This document shows, piece by piece, positions 1 to 64,000 of a stretch of DNA of 64,000 bases (position 1 is the first letter of the stretch; every line of letters starts with the position of its first letter). Source of the DNA: Anaspis maculata (lineage: Eukaryota > Arthropoda > Insecta > Coleoptera > Scraptiidae). The stretch covers positions 68,631,416-68,695,415 of the forward strand of contig OX421966.1 in the NCBI GenBank assembly GCA_949128115.1. The letters are read 5' to 3'. The position numbers and the translations under genes were made by a program. The notes beneath the pieces were generated by a model. It worked only from the letters and a program-made list of their open reading frames with translations. It ran no database searches and was not told the DNA's origin.

Positions 1-1732
1 CGAAAAGATTGAAGAACTGAGATATTTCCACAAATAAGTGCTTTATTTTGAGCTCCATCGTTTGAGTCCGGTCTCGATAAGCCAGATTGCTCATTTTAAA
101 GTGGAAAACTCCCGGGAAACTTGGAGAATTCCAGTAGAAATTGCTCGAAAATGTTCAAGAATCACTTACCTTTTGTTTAAAAAAAAGTTAGTATGAATCT
201 GTTCACAAGCTGAAAAATTAGAAATTTTGCATTTTTTTAGAAGGAACCAAATTATGTACAAAGAAATAACGAGTGAGGCATTCAAGCAGACGCATTGTTA
301 TATGGATGAAGGTGAACGATTTGAAACTGGCACCACAGAAAGATTGAAATTAATTTGCAGGAAGATGAGAATTGTTAAAATCTGGATTTTCTGGGAAAAC
401 CTCAAATCTTTTCCAAATCATTCAACTGTAAAGATCGTCAATTATGACTTCACTTCAAGCTACATAATTCAAGTCCCGTTTCGAATTACGCATACGCAAA
501 ACTGGATAAGTTTCTGGCAGTGGCCCGTGAAAGGGGTGATTGTTGTGTGCCATCAACAATGTGACTGACATTTGTTGACAAGAATTTTGAAGGTTGTAAG
601 CTACAACTTTTTAATTATTCAATTAATTGCATTTCCGGCAGGATTTACTTAGGCAGGATTGCCATTCCATGGTTACACATATTTTCTCGATACATAGATG
701 TTAGTCCCTACACATAACTCGATAGGGGTACCAAAACCGCGTCCGTCTTCCTTACTAATATGGAACAAGAATGCTTTCTTTTGTTTTGGGATTGGGCTGA
801 GGCGAAATTGATGTCTCTGGGTCCATCTGCTGTTGAAGATCCCAGCACACGTATTATCCTTGCAACTTTCCCAACATATTATCCTCCCATATGCGGTATG
901 ATATGTGCTTTGGTGAAACTTTGGTAATATTTTTTATCATTCTCTGTTGGCGCACACACATAGGTGCGGATATATAGCAGACCGGGCGATGCGGCCATAT
1001 TTCACGTTGGGACAACAGTTATACGGGATCCTGGTGGAAACTTTGGTGGATTTATGACCGCAATAGAGCCAGCGCCATCTGCACCGCCGCGTCCATAAAA
1101 CAGTCGCGTATATAGCGGGCGAGCACAGACATCCCAGAAGAATTTAATATGTCTCCCCGGTTTATTGCTCACGTAATGTGAGTAGTGCCCCGGCCTCAAG
1201 ACTAAATATCAATATCTGCTAGCATATACTGCGGCTGCAAATGTGCGGTGGCATAGGAGACAAGGTGGTGTGTGTATATAGTATACCTAATGCCAATGCC
1301 TTTATGTCTTGTACACGTTCAACCTGAAAACATATGCATCAGTTAAGTATTAGCTCGAGTCTTTATGAACTTTTTGTTGCGTGCCTCCGGCGATTTTTTT
1401 CCAACGGTTTCGTATTTATACCAAGGCGGCTTTTTTAAATCATGTCCATTTGCATTTTCCGCCCTTACGACATTAATTTTCGGGCAAAACAATTAATTTG
1501 CGGAAATTCGAGACGCCAGAACTAGAGCGTGTCAAGCGCAAATCTTTTAGTTTTGTTCCTGCGGTAATGGCACATTTGTGGCACACAGCAAGCACCCCCG
1601 CCGTTCCCCAGTCCAATGAAAAAATAATTAAGAAAAATAGATGAAAATCGACAAGAGTGATAGCGTTTTGGAAATGGAACCTAATTAATCAGCACCTCCG
1701 CCATTTCTGCTTCACCCGCTAAAGTGTATACC
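1..1732. other. Unassigned sequence, no gene recognised
   Basis: Short open frames occur (for example 227-568 on plus and 1002-1199 on minus), but none resembles a known protein family and none has convincing splice or promoter context. No tandem or inverted repeat stands out. It may be host intergenic DNA or very old transposon sequence. Confidence 0.5.
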
Positions 1733-1734
1733 TA

Positions 1735-1864
1735 CGGGGTGTTTATAAGAAACTGTGATCGCGGCAGGCATGGGTCAGGCCGAAAAACGCAGTAACAGGC
1801 GCGATTCTAGTGATGAAAGCGGATTCCAAAGGCGATGCGATCACAGACGTTTATAAACACCCGG
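1735..1864. mobile_element. 130-bp MITE flanked by TA
   Basis: The first 28 bases (1735-1762) and the reverse complement of the last 28 (1837-1864) match with few differences. Both arms read C-G/C-GGGTGTTTATAA and then CTGTGATCGC. The element is bounded by TA on each side (1733-1734 and 1865-1866), as expected for a Tc1/mariner-type target duplication. It has no coding capacity. The superfamily call rests on the TA flanks and terminal form only. Confidence 0.75.
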
Positions 1865-1866
1865 TA

Positions 1867-3606
1867 CTAGCAGAAAAGATAGATCTCTTTCCTAAGATTA
1901 CCACGATTTTTGTTATCATGATGTGATCCGAGCATATTATTAAAAAGGTACAAAAGTATCGAAATTAGAATCAAAACAGTTGGCGCCTCCACCATTTTCC
2001 TCAATTATGTTCTGCGATGCCAACAAGACAACGACGCAATTTTATGCCATCAGAGTCTTCTGTATTATCCCAACGAACCTGGGTTTCAGAAACGCGAACA
2101 AAAACTATTTTACCCACTGCTACATAGATGATACTCGGCGCCTCCGCCATTTTTGCACGTCGTTTTCGGAAGCTCCGCCAGAAATGATGCAATTGCAGGA
2201 TTTCGTCGGCCGTTTTCCATTGGTCCCGACTCTCTCGTGTGCGTTCCCGCAGGATCTGCGTGTGATGATGAGACACTTGCGCATCGTGATGGAACAAATG
2301 GGCATCGACCGCAGACTAGATAGGATGGGCGCATGTGTTGCCATCCACGGCCGGCTGTGATTCGTTGTGCACAGACAACTCGAACTGGCGGATGAGCAGA
2401 GATAGCGGGAGCTTCCCGAGCGCACGCCTTCGCTTCTCTGTTGAAAATGGCGTGCGTTCGGTAGGCTCTTCGGGAAATATCAAGTTTGCTTGTTTTGTCT
2501 GCATCCTGATTATGATAAGGTAAATTTGGAATTGTACCGATGAGTCGTGGAAAAATGTTGAAATTCTTTCCTTATAGGGAAAATCTCGGAGTTGTAGCCG
2601 TTTTTAATAAAATTCTGGAGCGGTTTTCGAAAATCGAGTGGAAATGGCGAAGGCGCCGCTTATAAACTGCTTGAAAACCGAAACGTTGTGGTCAATTATG
2701 CCCGATTCCAAAGTTAAATAACTTTGGATCGCTGAAATCGATTTTGATTGTTTCCAGTATCTCTCAGCTTGATTGTTTAGAAATCTGTCGTAGCCCCTGA
2801 ACTGACACTATGCAAATTGTTACGTGAAATCCGGAAATGAATTTCGATTAATTTTTACTACGTTCTTGCAGACGCTGTATCTCAAAGACTATCGACCACA
2901 AAGTAATGAGTTAGGTACTGTTCCTTTTGGAATTTACCGGGCTACGTTTGCTTCCCGGTGTTTATGTGCCAAAGGTGATAGTTTACAAGATATTTAAAAA
3001 AAAGAACATTATCAAGGATGGCGCTCTTTTATTGGCCCTGAAAGGAAAGTCAAGCTTAGGAATTTCCGGGAATTTTAGTACCTATGTTCTTCCACGTTAA
3101 ATTCTGCATTGATTCACCAAATTTCGTCAACTTCTGCGACACTGTTGCCAAAATTAGAAAGTTGGTTGTTCAACCTCGTCATGTGTTTTGAATTACCAAA
3201 CTTGACGCTTTTACGATTCCACCAAAACTGTGCCATTCCAATTTTTAACACACTGTTGGTGAATTTCTTTTTCGAGGTCGCAAATAACTAGCCTACTATA
3301 CTGGTCAGCAGGGTAGACGGAACCGGGGGGCAAAGGGGGCCATGCCCCCCCAATCTCAGTCTTGGGGGGGCCTGGCTCCTCCAATTTTCTCGATGAAGAG
3401 TTTTTCTTCATGTCAAAAAAGATAGTCACGCGCGCCTTTTTTCCGAAGAAATTTTCGCTTGCGGCGTTTCCCGCTTCGCTCGCACTTTTTTTCTTCTCAC
3501 TTATGCCCCTCCCAATAATTAGACATTTCCGCCGCCCCTGCTGGTCAGTACAGAAATTATTTAGGTCTGTCATTCCACCACAAGTACAGACTGCGAACAA
3601 CCCGGC
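1867..3606. other. Unassigned sequence, no gene recognised
   Basis: Overlapping short ORFs on both strands between about 1980 and 2520 coincide with a GC-richer patch and match no family I recognise. The phrase GGCGCCTCC(G/A)CCATTTT recurs near 1980 and 2138, with an inverted partial copy near 2641. From about 3315 to 3375 there are opposed runs of G and C, which look like transposon-end debris. Confidence 0.4.
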
Positions 3607-3719
3607 AGTGCGAAAGAGACACGGATAGATTTTTCTGTCAAGCCCTCGGCTAAATCTGTCCGCCGTGGAAAAAAAAACGAAGATATACAGGTGTTCCAGA
3701 GATGAGTACACAAAACGAT

Positions 3720-3919
3720 ATTTTATTTTTATTTTATTTATTTTATTCAATTGTCTTATTTTACGAGGCGACATTCAGCTATAAGCTGCTCTACCATGCA
3801 ACCTCGGGGACAGCACAAAATATCCATGGATGAAGTAGGATTCGAACCCACACAGGGCAGCGCGAATGGTTTGGCTTGCCATCACCTGTACCACTCGGCC
3901 ACCACCGCTCCAGGAATAC
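3720..3919 (-). mobile_element. tRNA-derived SINE
   Basis: On the minus strand a Pol III A box (TGGCCGAGTGGT, near 3890-3901) and a B box (GGTTCGAATCC, near 3838-3848) are spaced as in a class II tRNA of Ser/Leu type, and an A-rich ATTTT-type tail follows at 3720-3750. The acceptor halves do not pair, and the anticodon loop lacks T33 and has a mismatched closing pair. It is therefore not a working tRNA. The homologous repeat at 12350-12370 lacks exactly this segment, so it serves as an empty site. A second tRNA-like D-arm phrase (GGTAGAGCAG) lies near 3783-3792, so the SINE may be composite. Confidence 0.7.
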
Positions 3920-4034
3920 CACATATTCCTGACAGCAAAATAGGTCGATTCGACTGAACTTACCTCTGTACCAAAATGCTTCATAAGAAAGATACAGGCC
4001 TTCAAAGTTCATTTTTGGATGTAGTTTTTATGGC

Positions 4035-4214
4035 CAGTGGCGTAACTAGAAATATCCAATGGGAGGGGGGGGTCACGACTGAAGGATGTTATTGAAAAAC
4101 TGTCATTTGTGGAAGCTGCGATTAGGAATGATAATTTCAAATACATGTTAAAAAAATGTTTTGATGGCCAATGTGGGGGGCTTTGACCCCCCCCCCCCGC
4201 TAGTTACGCCACTG
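4035..4214. mobile_element. hAT-like MITE, 180 bp
   Basis: The terminal inverted repeats are CAGTGGCGTAACTAG at the left and its complement at the right. An identical 8-bp direct repeat, TTTATGGC, flanks the element at 4027-4034 and 4215-4222. An 8-bp duplication with CAGTGGCG ends fits non-autonomous hAT-type elements. Internally there are only G- and C-runs, with no ORF. A second copy at 12472-20400 is split by later insertions. Confidence 0.8.
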
Positions 4215-4687
4215 TTTATGGCATATCTCCGATACCGTTGGTGATAGAACGACAAAATTTTGTACAGTCACTCAGGTTTTCATGCTTTACAATATGACGC
4301 TACTAGCCCAGGCATTTTGGATCAAAATTGATCAAAACCTGGAAAAAAATAACGTAAGTCTGAAAATTGGTAGAACGCTTCCACTTCAACCCCTTAACCA
4401 CATACTGAAAGTCCTAAGAAATCCTATGTCCGCTTCATCGGTTTTTGGCGGCAAAAAGGTGTAAATGGCAATAATTTAGGAACTATCTATTAGAATACGC
4501 GATGAAGCTTCGATACAGCTGAACATTGTTGAAAATGATCTCCTTGGCCAGTTGAACAACATTTTGAGAGTCCTAAAAATCCTATATCTGCTTTATCGTT
4601 TTTTAGCGGCAAAAAAGCATAAGTGACATTGCTTTGACAAACTATAAAATGACAAATATTCTATATTATGTCACCGATCTACCGAGG
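4215..4687. other. R1 right flank and unassigned sequence
   Basis: The part up to about 4301 belongs to repeat R1. Beyond it a phrase of roughly 40 bases around AAGTCCTAAGAAATCCTATG (about 4408-4440) recurs in altered form near 4568-4610, suggesting an old tandem duplication. No gene is seen. Confidence 0.4.
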
Positions 4688-4871
4688 TTGTATAGACAAT
4701 ACAAATAGAAAAGACCATATGTCGTCACGGATTTTTACGGTTGCGTAGGAACCAGGCGAGTTCATCATTCAAAAAAAGGTTGGCTGATTTTTGATGCCCC
4801 AATATCCGTGACGACGGTGCCGGTGGTGATAACATATGGTCTTCTCTTCTCTATTTGTATTGTCTATACAA
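4688..4871. mobile_element. 184-bp MITE with long terminal inverted repeats
   Basis: The left end begins TTGTATAGACAATACAAATA and the right end is its reverse complement. The match extends 35-40 bases per arm, with a 5-base indel, through CATATGGTCTT. A shorter inner pair, TCCGTGACGAC and its complement, also folds back. No ORF is present and the target duplication is unclear. Confidence 0.7.
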
Positions 4872-5103
4872 TCATGAACAAATTGCTAGTCGAGAACGAG
4901 TCCTTTCATCTGGACATGCACAACAAAGATGGCAGAGCTTTTAGAGACAATGAAAAAGTTTTAATCATGTCTATGTAATGTACCTACCCATTTTAAAATA
5001 TGATGTTTTACTGTGTCGTGTATAATTCCCATATTTATATTTTTTCGTGTAAATGGAGTGTTCCGTTCGAAATAAACATGATGATAATAATAATCAATAT
5101 ATA
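4872..5103. other. Short unassigned stretch with ATGATGATAATAATAA tail-like run
   Basis: Around 5070-5098 an AATAAA-like signal is followed by a GATAATAATAAT run, which resembles the 3' tail of some insect non-LTR retrotransposons. No upstream coding remnant is recognisable, so this stays a suggestion. Confidence 0.25.
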
Positions 5104-7291
5104 CAGGGTGTTTCGCAATTACGGTTACAAACTTCTAGGGGAGATTCCCCATCAAAAATGGACCAGGAAATAATATAACTTCGATGTCCTAAAATGCTCC
5201 GTTAAAAAGATACAGGGTGTTCAAGTTAACTTTTCAAAATCGATTTTTTGACATAACTTTTGAACCGTTCAACTGATTTCGTTCAAATTTATAACAAAAG
5301 GTACCAGAATAGTTCTCTATTGAGGGAGAAAACTTTATTCAAAGTGGGCTGCCCGTTTACTTCGGGTTGCAATAGTACACAGCATACCGATCAATCCAAT
5401 GGGAAAATGTAAAATGTATAAAGTTAAAAGATAAAAATAAATATAGCATATTATATATGAATATGTTTGTGTAAAATCCTTATCGCATCGATCAGAATTT
5501 GTTCTGATATGTCATTAATTATGGTCATGTCGAGTTTAAAACGAATAAAAAAGTTGATTACGCTTTTTCCTACAGTGCCTCGGCTTCCGAACCAAAGGCC
5601 AAGCACTTCCCACTTCCGAGTTCCATATTTTGGTTGAAGGGAATTTGTTTTCGTAGTAGTCGATACATTTCTCGTAGATAGCACGTTTTTCGTCACGGAT
5701 TTTCTCTTGATCCTCATCGTTTGTTTCGTATCGAACTGTAGGGTCGATTATAAAAGCCGAGTCCGACTTCGAGTCAAAGGCAACGATGTCACTGAAGCGA
5801 TTCAGACCGTCAGTGTCGATAGCGTGTACCTCTTCGTAGCATTCGAAGTTCTTTTTCCTCAAAAGGTCAGTTATATGGTGTTTGACTTTGTGATGACGAT
5901 TGGTGATCTGGGTGTTGTTCGCTTTACAGCTTCCAATTACATGTGAGGGTATTTCTCTCTGCTGGTCACTACAACGTCGGCAGAGGATGGAGCTGTGTTG
6001 TGAACCAGGTACACCGTTCAAGTTTGCGTAGTTAACGTTTAGTTTAATGGCTGCAGTCCAATCGGATGTTGATAATGAGTAAAAATGAGCTTTTCGTAAA
6101 AATTAACTTATTTGTCTTTGTGTGAGTTTGGAAGTGTGTGACTCCTACGCCTTGATAAGAGCATTTGCTCCATTCTTTGAAGGCTGATAGTCTCAGTTTG
6201 TTCCTCAGTTCTTTGGTGGACTTGCCATCGACTGATAATGATTAAAGGCAGTCTTTTTGCTCTTTTTCAAAATCGCTTATGCTTTTCAGAAGACTGTCAT
6301 TGACTCGGTTTAGTTTTAGTGCTATTGAGAAATGTTGAAATTGGACTTCCCATTTTGCATTCATCAATGCCAGTCCTCGAAGTTTGCGAGGAGCATAGAA
6401 CATGTCATTATTCGTGTTGCTCGGAAGTCCAATGATTTCTTTAACAGTTCTTCTAATCATCACGTCCAACCCATTAGCAACGTGTCCAGGAAAAAAAATC
6501 ACGGGCGTAGATAATGGGGGCTGTCTTCATATTGGCCCCCCTATATTTCACCTCTTTAGCTATTTTCTCAAATTGTTCTAATTTTTGATTTCTACGTCCA
6601 ATTTAGAAAAAAAGTTTCTCTTACAAAATTTTGATTAGAGGCTTCGTTTCTAAGATATTTGGGTTTGAAACTTTGGAAAACATCCCGAAATCGCCACTTT
6701 CAATGAGCCCAGTTTTTTTTTCTGAAAACTTCTCGTTTTTCTAAAAAAATAGTGGTTTATCAACTTAGAAATTCTAGTGAACCGATTTCGGCTGAGAAAT
6801 CATGAGTTTTTTGGATTCTAATTTTTAGGCCCCTTAAAAGTGGCAATTTCAAGATGTTCTTCAAAGTTTCAAACCCAGATATCTCATAAATGAAGCCTCT
6901 TATCAAAATTTTGCAGGAGTAACTTTTCCCTCCAAATTAAACGTAAAATCCAAAAATTGAAACAATTCGGAAAAATAGCAAGGGGTGTGAAAAATAGGGG
7001 AGGAAAACAGGAGAACACCCCCCATTATCTACTCTCCCGAACTTTTTCTTCTCAACACGTTACTATTATTCGATAGAGACTTAATTCAGCTAACTTTGTT
7101 TGAAGTTTGAACAAAGTCGGCAAAACGGTTCAAAACTTATGTCAAAAAATCAGTTTTAAAAAGTCAACTTGAACACCCTGTAACTTTTCAACGGAGCATT
7201 TTAGGACATCAAAGCTAAATTTTTTTTCCTGGTCCATTTTTTATGAGGAATCTCCCCTAGAAGTTTGTAACCGTAATTGCGAAACACCCTG
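5104..7291. mobile_element. TA-flanked palindromic (foldback) element containing an R2-like LINE fragment
   Basis: The element starts CAGGGTGTTTCGCAATTACG and ends with the reverse complement, with TA at 5102-5103 and 7292-7293. The outer arms pair over about 200 bp (5104-5330 with 7060-7291). A second inverted pair lies inside (about 6520-6760 with 6780-7030). A closely related interior occurs in the element at 45766-46809, which lacks the LINE, so the segment from roughly 5340 to 6510 is a later insertion. The TA flanks suggest Tc1/mariner-type mobilisation. No transposase is present. Confidence 0.75.
5536..6502 (-). pseudogene. R2-like non-LTR retrotransposon, 3' fragment (RT thumb, zinc finger, restriction-like endonuclease)
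   Basis: Two minus-strand frames belong together. The upstream one (6502-6242) contains RRTVKEIIGLPSNT and APRKLRGLALMNA, typical of the region just after the RT palm in R2-like elements. The downstream one (6021-5536) has a CxxC...HxxxxC finger (CRRC ... HVIGSC), then RHHKV. A restriction-like endonuclease core follows, with DIVAFD and IIDPTVRYE, where an SD replaces the usual PD. The frames are offset and the RT catalytic palm is missing, so this is a 5'-truncated, broken copy. It lies inside a palindromic element. Confidence 0.75.
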
Positions 7292-7477
7292 TATGTATAA
7301 TAAAAGTAAGTGCCAAATCTTTGTGCCGCTAAAACTCAAAAACGAGTACCGCTACGATCAAGGGAGTTATATGGTATGGTAGCCCTATATCCCCCATCGA
7401 TGAAGAAGGTTTCCGTTTTTACCTAAAGGGCGTGCTTTTGAAGATATAAGAGCTGGAAATTTTTAGCTCTCTAGAAA

Positions 7478-9850
7478 TGTCCAGAGCTTTCGAGAGTATT
7501 CGAGATCATTCAACAACATTCCAGAATGTTTCGGTATGTTCTGGAATGTTCGGAAATAGTCTTCAACGTTCGAATAATAAAAGAAAGTGTACAGAGGACA
7601 GAGGTGCGTGCCGGAACTCAGAAACGAGTCCCAGTAGGATCAAAGAAGTTATATGGTGTGGTAGCCCTCTATGCCCCATCCATGAAGAAGGTTCTTGGTT
7701 TTATTTGACGGGCGGGCTTTTTTAAAGATAAAAGGGCTGGAACTTTCGCTCTCTAGAATGTCTAGAACAGTCCAGAACATCCTAAAGTATTCGAGATCAA
7801 TCAACAACATTCCAGAATGTTCCGGTATGTTCTACAATAGCCTTGGAACGTTCGGAAACATCCCGGAACATTCCAGATCATTGTGGAACATTCGAGATTA
7901 TTCCATAACATTCAAAAATGTTACGGTGTGTTGTAAAATGTTCGGGAATAGTCTGGAACGGTCGGAAACATCCCGCAACATTCCAAATCATTGTGGAACA
8001 CTCGAGATCATTCTATAACATTCCAAAATGTTCCGGTATGTTCGGGAATGGTCGGGAATAGTTTGGGATGTTCGGAAACATCCCGTGATTATTCCACAGC
8101 ATTCCAGATTGTTCGGGTATATTCGAGAATAGTCTGGAACGTTCTGAAACATTCCGAAACATTCCAATCCATTGTGGTACCTACATTCGAGAGCGTTCCA
8201 CAACATTTCAGATTCCAGAATGTTCAGGTATGTTCTAGAATGTTCAAGAATAGTCTGGAACGTTCTAAAACATCCCGGAACATTCCAGATCATTGCGGAA
8301 CATTTTAGATCATTCTACAACATTCCAGAATGTTCAGGAATGTTCTAGAATGGTCGGGAATAGTTTGGAATGTTCCTAAACATCCCGAAATATTCCAGAT
8401 CATTGTAGAGCATTCAAAATCATTCCATAACAGTCCAAAATGTTTTGGTATGTTCTAAAATGGTCGGGATCATCTAGAACGTTCAAAAACATCCCGGAAC
8501 ATTCCAGATCATTGTAGAGCGTTCGTGATCATTTCACAACATTCCAGAATGTTCCGGTATGTTCGGGAGTAGTCTGGAACGTTCGGAAACATCCCAGAAT
8601 GTTCCATTATGTTCTAGATGATCGAAAATAGTCTGGAACGTTCGGAAACATCCTGGAACATTCCAGATTATTTTGGAACATTCGAGATCATTCTATAACA
8701 TTTCAGAATGTTCTGAATTGTGGGGAATAATCTGGAACGTTCTGGAACATTCCTAAACATTCCAATCCATTGTGGTACCAACATTTGAGATCGTTCTATA
8801 ACATTCCAGATTCCAGAATGTCCCGGTACGTTCTAGAATGTTCGAGAATAGTCTGGAACGTTCAAAAACATCCCGGAACATTCCAGATCATTGCGGAACA
8901 TTCTACATCATTCTACAAAATTCCAGAATGTTCAGGTATGTTCTAGAATGGTCGAGAATAGTCTGGAATGTTCCTGAACATTCCGAAATATTCCAGATCA
9001 TTGTAGAGCATTCAAAATCATTCCATAACAGTCCAAAATGTTTTGGTATGTTCAAAAATGGTCGGGATCATCTAGAACGTTCAAAAACATCCCGGAACAT
9101 TCCAGATCATTGTAGAGCATTCGTGATTATTTCACAACATTCCAGAATGTTCTAGTATGTTCGGGGGTAGTCTGGAACGTTCGAAAACATCCCAGAATGT
9201 TCCATTATGTTCTAGAATGATCGAAAATAGTCTGGAACGTTCGGAAACATCCTGGAACATTCCAGATCATTGTGGAACATTCGAGATCATTCTATAACAT
9301 TCCAGAATGTTCTAGAATTGTCGGGAATAGTCTGGAACTCCCGAAAACATCCCGGATCATTCCAGATCACTGTGAAACATTCCAGAACACCTTTGAAAGT
9401 TCCTGCAACATTGTGAACCATTCGAAGCTTTTTTGGTGTGGAGCCACCTATTAGTAGAGGTGCAGTACAGAATAAGTACATAATATTCGAAAGTATTCAA
9501 GATCATTCCACAACATTCCAGAATGTTCCCGTATGTTCTGGAATGTTTGGGAATTGTCTGGAACGTTCGAAAACATCTCGAAACATTCCAGATCATTGTG
9601 GAACATTCTAGGACACTCATGAAAGTTTCTGAAACATTATGGACTATTCGAAGCTTTTTTGGTGTGGGGCCACCTATTGGTAGAGCTGCAGTAGGTACAG
9701 AATATTCGAGAGTATTCGAGATCATTCCACAACATTCCAGAACGTTCCGGTATATTCTGGAATATTCAGGAATAGTCTAGAACGTTCGGCCAGGAACATT
9801 CCAGAACACTCTCGAATGTTGTGGATTCTGGAAAGTTGTGGTCTATTCGA
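7478..9850. repeat. Minisatellite of alternating TTC/GAA pentamers (heat-shock-element consensus array)
   Basis: Nearly the whole stretch keeps a 5-base phase in which TTC and GAA alternate, each separated by two bases (TTCnnGAAnnTTCnnGAA). This is exactly the arrangement of the HSF binding site. For example, from about 8831 the triplets read TTC, GAA, TTC, GAA, GTC, GAA, TTC without a phase break. Larger units of roughly 100-130 bp are visible (recurring GGTATGTTC, AACATCCCGGAACATTCC, CATTGTGGAACATTC). Occasional 1-base indels shift the phase. Long ORFs here reflect scarcity of stops, not coding. Confidence 0.85.
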
Positions 9851-10190
9851 AACTTTCTTTCGGTTTGAGTGGGGCTACTCATTAGTAGGCGTATATAAAG
9901 CAAGCTCCGTCGTGGTTTTGTACACCTGTTTCTTGCCAGTTGTTGATGAAAAGTTGATATGATAGACAGTTTACAAAATGCCCAACGTGGAAGAGGAGAT
10001 CTTGCGAGTTCTGTAGCAAAATGGCGAAAGAAAAAAACGAACAGCGAAAACATGAAAAAGTCGAAGAGCGCGAAGTACGGTAGACGTTCCCAACGAATAA
10101 GTAGAATGAGCACCGTTAGATGCAGAGCAGTCACTCATGAAAATATCACCCTACGAGAAGCGCGAGCGAACGAGGACTAGGTTTCGCTTA

Positions 10191-10221
10191 GGGGCCGCGA
10201 AGCGGCCCCGGCGAAAGCTAG
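10191..10221 (+). other. Helitron-type 3' terminal hairpin and CTAG end
   Basis: GGGGCCGC and GCGGCCCC form a perfect 8-bp stem with loop GAA (10191-10209). Eight bases later the element ends in CTAG (10218-10221), and the next base is T. The inverted copy has the same CTAG end at 12573-12576 but a degenerate 5' stem. Confidence 0.7.
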
Positions 10222-10306
10222 TATATAAATAAAAGGTGGTCTTCCCACAAAATGTTCATAAAATATTTCTGACTGCAGTTTCGGGACTCTCTTTGTCTAG
10301 GGTCGG

Positions 10307-12199
10307 CACAATTGTTCCTAGATCCAAAGTGAATAATTTGGCCAGCTGTTATTTTTGAATACCCCCTGCTGGTCCGGGATTTGGGGGATACAAGGGGTAC
10401 ATGACTATTTTTTGCTGCAAGCACTAAACGCTGCTATCGAATCATGTTTGATGTCATTTCTGGATAACTAGAGCCTGCTGATCACGATGTCGCCACTGTC
10501 AATTTTACGATGGGGGCTTCCTGAATTGATGAATTTTGGTCATTGAAGGGGATGTGTGGGGTATCATTTCTGACATAATCGAGGTTTTCGAACTCATTTC
10601 TTTTTGTAAAAATGTAATTGGTTTGAAACTGGAAAATATGATGGGTCAAAATTATGATTATTGATTTTCAAACATTTACAATTAGCATTGATTCCACTTT
10701 TGTTGCACTTGCACTTTTGTTGATCAGGCTGAGGACTGAGCTAGCGAGTCACGATACCGCCATTGTGGAGGCGCTGCGTTCGCTAGAAATCGAGCTATGA
10801 TGGATTTATTCGAATTGGAAAAGTTCTTGAAAGTCGCTGCAGTGGCCATTCAAAAAAGAGTGGAATATAATTTCGACCGCCTTTAGACTCAGAGAGTCTA
10901 CTTTTTTGCATAAAAATGAAATTCCGTCAATATTAGGGGGCTCATAAAATGGGGACTTTTTACTTTCTGATCCACAAGCACTCGCCTTGAACCTTAAAAA
11001 AATACATTTCAGCAAAAAATCATGACGCCGATGCGATGCTGTCATCACTGAAGCGATACGTTAACCAAAAGCCGAGTGGGGGCTGTGACTCTTTGTACTT
11101 GGGGTGCGCGTCTTGAATTAGGTTAGTTTGGTCTTGAAATATGATGTGTTGGGCAACATTTCTAATGTTTTTTGAGTCGCTGATTTCATTTCTCAATGCA
11201 AAATTCTGATTGACTTACAAGCGGAGTTGTAGCTGTCTTGGTACATGGGAGATATCCCAATTCTCCTCGAATTCTAACTCAATCAAAATTTTGCGTTGAG
11301 AAATGAAATCAGCGACCCAAAAACCATTTAAAATGATGCCCAACACATCATATTTCAAGACCAAACTTACCTAATTCGAGACGCGCACCCCAAGTACAAA
11401 GTGTTACTGCCCCCACTCGGCTTCTGGTTGACGTATCGCTTCAGCGATGACAGCATCGCATCGGCGTCATCAATTATGCTGAAATATGTTTTTTCAAGGA
11501 TTCAAACGAGTGCTTGCGTGAAAAAAAGCGAAAAATCTATATTTCATGAGCCCCCTTAATATTGACAGAATTTCATCTTTATGCAAAAAAGTAAGTTTGA
11601 TGACTTTAAAGGCGGCCAAAATTATACTCCACACTTTCCTTAACGGTCCATATAACCAGTTTCAGGGATTATTTCAATTCAAAATTATTTGTCATAAGTC
11701 GACTTCTGGAGAACGCAGCGCCAATGACGGCATAATAATTCGTTGACCCAGCCTATTAAAAGTGGCGACCAAACTCAGTCCAATGCGAATAGTAAATGTT
11801 TGATAATCGATAATCATAATTTTAACCCCTCATATCTCCCACAGTTTCAAACCAATCACATTTTTACACAAAGAAACGAGCTTGCAGACCTCGATTATGT
11901 CAGAAATGATACCTCACACATCTTTCGATGACCAAAATTTGTTATTTCAGGGAGACTGCAAATCTAACAGCTCTACCTTGTCTCCCGACAGACGCATCAT
12001 TCTGACAGTGGCGACATCGTGATCAGCAGGTTCTAGTTATTCAGAAATGACATCAAACATGAATAGATAGCAGCGTTCAGTGCTTGCAGCAAAAAATAGT
12101 CATGTCCCCCTTGTACCTCATAAGTCCCGGACCAGCAGGGGGTAATCGAAGAGAACAGCGGGCCAAATTATTTATTTTGGTTCTAGGAACAATCATGCC
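10307..12199. mobile_element. 1.9-kb palindromic element
   Basis: The sequence from about 10307 (ATTGTTCCTAGATCC) reads back from about 12199 as an imperfect inverted repeat over both halves. Matched landmarks are CCCCCTGCTGGTCCGGGA (left) and its complement near 12130, the TGATGTCATTTCTG block, and the TATTGACGGAATTTC-like block near the centre. The symmetry point is at about 11200-11290. The target duplication was not resolved and there is no convincing ORF. It lies directly between two oppositely oriented Helitron-like copies. Confidence 0.7.
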
Positions 12200-12783
12200 A
12201 AAGTTTTTGTTTGTATCACAAAGTGCAGGATTTTTTTGTGTACCGCTAGTACTAAGAGACACGGATAGACTTTTCTGTGAAGCCCCTTGGCTAGATCTGT
12301 CTGCCGTGAAAAAGCGAAAATATACAGGTGTACCAGAAATGAGTACCTACACAAAAAGATATCACATATTTCTGACAACAAAGTATTCAACTAAACTTAC
12401 CTCTATACCAAAATGCTTCCTGAGAAAGATACAGGCCTTCAAAGTCTACTTTTGGATGTAGTTTTCATGGCCAGTGCCAGTGGCGTAACAAGAGGTGTCC
12501 AATGGGGCGGGGGTCACGGCTGAAGAATGTTGTTGAAAAACTGTTATTTGTAAAAGCTGAGATTAGGAATAACTAGCTTTCGCCGGGGCCGCTTCGCTTT
12601 CGCCGTTTGCTATAGAACTGGCAAGATCTTCTCCTCTTCCACGTTTGGGCATTGGCATTGTACATATAAAATATAAATAAACTTTTTATTTACAACTGAT
12701 AAGAAACTGGCGTTCAAAACCACGACGAATCTTGCTTTACATACCCCTACCAATGAGTTAATGCCATCCATACCAGAAATGTT

Positions 12784-14615
12784 TTGAATGGTGCACAATG
12801 TTCCAGAATATTCCACAACATTCGAGAGTGTTCTGGAATGTTCCACGATGATCTGGAATATTCCTGGATGTTTCCGAACGTGCCAGCGACTATTTCTGAA
12901 TATTCCAGAATATACCGAAACATCCTGGAATGGTGTGGGATAATGTCGAATGCTCTCGAATGTTCTGTACTGTATACCTCTACCAAAAGGTGGCCCCACA
13001 TCAAAAAGGCTTCGAATAGTCCCCAATGTTACAGAACCTTCCACAACTTTCAATAGTGTTCTGGAATATTCTACAATGATCACTGAAATTGTTCCGGGAC
13101 GTTTTTGAACATTCCGGATCATACCGAAACATTCTGGAATGTGGTGGAATGTTCTTGAATATTCTCGAATTACCCGAACATTTTAGAACATAAAGGAACA
13201 TACTGGAATATTGTGGAATGATTTCGAATGATCTACAATGATTTGGAATGTTTCAGAACGTTCCAGACTATTCCCGAACATTCCAGAACATACCGGAACA
13301 GAATTTCCCGAACATTTCAAAACGTATCGGAAGATTCTTGAATGAGTATGATCTCGAATGTTCCACAATGATCTGGAATATTTCGACTAGTTTCCGAACG
13401 TTCCAGACAATTCCCGAACATTCTAGAACATACCGGTACATTCTGAAATGTTGTGGAACGATCTAGAATGCTCCACAATGATGTGGAATGTTCCGAGTAG
13501 TTTCTGAACGTTCCAGATTATTCCGGACTATTTCAGAACATATCAAAACATTCTGGAATGTTGGGGAATGACCTCGAATGTTTTACAATTATCTGGAATG
13601 TCTCCGAACGTTCCAGACTATTCTCAATCATTCCAGAACATACTGGCACATTCTGGATTGTTGTAGAGTGATCTCGAACACTTTCGAATTTTCCGAACAT
13701 TCCAGAACATACCGGAACATTCTGGAATGTTGTAGAAGGATCTAGAAACTTCCACAATGGATTGGGATGTTTTGGAATGTTTCCGAACGTTCTAGACTAT
13801 TTTCGAGCATGCCGGAACATTCTGGAATATTGTGGAATGTTGACGAATGCTCCACAATAATCTGGAATGTTTCGGGTAGTTTCCGAACGTTCCAGATTAT
13901 TCCCAATCATTTCAGAACATACCGGAACATTCTGGAGTGTTGTGGAATGATATCGAATGTTCCACAATGGGTTGAAATGTTCGGGAATGTTTCCGGACCT
14001 TCCAGACTATTTTCGATAATGCCGGAACATTCTGGAATATCGTGGAGTGATAACGAATGCTCCACAATGATTTGAAATGTTCCGGGTAGTTTCTAAACGT
14101 TCCAGACCATTCCCGAACATACCGGAACATTCTAGCTGTAATGTTGTGGAGTGATAGCGAATGCTCCACAATGATCTGGAATGTTCCAGGTAGAACGTTC
14201 CAGACTATTCCCGACCATTTCAGAAGATAACGGAACATCCCAGAATGTTGTGGAACGATCTCGATTCTCGATTGTTCCACAATAGATTGGAATGTCCCGG
14301 AATGTTTTCGAACGTTCCAGGCTATTCCCGAACATACCGGAACATTCCAGCTGGAATGTTGTGCAGTGATAGCGAATGCTCCACAATGATCTGGAATGTT
14401 CCAGGTAGAACGTCCCAGACTATTTCCGACCATTCCAGAACATACCGGAACATCCCAGAATGTTGTGGAACTATCTCGATTCTCGAATGTTCCACAATAG
14501 ATTGGAATGTTCCGGAATGTTTTCGAACGTTCCAGGCTATTTCCGAACATTCTAGAACATACTGGAACGTTGTGGAATGATCTCGAATACTTTCAAATGT
14601 TCTGGACTGCCCTAC
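12784..14615. repeat. TTC/GAA pentamer minisatellite, second array
   Basis: It has the same 5-base alternating architecture as 7478-9850. Near 12802 the triplets read TTC, GAA, TTC, CAA, TTC, GAG, TTC, GAA, TTC with two-base spacers. Recurrent larger units contain GAACATACCGGAACATTCTG. Some copies have gained short insertions such as an extra AGCTG block near 14133 and 14350. The 212-codon minus-strand ORF at 13912-14550 is a by-product of the repeat. Confidence 0.85.
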
Positions 14616-14804
14616 ACATTTTAGAGGGCGAAAAACTTTCAGCCCTTATATCTTCAAAAGCACGCCCCTTAAGGTAAAAACGGAAACCTTCTACATCGAT
14701 GAGGGATAAATAGTCCGGATGTTAAGAGGAAATACCCTGCATTTTGAGGTAGAGCGAAGCCCCTTTGCATGTGTGATGCTTGGACCCCCCCAGATCCATA
14801 ATGA

Positions 14805-16080
14805 TCGGTAGCCACCAGCAAAAATCGTGCAGGCACTGTATACAGGGTGAAGCAGAAAAAAAATTAGGAAAATTGGTATTTCGTGAACCAAAACGGATGG
14901 AGTCGCGTGAAACACCATATCTGTTCCAAATTTTGCGCTTATTAAGATGAAGAAATCTGTTTTTGATTATCTCGTGCCATTTTTGAAATATCGTGGAAAG
15001 AAAAAAAAAAGAAAGCTGAAAATTGCCTTTCCATAAATGGCTGAAAATTCAAGATAACGAGATGCGATTTGGTTTGTATGCTCTGAGTGATGTTTCAAGT
15101 GAAATTCGAGGAGTAGCCACCTGGAAAATCACTGCGGGCGCTGTTACAGGGTGAAGCAGAGAAAATTGAAGATAAATCGTATTTCATGAACCAAAACGAA
15201 TGGAGTCCCGCGAACCACCAAATTATGTTCTCAATTTTGCTTTTGACAAGATGTAAGCAATAGTTTTTGAAAATCTCATTCATTTTTTGAAAAATCATCA
15301 CAAGAACTTTTTCTTTTTTGAACTTTATTTTTTTTATGAATGACTGAAAACCCAAGATATAGACGTGCAATTTGTAGGGTATGTCGATACTGATGTTCTA
15401 AGTGAAACGCGATTGATAGCCACCGGCGCCAGTACTGCAGGCGCTGTATACAGGGTGAAGCAGAGAAAATTTAAAAAAAATCATATTCCGTGAACCAAAA
15501 TGGATAAAGTCGCGTGAACCGCCTTATGTGCTCTGAATTGTGCTCTTGAAAAGATGTGGGCAATAGTTTTTTAAAATCTTGTCGACAATTTTGAAAAAAT
15601 CGCCATAAAAACTTTTTCGTTCTTGAATTTCTTTTTTTTTATGATCGTCTGAAAAGTAAGTATAATGAGATGCAATTTTGTGAGTATGTCGATAGTGATG
15701 TTCTACGTGAAACGCGATTGGTGATCACCGACACCAACACTGCAGGCGCTGTATACAGGGTTAAGCAGAAAAAAAATTGAAAAATCGTACCTATATAGTA
15801 GTTCGACAGGGATGAGGTCGTGTGAACCACCATAATATTTTTTTGATTCTAAAATTGTTATTATGCAAAAAACCACTTGAGATACCCCGTTCCGTTTTGA
15901 AAGAATCGCGAACAAAATTTTATTATTGATTTTTTTCCAGTGATTGTATTGGCAGAAAGTTGAAGCTGTAGAGATGCCATTCGTCACGCACCTATGTCAA
16001 AAAGTATATTCCAAGTAAACTGCAACAGGTGGCCACCGGTGTCAGAAATGTGGGGGCTATATACAGGATACAGCAGAAAA
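14805..16080. repeat. Left arm: five tandem ~303-bp units
   Basis: Each unit has the phrase GCAGGCGCTGTATACAGGGT or a variant (near 14840, 15140, 15436, 15742 and 16045). An AAGCAGAAAA run follows, then a block like TTCGTGAACCAAAATGGAT and a GTCGCGTGAACC(A/G)CC block. Units diverge toward the centre of the element. Confidence 0.7.
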
Positions 16081-16599
16081 AAAAGAGATAAAGTTATACC
16101 TCATGGTGAGTCGCGACCCGAAACCAATAAAGTCGCGTGAAGCACTATAGGTATATATTCCATTTTTTACATTATTAAGATGCAAAACACTGTTTCAGGA
16201 TGTCTGGTCCCGATTTTAAATAGGTACTACAGTTATTGCGCGTAGATTTTTTTCTATAAAAATTCTTTCTTTAATGAATGCAAATGGTGAAAAATTTCAA
16301 GATATGTGGTTATTGTATCTATATAGGAATATAATTTAAATTTGATATGTACTGTCAGGAGCACTGTATCACACACAACAATTTTTTTGTAAATCCAAAA
16401 AAGTGACAAGGCTATGAAAGAGCCCTTACGGAGTTCATTCACCATGAAGTCCTTTTTTTTTGAGTTTTTTTTAATGACAAAAATTTTAATGTATGTGATA
16501 TTGTGCTTCTGACGGTACCCTATACGTGTGATTTTTCTGGTTCTTGTTGATATTCAATTGAAATTCGTTGATGAGTCAATAAATAAAATAAAATAAAGA

Positions 16600-18650
16600 T
16601 CATGTTATCGGGCCAAGTTCATCCAAACATGTGTACTTTATGGAGCCTCACTATGTGCTTTAAATAAAAGAGATGGAGGGATACGTCCCATAGCTATGGG
16701 CACAACTCTTCGACGTTTAGCAGCCAAGCTTGCTTGCCAAATCGTACGTGAATCAGTGGGAAACTACCTTCGTCCCGCTCAGGTCGGTTTTGCAACCAAA
16801 GGAGGATCTGAATCAGATCATACATGTGTGCCGAAGCTTCATTGAAGATAATAATATAACAACATAAAATAAGGTGATACTCAAAATAGACTTTCAAAAT
16901 GCCTTGAACTCAATAGAACGTGACAGCATGTTGAACGAAGTTCTAAAACATAATCCTATTTTGTTTCCATTTATCCCAGTATTACATAAATGTATCATAT
17001 TTATCATTTGGGGATGAGAAGATTTTATCAGAAGTTGGAGCTCAACAAGGGGATCCCTGGGGATCCCACTGGACCAGTGCTTTTCTACCTTGCCATTCAG
17101 CCAATTCTAAATCAACTTAATTGTAAATTTAATGCATGGTACTTAGATGATGGTACCTTAGGAGGAGCTCCAGATTTAATTGTTGCAAGTTTCAAAATTG
17201 CATCTGAAAATTGTGAAAATCTTAGACCTAACATCAATGATCAAAAATGTGAAATTTTCTTCTGCTCATCTTTCAACTGTGAAACCTTCAAATCCTTCGA
17301 AAACCACCTACCTGGGATCGGAGTAGTTTCAAAAAAATCTCAGACTACTAGGTGGACCGTAGAGCGCTGAATCTACAGAAATTATTATGATTGAAAAAAT
17401 AACAGAACTCAAATCATTACTCGATCGATTAAAGCTTCTAAATACGCACACAGCATAGTATCTGCTTCGCCACTGCTTGGCCATCCCGAAATTGAACTAC
17501 CTTCTCCGGACTACGCCCTTGAATGGATTCCATGACTCAATCAACAAGCTCGATAGCCACATATTTGCAACATTGGAGAAAGTGATGAATATAAAATTAG
17601 AGCGGAACCAATTACGAATGGCTTCCTTACCAGTCCAATATCCAATATGGAGGACTTGGGATAAAATAAATTGATGACATCCATATAGAGCCGCTTTCCT
17701 CTCATCTGTAGTTTCTGTTTCTCGTTTGGTATCTTCTTTTATGTTCCTTCCCGAAGAAGACTTGACTTGGATCAGTGGGTGCAATGAATCTTTAGCAGAG
17801 TGGCTTCTAGTCAGTCATGAGGTTTCTGAGTTGTCACATATCCTGGGATACCATTAACATCAGGATAATAACTTAAGAAATGACGTCGAATCCAACTAAT
17901 TCAAGGATAGAAAAAACAAGATACCTGGCTTCGATAGCTGCCGTCTCTGGTGCTTGGTTAAATGTGTTACCGTGTGAAAATCTTGGGACTCCTTTAAACG
18001 ACAACGTGTTCCACATATCAGTTGCTTTGCACTTAGGATGTGAAATATGTAAACCTATCGTTGTGTCTGTGGGAGGATGGTTGATCTTAAAAGTATTCAT
18101 GGTCTTTCTTGCTCGAAAAGCGCTGGTATAGACAATCGCGTCATCGTGAAATCAACAACATCATCCAGAAAGCTCTTTCTACTGGCTCAAATTCCGTCAA
18201 CTTTAGAGCCTATCGGATTGTCAAGACTTGACGGGAAGAGACCAGACGGTATGACGCTAATACCTTTGTCTCACTGAATACATTTGGTCTGGGACGCGAC
18301 CTGTGCAGATACGCTTTCGCCTTCACATTTAGAAAACTCATAAAAATGTACTGGGGACGTAGCCGATATCGCTGCCAACAACAAACGGAGAAAATGTTGA
18401 TAAATTATTGAGGCAGGCTATCGGTTTTTAGCTTTTTCTGTGAAAACGCTCGGCCCTTGGTCCAAAGAGAGCGTACAATTTGTGGACTAATTAGGAAAAA
18501 GATTGAAAGCTGTGACTGGAAAAACACGTTCAAAAATTTACCTAATTCAAAGAATCAGTCTTGCCATTCAACGGGGAAATGCTGTGAGCATCATGGGCAT
18601 GTAGCCGTCGACCATTCCCTTCCCATGGATAAAATATTTTCAATTTGACT
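16600..18650 (+). pseudogene. Decayed non-LTR retrotransposon (RT and restriction-like endonuclease-type C-terminus)
   Basis: Across several frames one finds, in order: GGIRPIAMGTTLRRLAAK and AQVGFATKGG (about 16675-16810); GDPTGPVLFYLAIQPIL and WYLDDGTLGG (16990-17370), an RT palm with a YLDD box; PKLNYLLRT (17477-17674); then CxxC-like remnants, GLSCSKSAG, LDGKRPDGMTLIP (18077-18277) and a C-terminal stretch ending near 18650. The KRPDGM segment resembles the PD of restriction-like endonucleases. Multiple frameshifts and stops make it inactive. It sits at the centre of the foldback element. Confidence 0.7.
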
Positions 18651-18864
18651 TCACTCATTATACACATTATAATATTACAATTTTTATTATAAAAAATTTA
18701 TATCAATAATAAAATTTTAATCGCGATTCTTTCAAAACGAAACAGGCTATCTAAGTGGTTTATTGCATCATCATAATTGCAGAATCAGGAATATATATGG
18801 TGGTTCACACGACATCATCCCTGTCGAGCTACTAGGTACGATTTTTTAATTTTTTTTTCTACTT

Positions 18865-20120
18865 AACCCTGTATACAGCGCCTGCAGTGTTTGCGCCGGT
18901 GATCACCAATCATGTTCCACGTAAAACATCACTGTCGACATACTCACAAAATTGCATCCCTTTATCCTTAATTTTCAGCCATTCATAAAAAAAAGAAATT
19001 CAAGAACCAAAAAGTTTTTATGTCAATTTTTTCAAAAATGTCGACAAGATTTTCAAAAACTACTGCACACATCTTTTCAAGAGCGGAATTTAGAACACAT
19101 ATGGCGGTTCACGCGACTTTATTCATTTCGGTTCACAAAATATGATTTTTTAAGAATTTCCTCTGCTCCACCCTGTATACAGCGCCTGCAGTACTGGCGC
19201 CGGTGGCTATCAATCGCGTTCCACGTAGAACATCACTATCGACATACTTACAAAATTGCATCCCTTTATCCTTGATTTTCAGCCGTTCATAAAAAAAAAA
19301 GAAATTCAAGAACGAAAAAGTTTTTATGTCAATTTTTTCACAAATGTCGACGAGATTTTCAAAAACTACTGCACACATCTTTTCAAGAGCAGAATTCAGA
19401 ACAGATATGGCGGTTCACGCGACTTTATTAATTTCGGTTCACGAAATATGATTTTTTTAGATTTTTCTCTGCTTCACCCTGTATACAGCGCCTGCAGTAC
19501 TGGCGCCGGTGGCTTTCAATCGCGTTTCACGTAAAGCATCACTATTGACATATTCACCAAATTGCACATCTATATCTTGGGTTTTCAGCCATACAAAAAA
19601 AAAATAAAGTTCAAAAAAGAAAAAGTTCTTATGATGATTTTCCAAAAAATGAATGAGATTTTCAAAAACTATCACTCACACCTTGTCAAAAGCAAAATTT
19701 AGAACATAACTTGGTGGTTCGCGTGAGTCCATTTGTTTTGGTTCACGAAATACGATTTATCTTCAATTTTCTCTGCCTGACCCTGTAACAGCGCCCGCAG
19801 TGATTTCCCAGGTGGCTACTCCTCGAATTTCACTTGAAACATCACTCAGAGCATACAAACCAAATCGCATCTCTTTATCTAGAATTTTCAGCCATTTATG
19901 GAAAGGCAATTTTCAGCTTTCTTTTTTTTTTCTTTTCCCGATATTTCAAAAATGGCACAAGATAATCGGAAACGGATTTCTTTATCTTGATAAGCGCAAA
20001 ATTTGGAACAGATATGGTGTTTCACGCGACTCCATCCGTTTTGGTTCACGAAATACAAATTTTCTTAATTTTTTTTCTGCTTCACCCTGTATACAGTGCC
20101 TGCACAATTTTTGCCGGTGG
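18865..20120. repeat. Right arm: five tandem ~303-bp units, inverted
   Basis: The landmarks CCCTGTATACAGCGCCTGCA or variants occur near 18870, 19178, 19476, 19780 and 20086, mirroring the left arm. Unit order and sequence mirror the left side, so the arms can pair over more than 1.2 kb. Confidence 0.7.
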
Positions 20121-20312
20121 CTACCGATGATTATGGATCCGGGAGGGTCCAAGCATCACACATGCAAAGGGGCTTCGCTCTACCTCAAAATGCAGGGTAC
20201 CCCCTGTTTTTTGCTCTTAACATCCGGACTAAAAGGGCTACCACACCATATAACTCCCTTCATCGTAGCGGGGCTCGTTTCTGAGTTTTAGCGGCACAAA
20301 GATTTGACACTT

Positions 20313-20787
20313 CCACAAATACATGATAAAAAAATGTTTCGATGGCCGATGGGGAGGTTTTGACCCCAAAGCCCCCACCCCCCCGCTAGTTACGCTACTG
20401 TTCATGACATAACTCCGAAACCGTTGGTGATAGAATGACAAAATTTTGTACAGCCCACTTAGGTTTTCATGCTTCACAATATGACGCTACGATCGTTTCA
20501 AAATTCTACCCGGGGGGTGTCAAACTTATCAAGGGAGGTGTAAAATGTCCTCTAACTTTTTTGCGTGTGAATTTTTTTGAAGTTGAACACAACAATATGA
20601 ATTTTCAAATATTTTCACAGAGGAAAGGTGCCCTTGTTGAATTTCGATGAAATGCATGGTTATCAAGAAAAATCGATTCACATTACAAAATCGCCACATG
20701 TCAAAGTTTGCACTGCAGTTTTTCAAATTCACGGAATGTGCTAATCTCATTTTGAAAAAATTACCGTCGGAAAATCCAGCATACATG
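20313..20787. other. R1 remainder and unassigned sequence
   Basis: Up to about 20494 this is the tail of repeat R1. From there to the LTR I see no gene or clear repeat. Confidence 0.4.
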
Positions 20788-21205
20788 TGATGGCTTGGTA
20801 ATTGAAATACATGGAACCTTCAACGCCCGATCAAGTCACATCTGTTCATTTTGGCGGAGGTGCAGACATACCGGAGCATACAGGAAACACGCGAAATGTG
20901 TGTGATTTATTCAGGAGTCGTCTCGAACCCATATGACAGATCACTATGGAAACTGCTGGAGAATACATGGAACATTCGAGATGAATGGGTCGCACCTATA
21001 TAAGGCATCAATCGTCGTCTAACGAGCAGTTATGAATTGGAATGCGAAGTGGTAGCGAGCGGATTGAAGGCGAGTAGTAATCACAGCGATATTCCTAAGT
21101 AAATAATTGTTGGCGTGTATTTATTGTAGTACGCAGTAATAAACAGTATGTGTTTTAAAACAATCGTCTCAATTATATTCGAACCAGTACGCGAAATACG
21201 TAACA
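20788..21205 (+). repeat. 5' LTR of an internally deleted LTR retrotransposon
   Basis: It starts TGATGGCTTGG and ends AATACGTAACA (TG...CA). The start is repeated at 21942. A TATA box (TATATAA, 20997-21003) and an AATAAA-type signal (near 21138) are present. Immediately downstream, TGGTGTCAGAA (from 21208) is a good primer-binding site for tRNA-Leu. The ten bases before the TGATGG start also resemble each other at both copies, so the left border could be slightly further out. Confidence 0.75.
20969..21003 (+). promoter_or_regulatory. LTR core promoter with adjacent heat-shock-element-like motif
   Basis: GGAACATTCGAGA (20969-20981) contains GAA, TTC and GA in the 5-base phase of an HSF site. 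TATATAA lies about 15 bp downstream. Regulation by HSF is an inference; a three-pentamer match can occur by chance. Confidence 0.35.
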
Positions 21206-21800
21206 TTTGGTGTCAGAAAGCGGTATGGTTGAGAGTAATTCTACCTGCGACTACGACTACAGGACGTTCGGAGCATTAGTGATTTGGTGAATGCCGGAGA
21301 AGAGAAGCATGTCGAAGACACTTTGGCAAGCATCATGGCGATGATGCAGGAACAAAAGACGGAACGCCAGAAACAAAAAAAAGAAGTAAAAAATCTTCTT
21401 CTGGAACAGGAGAAGAAACACGTCGACGGGCGTCGAGAAGACAAGGCAGAACTTGAGAATCTTTTATAAGAGCAGCGTCTGGAAGACAAAGAAGAACTGA
21501 AGAATCTTCTAGAATGGCGAGAACAGGAACTGAGGAACCTGCTGGAAGAGGTGGATAGGAAGGACCTGGCCGAGAGGGAATAAATATTAGCCGTTGTGGA
21601 ACAACAAACGCGGAAGTATAAGCTAGAAGAGAAAATGGTTGCGAAGCTGGTGACCTGGTCTGGTTGTACAATCCTCAGCGGAAGAAGGGAAGGTGTACGA
21701 AGTTGCATTCGTTGTTGAAAGGACCGTACACGTTAGTCAAGAGGATTAATGACGTCGTGTAAAGAATCTTGCGAGCCCCAGGAATCAAAATGAAAGTTAC
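21206..21800 (+). pseudogene. Ty3/gypsy internal remnant: gag-like coiled coil joined to integrase C-terminus
   Basis: After the primer-binding site an E/K-rich frame from 21284 encodes repeated LLLEQEKK/KNLL-type heptads, suggesting a gag N-terminal coiled coil. It carries a TAA near 21467 and another near 21582. From 21643, in a different frame, GDLVWLYNPQRKKG and LLKGPYTLVKRINDVV form the GPY/F-type end of a Ty3/gypsy integrase. Protease, RT, RNase H and most of the integrase are absent, so a large internal deletion has occurred. Confidence 0.7.
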
Positions 21801-21941
21801 GTAAAGTTACGTACGTAAAGTGTTACGAGCGGCAATTCCGTGCATTCTGGTAAACACGCGATCTTTCTAGATTCGTCCGTCCATTAGATCGCGGTGTAGA
21901 TATACAAGTGCAGAGTTCTGGACGTTTCCAGCATATATAGG

Positions 21942-22040
21942 TGATGGCTTGGTGATTGAAATACATGAAACCTTCAACGCTCGATCAAGTCACATCTGTT
22001 CATTTTGGCGAAGGTGCAGACATTCCGGAGCACACGGGAA
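21942..22040 (+). repeat. Truncated 3' LTR
   Basis: This repeats the first 99 bases of the LTR at 20788 with few differences (TGATGGCTTGG, CTTCAACGCTCGATCAAG), then stops matching. The rest of the 3' LTR is missing. Confidence 0.75.
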
Positions 22041-23075
22041 GTAGGTTATAACATATTTTATTTTGTTATGCTGCTCCCGTTTTTCAAACGAGGTTGGTTT
22101 GCTGCGGCTAGCTAGTGGCAAGGGTGTGGGTTACGGCAATAGATGGTAAATTACAATATTTATTTATAAGGCGCCAGTTGGAAATTTAAGTGTGGACAAT
22201 CCGACCTTTTCCAACCAAGGATTTCGGATGATGCCGTTTGAATTTCCCGCCGTTGGTGCGACGCGTGAATGACAGTTGTCAAGGTCAAGTATTATGACAG
22301 TTTGAAACAGCTGATGTTTACATCGGCAAGTGGCTGAAATGGATTGTTTACAAAAAGTACTGAAAACGAAATGATTTTGGCATAATTGTGGACACAGTTT
22401 ATTCATAAATTGGATGTTATATGAATGTGAGTAACAAGCTACAATTTGATATATTATTTTGACTTTGATTTAACTTGAGCATAACTTGATGATAAAAACT
22501 TTAATTTTGCAGGTTAAATCTCTCCAGAACGAACATAAATGATGAAGGGAGGAAGACATTTACTGAAACGCGGCTGTTGGCTATTGTGAATAACTCCCGG
22601 CTCACTGTCTATTACCCAAACCTTACCTTTTTTGTTGGCCGATGCCATATGATTACGAATTACACAAACCTATCAGGGTATGGATCTGTGTGCACACATA
22701 TTATTTCCCAAAGGTATTCGATATTTGAATTATGACACAAAATAGAAATGTAAGGTTATTGGTTTTTTACAGAAGATAGAGGAGACCATAAAAAAACTTA
22801 GCCCTTGATGATAAATCGCTGCTCGTTCCAAGAGATACCCATCATGGATCGAGTCAAGTGGTGGAATTTATTCATAGCCGGTGACGAGATGGTGGACACC
22901 TGGCAAGCTGGTCATCATAATAGACGGGTCCAATTCGAGGTCCTGAAGGGAACGGTGAAGATAGAGGTACATCGGTGACATCATGTGGAGTGACATTTGT
23001 TTGGATCATATGTTTGGATCGGAGCCGGGACTTATTCGCTTAAGCCATCATCCTGGGAGACGACGACATGCCAGG
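22041..23075. other. Unassigned sequence
   Basis: No recognisable coding region, RNA gene or repeat structure. Short ORFs such as 22164-22406 on minus match nothing I know. Confidence 0.4.
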
Positions 23076-24003
23076 GGTGGGACTCTGTGTTGTTCCGGCG
23101 ACAGTCGCTTCGAAGCGATAGTCGATAACCATAGGCGATAGCAATAGTCGCTAGAACTTGCACTCTGTGCACCTATCGCGTACGCTTCGGAACAGTTCGG
23201 CTTTGTATTAGCCATTCTGCGAAAATAGGCATTTATCACAGTAACTTTGTAGAGAAGTTGTTGGCCTAATGTTGGCAGTTCTGGTTAAAACCGAGGTTAA
23301 AACGTCATATTTTGAAACTTGGGTGGGCACGGTGGGCATAACAGGTATGTGGGCATAACAAACAAAATTTTCTCATTTTTAGAGTTTCAACTTTCAACCA
23401 AGATGGTGCATAAAGTGTTGATAAATCCTTTAAAATTGTTTAGCGTGTTTAAGGTTGGCTAGAAAAAATTTAGTATGTATCTTCGTTAAAATATAATGAT
23501 ACCTCAATGATAATGTAACAAACCAACGCCAAATATATAAGCGTAGCTAATTGCATGAAAATAATAAATAATCGAATTTGTTATTATTGAAAACAACATC
23601 AAAAATGAAAATCCGTATAAAACAAATAAATAAATGTAAATCGGAGAATATTATTCATTATTCAATACAAAAACAAAATATGGATTTTAGACGTTAATCT
23701 GGGCTAATTTTTACAACAGTACCTATACATATGATAATTATAATACCTAATGATAATGCTAGCTGGATAGTGGTGTTTGTCGACTTGTGATGACAAAATT
23801 GATGATGTAAAACAACAACAACAAAACAAAACAACCCCACAAGCGACCGTAAACACCGTTCTCTACACGTCTCGAGGTGTCGCTTTCTGGCGACTTTCTT
23901 AGCGATGATGAGGTGTGGTGGGAGGTCGCTTACTACTGCGCGTAGTACGAAACTATCGCTTCGTGGCGATAAGTAGCTAGCGACACTAACACAGAGTCCC
24001 ACC
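23076..24003. mobile_element. 928-bp non-autonomous DNA transposon
   Basis: 16-bp perfect terminal inverted repeats, GGTGGGACTCTGTGTT at the left and its complement at 23988-24003. Both subterminal regions are rich in short CGATAGTCGC/GCGATAAG-type motifs, which often serve as transposase sites. The interior is AT-rich without a transposase. I could not define a target duplication, so the superfamily is open. Confidence 0.7.
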
Positions 24004-25407
24004 ACAGGACGGGCGGCGACCGTTGAAAGTCCCGGATGATTGATTGGAACCATAATTAAACGACGTTCTCTGATATGAACTCGAAACCTATAGAGATTGA
24101 TGCAAGGTAGAAACCATGTGACTTAAAATTGTGAAAATTTGAAAAACATACCTCGACAGAATGTTATAGTTTATACAACTGTATGTTTTCGTTGTATTTT
24201 GTAGGGGTTAACTACCCGGATGGTCAAGGTTTCGTTCGAAATTCCTGGAGCACGAGATAACGTTGTTGTTTCCACGGAATCAGAGGAGGAAGCAAAAAAT
24301 GACACCGCCCTGTCACCTATCATAATTGTCTTTCATGTCAATCAATAAATCAATAATGGTGCCCTCATACACAGACTTCAATAAACCATAAGATAAACAT
24401 AAACAAAGATGACCTTCACTTGCTTGTAGAGGACAAACTTGAATGATTTTAATGAAGCGGCCACCGATTCAGGAATTATTATGCATTTCGGTAAGGACGT
24501 TCCTATACTTTTAAACAATGATTTCCCAACGTTTCTTGAGTCTAAAAAAACGTTACAAGGTACGCGAAATATGTATTTCGTACAATACAATATTTTCGTG
24601 GTCAATTTGGATCTAATGTGGGCTAAGTAAAGATGTAGTATAGAGTTTCGATCTGCATCCAAATCACTCAGCTCTTGAACTCATTATGTGTATTGGTGAA
24701 CCAATAGGCTACTCCCCCGCCCCAAGCCTCCTCAGTGGCATCCTCCGAAAAACTGGTAGGTAGATATTTATTGTGTGTAGAAACGTAAGTGGATACTGGA
24801 TGTAGAAGTCGCCTTTTACCTATTTGTGTCTCATCAGGATTGGGGCAGTGGAGGCAGATGCTAGGCGTCTATGTGCTAGGCGATTTCAGCATATGGGATC
24901 CTATATATCACTCTAAGGAGAGAACTCATAAGTGAAATTCCCGTGCAGCGCCATCTATGATCGGCACATCGCAATGTTTATACGGAGGTAACAAGTGGCC
25001 GTGGAGGCTTCCATCAGCCGACTGCAGGGAACACTGTCGCACTGTTAGCTCTCCCCAAACAGATAGAAGAGTGTTCACTGGAATTAAGAGAATTCATGCA
25101 AAACGAACTGAAGTGATTCAGAATAGAATCTACATAACTATTTTTCCCTAACTTGAATTTGGCAGCGGTTCAACTAGGTTCACATAGATAAGCTTCCAAG
25201 ATCGAGCCACGTTCGTTCTCTTATCAGGCCAGCAGGCGCCTTTTGCATCAGTTTTCGAGCCAAGTACATCTAGTAGCCGTGACTTTTAAGCTAAGTAGTA
25301 CTTTCCAGTGACTTTCGGCAGTTTCTGCGGAGTGAGACTCCCACCAGGCTTCGAAGCAGGTACTTGGGCGGATCATTTTCTATCCACACGCACAACCCAG
25401 CATACTA
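24004..25407. other. Unassigned sequence
   Basis: Only short ORFs are seen (for example 24378-24662 on minus and 24957-25151 on plus), without recognisable family signatures. No clear repeats were found. Confidence 0.4.
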
Positions 25408-25792
25408 TACCGGGTGGGCCATGAAAAACCGTGGTCGGAATTTTTCCTTCTAAAATTTTTATTTTGCCACCGATTCAATCGAACTTTTCAGCATTGGCTA
25501 GCAAATTAAATAGGCTATAATTTTCATTTTTCAAAATGGCCGACATACCAAAATTCAAGATGGCAGAAACAATTGAAAATAGGCCTTCATTTGTTCTCGA
25601 TGCTTTTTATTGAAAATTACCAGAAAGTCAAAACCAATAATGTATTATGGAGGAATAGACCTTTCTTGTCAATTCAAGACCACAACCAGTAAAATCCGGT
25701 CATCGGCTGAGGAGCTATTGCGAGTTGAAGCGAAGCCTACTTTCCGTTTTTAGCGCACTTCTTCAAACGGGAAGGCGCTTTTGTCCTCGCTT

Positions 25793-25844
25793 TGTCCGTC
25801 CGTCCGTCCGTCCGTCCGTCCGTCCGTCCGTCCGTCCGTCCGTC
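25793..25844. repeat. (GTCC)n microsatellite
   Basis: About 12-13 uninterrupted copies of GTCC. A shorter (TGTC)n run of about five copies lies at 26899-26917 in the same element. Confidence 0.95.
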
Positions 25845-27409
25845 ACAGCATCTAGTCCTAGACGAAAAGGTTTTTGCGAAAAAATTTTACTCCATTGAGT
25901 AGCTCATGACCTTGTATTCCGAACCAAGAAAAATCTCGACGAAATAATAATAAACAATGACAATAATAACAATTTAGTGCCGCATCGCCGTTGAATGCTG
26001 CATTTCAGAAGCCGGCGTGATCTCGAAAGTTATCACATGCGGGGAAGACCCGATCTTATCATTTTACCATAATACATATGCGGAGTTATATTTAGAGGAT
26101 GATTTGAACTTCATTTAATTGAAAATTTCACATCGGTGCGAGGTGCAGGCCAATAGTTATTAATTTTTGAAAATGACTCCGAAACTACGGCTCGGCCGCA
26201 AATGATTTATTCGTTGCTTGCTGGTGCTTGATATCCTTTCCTCCGAACAAAACGAAATTCAATACAGGAAATATTTCAACTCGAATGGGTAGCTCATGGC
26301 CTTGGTACGCGAATCAAAAAAAATTTTGCCGAAATAATCATGAACAATTACAAAAATAACATTTTGGTGTGGGGCGGCTTCGCCGATCAAGTGCTGGCAT
26401 TCGCGGTAAGATGTAGAAAGTTGCGATATGCAGGCAACTACAACTTCTTAATGAAATACATCACTGCATGTACGGCATTATATTTAGAGAACAATTTGAA
26501 CTTTCTTTTGACAAAAACTCCACTTCGATCCGACCGTCGGGTCAATTGTTATCAATTTTTGAAAACGACCGCAAAGCCACGGCTCGGCGCATATCACACG
26601 ACCCTACAAATTTAAAATCAGACGTGCCGAAATAGTAATTGAACATTTTGAAATAGCCAATACTAGGTACCTGAAGGATAATGGCACTCAAATTACGAAA
26701 CATGTTCGCTCAATAACATAAAAAAAGTAAGTAGGTATCACTGAAAATCATGTGACAGGCTACCATTTTTTCGGTTTTTCGATAAAAAAGAAATGTTCCA
26801 ATTCAAAGGTGAACCCGATATTCGTGTTCAGGAGGTCGAAATCAGTCGGAGAACATTTTTTTATATAAGTAACAGAATGACGCTTATGTAGCCGGTTTGT
26901 CTGTCTGTCTGTCTGTCCGAGTCTGTGCAGAAATTAAGACGCTGTACTCCTGTTAAATATGTTTATTTTAATTTGAATTTAGCGCCACACGTTATTGTAA
27001 AGAGTGGTGGGGTGCCACCCGGAAGGTAGTAAAAGCAAGATGGCACCCGCGACAAGACGGATTCGCGGTCGTTCCTTATTGTAAAATGTTTAACAGTAAA
27101 TAAACGCGAGTTAGGACCAAGAAGTATAGTTAATATCCTACATTCTTTCCTAAACGCAAACAACTCCTTCTCGAGAATTGAAACAAGAGTCTTGGAACTT
27201 TTTTCCGATCAATAGCTGATGTCCCCAAGGGTGGCCAATGGGCACTATTTTTGTTATCCATACATCGTTATCATTATTCTCAAAAAACAGAGATCTCCTG
27301 TGCACTTCGATGAAGTTGAACTTCTCGGGAAATAAAGCTACAGCCCTTGAAGATTGAACTTTATCTGGTAGATAGCTTAGGTCCTCAAAGACCAAATAAG
27401 CAGGTTGGC

Positions 27410-27810
27410 TTTCATAATTCGGCCGCCATCTTGGCTGCCATATTGGAATTTCTTATTAGTGGAACGATTGTCATGAAACTTGAAACTTACCCTTGTCTAG
27501 TACGATCATTCTTATTTTCAAGCCAAATTTCATGATTGCCCCACCATCTTGGCCGCCATATTGAAATCTCTTATAAGTGAAAGGATTTTCATGAAACTTG
27601 AGAATTACGCTTGTCTCGTACGATCATTCCTATTTTCAAGCTGAGTTTCATAATTCTGCCGCCATCTTGGCCGTCATATTGGAATCTCTTGTTAGTGGAA
27701 CGATTTTTATGAAACTTGGAACTTACCCTTGTCTAGTACGATCATTTTGATTTTCTAGCTGAATTTTATGATTCTGTCGATATTTTGGCCGCCATATTGG
27801 AATTTTTTGC
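27410..27810. repeat. Four ~119-bp tandem units with GCCGCCATCTTGG motif
   Basis: Units begin near 27414, 27529, 27648 and 27767. Each has CCATCTTGGC(C/T)G(C/T)CATATTGGAA or a variant, then GTGGAACGATT, ATGAAACTTG, CTTGTCTAGTACGATCATT and TTTTCAAGC. The CCGCCATCTTG core matches the YY1/Pho-type consensus (complement AAGATGGCGG). Confidence 0.8.
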
Positions 27811-29156
27811 CCAAGACGGTAGAACCCTAATCACTTAACATCTTGCGTTCACTAATCCTCTAAAAAGGAAGTGCGCTACTAAGCCTCATGCCCATGAGGC
27901 GTATTCGCTTGTTTTCATTTCCGCATAATTGATCCAAATTCAGGGATCCTGTCCGCCAATCCGCCATTAGCTCATTTCTCAACCGATTTTCTCAAATTTG
28001 GTATCAATGGCTAGCCAATTGGACAGGCTATCGTTTTCATATGAGGAAATGACGTCCATGTGAAAATCCAATATGGCGGAAGCAACTGAAAATATAATTT
28101 CTTTTGTCCTCATTGCTTTTTAATAAAAATCAGCAGAAAGCCAAAACCAATAATTATTATGAAGGAATAGACCTTCCTCGACAATCCAACACCGCAACCA
28201 ATGAAATCGGGTCATCTGTTGAGGAGCTACGATACGGCCAGTTGAAGCGAAGCCCACTTACCGGTTCCTTTATTCCCGCATAAATGACCCAAATTTAGGA
28301 CTCCTGCCCGCCATATCCTTATTTTCCAACCGATTTTTCCAAATTTGGTATCAGTGACTAGCCAATTGGACAAGCTGCCATTTTCATATGGGAAAATGGC
28401 CAACATGTCAAAATTCAAGATGGCGGATGCTATTGAAAATGGGCCTTATTCGTTTTTGTTGGAATAGAAAAACGGAAAGTAGGCTTCGCTTCAACTGGTC
28501 GTAGCTCCTCATCAGATAAACCGATTTGGTTGGTTGCTGCCTTGAATTGTCGAGGAAGGTCTATTCCTTCATAATAATGATTGGTTTTGACTTTCCGCTC
28601 ATTTTTATTGAAAAGCAATGACGACAAAAGAATTTTTTTTTTCAATTGCTTCCGCCATCTTGGATTTTGACAGGTCTCTCATTTTGTAATATGAAGAAGG
28701 TAACCTGTCCAATTGGCTAGCCATTGATTCCAAATTTGAGTAAATCGATTGAGAAATAAGCATATGGCGGGCAGGATACCCAAATTTGGATCAATTATGC
28801 GGAAATGAAAAAAACGGAAAGTAGGCTTTGCTTCAACTCGCAAAAGCTCCTTAGCAGATAACCCGATTTTATTGATTGTGATCTTGAATTGACAAGGAAA
28901 GTCTAATCCTTATTCATAATACATTATTGGTTTTGACTTTCCGGTAACTTTTGATAAAAAGCAACGAGAACAAAAGCAGGCCCGTTTTCAATTGTTTCTG
29001 CCATCTTGAATTTTGGTATGTCGGCCATTTTGGAATAAAGAAATGATAGTCTATTCAATTGGCTATTCAATGCTGAAAAGTTCGATAGAATCGGTGGAGG
29101 ACTAAAAATTTTAGAAGAAAAAATTCAGACTACGGTTTTTTATGGCCTACCCGGTA

Positions 29157-29600
29157 ATAGAGGAAAGAGGAAACCCTTCCAACAACTCTAGGCTTACAGA
29201 GTCCATCACCGCCATGGATCTGCCTAGTTCGGGAAAAATGTTCTCCTATCCAGAGTAATTAATTATGAATTTTCTTGAAACGAGGTGTTGCTGAAGGCAA
29301 TCTGACTAGCAAGCAAATCAATTATTGGGATCTCTGGTGTTGTGGAGTCATTTCAAGGCAAAGTGGTCCGTTACCAGATGGATTGGCTTTCCTTCAATGG
29401 CCTTCCTAGACGTAGGGCCGGAACTTATGATTTTGAGGCTCACGCTTATAAGGGCGAATCCACATGTTTTTGAGCCCATATCACGCACAATAAGTGGTTC
29501 AAAATTAATGAATGCAGATTGCAGCCGGTTCCACATGAGCTCGAAGAGCTGTTAAATTTGGTATGGATCTACAAAATTGACCAGAAAGCCATCTAAATCG
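29157..29600. other. Unassigned sequence between two elements
   Basis: ORFs on both strands (29325-29555 plus, 29348-29536 minus) overlap and match no known family. A transposon remnant is possible. Confidence 0.35.
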
Positions 29601-29604
29601 TGAC

Positions 29605-29789
29605 CAGACAATTCGTCGCGTGGACAATTCCTCGCGGACGATTTGTCGCGGACAATTCATCGCACGGACAATTTGTCACGCGGACAATTCGCCGCACGGA
29701 CAATTCGTCGCACGGACAATTCGTCGCATGGACAATTTGTCGCTGACAAATTGTCGCGGACAGTTCGTCGCACGAACAACTCGTCGCCA
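29605..29789 (+). repeat. Left terminal minisatellite array
   Basis: About 11 imperfect copies of GGACAATTCGTCGCAC-type units in direct orientation. Variation is mostly C/T changes at the CpG-rich GTCGCG part. Confidence 0.85.
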
Positions 29790-31740
29790 ATTTTTTTTCT
29801 CTTGGTTTTACTTACCCATTTTGTGTTTTCTCTTGCTTTTAGAGTTCTAATGAGTCCCTTATACCTCACTGTATTATTTAAAACCCTTTTGGACACCCTT
29901 GTTTTTCAAATGTCTTTGAACCTCTAGTGAGTCCCCTTGCAAAACTCCGCGCACTTCTAGTAATGCACCGAGCTTCCGGAACTCTAATTCGGAACCCTAT
30001 CAGGCCCCTTGTGTCCGCAAGTGTTGTTTGGAGATCCAATCAGCCCTTTAGGTTTTCCATGACTACTAGAATCCCAGCAAGCCCTCTGTTGCTCTCTTGT
30101 GGTGCTATCCAGACCTCTATTGGGCCTCCTTGTGTCTTTTGTGCAGTTTAAAAGCTTTGGCGAGCCCCTTGCATTTCTCCGTGACTTTCATAGCAGTGAG
30201 CACCTTTGTGTTCCCATGTCATACTCGGAGCCCTATCCTGGAGTTTGCTTATATTTTTTCTGAGCTCTGCTGAGCCCCCTTACATTTTTCCGTTACTTTC
30301 GGAGCACTAGTAAGCCCCTTGTGCTTTGATGTGGTGTTTGGAGCCTTGTCGGGCTCCTTACGTCCTTAAGTGTAATATTGAGCTATAATAACCCTTCTTA
30401 TATTTTTCATAGCTTTCAGAATTCCAGAAACCCCTATTTTGCAAACTTGTATTATCAAGAGCCCCACTGGCCCCAGTGTGATTTGAAGCCCTGCTATGCC
30501 CCCTTGTATTTCCTGTGACTTCCGGAGCAGCAAGCAGCGTTGTGTCATCATGTCATATTCGGAGCTCTACCGGGCCTCTTTGTTCCTTGAAATTTAATCA
30601 AAGCTCTGATAAGCCCCGGAGCTGATAGGCTTCCAAAGAAAATACGTACCAATAAGCCTATTTTATTATACAGATCTCCAGTAGACCCCTTTGCGTCTTT
30701 AACGTCGATTGAGGTTTTGTTCGGTCCCGTTTCATTCTCCCGACGCTTTCGGAGCACTAGTGAACCCCTTGTGCCTTCATGTTATATTCAGCCTCCTATC
30801 GGGCCTCCTTGCGTCCTCACGTGCTGTTATGTGTTTCATAGATTTCAGAATTCCATTAAGCCCTCTTCCATCATTTGTGATCCAGAGCTTCATTGAGCCC
30901 CCTTCTTGTGTCTCTAATGTAATCTTTAGACTTGCTAAGCCCCCTTGTATTTCCTGTTACATTTGGAGCACTAAGCACCTTTGTGCCGTCATGTCATTCG
31001 GAGCCCTATCGGTCAGAGCATTAGTAAGTCTCTTGTGCCTTCATATAATACTCCAATCCTTGTTGCCCCCCTCCGTGTCTGCAAGTGTGGTTTCAATTAG
31101 CTCCGTCATGTTTTTTCATGGCTTTCAGGATATCGGTAAGCCCTTTTTGCCTTCTTTTGTTGAACAGAACTCCTTTGGGCTCCATTGTGTCGTCTATATA
31201 ATTGAAAACCTGCTGAGTGCTCTAGCATTTATCCGTGGGTCATGGAGCTCCATCGGGCCCCCCTTGTGCCCTAATGTATCGTTTGAGTATGGAGCCCTGA
31301 TGAGCCTCCTTATGCTTTCCTTGTTGCCCCCCAAGGGCCCTTTCGTCTCTTCAACGTCTTTTAAAGCTCTGCTGAGCTCCCATAGCATTTTCCTTGACTT
31401 TTGGTGAGTAAGTAGGCACCTTGTGTTTTCATGTGATGTTCGGAGCCCTATCAAGCCCCCTGTGTCCTCAAGTGTGGTTTAGGGCCTTAATTAGCCCACT
31501 TATGTTTTTTCTTGACTCTCAGAGTACTAAAGTGAGCCCCCTCTTGCCTTGTTTTGTTATAGAGAGCTCCATTGGGCCCCCTTATGTCCTCAATATAGTT
31601 TGAAGCCCTGCTGAGCCCCTTTGCTTTTTTCCGTGGCTTCAGAGCTCAATCGGGCTCCCTTTTGTCCTCATGTGTAGTTTGGAACCCTGATGAGTTCCTA
31701 TGTGTTGATTGTCCGGCCACGCATCAAGAAGTGTCGTTCG

Positions 31741-31932
31741 TTTTGCGACGAATTGTCCGTGCGACGAATTGTCCGCGCGACGAACTGTCTGTGCGACGAA
31801 TTGTCCGCGCGACAAATTTTCCGCGACGATTTGCTCGCGACAAATTGTTTGTGCGACGAATTGTCCGTGCGACGAATTGTCCGCGCGACGAATTGCCCGC
31901 GACAAATGGTCCGTGCGACGAATTGTCCTAGA
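31741..31932 (-). repeat. Right terminal minisatellite array (inverted)
   Basis: About 11 copies of GTGCGACGAATTGTCC-type units, the reverse complement of the left array. The two arrays can pair to form a long stem. Confidence 0.85.
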
Positions 31933-31982
31933 ACTCACCTAAATAGGGTTCAAAAGAAGTCCTGCTGCTTCAAATATGATCT

Positions 31983-32312
31983 TGTAACACCTCACCTACT
32001 AGCACCTTGACGAAACGTCACTCCCGTCGCCCATTGCGGTTTGGTTTTGGTTTTGTTTAAATCATTTCGCCCTTCCCAGTCTCACAGTTTTCAACCCGTC
32101 TAATTCCCTTGTTCCTTTCAGTTTGTGAAGCCGAGAATCAACGCCCCTCCCTGACCAAGAGGACCACCTACGCCGTTAAATTACTCGAATACCTACCTTT
32201 TCGTTGTAGCAGAGTGCGACGAATAAACTACTTCATTTGTTTTGTGTTGATGGTGCATCTTTTATACCATGGCCCTCTCGCTCTAAGCTAGCCAAAAGGA
32301 GCAGCTCCTACA
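31983..32312 (+). repeat. 5' LTR of Ty3/gypsy retrotransposon
   Basis: Begins TGTAACACC and ends CTCCTACA (TG...CA). It is nearly identical to 39085-39466 but lacks 52 bp after CATTGCGGTTTG. A polyadenylation-like GAATAAA occurs near 32220. ATCT precedes it and ATCT follows the 3' LTR, giving a 4-bp target duplication. Confidence 0.9.
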
Positions 32313-32315
32313 AAG

Positions 32316-32335
32316 TGACGCCCAACTTTGCGGCC
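32316..32335 (+). other. Candidate primer-binding site
   Basis: GTGACGCCCAACTTTG lies three bases after the 5' LTR. It resembles the tRNA-Lys type TGGCGCCCAAC with a mismatch at the second G. This is a weak match, proposed mainly from position. Confidence 0.4.
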
Positions 32336-32529
32336 GATTTCCGAGGCTGAAGGAAGAATTTCGGACGAAAACAAGCTACGGTAAATTTCAACTTTGCATT
32401 TTTGTTCCGGCCCAGCCATATTTTTCGAGGCGTGCTGTGTGACGTCATCGCATGGCCCCGGCTGCTGCTGCTAAAGTTGTCTGTTCCCGCCGTTCGTGAG
32501 TGAGACAGCGACAGACGCGATAACCAAAA

Positions 32530-33522
32530 ATGTCGAAGAGAAACAAAAGAAGAAGCCGTGATGCCCGTGATGGAGACGAAGGGAATGCATTTTCGCAACC
32601 AGAATCAGCTCAACCAGTCGTGATGACACAGGGACAGTTCCGTGCCTTATTGGAAGCCGTCCAAACAAATGCCGCAGCCGCTGCCGTTGGTGCCGCCGCG
32701 TCTGTGACACCGGTGACGGGAACCCAAGGTATCTCTGTGATACAGGTAGGCTCCTTTGCAAATTGTACGCATTCGTATAATGCCGCGCCTGGAACCGATC
32801 TAGAAGCATTTATCACTTCCGTTCTTGTATATAAAGAATGTGCCAACATTTCTGACGATAGTGCACTCAAGGGTTTTGCAATTTTACTCAAGGATTTGGC
32901 TTCTACCTGGTGGAACGGAATTAAAACCGAGGTAAGTTCCTTTGATGACGCAATTCAAAGGCTACGTCAAACTTTTGGAGAGAAAAAGCCTGCTTATCGC
33001 ATATATCGTGAGATTTTTGCTCATGAACAAGGAGATAATGAGCCAACTGATGTTTTTGTGTGCAAACTTCGTGCAAAAATTGCTCAGTTACCCCCACCAG
33101 CATTTCAGGAATCTGTCCACCTTGATATGATTTTTGGTATGTTGTCATTGAAAATACGAAAAAAAATGTCTCGCGAAAAAATCAATTCTTTTGATGAACT
33201 TTTAAAAACCGCGCGCGCAATTGAAGAGACGTTGATGGAAACGCAAAGGCAAACCTCGACAGGCAAGACGAAGGGTCTAGATGTAGAAAATAAACGTTTT
33301 GAACGACCACGTTGCAGTTTTTGTAAAAATTTCGGACATGTTTTTGAACAATGTCGCAAGGTAAAAAATAAAAGTCACGATGTGAATGGAGTTTTTTCTC
33401 CGCCACCCGAGGTCCCTGTAAAAAAAGAACGTAACGTACCCGAGGAAACATCAACGAAGAAAAGTTTTTCTTGTTACGGTTGCGGTACAATTGGTGTAAT
33501 CAAAAGCAATTGTCAAAAATGA
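32530..33522 (+). pseudogene. gag: Ty3/gypsy gag (capsid and nucleocapsid), ends at an in-frame TGA
   Basis: A 330-codon frame starts at ATG in a basic N-terminus (MSKRNKRRSR). The middle has the usual gag retrotransposon region (WWNGIKTEV, FGEKKPAYRIYREIF). The C-terminus has one complete CCHC zinc knuckle, CSFCKNFGHVFEQC. A second knuckle-like motif, CYGCGTIGVIKSNC, has Val at the His position and so probably does not bind zinc normally. The TGA at 33520-33522 is in the same frame as pol, which stays open directly downstream. It is either a nonsense mutation or, less likely, a readthrough site. Confidence 0.85.
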
Positions 33523-35472
33523 AAAAAATCACCGGCTATTTCAGCTGATGCATCCGCGAGTTCGATTGATCTTTTTTCAATCGAAACGCTAACAAAGTGT
33601 TCGGTAAATCCACGACCACGTCCAATTTTGTTGGTAAAAGTGAATCAGTGTTTAGGTTATGCGCTTTTGGATATGGCAGCTAAACAAAGCATTGCCGGAT
33701 GGAAACTTTACCAAAGATTGCTCGCTGACGGTCAAGTTTTTGAAACTACGAATCTGGATGTGACTCTAGCAGATGGTTCTAGAAGTTTTAGAGAAGTTTT
33801 GTACGCTTCCCTGAAGGTGACAGTAGAAGATCGTGTGATACCTACCACATTTTTGGTATTTCCTGAGGCCCAGACAAATCAGACGCCTTTAGGAATCGAC
33901 TTCATCCAAGATGCGGGTATCATTGTGAACGCTTCTGAGAAAACATGGTCATTTGTCGGTGGAAAAGAAAAGGTTTTCGAATTGCGATTTGAAGATTTCT
34001 TTTGTGAAACAGGAAAACCTGTAGAAGAGAGTCCAATGAAGATTTTTTCAGTTGGAACTTTGCGCGATGATGAGGGAGCCGCTCTTTCAGAAAAAGAAAA
34101 AGAAGCAATCAATGATTTGTTGAAAGCAAATTTCGAGATTTTTGGTCCTATTACGGAGGCGACGCCCTTCGCTGAGCACAAGATCGAAACCGGTAGCAAT
34201 AGCCCAATTGCTACTACCCCGTATTCGATGAGTACTCAAAAAAAAGAAATCTTGAAAAAGGAAATAGAAGAGATGTTGGATCAAGAAGTGATCGAGCCCT
34301 GTGAGTCACCATGGGCATTTCCAGTCATTCTAGTACCAAAAGGAAAAGATGGATGGAGAACGTGCGTGGACTACAGAAAGCTCAACGCCATCACCCAGAC
34401 CGACAAATATCCCTTACCACACTTGGAAGAATTACTACATTCTGCCAAAAGAACTTTGTATATGTCAAGTTTGGATTTGCGTTCCGGATATTGGCAAGTG
34501 GCAGTTCGAACCGAGGACAGAGACAAAACATGTTTCACTTCACCATTCGGCACTTTCCGTTTTCGACGCATGCCGTTTGGTTTGAAAAACGCTGGAGCCA
34601 CCTTCCAACGCTTGATGGACAGATTCCGAAATGGACTCGATGATGTGACGACATTCGCTTATTTGGACGATCTGATAGTGATTTCGGAAACCTTCGAGAA
34701 GCACATTCGCGATCTCGAGTTGGTCTTCAAGAGACTGAAGCTTTTCAAGTTGCGTGCTAAACGAAGTAAGTGTTTTTTTGCCAGATCAAGTATCAACTAT
34801 TTGGGACACGTCATAACCGAGGGTGGAATCAAGCCGAATGAAGAAAAAGTGTCTGCTATCGTGAAGATGCAAGAACCAAGAAACTTGAAGCAGTTGAAGA
34901 CTTTTATCCAAACTTGTTCCTGGTTTAGGAGGTTCATACCCAGTTTCTCGGAGAAATCATGCTCGTTGACCAGACTTCTAAAAAAGGATGTTGCTTAGGA
35001 ATGGGGAACTGCCCAGAGAGAATCGTTCAACGCGCTGAAAGATGCTCTGTCATCCGCACCCGTCCTATGTCAAGCTGATGAGAACAAACCGTTCGTGATT
35101 CGTACCGATGCAAGTGGATATGCGCTTGGAGCTGTTTTACTCCAGGGGGAGAAGGAAAACGAGAAACCGGTAGAGTACGCCAGTCGTCTTCTGACCCCAG
35201 CAGAGAGAAATTACGATACTACCCAGAGGGAGGCCTTAGCAGTGGTGTGGGCATGCAATAAGTTCCGAGGATATATCGATGGAAACGAAGTCAGAATTGG
35301 CTCTGATCATCAACCTCTAAAGTGGTTGTTAGCATTGAAGTCTCCAGCGGGAAGATTGGCCAGATGGGCCCTTGCTCTGCAGTCCTATAATCTGAAGATC
35401 GATTATATTCCCGGCAGATCGAACGTTGTCGCCGACACGTTGTCTAGGCCCGTAACAGACGAAAGCGAGTAG
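33523..35472 (+). pseudogene. pol: Ty3/gypsy pol: protease, reverse transcriptase, RNase H (two in-frame stops)
   Basis: In the gag frame. The protease region (about 33650-33920) shows LLDMAAKQSIAG, so the Asp-Thr-Gly active-site triplet of this family reads Asp-Met-Ala. The RT follows with PWAFPVILVPKGKDGWR, CVDYRKLN, SPFGTFRFRRMPFGL and the YLDD catalytic box (about 34658-34671). A TAG at 34996-34998 lies between RT and RNase H. The RNase H has TDASGYALGAVL, YDTTQREALAVVWA and SDHQPLKWLL. A further TAG ends this part at 35470-35472. All parts share frame 1. Confidence 0.85.
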
Positions 35473-36106
35473 GTAAGTTGTTGCTATACGGAACTGGATT
35501 TCCCACGCGACAAGATCGACGATTATCGTGAGAAACAACTGAATGATCCGGAGTTACGCAAGATTGTTCAGGCTTTTGAGCATCCCGACCAATCGGTCAC
35601 GAATTGGATGGACCGAGGATACTTCCTATCACAGGGGATCCTATACAGAAACGCCGACGAAGACGCCGAAGTTCCTCAATTGGTAATACCTCGTGAAGAA
35701 AGGAGATCTGTGATAGAAGAATATCACAATCATCCAATGGCAGGTCATTACGGCACTGAGAAAACGTTGTGGAAAATCACATCAAAGTACTTTTGGCCCG
35801 GAATGCGCCGAGATGTTGAGAGACATGTAAAGTCCTGCGTAGATTGCCAGCGATACAAAGTCAGCAATAACAAGCCAACAGGTCTATTGAGAACTCCGGT
35901 CGCATCTCAACGATTTGAAGTCGTCGCAATCGACCTTTTCGGACCGCTACCCGAAACCGATCAAGGAAATCGTTGGATCCTGATTAAAGAAGACACCGCC
36001 AGTAAATGGGTTGAGTTGTTTGCTTTGAAAGACGCTACCGCCGAGGCATGTGGTGAAGTTTTGATTGACGAAGTCTTTTTGAGATATGGAGTTCCGAGAA
36101 GACTTA

Positions 36107-38245
36107 TAGTCCGGATGTTAAGGTATAATACCATTCACTTTTATAACAAGCAATGCCACTTGGCATACCAGTTGCCGAGACCATATTTGACCGATTAAGA
36201 TCAGGAGCCAAAGTCGCAAGCGATGCAGGCGTCGTATACAGGGTGTCGTATAGAAAAAAGTAAAAAAATTTTATATCATTAACCAAACCAGATGGATTCA
36301 CGTGAATAGGCATATATAATCACAATATATTACCCATCAAGGGAGGGTCAACAGTTTTGGAAAATCTTAAGCGTTTTTGAAAAATTCAGGAGAAACAAAA
36401 TTTTCTTCTTGTATATTTTTTTATTGGTAAATCAGTGAAATTTGAAGATATCGGAGTGCAACTTGGTAGTTTTATTGCCAGTATTGTCTTGAATCAAAAA
36501 CGATCAGGAGCCAAATGCAAGGCCTGCTATTTCCTGAAATAGGACAGTCAACTTTTTTTTCTTTGCGACCGCCATTTTGAATCTCCGTTTTACTCAACAG
36601 TTAAAAAAGTGACAGCCGAATGTGAGATAGTTGACATTCAGTCACTCCATCATGAAAAGGATAGCCCTGAAGCAAGGTTAGGATCTCTTCGTTGAGAAAA
36701 CAGTGTTACCCAAGATTTTCATGGTAATACGCATTTGTAGTGCCTGTGATGGCTAATCAGAGGTTTGAAAGAGCAAAGTGAGTTCTTTATCACAATTCTA
36801 CATTCATTTTGAGAGTAATTACCAAAATTCTTGATGATCGGTCCAAAGGTAAACTTTTGATGGCTTGCTGAACAAAATAGTTGGCGCTTTTTGCTGAGAA
36901 ATGCAAAAAAAATCGGGCAGCCATTATCATGTGTCCCTCACTAAGAGAAGGCTGTTGGAAAAACCGAAACCAATCAACGCTGAAATGTTTTGGGAGAGTC
37001 AACCCTATATTCTTGAGCCATAAAATGTTAGACACATGCGTCCCGTTGTTAAAGAGAAGACATGAAAGACTTGCATGCAGAAAGTTTTTTCCAAGTTCCG
37101 AGCCACGTACTATTTTCAGAAAGCTACGAAAATTTTGTCTCTGGACCGATGATGATGAATTTTGGTACTTAATCTCAAAATGGATGTAATATTGTTATAC
37201 ATCAACTTTTGGTGGGTTTCTGAATAAAATATGTGAATAAGAACTTTGAATTTTTTTCTGCATGCACGCCTTCCATGTCTTCTCTCTGGCAACCGGACGC
37301 ATGTGCCTAACATTTATTGGCTCAAGAATATAGGCTTCAATCTCACAAAACATTTCAGCGTTGATTGGTTTTAGTTTTTGCGATAGCCTTCTCTTAGTGA
37401 GGAATAACATGGTAATGATTGCCCAATTTTTTTATGCATTTTCCTCTGAAAGCGCCACATATTTGGTTCAGCAAACCACCAAAAGTTCACCTTTGGACCG
37501 ATGATGATGATTTATGTTATTTCGTTTCAAAATGAATGTAGTATTGTGACAAAGCACTCACTTTGCTCTTTCAAATGTCTCATTAGCCATCACAGGGGCT
37601 GCAAAGGGGTATTACCATGAAAACCTTGGGTGACAATGTTTTCTAGACGAAGACACCCTTACCTTGTTTCAAGGCTATCTTTTTCGTGATAGCGTGACTG
37701 GATGCCAACATTCTTACATTCGACTGTCACTTTTCTAACTGTTGAGTAAAACGGAGAATCAAGATGGCGGTCGCGAAGAAAAAAAAAGTTGACTGTCTTA
37801 CTTCTGGAAATAGCAGGCCTTGCATTTGGCTCCTGATCGTTTTTGATTCATGACAATACTCGCCGTGAACCTACCAAGTTGCACTTCGATATCTTGAAAA
37901 TTCACTGATTCACCGAGAAATAAAATATTCAGAAGAAAATTCAGTTTTTCAGGAATATTACAGGAACCGCTCAAGATTTTCCAAAACTGTTAACTCTTTC
38001 TCGAAGAGTGATAAATTGTGGATATATATGCCTATTCACGTCAATCCATCCGGTTTGGCTCGTGATATACGAATTTTTCACTTTTTTTCTATACGACACC
38101 CTGTATACGACGCCTGCATCACTTACGACTTTGGCTCCTGATCTTAATCGGTCGAACATGGTCCCGGAAACAGGTATGCCAAGTGGCATTGCTTGTTATG
38201 AAAGTGAAGAGTGCCCCTCAAATTTTGACCTTAGCGTCCGGACTA
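36107..38245. mobile_element. 2.1-kb palindromic foldback inserted in integrase
   Basis: Termini TAGTCCGGATGTTAAGG and CCTTAG-CGTCCGGACTA. TTA flanks both sides (36104-36106 and 38246-38248), and joining across one TTA restores the integrase frame. The arms pair over nearly the whole element: AGATCAGGAGCCAAAGTCG with its complement near 38124-38140, GCGACCGCCATTTTGAATCTCC with its partner near 37755-37780, and an axis near 37150. It carries one GATGCAGGCGTCGTATACAGGGT unit per arm. That makes it a short relative of the foldback at 14711-20231. Confidence 0.85.
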
Positions 38246-39070
38246 TTATATCCGATAACGGTGTACAATTTGTATGTTCTATATTACAATATATTTCTGA
38301 GTGTTTCGATATTTCTCAAACCCTTACTCCCTTGTACCATCCCGAAGCCAATCCGGTTGAACGAAAAAATCGAGACCTAAAAACGCAACTCGCCATTTTA
38401 GTGCGAAATCAGCATTTCGTTTGGGACGAGCAAATCCCAACAATCCGCTTTGCGATGAATTCTACCCTAACTGTTGCTACTGGTTATTCTCCCGCGCAAT
38501 TAACTTTTGGTCGAGAGCTGAGAACCTTTTCCGACGCTCGCCGCGACTTCTCTACGATTGTTCAAAACCTGAACTCCGTTGCGGAGGTCACTCCGTATCT
38601 TCTAACGGTCGCCGAGACAATGAAACGCGTACGAGAGAATCAAGAGAAACAACAAGATGCCAGAAAGTCTTACGCGGACCTTCACCGCAAAGAAGCCCCA
38701 AATTTTCAGATCAACGAGGAAGTCTTAGTAAAAACACATTTGCTAAGTAACGCCAGTAAAGGGGAAACTTCCAAGTTTTTCCCTCGACGTGACGGTCCAT
38801 ACATAATCAAGGAGAAAGTATCATCCGTCACTTACGAAATTGCGTGCCCGACGCAGCCCCAGGTGTCCTTAGGGCGATACCATGTGTCAGACCTGACACG
38901 CTTTGTCCCCGAAGTGCGAGACACCGGAGAAGAAATCGTAGTTGCGCCTACTCGTCCTTTGAAGAAACGAGGGCGCCCGAAAAAGGAAATGTCAGTTCCT
39001 GGACCTGTCGCAACTACGCCAGTCCTAGTCAACAACGTCGACGACGTCCCGTCTACGCGTCCTGACAGTT

Positions 39071-39084
39071 CCAGAGGGGGAGGC
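39071..39084 (+). other. Polypurine tract
   Basis: AGAGGGGGAGG sits directly before the 3' LTR start at 39085, in the expected position for plus-strand priming. Confidence 0.8.
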
Positions 39085-39466
39085 TGTAACACCTCACCTA
39101 CTAGCACCTTGACGAAACGTCACTCCCGTCGCCCATTGCGGTTTGCAGACTGACGGGGAGACGAGCAGTTGAACTCATGGTAAGCAGCGAGACAGTCGTT
39201 TTGGTTTTGTTTAAATCATTTCGCTCTTCCCAGTCTCACAGTTTTCAACCCGTCTAATTCCCTTGTTCCTTTCAGTTTGTGAAGCCGAGAATCAACGCCC
39301 CTCCCTGACCAAGAGGACCACCTACGCCGTTAAATTACTCGAATACCTACCTTTTCGTTGTAGCAGAGTGCGACGAATAAACTACTTCATTTGTTTTGTG
39401 TTAATGGTGCATCTTTTATACCATGGCCCTCTCGCTCTAAGCTAGCCAAAAGGAGCAGCTCCTACA
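39085..39466 (+). repeat. 3' LTR of Ty3/gypsy retrotransposon
   Basis: Matches 31983-32312 almost base for base, apart from a 52-bp segment (GCAGACTGACGGGGAGACG onward) present only here. Ends CTACA followed by the ATCT duplication. The low divergence between LTRs suggests a fairly recent insertion. Confidence 0.9.
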
Positions 39467-40813
39467 ATCTTCTTGCTATAACTAGGTTTTCACACAAGGT
39501 TTTCAGGGATAATGGACGACTCGACGACTTTTTTGATCACACGTTATAACAGCGACTCGGCCTAACATTAACCTTAATCTTCGGTAGCGGAACCCAGTGC
39601 AAGAATGCAATGCGCGAAGAAAAAACCAAAAGCTCGTGTAATGTGGAAATTCCGGTCGACACATTCGAAACCCTTTCGATTTCACTTACAGTTCCTTTCT
39701 GGAGATTAAGGGCGGGTGGTGGTGGTGGTGTTATGGCATTAATTTTCACGATACTCAAACTCGTACATTCATTATACGCCACTTCAGTGGTTTTTTTCGT
39801 GTGCGGCTGAGCGTTTGCTACCGCGTTGATGGAAAGCTTTCGAGGGCCCAAGTCGCTTATCGCGGTCCCATCGATGGAACTCTTGATGTCGTGATTGTCA
39901 CGGCAGAGGGCGTGGATGCCGGTCATCAGTCATAACTTGCGCGGTCTATTTGGGTCCCTCTATCGCGGTGCGGGGCCCCCATAGGAGAACTGACCGGCAA
40001 GGTTCGCGTGACTGTCTCTCTATCTCTCCGGCAAAATTATACACATTGTTTACGGGTCAACTGTTATTTGTCACATGTCCGTGATTTCATAACGCATTAC
40101 CCCATTATGTGGCTCGCGCGGGCGCGCCGCCCCCTTTCCCGTTGCGTCTCTTCGTGTCCTCGCATAAGGGTCAGTATAGGTACACCTTTACGATGTTTCC
40201 ATTAATTTCGCTATTCCGAGGAAGTGCGGTGTATGATAAAAAAAGTTTTCCTTGGTATAATCAGGGCTGTAAGGAAAATCGTGATGGAGTAGAGTTTTTT
40301 TTTGTCTTATTATGTTGTAGATGATAGATTAGCTAAAAGCTCTCAAGTATTTGCATAAGTAGGAGTAGGTATACACTCACATCACATGGAATCGTCCCTG
40401 ATCCTAGATTTAGATACAGGCTAAGTCTACTTTTGCAATCGTCCAAACTTCGACGAATAAAAAAGTTAATGATTCACAAAGACATCACCATTGAAGCTTC
40501 TATAGATAGATTTGGCGATCTTCTGGAGATCACTCCACCATAATTTTGCTCGACCATTATCATAATCACAATATATGTATTTTCACCATCAAAATGTACG
40601 TGGCTGTCAAAATAAAAATAAGTACAAATAGTCAAATACAACAAAATAACATATCACAATTTATCAAACACTGAAATACTGATCAAGAGACCGAACAACG
40701 GAAGTACTCTTCGAAACTATAGATGGAATTTCGTGGCAGCAAGACTTTCACAGACCCCCTGAACAATGGTAGTGGGTGCAGCTCCATTTCGAATGGAAGA
40801 TGATTATGAAACT
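39467..40813. other. Unassigned sequence
   Basis: No recognised coding region. A (GGT)n-like run near 39715-39730 and a GC-rich patch around 39960-40145 are the only compositional features. This may be host intergenic DNA. Confidence 0.4.
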
Positions 40814-41131
40814 TCACCGCCCAGTAGTCAAAAGTTTGCGTCTTCTTGATGATGGAGTGGGATCTGCAGTGCTTCTCTCTTCCTGGTGGTTGTTATCACG
40901 AATGTATCTGTGATGTTCTTCATGTACACGTTCCACGCAGTAATATATTATGTAGATGCTGAGGATGGTGAGTATACCGCTCTGCCGAAATGCGTCTCTG
41001 CAACTTTCCAATGGTCCAAGGCTAAGGAGGATCCGCAAGGCTCTCTTCTGCTGGATGAACACCCTCTGGGCCCCCGACGAAGCTTGCCACAGGAAGATGC
41101 CATAGGAAGCCACACCATGAAAGTTTGCCAA
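40814..41131 (-). pseudogene. LINE (Jockey/CR1-like) RT C-terminal remnant
   Basis: The 105-codon minus-strand frame shows FHGVASYGIFLWQASS, FIQQKRALRI and ESCRDAFRQSGILTILSIYI. This is the typical segment after the RT domain in Jockey/CR1-type elements (SYGI.FWG..., QKRA.R.I, GILT..S.YI). No complete ORF. It probably belongs to the same element as the remnants at 42583-44133, separated by a palindrome and a deletion. Confidence 0.65.
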
Positions 41132-41230
41132 GTAGGCTAGATACTCTTGCTACAGAAACCGTTGAGACCCTCACCATACGTCGTATACTGTGGAGCGCCG
41201 AAGATAGTCCCTTGCACAGTTGATCTTTTC

Positions 41231-41642
41231 AAAATCTGTCGCAATTGTTTGCCGCTACGATGATTTCATTCAAATATATACCCAAAACTACCCATTCAAC
41301 TACCCCTCCAATATCGCATAGCCTTTACCTTGATGCGTGTAAGGTCATCGCGAAATCATTTTGAACTTATTCAATCGCACCTTCTCTGAGCTTCCAAATG
41401 GGGTATTGCATACCTTTTACTAAAAGGGCGATTTCTAGGGGTAGTTTCAGGAAAGGTTTTGTACTATCATCGTAGAAAACACCATCATTTCAATGAAACG
41501 GTTAGTAGGCAAAAGTTCTTTCAACTCGTAAATAACGAATCAAGGTAGAGGCTATGCTATATTGGAGGGGTAGTTGAAGGGGTAGTTTCGGGTAGATATG
41601 TGGATGAAATCATCGTAGCGGCAAACTATTGCGACAGATTTT
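41231..41642. repeat. Imperfect palindrome inside the LINE remnant
   Basis: AAAATCTGTCGCAATTGTTT through CTTTACCTTG (about 41231-41333) is read back at about 41537-41642 (CAAGGTAGAGGC ... GCGACAGATTTT). The pairing covers about 100 bases per arm. It is probably another foldback insertion. Its true ends were not determined, although CACCCTGTATATGA near 42276-42289 could be one terminus. Confidence 0.55.
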
Positions 41643-42582
41643 TAAAAAATCCAAACAAATGAGGTATTGCGGAAGTACTGGTTTTTTAAAGGGTAGTTCT
41701 TTTTTCGAGAGGTTAGCTACTGTTGGGATGACCTACGTAAAGGGTCATCGTGGTGCATCACTTTTTTAGTTGAACAGTTGAAAAAGAGTTTTTTGGAATT
41801 TTCATCTATTGCATGTCTTATCATACCAACCCTGTCCCTTGAAGTCAAGGGGCGGTTTTTAGGGAGCTGTACGTGTGGGGTCATCCTAGTATACTTATTT
41901 CAATCCAATTATTGATGAGTACTTTTCTTAGGCCTTTTAAATGAAGCATTGCATATCTTGTTGTGAGACGGTGTCCCAAAAGGGGTAGTTTCTAGGGGAT
42001 GTGGAGGCTCAAATGAAAATCTGCGTAAGTAAATTCAATATGGACGCCAATTGAAAACAAACAATGTCTCTATTTCTTTTTCTTAATCAGAAAGTGCATT
42101 TTTCAGAAAATTGAGCACAATTTTTTGAAAAAAAAAAGTTGGGGTCAAAATTCCAAAACCGTTTCGGCATAATGATTCAACCTTTCAAAAGCACGCGATA
42201 GAAAAAATCTCGGACTTTTTTTTCGAAAGTTGCACAAGGTGCAAGATTGCTCATATCTGCACGCTCTCCGTTGGCACCCTGTATATGACAAATTGTGCAA
42301 TCAAACTTATCATCAATACCAGCACTCGATAGTCAAAGAAATAATCTTTCCTCACATGCCTGAATTTCTGGAATCCGTCAGTAATTTTTTGAGCTATCTC
42401 GATTTGAAAACGCACCTAATTTTTAGGTGTTGCAGTTCAATTGTCAAGCAGTTTAGATTATGAAAAGGACTGGTCCCAAAATGGATCCTTGTGGAACACC
42501 ATATTTGTTTTCAGCCTCCTTGGACATCTCTCCAAGCCAGCTCACGCTCTGCCTTCAACCAGCTAAATAGGAACTTAGCAAA

Positions 42583-43640
42583 TCATGTGGCTTGCCCCTG
42601 ATGCTGTGTTAGTAAAGTTTTCTCAGTAGATCTGCCCTTTCTGTAACTATGCTGAGCCTCATTGAAGAGATTGTACTTCTCGAAGAACCCAACAATGGAA
42701 TTCTTGTTTACGGTTTCAAAGATCTTGGAGACTTCTAGTAGAATCGATATTGGCCTGAAGTTACTTGGTGTATCCTTGTCGCCCTTTTTATGTATTGGGA
42801 CGACTTTCGCTAGTTTTAGTTCCGTGGAGAACTTTCCGTCATCAAGGCATCGGTTGATCACCAATGCAAGTGAATATGCCATATTTCACCATCCACGTTC
42901 TTCAGAAGTCCTACCGACGCTCCAAATATATATCCTTGCTTTTTGTCCGTTTTGGACCTCTAATTATGTGTTGTACATGCTGCTCGTCACTTGACCCATA
43001 AAGCACTACCTGCCATTATCAAAATTTGGTGAAATCGATGTTGTTCTTCGAGATGTATTGACATTTTTAATCTTGTTGATGGTGTTTTCTGGAACGCCGA
43101 CGAAAAAATTGTCAAAGTCCTCCGTAGTCAATATTCCATCATATCTTTCTCTGGTCTTGCTTCTGTTTGTTTCCCGATTTATAACGGCCCATAGGCCTAT
43201 CGCACGTTGCTCGTTCTTGGAATTCAGAATAAAGTCCTCGTTTTCTTGTCTTATAACTTTCAACAATTTTTCTTTGTGAGCTTTCCTGTAGGCTCTGTAC
43301 AGTTCTTTCGATTCTTCATCACCCCTGGCAGGTCAGTGCCATCCAATTGTTTTCTAAGTTTAACGAGAAATTTATTGTTGCACCAGGTTGGTTTCGTCAT
43401 TCGTTTTTTTACTTCGATTTTTTGAAGAGGAAAACAGTGATTGAAGATTTCAAGAGAAACGTCATGAAAACGCTTATAGGCCGCTTGCGAGTCTCCATCT
43501 CTCAACAATGTCGTCTAATCTACCAAGCAGGGATCACCTACCAAGATTATTTGATATCTGGAGAGATCTATCGAGGTTTTCGTTTCTCTTCTAGTTTCTA
43601 TGTGGTGTTTCAGCTTTGCTTCATTTGAATGGCTTCCGTG
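42583..43640 (-). pseudogene. LINE remnant: endonuclease-RT linker and RT N-terminal region
   Basis: Three minus-strand frames succeed one another. 43508-43260 has AYKRFHDV, FNHCFPLQK and KPTWCNNKFL; 43266-43006 has FNDFF-like DFDNFFVGV; 42882-42583 has LKLAKVVPIHKKGD, NFRPISIL and SYRKGRST. They match, in order, the linker and RT motifs of Jockey/CR1-type ORF2. The palm with the catalytic DD box is missing. Frames are broken between segments. Confidence 0.7.
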
Positions 43641-43830
43641 AGTTGACAAGATTATTCCTTAATGATCCGAGATGTGCAAATTTTGGACAACACATGTGTA
43701 GTCTATACTGTTTGTGTACCTAAATATTGTCTATGCACGATGATCTGTAAGTTGTTTTTCTTGATGCCTCGCTTGTAGTTCTATACTCAGTTCGTAGCTT
43801 CCCATCGATTCCATCAGCTGTTTGGCATCT

Positions 43831-44133
43831 TCAGTAGTCCTCTATTCTCTTTCCAAGATGATTCGTCAATTTGTCGGACAACACTTTCTCCTTAATCACT
43901 GCTTTTCTTTCTTGCAAAACCTGGCTGCATTTCAAATTCATGCAAGCACTCACTTCATTGTTCTCTTGTTTTTCGGCGGTTCTTGTTCTTGAATCCTTCT
44001 TCAGGCCTTCGCTGATGATGCCGTCAGGCAGTCCTCCCCCGGAGTACACCTTCACCAGGATTTCAATCAATTCTTGCTTCTTGAGTTTGTTTAATTCTAC
44101 CAGCAGCTGCGACTCGATGCTATTCGTCGCCAT
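43831..44133 (-). pseudogene. Possible ORF1 start of the same LINE
   Basis: The open frame extends upstream into the GGAA array, but the biological start is probably the ATG at 44133 (MATNSIESQLLVELNKLKKQ). The Leu/Lys-rich helix with ELIEIL and the later CMNLKCSQVLQE segment resemble the N-terminus of LINE gag-like ORF1 proteins. The assignment is tentative. It lies 5' of the ORF2 remnants in the same orientation. Confidence 0.4.
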
Positions 44134-45765
44134 TGTTGTGCTAGCGTAACAGAAACGAATTTCCCCTTGAAGAATTTCACCGGAACCAATTTCCCGGAAA
44201 TAATTTCCTCTGGAAGGAATTTCCCTGAAATGAAGTCCACCGGAATGAACTTCCCTCGGAAGTAATTTCCCCTGGAAGGAATTCCGCCAGCGGGAATTCC
44301 ACCGGAATAAAGTTCCCTCGGGAATAATTTCTTTTCGAAGGAATTTCTCTGGAATTAGCTCCACCGGAATGAACTCTCTCGAAAATAATTTCCTCCGGAA
44401 GAAATTTCCTCAGAATCAATTCCACCGCAATGAACTTCCATCGGTAATGATTTCGCTTGGACGGAACAGTATCTCAAAACACAATATCCAATTTCCTCCT
44501 TCTTCTAGGACGTGACCGGATAATTCATCGCCAAATAATATTTTGCCCATTTCCTCAGCTTCAATATGTCCCTTTGTGTTTTCTCCTTGCCTTTAGAACG
44601 TAAGGCCCCTTTTGCAGTCTTTTGTTATCAAGAGCTTCATTCGGCCCCCACTATCCTGTCTTCAATGTATTTTGAAGCCCTGCTGAGCTCCCTTACATTT
44701 TTCATGACTTCCGGAGCAGCAAGCAACGTTATGCCGTCATTCATGTTTGGAGCCCTATCGGGCCCCGTTGTGTCTTCAAGCGTAGCTGGAGTCCTGTTGA
44801 GCTTCTTCATGTTTTTTCTTGGTTTTCGGAGTAGAGGTGTTATCCAGGCTCCAGTGGCCCCCTTATTGGGCCTTCAATTTGATTTGAAGCCCTGCTGAGC
44901 CCCCTTGCATTTTTATTCACTCTCAGAGGCTGGTAATCAGTAATCACTAATCACTCTTCTGCCATCATATTATTCGGAGTCTTTTGGGGCCCCATTGGGT
45001 CCTCAAATGTAGTTGGAGCCCTGATATGAGTCCCCGTATGTGTTTTTGTGGCATTCAGAATTCCAGTGAGCCACTTTCTGCCTGCTTTTATTTTACAGAG
45101 CTTCATTGGACCCCTTTGTCATTTCTTTATGACTTTCGAAGCTCTATCGGACCTCTTGTGCCTTCTCCAAACTAAATGTGTAGTTTTGAGCCTTAATCAG
45201 CTCACTTATGATTTCTTTGGCTTTTAGAGTACCAGTGAACCCCGTTCCGCCTTCTTTTATTATATAGAGCCCCTTGGGTCCCCTTGTATAATCAATATCG
45301 TCTGAAGCCCTACCGAACCCCCTTGCATTTTCGCGTGGCGTTCGGATTTCTCTTGAGCCCCTTTCACCGTAATGTGTCATCGTTTGGAGACCTAATGAGC
45401 CCCCTTATGGTTTTTTTGTAGCTTCCAGATTTCCAGTACTAAGCCTCCTTTTGTCTCCTTTTGTCATATCAAGCCCCCTGCCCCCTTGTGTCGCCAATAT
45501 CGTTTGAAGCCTTACTGAGCCACCTTGCATTTTTCCGTGGCTCTCAAATTTCTGTTGTGGACCCCCTTGTGCCCTCATATGTCATTTGGAGCCCTGATGA
45601 GCTTAGGTTTTTTCGTAACTTTTAGAGCTCCAGTAAGCCCCCTTTTGCATTATTTTGTTCAGGGCTTCATTGGGCCCCCACGTGGTTTTTCCATGGCTTT
45701 CGGAGCTCAATGGGGTTCGGTGAATTGATTTTGAGGGAAATCCAATTAAACGGAATTTATATATA

Positions 45766-46809
45766 CAGGGTGGTCCGACTTTTATGTCATTAAATTTAAG
45801 GATCGATAGAGAATGAAAAATGAAGGGGACTTTCTCCAGAAAACATATTTGAGAAATGCCTAATAACAGAGATACAGCCCTTCAAAGTTGGAAATAAATA
45901 ATGGTTTTTTTCGCATAACTTTTGAACCGTTCAACCGATTTGATTATAAATAGAACCAAAGATTCACTGAAATTATCCCCTGTCGAACAATCATAACATG
46001 TTCCATAAAAAAGTTTCAGGGGCCTAGACATTAGGGGGTGACCCTACTTTCCTTCCCCTATTTTCCACCACCCTAGTTATTTTTGGAAACTGTTCATAAT
46101 TTTGAATTCTACGTTCAATTTTGAAGAAAAAATCACTGTTGCAAAATTTTGATTAGAGGCTTCGTTTAGGAGATATTTGGGTTTGAAACTTTGGGAAACA
46201 TCCCAAAATCACCACTTTCAAAGGTCTAAAAATTAAAATTCAAAGAAACTCATGATTTCTCAGCTGAAATAGGTTTCCTAGAGTTTCTAAGTTGATAAAC
46301 CACCATTTTTTCCAAAACACGGGAAATTTTCAGGAAAAAAACAATTTGGGTTCTGGAAAGTGGCGATTTCGGGATGTTTTCCAAAGTTTCAAACTCGAAT
46401 ATCTCCTAAACGAAGCCTCTAATCAAAATTTTGCAAGAGTGACTTTTTCTTCTAAATTGGACGTAGAATTCAAAATTATAAACAGTTTCCAAAAATAACA
46501 AGGGGCGTGAAAAATAGGGGGGGAAAAGTAGGGTCACCCCCCAATATCATAGCCCCTGAAACTTTTTTATAGAACATGTTATGATTGTTCGACAGGGGAT
46601 AACTTTAGTAAACCTTTGGTTCTATTTTGAATGAAATCGGTTGAACGGTTCAAAAGTTATGTGGAAAAAACGATTATTTATTTCCAACTTTGAAGGGCTG
46701 TATCTCTGTTATTAGGCATTTCTCAAATATGTTTTCTGAAGAAAGTCCCCTCCATTTTTCATTTTCTATTGATCCTTGAATTTAATGACATAAAACGAGG
46801 ACCACCCTG
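45766..46809. mobile_element. 1.0-kb TA-flanked palindromic element
   Basis: Starts CAGGGTGGTCCGACTTTTAT and ends as the near complement, with TA at 45764-45765 and 46810-46811. Arms pair over about 260 bp. The interior pair (about 46030-46280 with 46300-46560) is shared with the element at 5104-7291. It is non-coding. It inserted into the TATATA-like junction at the 3' end of the RTE-like LINE. Confidence 0.8.
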
Positions 46810-46833
46810 TATATATAAGCTTTCACAGGCCTT

Positions 46834-49374
46834 CTAGGCCCATTGCTTTGTGACGTTTCTCCATTCATTTCTGTTCTTTGCAATTCGCTTCCAGTTTTCA
46901 ATCTTCTTGTCCTTCAAATCTTCTATTACAGCTTCACTCCATTTCTTTCTTGGTCTTCCTCGTTTTCTTACTCCTTCCGGTACCTTCCATACAATTGTCT
47001 TCACCAGTCTGTCGTCGCTCATCCTTTCTAAATGCCCCAACCATTGCATTCGTCTCGATCTAACAAAATCACTCATCAGTGGTTCATCGTATAGCTCACT
47101 CAACTCAGCATTTGTTCTCCTTTCCCATACGCCCTCCTCCGACTTCTTTCCTCCAAACATTCTCCTCAACATTTTTCTTTCCCATGTTTCAAGTCTCAGT
47201 TGTGTCGTTTTGTTCATCACCCAAGTCTCGCAGCCGTAAGTCATCGTTGGTCTCATCACCGTTCTGTATAGTCGGATTTTGGTCTGTCGTGATATATTTT
47301 TTGATGTTATGATTCTGTGAAAACTTCCCGCACATCTGTTGCTCTTCGCCATTCTCAACTCCACCTCAGCCTCCTCTTCACATCTGTTGTTAACCAGCAC
47401 TCCAAGATACGTGACACTCTCGACCTCATCGAAAACCATCCGTTCCTCCCCATCGATTTCGACTTCCAGTACTCCTCTTGTGTTGTCATTTTTCTGTTTG
47501 ATTGTCATGAATTTACTTTTGTTTTTATTAATACTCAATCCCATCCTTCTCGCCGCCATTATAAATTTCTTAACTATTTCTCTCAGTTCTCTCATTCTTC
47601 GGGCTACTAACACCACATCATCCGCGTGTGCTAGGCATTGGTGACTTTTGTTGAAAAGCGTTCCTGTCCTGTTTACCTCACTATCTCTCATTATCTTCTC
47701 TATGACGATGTTAAACATCATCGTAGATAGCGGATCGCCCTGTCGTAACCCTCGTCTCACTTCAAACTCCTCTGATCTTCCGCTGCCTACCTTGATCGCA
47801 CAGGTCGTATTTTTCATGGTCATCTTCACCAACCTGATCAATTTACTTGGTATTCCAAACTCTTCAAGCGCCTCAAACAATTTCTCTCTCTTAACTGTGT
47901 CGTATGCTGCCTTGAAGTCAATGAACAACATGAACGTCGGTATCTCATATTCGTAGGAAGCTGTCATCATTTGCTTAAGCATGAAAATTTGGTCCGTTGT
48001 TGATCTATTTCTTCGGAAACCTCCCTGATACTCTCCCAGTAACGTCTCTGCATGTTTAACAAGTCTTTGTTTTATTAGTGTTGCGAGTATCTTGTAAGTT
48101 ACATCCAGCAAAGCAATTCCTCGGTAATTATTGCATTCTGTTGCATCTCCTTTCTTGTAAATTGGCAAAATATTCGCTCGGTTCCATGACTCAGGCATTG
48201 TTTCTGACTTCCATATTTCTCCGATCAGCTCTTTTATCTTCTCTTTCACAATCTCTCCCCCGTACTTCAAGTTTTCTGCAACAATACCGTTCTCTCCCGG
48301 GCTCTTGTTGTTCTTCATTGAATACACAATACTCTCTATTTCTTCAATGCTCGGTTCATCAAGGTCTTCGCCATAGAACACCTCTTCCCCGGCCCCAGTC
48401 TTCCCTTCTTCTGACTCCTCACTTTCCAGTAATTCCTCAAAATATTGTTTCCATCTTCGCGCTTTCTCCCTTTCTCCGCCTACAAGGTTTCCATCTTTGT
48501 CCCTGATATATGATGCTTCTTGTCGGTAGCCACTTCTTACTTTCTTCACGTCCTTATAGAAATTCCTGATCTCTTTCTTTTTGTACTTTGTTTCCATATC
48601 TTCCATTTCCTTTTCCATGTAATCTCTTTTTCTGGTTCTGCACATCTGTTTTACTTTCCTCCTTTGTTCATTATACATTATTTTGTCCTTTTCTGTCCCT
48701 TTCTGTAGCATCTTTTGTCTAAGCATGCTTTTTTTCTTCATTTCCATTTTACACTCTTCGTTGAACCATTTTGTTCTTCCTTGCGGTTTTTTCTTGTTAA
48801 AATTTTCTTCTGTTGCTACTAACATTGCCCTTTCTAGTTTCTTCCATCTTTCTCCAACTCCTCCTTCATCATTCAGAGCCATATCGTTATAAATTTTGCT
48901 TATCGTGTCCGTGTACACTTGCGCCTTTTCTTCGTTCTTCAGTTCCTCCACATTGTATCTCAAGTCTGTCCTTCTTCCATCCTTTCGTGTTTTTATGTAT
49001 GGGCACTTCAGTCTTCCTCCCACTAAATAGTGATCCGAGTCAACATCTGCACCGCGGTATGTTCTTACATTTGTCATCAATTTTGCATATTTATCTTTGA
49101 TCAGTATGTGATCTATCTGATTGGTTTCATTTCTACCCGGTATCATCCAAGTTCCTTTGTGAATGTCTTTTCTTTTAAAATGAGTGCTCATTATCTTCAT
49201 ATCTCTCTCTATCGCTAGAGATATCAACCTCAATCCATTGTCATTGCTTACTGCATGTTTGCTCTCACCTCCTGTTACCATATCATATACTTCTTCTCTG
49301 CCTACTTTTGCATTAGCATCTCCCATTATCATCAGAACATCCTGTCTTGGTATATCATCTAATAACAATTCCAA
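46834..49374 (-). CDS. RTE-like non-LTR retrotransposon ORF: endonuclease C-terminus plus reverse transcriptase (846 codons)
   Basis: Residues 1-120 form the end of an APE-type endonuclease, with GDANAKVG (residues 18-25), NQIDHILI and the catalytic SDH at 113-115. The RT follows. Landmarks are SPGENGIVAE (about 358), GGFRRNRSTTDQIF (451), LFIDFKAAYD with Asp 486, LRQGDPLS (543) and HADDVV with the catalytic DD at 585-586. The C-terminus has TYGCETWVMN, RRMQWLGHLERM and RKRGRPRKKW, as in RTE/BovB-type elements. The frame is intact to its stop. The annotated Met is internal: the endonuclease continues upstream in another frame. Confidence 0.85.
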   Translation of the reverse strand: MELLLDDIPRQDVLMIMGDANAKVGREEVYDMVTGGESKHAVSNDNGLRLISLAIERDMKIMSTHFKRKDIHKGTWMIPGRNETNQIDHILIKDKYAKLMTNVRTYRGADVDSDHYLVGGRLKCPYIKTRKDGRRTDLRYNVEELKNEEKAQVYTDTISKIYNDMALNDEGGVGERWKKLERAMLVATEENFNKKKPQGRTKWFNEECKMEMKKKSMLRQKMLQKGTEKDKIMYNEQRRKVKQMCRTRKRDYMEKEMEDMETKYKKKEIRNFYKDVKKVRSGYRQEASYIRDKDGNLVGGEREKARRWKQYFEELLESEESEEGKTGAGEEVFYGEDLDEPSIEEIESIVYSMKNNKSPGENGIVAENLKYGGEIVKEKIKELIGEIWKSETMPESWNRANILPIYKKGDATECNNYRGIALLDVTYKILATLIKQRLVKHAETLLGEYQGGFRRNRSTTDQIFMLKQMMTASYEYEIPTFMLFIDFKAAYDTVKREKLFEALEEFGIPSKLIRLVKMTMKNTTCAIKVGSGRSEEFEVRRGLRQGDPLSTMMFNIVIEKIMRDSEVNRTGTLFNKSHQCLAHADDVVLVARRMRELREIVKKFIMAARRMGLSINKNKSKFMTIKQKNDNTRGVLEVEIDGEERMVFDEVESVTYLGVLVNNRCEEEAEVELRMAKSNRCAGSFHRIITSKNISRQTKIRLYRTVMRPTMTYGCETWVMNKTTQLRLETWERKMLRRMFGGKKSEEGVWERRTNAELSELYDEPLMSDFVRSRRMQWLGHLERMSDDRLVKTIVWKVPEGVRKRGRPRKKWSEAVIEDLKDKKIENWKRIAKNRNEWRNVTKQWA

Positions 49375-49600
49375 TTCTTCGTAATATTTATCTTTAGTAT
49401 CTTCATCTTTTTCTTCTGTGGGTGCATGTAAATATATTAATCACTGAAATTGTTTTACATTTTCCTTCAATTCGTATACTACACAAACGATCCGATCGTG
49501 CCTGGAAGTCTTTAACTGTACCTTGTATGCTATTCTTTATCATGAAACCAACTCCAAATCTTCTGTTGTCACTCCCGCTTCTAAAAAATGTGTAATCCTT
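49375..49600 (-). pseudogene. N-terminal endonuclease part of the RTE-like LINE, one frameshift away
   Basis: The minus-strand frame encodes YTFFRSGSDNRRFGVGFMIK, DFQARSDRLCSIRIEG and ISVINI, the middle of an APE endonuclease. Near 49435 one base too many separates it from the frame that continues as HAPTEEKDEDTKDK into the 846-codon ORF. Upstream of about 49600 the sequence becomes the GGAA array, so the first part of the endonuclease is missing by 5' truncation. Confidence 0.75.
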
Positions 49601-50395
49601 GAGGAATTTATTCAAGGGAAATTCTTTCCGAGCAAATCTCATTCCGGTGGAAATCATTCTTGTGAGAATCCTTCCAGAGAAAATCATTTCTGAGGGAAGT
49701 TCATCCCGATGAAATCAATTCTGGAGAAATTCCTTCCAGGATAAAATTATTTCTGAGGGAAGTTCATTTCGGTGGAATCACTTCCAGGGAAATTCCTTCC
49801 AGGGGAAATTACTTCCAGGAAATTGATTCCGGGGACCTTATGAGCCCCATCGTGGTTTTTTGTAGCTTCCAGAATTCCAGTAAGCCCCCTCTTGTCTCCT
49901 TTTGTTATATCAAGCCCCCTGCCCCCTTAAGTCACCAATATCGTTCGAAGCCTTACTGAGCCACCTTGATTTTTCCGTGGCTTTCGAACCTCTGTTGTAG
50001 ACCCATTTGTGCCCTCATATGTCATTTGGAGCCCTGATGAGCTCACGTTTTTTCGTAACTTTCAGAGCTCCAGTAAGCACTCTTTTGCCTTCTTTTATTC
50101 AGTGCTTTATTGGTCCTCACGTGGTTTTTCCAATTTTTCCATGACTTTCGGAGCTCAATGGGGTTCGGTGAATTTATTTTAAGGGAAATTCAATCAGACG
50201 GAATCTATCCAAGGAAAATTCTTTCCGAGGGAATTTCATTCAAGTGGAAATCATTCTAGAGAAAATCCTTCCAGAGAAAATCATTTCTGAGGGAAGTTCA
50301 TTCCGGTGGACTCATTTCTGGGGAAATTCCTTCCAGGGGAAATTACTTCCGGGAAATTAATTCCAGGGTAACTTCGTTTCGGGTAAATTCGTTGC

Positions 50396-52899
50396 TGGAT
50401 TCTGTAGTTCCAGTTCCAATTCTAGTTCCAATTGCAGTAAATGTAGCTCAGATATTTTCAAGAATGTTACTACTCCACGATACTTGGAAATATCGCTGTA
50501 CGATCCGCAGAGATCTATTCAGTTCTTGAAACCTTGGAGATGTCGCTCTAGGATCCCGGCGTCGTCCAGCAAGAGCAATGATGCCCTTCGCGGAACTCCC
50601 CGCTGTCCTGCCCCCGCTATTCTCGGAGATAACGGTGTACAAAACTAGAAGGTCTAGGGCTCTTGAAAATATCACCTAGATGTCGTTAAAAGACATGGAA
50701 CGAAATTTTGCAAGTGTCGTTATCAGGAATGGATAAAATATGAATGATCTGCGGAGATGATGCCAATCCAACCCCGAAAATATCGTCTGCTCGCTCCACA
50801 ATTTCCGGAGATTCTGCTCTGTGATCTCTGGAGAATGTAAGGTGATTGAGTAATCACTATGACCTCCGTCTCTACGTTCGTTGAAGCTATCGTCCAACAA
50901 TTTGCAGGTTTACTGTTTCACGATCTCCGGACACATTTCCCCATGAATTCAGTCGTTCCAAACTATTCGGGAGTATCGCTGTACGATCCTTGGATATGAT
51001 TACGGGCCTTGAATTATGTCTCTCAATGCAGGATACATGAAAATTTTATAGTCTTCACTGATGTCACGATGTTAAGTAGAATAGCAATGTGCTATGATAT
51101 AGACTTCGCTCCCACATGATGAAAAATCTATGTAAATTGTCTTGTGTTGTGAAAAAAAGACCATTTATTATTATTGTTATTATTCCATCCATAGACGTCG
51201 TAAAATCATCGTCGACACTAGATACCTTTGAGAGTATATCACCCTGTATCTGTTGATCAACACCTCTGCGGGCGCGGTCTTATTATCGAGCTCAAGGAGA
51301 TGCTTCAAGCTTGTCCTTGTGTCAACGGTCCTGAAAAACGTAACGTACCCAATTTTGGTCGCCAGTATACTTACGACACCCTCTATCAATTCAAGTGCAA
51401 AAATACTGGTTTTTGCACTCCATCAGAATTATGCAAATCGAGATGCAAATGGGTATCGCGCACATCACGCACTCGAACCCCCAAACACATCAAGCAATAA
51501 TATTCAATTAGAGGCTCCCCCTAGAGCCCCAGCACATCGACCAACAGGAGAGAGACAATTAAGCTTTGATTATCTCGACCGCATATCCTTAATTGCCTCC
51601 CCCTCCTCCCACTCCCACGCGCGCCTTACCCACTTCACCCCTATATGGATGCGGTCGCCGGGTTAATTTCAACGAAAATGACGTCAACGTACCGCAAAGA
51701 CAGTAAAAATGAGAAAGAGAGTGTGGATATTGACTTCTGACCCAGATATATGGCCTCTAAGCACTGGCGGCAAACGTACCATTTTTTTCCCCTTACGTGT
51801 AATAATCGCCGTACGACGCGCGGTATAATCTGTTATGTAAATCGAGCAGGTGATTAAAAATCACGACACTATAACATCAGAAATATGATGCACGGTATAT
51901 AGAGAGGGCTTATCGTGCGATAATCTACCCCTTGATGGGGGCGCGAGGGCACCGCAGCAGTGGACAGTGGTGGACGATGTGGTGGCGATAACTGCCTCGT
52001 GATAGCGGACACGGAAGAATGACTTTGACATTTGTGTGGTGGTGCTTCATAATACCACTGGCTGTGAGAATTATGACGTGTGTGTCAGATATCCGTCAGG
52101 GTGAGTAGGTGGGTGTACGAACTCGAGGTCTTTTGCATTTTATCTTTCAGAATACATACACGTAGACACGAGCACACAGAGAAGTGATTCGGCAGTGGTG
52201 CTCATTAAAATCGTGGAGTCATTGTTTTGATTGTAGGAGAGTAGGCCTGGCAGCGTGGTCTAATTGCTGCGTGCAAGCATTTTATGATTGCAATAAAAAT
52301 TTCGAGGAATCTTAATTGTGATGAAGAATATCTCAGGCATTAGGTGGGTACCTGTTAATTTTTAATAGGAGCATATCAGTTCTCCATAGGTACAACAAAA
52401 AAATCTGTAGACTATAATCGCTTGGCATAATCATGTTTTTCTCAACAAGACAGCCTTGTTGATTTGATAGTGAACATTACTCGTAACAAGCCAGTAGCTT
52501 ATGGAACGCTCCAGTTTGTCTTATAATCTTTGTTTCACTTCCTCTGGATGCAACAAATTTAAATTCATGAATTTTGTAGTCTCGTTCGTTGAGTTGTATA
52601 GGGATGGACTGGCGAAAAAAAGATCCTGTGAGAGTTTGGCTTGAAAAGAATATCGTCATGTGAAAATACACGGAACGATGAATGTGTGTTTAAGCCTCCT
52701 CTTCCAGGACTATGATGAGGTGAAGTGAGGAAGCGGGCTAAGAGTATGTGCGTAATAATGTCATCGGATGGCGTTGGTGTATAAGAGCTAGACTAGTACC
52801 GGCAGTTCAACCCGCTGACAGACAGACGTCGCTACTTGTGCTCGACATTGGTACTTGGGTATTACCCACCAATGTTTCTGAACATATTTTCTGATGCAT
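50396..52899. other. Unassigned sequence; possible unique host DNA
   Basis: No family recognised. A TTATTATTATTGTTATTATTCC run at about 51167-51188, next to a 69-codon minus-strand frame, could be a LINE 3' tail. A CT- and GC-rich stretch at 51595-51660 stands out. Near 52780 TATAAGAG is followed about 24 bases later by GGCAGTTC and then AGACGTC, which resembles insect TATA/Inr/downstream elements, but no gene follows before the satellite. Confidence 0.35.
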
Positions 52900-53760
52900 C
52901 CTAAGCACTCATTGAAATGTGAACATAGAGGTCCGTAGGAGATAAACACACGGAAATATCATCACCGCTTGCAGCCCCTCCTGATTGTGTTTTCTGATGA
53001 ACCCTAATCGATTTTGATTCCGGAACATTCCACAGAACGCATTCAAGTTGTCTGTTGTGCTTTTCAGCATGAAAAATGTTTTTCATCAAAAAAATAAAAT
53101 CGTTTCTGACCGAAAAAGCGTTTTAGGCGGCGTAAACCTCCACAAAACATTTTTCTTCGATCTGACTCTAATTTTACCTTTCAAAAAATGAATTTTTGAG
53201 ATTTCATCTCTGGGTGATTAGAATACGTTTCCAGGTGTCGGTTTGACCCGCTGAAGCCAAATTCAACGACAATTTTTTTATGTCCCCTACACCCCCTCCA
53301 AAACACCCGCAAAAAAATTTAAAAACCATTATTAGTCGTTCCACGAATCTTCAAAAGAGCTTGCAGCGCATGGAGCAATTCCTCCTTCTTCCTTCCTCCC
53401 ATTCGAAATTTTTTGAACTTGGATGGATACGTTCCAACATTGTCTGGTACACCGAAACACCCATTAAAATGTCGACATAAGAGGCCATGAGGGATAAACA
53501 CACTGAAATATTATCACCGCTTGCAGCCCCTGATGATTGTGTTTTTCAATGAACCCTATTCGGTTTTGATTTCCAAACACGCATAAAAACCCATTCAAGC
53601 CATCTGTTGTGTTTTTGTGCATGGGAAGTGTTTTTCATAAAAAAAATTAGTTTTTCTCGACCGAAAAAGCGCTTTGGCAAGCATAAACCTTCACAAGACA
53701 TTTATCTCCAATCTGACTCTAATTTTACTTTTCAAAGAATGAATTTTTCAGTTTTTATCT

Positions 53761-54057
53761 TTAGATGATCAAAGCACGTTTCCAGGTGTTGGTTTGAGCT
53801 GCTGAAGCCAATATCAACGACAATTTTTTCATGTCTCCTCGACCTCCCTCCAAAAGACGCGCGAAAAATTTCAAAACCATTTTTTTCTTCGTTCCATAAA
53901 TCTTCAAAAGAGCTTGCAGCGCATGGAGCATTTCCTCCTTCTTCCTTCGTACCATTTGAAATTTTTTGAACTTGGATGATGGATACGTTCCAACATTGTC
54001 CGGTACACCAAAACACCAATCAAAATGTCGACATAAGAGGCCATGAGAGATAAACAC
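53761..54057 (-). other. Satellite-embedded 98-codon open frame (divergent left copy)
   Basis: One of the oldest-looking monomers keeps the same minus-strand frame that is open in most others, starting MFISHGLLCRHFDWCFGVPD and ending in KRALII. Parallel frames occur at 54318-54611, 55419-55715, 55970-56266, 56521-56817, 57623-57919, 58174-58470 and later. The frame is broken at 53319-53501 and shortened at 59362 and 61566 by a one-base run-length change. No known family is recognised. Confidence 0.4.
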
Positions 54058-57000
54058 ACGGATATATAATCACCGCTTGCAGCCCCTAATGATTGTGTTT
54101 CTCAATTAATCCTATTCGATTTTGATTTCCAAACACGCCTAAGAACGCATTTAAGCCGTCTGTTGTGGTTTTCTGCATGGAAAATGTTTTTCATAAAAAA
54201 CATTTTGTTTTTCTCGACCGAAAAAGCGCTTTGGCCGGCATAAACCTATACAAGACATTTTTCTTGAATCTGACTCTGATTTAACTTTCCAAAAAATGAA
54301 TTTTCAAGTTTTCATCTCTAGATGATTAGAATACGTTTCCAGGTGTCGGTTTGACCCGCTGAAGCCAAATTCAACGACGATTTTTTCATGTCCCCTCTAC
54401 CTCCCTCCAAAAGACGCGCGAAAAATTTCAAAACCTTTTTTTTTTTCGTTCCATAAATTTTCAAAAGAGCTTGCAGCGCATGGAGCAATTCCTGCTTCTT
54501 CCTTCCCACCATTTGAAATTTTTTGAACTTGGATGGATACTTTCCAACATTGTCCGGTACACCGAAACACCCATCAAAATGTCGACATAAGAGGCCATGA
54601 GAGATAAACACACGGATAACTTATGACCGCTTGCAGCCCCTAATGATTGTGTTTTTCAATTAATCCTATTTGATTTTGATTTCCGAACACGCCTAATAAC
54701 GCATTTAAGCCGTCTGTTGTGGTTTTCTGCATACAAAGTGTTTTTCATAAAAAACATTTTGTTTTTCTCGACCGAAAAAGCGCTTTGGCCGGCATAAACC
54801 TTTACAAGACATTTTTCTTGAATATAACACTGATTTAACTTTCTAAAAAATGAATTTTCAAGTTTTCATCTCTGGATGATTAGAATACGTTTCCAAGTGT
54901 CGGTTTGACCCGCTGAAGCCAAATTCAACGACGATTTTTTCATGTCCCCTCTACCTCCCTCCAAAAGACGCGCGAAAAATTTCAAAACCATTTTTTTTTG
55001 TTCCTTAAATCTTCAAAAGAGCTTGCAGCGCATGGAGCAATTCCTCCTTCTTCCTTCCTACCATTTGAAATTTTTTTTTACTTGGATGGATACGTTCCAA
55101 CATTGTCTGGTACACCGAAACACCCATCAAAATGTCGACATAAAAGGCCATGAGAGATAAACACACGGATATATTATCACCGCTTGCAGCTCCTAATGAT
55201 TGTGTTTCTCAATTAATCCTATTCGATTTTGATTTCCGAACACGCCTAATAACGCATTTAAGCCGTCTGTTGTGGTTCTCCACATGGAAAGTGTTTTTCA
55301 TCAAAAAAATTGAATTTTTCTCAACCTAAAAAGCGCTTTGGCCGGCGTAAGCCTTTACAAGACTTTTTTTTTTCATCTGACTCTAATTTTATATTTCAAA
55401 ATATGAATTTTCCAGTTTTCATTTCCAGATGATAAGAATACGTTTCCAGGTGTCAGATTGACCCGCTGAAGCCAAATTCAACTGCCATTTTTTCATGTCC
55501 CCCACCTTATTACAGAACACCTTCAAAAAAATTTGAAAACCATTTTTTTTCGTTCCATAAATTTTCAAAACAACTTGCAGCGCATGGAGCAATTCCCATT
55601 TTGTCCTTCCTCCCATTTGAACTTTTTTGAACTTGGATGGATACGTTCCAATATTGTCCGGTACACCGAACCACCCATAAATACGTCGACATAAAAGGCC
55701 ATGAGAGATTAACACACGAAAATATTATCACCGCTTGCGGCCCCTAATGATTGTGTTTTTCAACTAATCCTGATCGATTTTGATTTTCAAACACAAAAAA
55801 GAACGTATCAAAGTCGTCCGTTGTGGTTCTCCGCATGGAAAGTGTTTTTCATCAAAAAAATTGAATTTTTCTCAACCGAAAAAGCGCTTTGACCGGCGTA
55901 ATCCTTTACAAGACATTTTTCTTTCATCTGACTCTAATTTTATTTTTCAAAATATGAATTTCCCAGTTCTCATTTCCAGATGATTAGAATACGTTTCCAG
56001 GTGTCAGATTGACCCGCTGAAGCCAAATTCAACTGCGATTTTTTCATGTCCCCCACCTTATTCCAGAACACCTTCAACAAAATTTGAAAACCATTTTTTT
56101 TCGTTCCATAAATCTTCAAAAGAACTTGCAGCGTATGGAGCAATTCCCATTTTGTCCTTCCTCCCATTTGAACTTTTTTGAACTTGGATGGATACGTTCC
56201 AATATTGTCCGGTACACCGAACCACCCATAAATACGTCGACATAAAAGGCCATGAGAGATAAACACACGAAAATATTATCACCGCTTGCGGCCCCTAATG
56301 ATTGTGTTTTTCAACTAATCCTGATCGATTTTGATTTTCAAACACAAAAAAGAACGTATCAAAGTCGTCCGTTGTGTTTCTCCGCATGGAAAGTGTTTTT
56401 CATTAAAAAAATTGAATTTTTCTCAACCGAAAAAGCGCTTTGACCGGCGTAAGCCTTTACAAGACATTTTTCTTTCATCTGACTCTAATTTTATTTTTCA
56501 AAATATGAATTTTCCAGTTTTCATTTCCAGATGATAAGAATACGTTTCCAAATGTCAGATTGACCCGCTGAAGCCAAATTCAACTGCCATTTTTTCATGT
56601 CCCCCACCTTATTCCAGAACACCTTCAAAAAAATTTGAAAACCATTTTTTTTCGTTCCATGAATTTTCAAAACAACTTGCAGCGCATGGAGCAATTCCCA
56701 TTTTGTCCTTCCTTCCATTTGAACTTTTTTGAACTTGGATGGATACGTTCCAATATTGTCCGGTACACCGAACCACCCATAAATACGTCGACATAAAAGG
56801 CCATGAGAGATAAACACACGAAAATATTATCACCCATTGCGGCCCCTAATGATTGTGTTTTTCAATTAATCCTGAACAATTTTGATTTTCAAACACAAAA
56901 AAGAACGTATTAAAGTCGTCCGTTGTGGTTTTCCGCATGCAAAGTGTTTATCATCAAAAAAATTGAATTTTTCTCAACCGAAAAAGCGTTTTGGCCGGCG

Positions 57001-60000
57001 TAAGCCTTTACAAGACATTTTTCTTACTTCTGACTCTAGTTTTCTTTTTCAAAATATGAATTTCCCAGTTTTCATTTCTAGATGATTAGAACACGTTTCC
57101 AGGTGTCAGATTGACCCGCTGAAGCCAAATTCAACTGCGATTTTTTCATGTCCCCCACCTTATTCCAGAACACCTTCAACAAAATTTGAAAACCATTTTT
57201 TTTCGTTCCATGAATCTTCAAAAGAACTTGCAGCGTATGGAGCAATTCCCATTTTGTTCTTCCTCCCATTTGAACTTTTTTGAACTTGGATGGATACGTT
57301 CCAATATTGTCCGGTACACCGAACCACCCATAAATACGTCGACATAAAAGGCCATGAGAGATAAACACACGAAAATATTATCACCGCTTGCGGCCCCTAA
57401 TGATTGTGTTTTTCAACTAATCCTGATCGATTTTGATTTTCAAACACAAAAAAGAACGTATCAAAGTCGTCCGTTGTGTTTCTCCGCATGGAAAGTGTTT
57501 TTCATCAAACAAATTGAATTTTTCTCAACCGAAAAAGCGCTTTGACCGGCGTAAGCCTTTACAAGACATTTTTCTTTCATCTGACTCTAATTTTATTTTT
57601 CAAAATATGAATTTTCCAGTTTTCATTTCCAGATGATAAGAATACGTTTCCAAATGTCAGATTGACCCGCTAAAGCCAAATTCAACTGCCATTTTTTCAT
57701 GTCCCCCACCTTATTCCAGAACACCTTCAAAAAAAATTGAAAACCATTTTTTTTCGTTCCATAAATTTTCAAAACAACTTGCAGCGCATGGAGCAATTCC
57801 CATTTTGTCCTTCCTCCCATTTGAACTTTTTTGAACTTGGATGGATACGTTCCAATATTGTCCGGTACACCGAACCACCCATAAATACGTCGACATAAAA
57901 GGCCATGAGAGATAAACACACGAAAATATTATCACCCATTGCGGCCCCTAATGATTGTGTTTTTCAATTAATCCTGAACGATTTTGATTTTCAAACACAA
58001 AAAAGAACGTATTAAAGTCGTCCGTTGTGGTTTTCCGCATGGAAAGTGTTCATCATCAAAAAAATTGAATTTTTCTCAACCGAAAAAGCGTTTTGGCCGG
58101 CGTAAGCCTTTACAAGACATTTTTCTTTCATCTGACTCTAATTTTATTTTTCAAAATATGAATTTTCCAGTTCTCATTCCCAGATGATTAGAATACGTTT
58201 CCAGGTGTCAGATTGACCCGCTGAAGCCAAATTCAACTGCGATTTTTTCATGTTCCCCACCTTATTCCAGAACACCTTCAACAAAATTTGAAAACCATTT
58301 TTTTTCGTTCCATAAATCTTCAAAAGAACTTGCAGCGCATGGAGCAATTCCCATTTTGTCCTTCCTCCCATTTGAACTTTTTTGAACTTGGATGAATACG
58401 TTCCAACATTGTCCGGTACACCGGAACACCCATAAATACGTCGACATAAAAGGCCATGAGAGATAAACACACGAAAATATTATCACCCATTGCGGCCACT
58501 AATAATTGTGTTTTTCAATGAACTCTAATCGATTTTGATTTTCAAACACGCAAAACAACGTATTCAAGTCATCCGTTGTGGTTTTCCGCATGAAAAGTGT
58601 TTTTCATCAAAAAATTGAATCTTCTTCTACCGAAAAAGTGTTTTGGCCGGCGTAAACCTTCACAAGACATTTTTCTTCCATCTGGCTCTAATTTAATTTT
58701 TCAAAATATGAATTTTCCAGTTCTCATTCCCAGATGATTAGAATACGTTTCCAGGTGTCAGATTGACCCGCTGAAGCCAAATTCAACTGCGATTTTTTCA
58801 TGTTCCCCACCTTATTCCAGAACACCTTCAACAAAATTTGAAAACCATTTTTTTTCGTTCCATAAATCTTCAAAAGAACTTGCAGCGCATGGAGCAATTC
58901 CCATTTTGTCCTTCCTCCCATTTGAACTTTTTTGAACTTGGATGAATACGTTCCAACATTGTCCGGTACACCGGAACACCCATAAATACGTCTACATAAA
59001 AGGTCATGAGAGATAAACACACGAAAATATTATCACCCATTGCGGCCACTAATAATTGTGTTTTTCAATGAACTCTAATCGATTTTGATTTTCAAACACG
59101 CAAAACAACGTATTCAAGTCATCCGTTGTGGTTTTCCGCATGAAAAGTGTTTTTCATCAAAAAATTGAATCTTCTTCTACCGAAAAAGTGTTTTGGCCGG
59201 CGTAAACCTTCACAAGACATTTTTCTTCCATCTGGCTCTAATTTAATTTTTCAAAATATGAATTTTCCAGTTCTCATTCCCAGATGATTAGAATACGTTT
59301 CCAGGTGTCAGATTGACCCGCTGAAGCCAAATTCAACTGCGATTTTTTCATGTCCCCCACCTTATTCCAGAACACCTTCAACAAAATATGAAAACCATTT
59401 TTTTTTCGTTCCATGAATCTTCAAAAGAACTTGCAGTTTATGGAGCAATTCCCATTTTGTCCTTCCTCCCATTTGAACTTTTTTGAACTTGGATGGATAC
59501 GTTCCAATATTGTCCGGTACACCGAACCACCCATAAATACGTCGACATAAAAGGCCATGAGAGATAAACACACGAAAATATTATCACCCATTGCGGCCCC
59601 TAATGATTGTGTTTTTCAATTAATCCTGAACGATTTTGATTTTCAAACACAAAAAAGAACGTATTAAAGTCGTCCATTGTGGTTTTCCGCATGGAAAGTG
59701 TTCATCATCAAAAAAATTGAATTTTTCTCAACCGAAAAAGCGTTTTGGCCGGCGTAAGCCTTTACAAGACATTTTTTCTACTTCTGTTTCTAGTTTTCTT
59801 TTTCAAAATATGAATTTCCCAGTTTTCATTTCTAGATGATTAGAACACGTTTCCAGGTGTCAGATTGACCCGCTGAAGCCAAATTCAACTGCGATTTTTT
59901 CATGTCCTCCACCTTATTCCAGAACACCTTCAACAAAATTTGAAAACCATTTTTTTTCGTTCCATGAATCTTCAAAAGAACTTGCAGTTTATGGAGCAAT

Positions 60001-62580
60001 TCCCATTTTGTCCTTCCTCCCATTTGAACTTTTTTGAACTTGGATGGATACGTTCCAATATTGTCCGGTACACCGAACCACCCATAAATACGTCGACATA
60101 AAAGGCCATGAGAGATAAACACACGAAAATATTATCACCCATTGCGGCCCCTAATGATTGTGTTTTTCAATTAATCCTGAACGATTTTGATTTTCAAACA
60201 CAAAAAAGAACGTATTAAAGTCGTCCGTTGTGGTTTTCCGCATGGAAAGTGTTCATCATCAAAAAAATTGAATTTTTCTCAACCGAAAAAGCGTTTTGGC
60301 CGGCGTAAGCCTTTACAAGACATTTTTCTTTCATCTGACTCTAATTTTATTTTTCAAAATATGAATTTTCCAGTTCTCATTCCCAGATGATTAGAATACG
60401 TTTCCAGGTGTCAGATTGACCCGCTGAAGCCAAATTCAACTGCGATTTTTTCATGTTCCCCACCTTATTCCAGAACACCTTCAACAAAATTTGAAAACCA
60501 TTTTTTTTCGTTCCATAAATCTTCAAAAGAACTTGCAGTTTATGGAGCAATTCCCATTTTGTCCTTCCTCCCATTTGAACTTTTTTGAACTTGGATGGAT
60601 ACGTTCCAATATTGTCCGGTACACCAAACCACCCATAAATACGTCGACATAAAAGGCCATGAGAGATAAACACACGAAAATATTATCACCTATTGCGGCC
60701 CCTAATGATTGTGTTTTTCAATTAATCCTGAACGATTTTGATTTTCAAACACAAAAAAGAACGTATTAAAGTCGTCCGTTGTGGTTTTCCGCATGGAAAG
60801 TGTTCATCATCAAAAAAATTGAATTTTTCTCAACCGAAAAAGCGTTTTGGCCGGCGTAAGCCTTTACAAGACATTTTTCTTTCATCTGACTCTAATTTTA
60901 TTTTTCAAAATATGAATTTTCCAGTTCTCATTCCCAGATGATTAGAATACGTTTCCAGGTGTCAGATTGACCCGCTGAAGCCAAATTCAACTGCGATTTT
61001 TTCATGTTCCCCACCTTATTCCAGAACACCTTCAACAAAATTTGAAAACCATTTTTTTTCGTTCCATAAATCTTCAAAAGAACTTGCAGCGCATGGAGCA
61101 ATTCCCATTTTGTCCTTCCTCCCATTTGAACTTTTTTGAACTTGGATGAATACGTTCCAACATTGTCCGGTACACCGGAACACCCATAAATACGTCTACA
61201 TAAAAGGTCATGAGAGATAAACACACGAAAATATTATCACCCATTGCGGCCACTAATAATTGTGTTTTTCAATGAACTCTAATCGATTTTGATTTTCAAA
61301 CACGCAAAACAACGTATTCAAGTCATCCGTTGTGGTTTTCCGCATGAAAAGTGTTTTTCATCAAAAAATTGAATCTTCTTCTACCGAAAAAGTGTTTTGG
61401 CCGGCGTAAACCTTCACAAGACATTTTTCTTCCATCTGGCTCTAATTTAATTTTTCAAAATATGAATTTTCCAGTTCTCATTCCCAGATGATTAGAATAC
61501 GTTTCCAGGTGTCAGATTGACCCGCTGAAGCCAAATTCAACTGCGATTTTTTCATGTCCCCCACATTATTCCAGAACACCTTCAACAAAATATGAAAACC
61601 ATTTTTTTTTCGTTCCATGAATCTTCAAAAGAACTTGCAGTTTATGGAGCAATTCCCATTTTGTCCTTCCTCCCATTTGAACTTTTTTGAACTTGGATGG
61701 ATACGTTCCAATATTGTCCGGTACACCGAACCACCCATAAATACGTCGACATAAAAGGCCATGAGAGATAAACACACGAAAATATTATCACCCATTGCGG
61801 CCCCTAATGATTGTGTTTTTCAATTAATCCTGAACGATTTTGATTTTCAAACACAAAAAAGAACGTATTAAAGTCGTCCATTGTGGTTTTCCGCATGGAA
61901 AGTGTTCATCATCAAAAAAATTGAATTTTTCTCAACCGAAAAAGCGTTTTGGCCGGCGTAAGCCTTTACAAGACATTTTTTCTACTTCTGACTCTAGTTT
62001 TCTTTTTCAAAATATGAATTTCCCAGTTTTCATTTCTAGATGATTAGAACACGTTTCCAGGTGTCAGATTGACCCGCTGAAGCCAAATTCAACTGCGATT
62101 TTTTCATGTCCTCCACCTTATTCCAGAACACCTTCAACAAAATTTGAAAACCATTTTTTTTCGTTCCATGAATCTTCAAAAGAACTTGCAGTTTATGGAG
62201 CAATTCCCATTTTGTCCTTCCTCCCATTTGAACTTTTTTGAACTTGGATGGATACGTTCCAATATTGTCCGGTACACCGAACCACCCATAAATACGTCGA
62301 CATAAAAGGCCATGAGAGATAAACACACGAAAATATTATCACCCATTGCGGCCCCTAATGATTGTGTTTTTCAATTAATCCTGAACGATTTTGATTTTCA
62401 AACACAAAAAAGAACGTATTAAAGTCGTCCGTTGTGGTTTTCCGCATGGAAAGTGTTCATCATCAAAAAAATTGAATTTTTCTCAACCGAAAAAGCGTTT
62501 TGGCCGGCGTAAGCCTTTACAAGACATTTTTCTTTCATCTGACTCTAATTTTATTTTTCAAAATATGAATTTTCCAGTTC

Positions 62581-62877
62581 TCATTCCCAGATGATTAGAA
62601 TACGTTTCCAGGTGTCAGATTGACCCGCTGAAGCCAAATTCAACTGCGATTTTTTCATGTTCCCCACCTTATTCCAGAACACCTTCAACAAAATTTGAAA
62701 ACCATTTTTTTTCGTTCCATAAATCTTCAAAAGAACTTGCAGTTTATGGAGCAATTCCCATTTTGTCCTTCCTCCCATTTGAACTTTTTTGAACTTGGAT
62801 GGATACGTTCCAATATTGTCCGGTACACCAAACCACCCATAAATACGTCGACATAAAAGGCCATGAGAGATAAACAC
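62581..62877 (-). other. Satellite-embedded 98-codon open frame (typical right-hand copy)
   Basis: Starts MFISHGLLCRRIYGWFGVPD and includes KFKKVQMGGRTKWELLH and the terminal SAGQSDTWKRILIIWE. It is almost identical to the copy at 60377-60673, exactly 2204 bp upstream. A 67-codon plus-strand frame (MIFKHKKERIKVV...) also recurs every 551 bp, for example at 62391-62594. Expression is not indicated by anything in the sequence. Confidence 0.4.
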
Positions 62878-64000
62878 ACGAAAATATTATCACCTATTGC
62901 GGCCCCTAATGATTGTGTTTTTCAATTAATCCTGAACGATTTTGATTTTCAAACACAAAAAAGAACGTATTAAAGTCGTCCGTTGTGGTTTTCCGCATGG
63001 AAAGTGTTCATCATCAAAAAAATTGAATTTTTCTCAACCGAAAAAGCGTTTTGGCCGGCGTAAGCCTTTACAAGACATTTTTCTTTCATCTGACTCTAAT
63101 TTTATTTTTCAAAATATGAATTTTCCAGTTCTCATTCCCAGATGATTAGAATACGTTTCCAGGTGTCAGATTGACCCGCTGAAGCCAAATTCAACTGCGA
63201 TTTTTTCATGTTCCCCACCTTATTCCAGAACACCTTCAACAAAATTTGAAAACCATTTTTTTTCGTTCCATAAATCTTCAAAAGAACTTGCAGCGCATGG
63301 AGCAATTCCCATTTTGTCCTTCCTCCCATTTGAACTTTTTTGAACTTGGATGAATACGTTCCAACATTGTCCGGTACACCGGAACACCCATAAATACGTC
63401 TACATAAAAGGTCATGAGAGATAAACACACGAAAATATTATCACCCATTGCGGCCACTAATAATTGTGTTTTTCAATGAACTCTAATCGATTTTGATTTT
63501 CAAACACGCAAAACAACGTATTCAAGTCATCCGTTGTGGTTTTCCGCATGAAAAGTGTTTTTCATCAAAAAATTGAATCTTCTTCTACCGAAAAAGTGTT
63601 TTGGCCGGCGTAAACCTTCACAAGACATTTTTCTTCCATCTGGCTCTAATTTAATTTTTCAAAATATGAATTTTCCAGTTCTCATTCCCAGATGATTAGA
63701 ATACGTTTCCAGGTGTCAGATTGACCCGCTGAAGCCAAATTCAACTGCGATTTTTTCATGTCCCCCACCTTATTCCAGAACACCTTCAACAAAATATGAA
63801 AACCATTTTTTTTCGTTCCATGAATCTTCAAAAGAACTTGCAGTTTATGGAGCAATTCCCATTTTGTCCTTCCTCCCATTTGAACTTTTTTGAACTTGGA
63901 TGGATACGTTCCAATATTGTCCGGTACACCGAACCACCCATAAATACGTCGACATAAAAGGCCATGAGAGATAAACACACGAAAATATTATCACCCATTG

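Follow-up and report, generated by a model that had tools for sequence, protein, structure and literature searches.

A Helitron family with interior arrays of heat-shock-element consensus in what looks like an arthropod genome

Two Helitron copies and their surroundings

We analyzed a window of 64,000 nucleotides (G000:C6:68631416-68695415 of a 757.8-Mb assembly); positions given without a contig name are those of the window. Two copies of one Helitron, A and B, lie in it in opposite orientations, each carrying an interior array of heat-shock-element (HSE) consensus (Table 1). Copy A ends in CTAG at 10218-10221, followed by a host T at 10222, and 8 nt before the CTAG ends a hairpin with an 8-bp stem (GGGGCCGC/GCGGCCCC) whose DNA fold has an energy of -22.4 kcal/mol (z -6.4). 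About 8 nt of its 5' terminus have been replaced by the end of a neighboring repeat, and the 5' family consensus, an A followed by TCAATATATATAATAAAAGTAAGTGCC, was derived from other copies. The 5' block (7305-7485) is repeated at 7615-7766 with 80% identity, and by coordinates the array makes up about three quarters of the copy. The 25-base 3' end is found twice in the window, at 10197-10221 on the forward strand and at 12573-12597 on the reverse strand. Copy B has its 3' end at 12573 and is truncated by about 20 nt at the 5' side, where its 5' block (20234-20312) is 92% identical to that of A. The 3' subterminal block is 77% identical between the two copies over 185 bp, and a match to it (54-390 bp, 72-100% identity) was present in all 20 loci chosen by their 3' end. 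No frame of at least 150 aa with the look of a Rep/helicase transposase was found within A or B.

Table 1. Coordinates of the Helitron copies, their parts and associated features in the window
Feature	Position	Strand	Basis or description
Uninterrupted relative of the copy B insertion site (empty site)	3916..4303	+	blastn
Helitron copy A	7296..10221	+	5' family consensus from other copies; 3' end common to 120 genomic sites
First short HSE-type segment, copy A	7485..7572	+	precedes duplicate of 5' block (~7615-7760)
Main HSE-consensus array, copy A	7755..9850	+	10-bp unit GAAnnTTCnn, ~110-bp higher-order repeats; edges by eye
3' subterminal block of the Helitron	9850..10196	+	common to other copies
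3' hairpin and CTAG terminus	10177..10221	+	GGGGCCGC-GAA-GCGGCCCC nested in CTAGgTTTCGC...GGCGAAAGCTAG; DNA fold
Helitron copy B	12573..20313	-	inverted relative to A; split by nested transposon 14711-20231
HSE-consensus array, copy B	12768..14612	-	motif counts and phase model
Nested foldback-type transposon in copy B	14711..20231	.	917-nt inverted arms (92%), 305/306-bp tandem units

The flanks of copy B (12359-12570 and 20316-20490) match by blastn the two halves of a repeat that is uninterrupted at 3916-4303. In element orientation this empty-site relative reads TTTGAAA joined to TTATC, consistent with insertion between A and T, with small indels that blur both junctions. Arrays A and B are inverted repeats of each other, as would be expected of a single foldback element with arms at 7388-9860 and 12768-14708. 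This reading is ruled out, since B alone is bounded by the halves of the repeat uninterrupted at 3916-4303 and single copies are dispersed through the genome.

The same termini are found elsewhere. The 40 loci L027-L066 provided 31 5' ends. In 20 of them the conserved 5' word is preceded within 34 nt by an A followed by TCAATATA, most commonly in the form of A followed by TCAATATATATAATAAAAG; the remaining 11 are degenerate, truncated or abut other repeats. On the 3' side, CTAG is followed by T in A, in B and in the 11 loci of L027-L046 where the 3'-end word was found. Five further loci of this set have a damaged 3' end, and CTAGT is kept in four of them (not in L030). Genome-wide, the 3' end occurs at 120 sites (at most 2 mismatches, with the T included in the pattern), and the reversed control gave 0. 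Judged by these ends and the hairpin, the element is a true Helitron, and the array forms its body. An earlier note on this DNA had spoken of a Helitron-like element, and the TC 5' end after A, the CTAG before T, the hairpin and the 120 genomic 3' ends bear it out.

Some details of the termini deserve mention. A shortened 3' hairpin, or none, is seen in B, L028, L035, L029, L031, L037 and L043; the last four have the hairpin deleted and CTAGT kept, which suggests palindrome-mediated deletion after insertion. In L027 (G000:C4:94502000-94509500, about position 2640, + strand) the CTAGT of one copy directly abuts the 5' end of the next, a head-to-tail tandem. At 7288-7296 of the window and in L034, L045, L048 and L053, a sequence ending in ACACCCTGTATA or CACCCGGTATA is joined to the AT-rich 5' tip of the Helitron, as if other elements inserted there by preference.

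The rest of the window is also rich in repeats. The foldback-type transposon nested in B has the ends GTCCGGATGTTAAGAG with TA on both sides, a possible TA target duplication. A palindromic MITE-like element (self-inverse, 77%) lies between copies A and B at 10305-12199. At 29607-31928 an element has inverted arrays of a 16-bp unit (GACAATTCGTCGCACG / TGCGACGAATTGTCCG) on either side. At 44150-50397 a LINE-like frame (46834-49374) lies between inverted arrays whose 15-bp unit is rich in TTCC/GGAA; GAA and TTC are frequent in these arrays and HSE spacing is rare. From 52884 to the end of the window at 64000 there are about 20 tandem copies of a satellite of ~551 bp. Among five window frames scanned with Pfam, two matched reverse transcriptases, a third had a Ty3 capsid match below threshold and the other two gave nothing; the window had no Rfam match and no tRNA was found in it.

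Composition of the array

The 2373 bp from 7478 to 9850 are a minisatellite with a 10-bp unit, GAAnnTTCnn, and higher-order periods of 110 bp and longer. We scored HSEs with consensus patterns and not with a published HSF weight matrix. The earlier note had described TTC and GAA alternating with two-base spacers for about 2.4 kb, and the gap counts do peak at two: for gaps of 0 to 4 bases, TTC-gap-GAA occurs 6, 12, 32, 0 and 0 times and GAA-gap-TTC 0, 0, 51, 9 and 1 times, so that the two-base spacer is dominant. In 200 dinucleotide shuffles the corresponding numbers of TTCnnGAA and GAAnnTTC were 1.8 and 1.9. A cyclic 10-state phase model gave 467 in-phase cores for array A, 207 of them perfect and 404 with at most one mismatch, in agreement with the dozens of perfect in-phase pairs noted before. 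Array B has 361 such cores (173 perfect, 320 with at most one mismatch), 26 TTCnnGAA, 39 GAAnnTTC and 19 three-unit HSEs. Exact three-unit HSEs number 25 in array A (16+9) against ~0.1 in dinucleotide shuffles; there are nine four-unit (overlapping), two five-unit and one six-unit HSEs, against 0.01, 0 and 0. Within the window, 44 of the 47 three-unit HSEs fall inside arrays A and B, with 16 in the densest kilobase. A background of 45,460 bp (1-7300 and 14720-52880, which omits the interval separating the copies as well as the satellite beginning at 52,884) has two three-unit matches. Two reading frames of the array were queried, and no protein relatives were found for them.

More demanding controls gave a mixed picture. 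With shuffles that preserve the columns of the 10-bp phase, the expected three-unit HSEs are 36.8 in A and 34.2 in B, and 25 and 19 were observed; for four-unit HSEs the expectation is 15.4 in A and 15.0 in B, and the observed counts are 9 and 4. Thus the claim of an HSE density above shuffled sequence holds against dinucleotide and phase-permuted controls and fails against 10-bp-column shuffles, under which three-unit runs are rarer than expected. Likewise, runs of four or more pentamers are present, but the earlier note's "many" is too strong for nine overlapping matches where the 10-bp profile by itself gives 15.4. The least kept core base is the G of GAA, with a conservation of 0.68 in A and 0.65 in B; among 16 other arrays, where its value ranges over 0.61-0.78, it is the lowest in 13. 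This G is a key contact of HSF.

These data bring in the main rival to a role of HSF, namely that the array is a by-product. A near-palindromic 10-bp repeat (e.g. GAACATTCCA / TGGAATGTTC) would have been expanded by slippage or unequal exchange, the HSE match would be accidental and HSF would be irrelevant to the spread of the element. We regard this as quite possible. The higher-order consensus already has 8 of its 22 cores broken (14 are perfect), and other transposons of the window carry unrelated minisatellite arrays without HSE spacing, both as a by-product would have it. Against it stands the exact two-base spacing: phase-permuted, period-preserving controls reached the observed three-unit count in only 0.35% (A) and 0.15% (B) of 2000 permutations.

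The array is also rich in the 8-mer ACATTCCA, about as frequent as the three-unit HSEs, and it might be a platform for another factor, either TEAD/Scalloped or some other reader of this word. The TEAD/Scalloped consensus is CATTCC, and we take ACATTCCA to resemble such a site. Counting both the word and its complement, A has 27 occurrences and B has 19 (0.26 and 0.17 in dinucleotide shuffles). Phase-column shuffles give 5.3 and 4.8, so the observed numbers are five-fold and four-fold higher, and every one of 13 copies has 21-29 occurrences. Nevertheless, a handful of dominant 10-mers, inherited by common descent, accounts for this excess. Such a factor would leave the strict TTC/GAA alternation without explanation, and its binding would be a proposal drawn from the motif. 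We consider this reading improbable.

A third use of the repeats would be by the Helitron itself, as transposase sites or hairpins or in a single-stranded replication intermediate, similarly to the tandem THAP sites in the ends of Galileo. Folded as single-stranded DNA, 8212-8511 reaches -57.6 kcal/mol (z -8.9, 200 shuffles), against a z of -1.3 for a control of the same length (22000-22299), and Galileo is described with multiple transposase sites in tandem repeats (in the part of PMC3688188 used here). However, any palindromic repeat folds strongly: in plain energies without shuffles, the minisatellite at 29500-29799 (-50.3) folds as low as a second array segment (-48.8). Two of the 20 loci with an exact 3' end have no array within 3.5 kb, although they may be truncated, and Helitron transposition needs only the ends. 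Given the near-palindromic unit, the strong fold is equally compatible with a by-product, with a replication intermediate and with any role of HSF. Use by the Helitron itself appears very improbable to us.

Distribution in the genome

With the array as query, at least 319 matching pieces were found genome-wide (39 of 734 candidates scored). Eleven places on seven contigs, including the window's own, match over the whole query, give or take one base at each end, with 90-100% identity. Exact 3' ends number at least 44 among the matches listed: two are the window's own, six are in loci fetched earlier for the array, 21 make up 20 fresh loci (all those remaining on C1-C3) and 15, on C4-C7, were left out. 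Arrays with 6-36 three-unit HSEs within 3.5 kb were present in 18 of the 20 loci selected by their exact 3' end, the two others being L054 and L059. These arrays differ in structure, with best blast identities to A of 67-86.5%. In the 16 of the 18 that were measured, 43-52% of the cores are perfect and there are 5.3-14.1 three-unit HSEs per kb. That structurally different arrays all keep such a proportion of perfect cores speaks against a by-product.

Genome-wide there are 402 five-unit HSEs, with overlapping matches scored separately; the reversed pattern gives 13. We defined as array-like a spacer of CA, TG, CG or TA between GAA and TTC, found in 48 of 51 cases in array A, in 35 of 39 in array B and in 1 of 19 in the window background. 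Among 100 five-unit HSEs listed, both GAA-TTC gaps hold an array-like spacer in 60, one of the two does in 23 and neither does in 17. Five places chosen for their clustered five-unit HSEs were all relatives of the array (65-71% identity), each with a short match to the 5' block (46-181 bp, 77-95%). The 40 loci L027-L066 together hold only 13 five-unit HSEs, which places the majority of the 402 away from the copies that have this 3' end, in diverged relatives or in other repeats. The 17 without any array spacer (e.g. C1:79414568 and C1:111164221) indicate that the genome also has other repeats with HSE-like runs.

We also looked outside the genome. No relatives of the HSE-Helitrons were matched in phages, and 21 bases of the 3' end had no exact match in viral or genome contig collections. 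The six-pentamer HSE pattern was found in 18 viral contigs, at one place each, probably by chance.

Divergence of cores and spacers

Thirteen near-full arrays were aligned, A and 12 of the 20 fetched, the other eight being dropped for a best match below 2000 bp or 88%. Outside CpG, the substitutions from the consensus were 217/7752 in intact cores, 252/9137 in degenerate cores and 344/10264 in spacers. The ratio of intact to degenerate core divergence was 1.015 (95% block bootstrap 0.85-1.23), i.e. no HSE-specific constraint among the 13 copies, as expected of a by-product, and that of intact core to spacer 0.835 (0.70-1.02). Without TG/CA sites the stratified odds of intact core against spacer fall to 0.69, and those of intact against degenerate core are 1.01.

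The best-aligned internal duplications show little difference between core and spacer outside CpG: 79/642 vs 48/355 (12.3% vs 13.5%, p 0.62) and 98/622 vs 51/331 (15.8% vs 15.4%, p 0.93). When CpG sites were kept, the best duplication of A had fewer changes in the core than in the spacer (84/672 vs 78/447, p 0.024). Many of the alignments of lower identity had fewer non-CpG changes in the core (e.g. 159/885 vs 111/478) and others had no such deficit (e.g. 119/548 vs 57/288), while the non-CpG counts over all internal matches also lean to fewer core changes. On the higher-order consensus, non-CpG divergence was 12.4% in intact cores, 18.8% in degenerate cores and 19.5% in spacers. The lower value of the intact cores would count against a by-product, but a slip of the alignment by one 10-bp unit mimics core conservation, and therefore we do not rely on the signal of the higher-order and internal comparisons. 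The longer timescale points to core conservation in a confounded way.

Altogether, there is no clear evidence that HSF binding is maintained by selection, since intact cores diverge like degenerate ones and three-unit runs are rarer than the profile predicts. The decay within copies says little about selection on the source elements, so that a role of HSF sites in the spread of the family is compatible with these tests.

The host genome

The best named matches of the gypsy pol ORF of the window were in Lepidoptera and spiders, and for this reason the host is probably an arthropod, which is also what the earlier note had taken the genome for. It encodes an HSF DNA-binding domain (C1:11098196, E 3.5e-28), with further matches to the domain in two adjacent pieces at C9:23224513-23224825.

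The genome has 18 matches to the domain Helitron_like_N, and 13 of these fall in open frames 1017-2411 aa long. A total of 7.5 kb of flanks around the one at C1:6829763 holds one three-unit HSE and gave no match to the ends or array of the HSE-Helitrons. A better-scoring match at G000:C1:8648417-8648956 (212.9 bits, in a 1017-aa open frame) is a candidate for another autonomous Helitron lineage.

The best uninterrupted full-length HSP70 frames are at C1:0.83-0.85 Mb, C3:17.64-17.66 Mb and C2:3.49 Mb. Among the family ends and five-unit HSEs listed, the one nearest to any of these three clusters is at C2:3379795, at 111 kb, so that none comes as close as 100 kb.

Comparison with known systems

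Human satellite III consists of GGAAT repeats bound by HSF1 in nuclear stress bodies, and it is transcribed on heat shock. The present array is likewise a tandem repeat with GGAAT/ATTCC and HSF-type sites, whereas satellite III is pericentromeric and not mobile. Foldback, Galileo and Tetris (PMC3688188; PMC4079207, in the parts used here) are, like our family, transposons with internal tandem arrays. They have long terminal inverted repeats, in contrast to the Helitron ends found here, and single copies of our family have no such repeats.

The closest parallel is in nematodes: the earlier note had pointed to HSF-bound motif arrays on Helitrons of Caenorhabditis, in an element different from this one. 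Indeed, in the passages of Garrigues et al. (2019, eLife, PMC6927752) used here, Helitrons of Caenorhabditis carry clusters of more than 10 HSEs per kb, with occupancy by HSF-1 and Pol II; a rise of this occupancy on heat shock would be expected of elements of this type. As in those elements, we find dense HSE clusters in Helitrons (16 in the densest kb of A), a strong excess of long HSEs in the genome, inside such elements where examined, and no transposase gene in the copies examined here. The level of 10 per kb is exceeded in A, with an HSE pattern different from theirs, and not every array reaches it. Our family differs in its arthropod-looking host, in an array that is a 10-bp/110-bp higher-order minisatellite, and in being known from sequence and not from occupancy by HSF-1 and Pol II as in Caenorhabditis.

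In the same passages, a survey of UCSC genomes is reported to have found enrichment of HSE-Helitrons only in three Caenorhabditis species, and the clusters are suggested to be possibly restricted to that genus. The pattern printed there for the cross-species search, NGAANNTCCNNGGAN, is not, as printed, a consensus of the present array; unless this is a misprint, the survey may have overlooked arrays of the present kind. We found no report of HSE-bearing Helitrons in arthropods in the literature searched, subscription papers aside. Works on Artemia (PMC11492255) and Nematostella (PMC13104882) cite the worm results and, in the passages checked, report no HSE-Helitron arrays. What we have here thus looks like an HSE-Helitron family of the Caenorhabditis type in a second phylum.

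Interpretation

The explanation that we prefer, with a probability of roughly 0.55, is a probably non-autonomous Helitron family, with about 120 recognizable 3' ends, whose interior is an HSE minisatellite and whose copies would be scattered HSF-binding arrays. From the motifs, binding of HSF to the arrays is likely. On heat shock, trimeric HSF would bind runs of three or more pentamers, of which the arrays have 5-14 per kb; in the part of PMC9148306 used here, the nematode HSF-1 DNA-binding domain binds multimeric HSEs cooperatively. By analogy with the Helitron HSEs of Caenorhabditis, the copies could then put nearby promoters under heat control, or they could titrate HSF. HSF sinks, heat-inducible enhancers and stress-body-like loci, the roles put forward in the earlier note, are thus candidate functions. 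Most of them are probably passive, putative binding platforms that decay neutrally after insertion.

A wider proposal is that Helitrons captured and amplified HSEs independently in a second animal phylum, and that most long HSEs of this genome are now mobile and recruit genes to the heat response. This is tentative, and we find it rather doubtful. If the independent capture were true, taking up HSF sites would be a recurrent strategy of rolling-circle transposons and not a peculiarity of Caenorhabditis.

The roughly 120 ends and the 31-fold excess of five-unit HSEs over the reversed pattern, in a genome that looks arthropod, indicate that the combination of HSEs and Helitrons arose or persists outside Caenorhabditis. 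Should HSF bind these arrays, the family would be a second system in which to test the rewiring of the heat response by transposons. Should it not bind them, they would offer a natural experiment on how well binding can be predicted from motif density alone.
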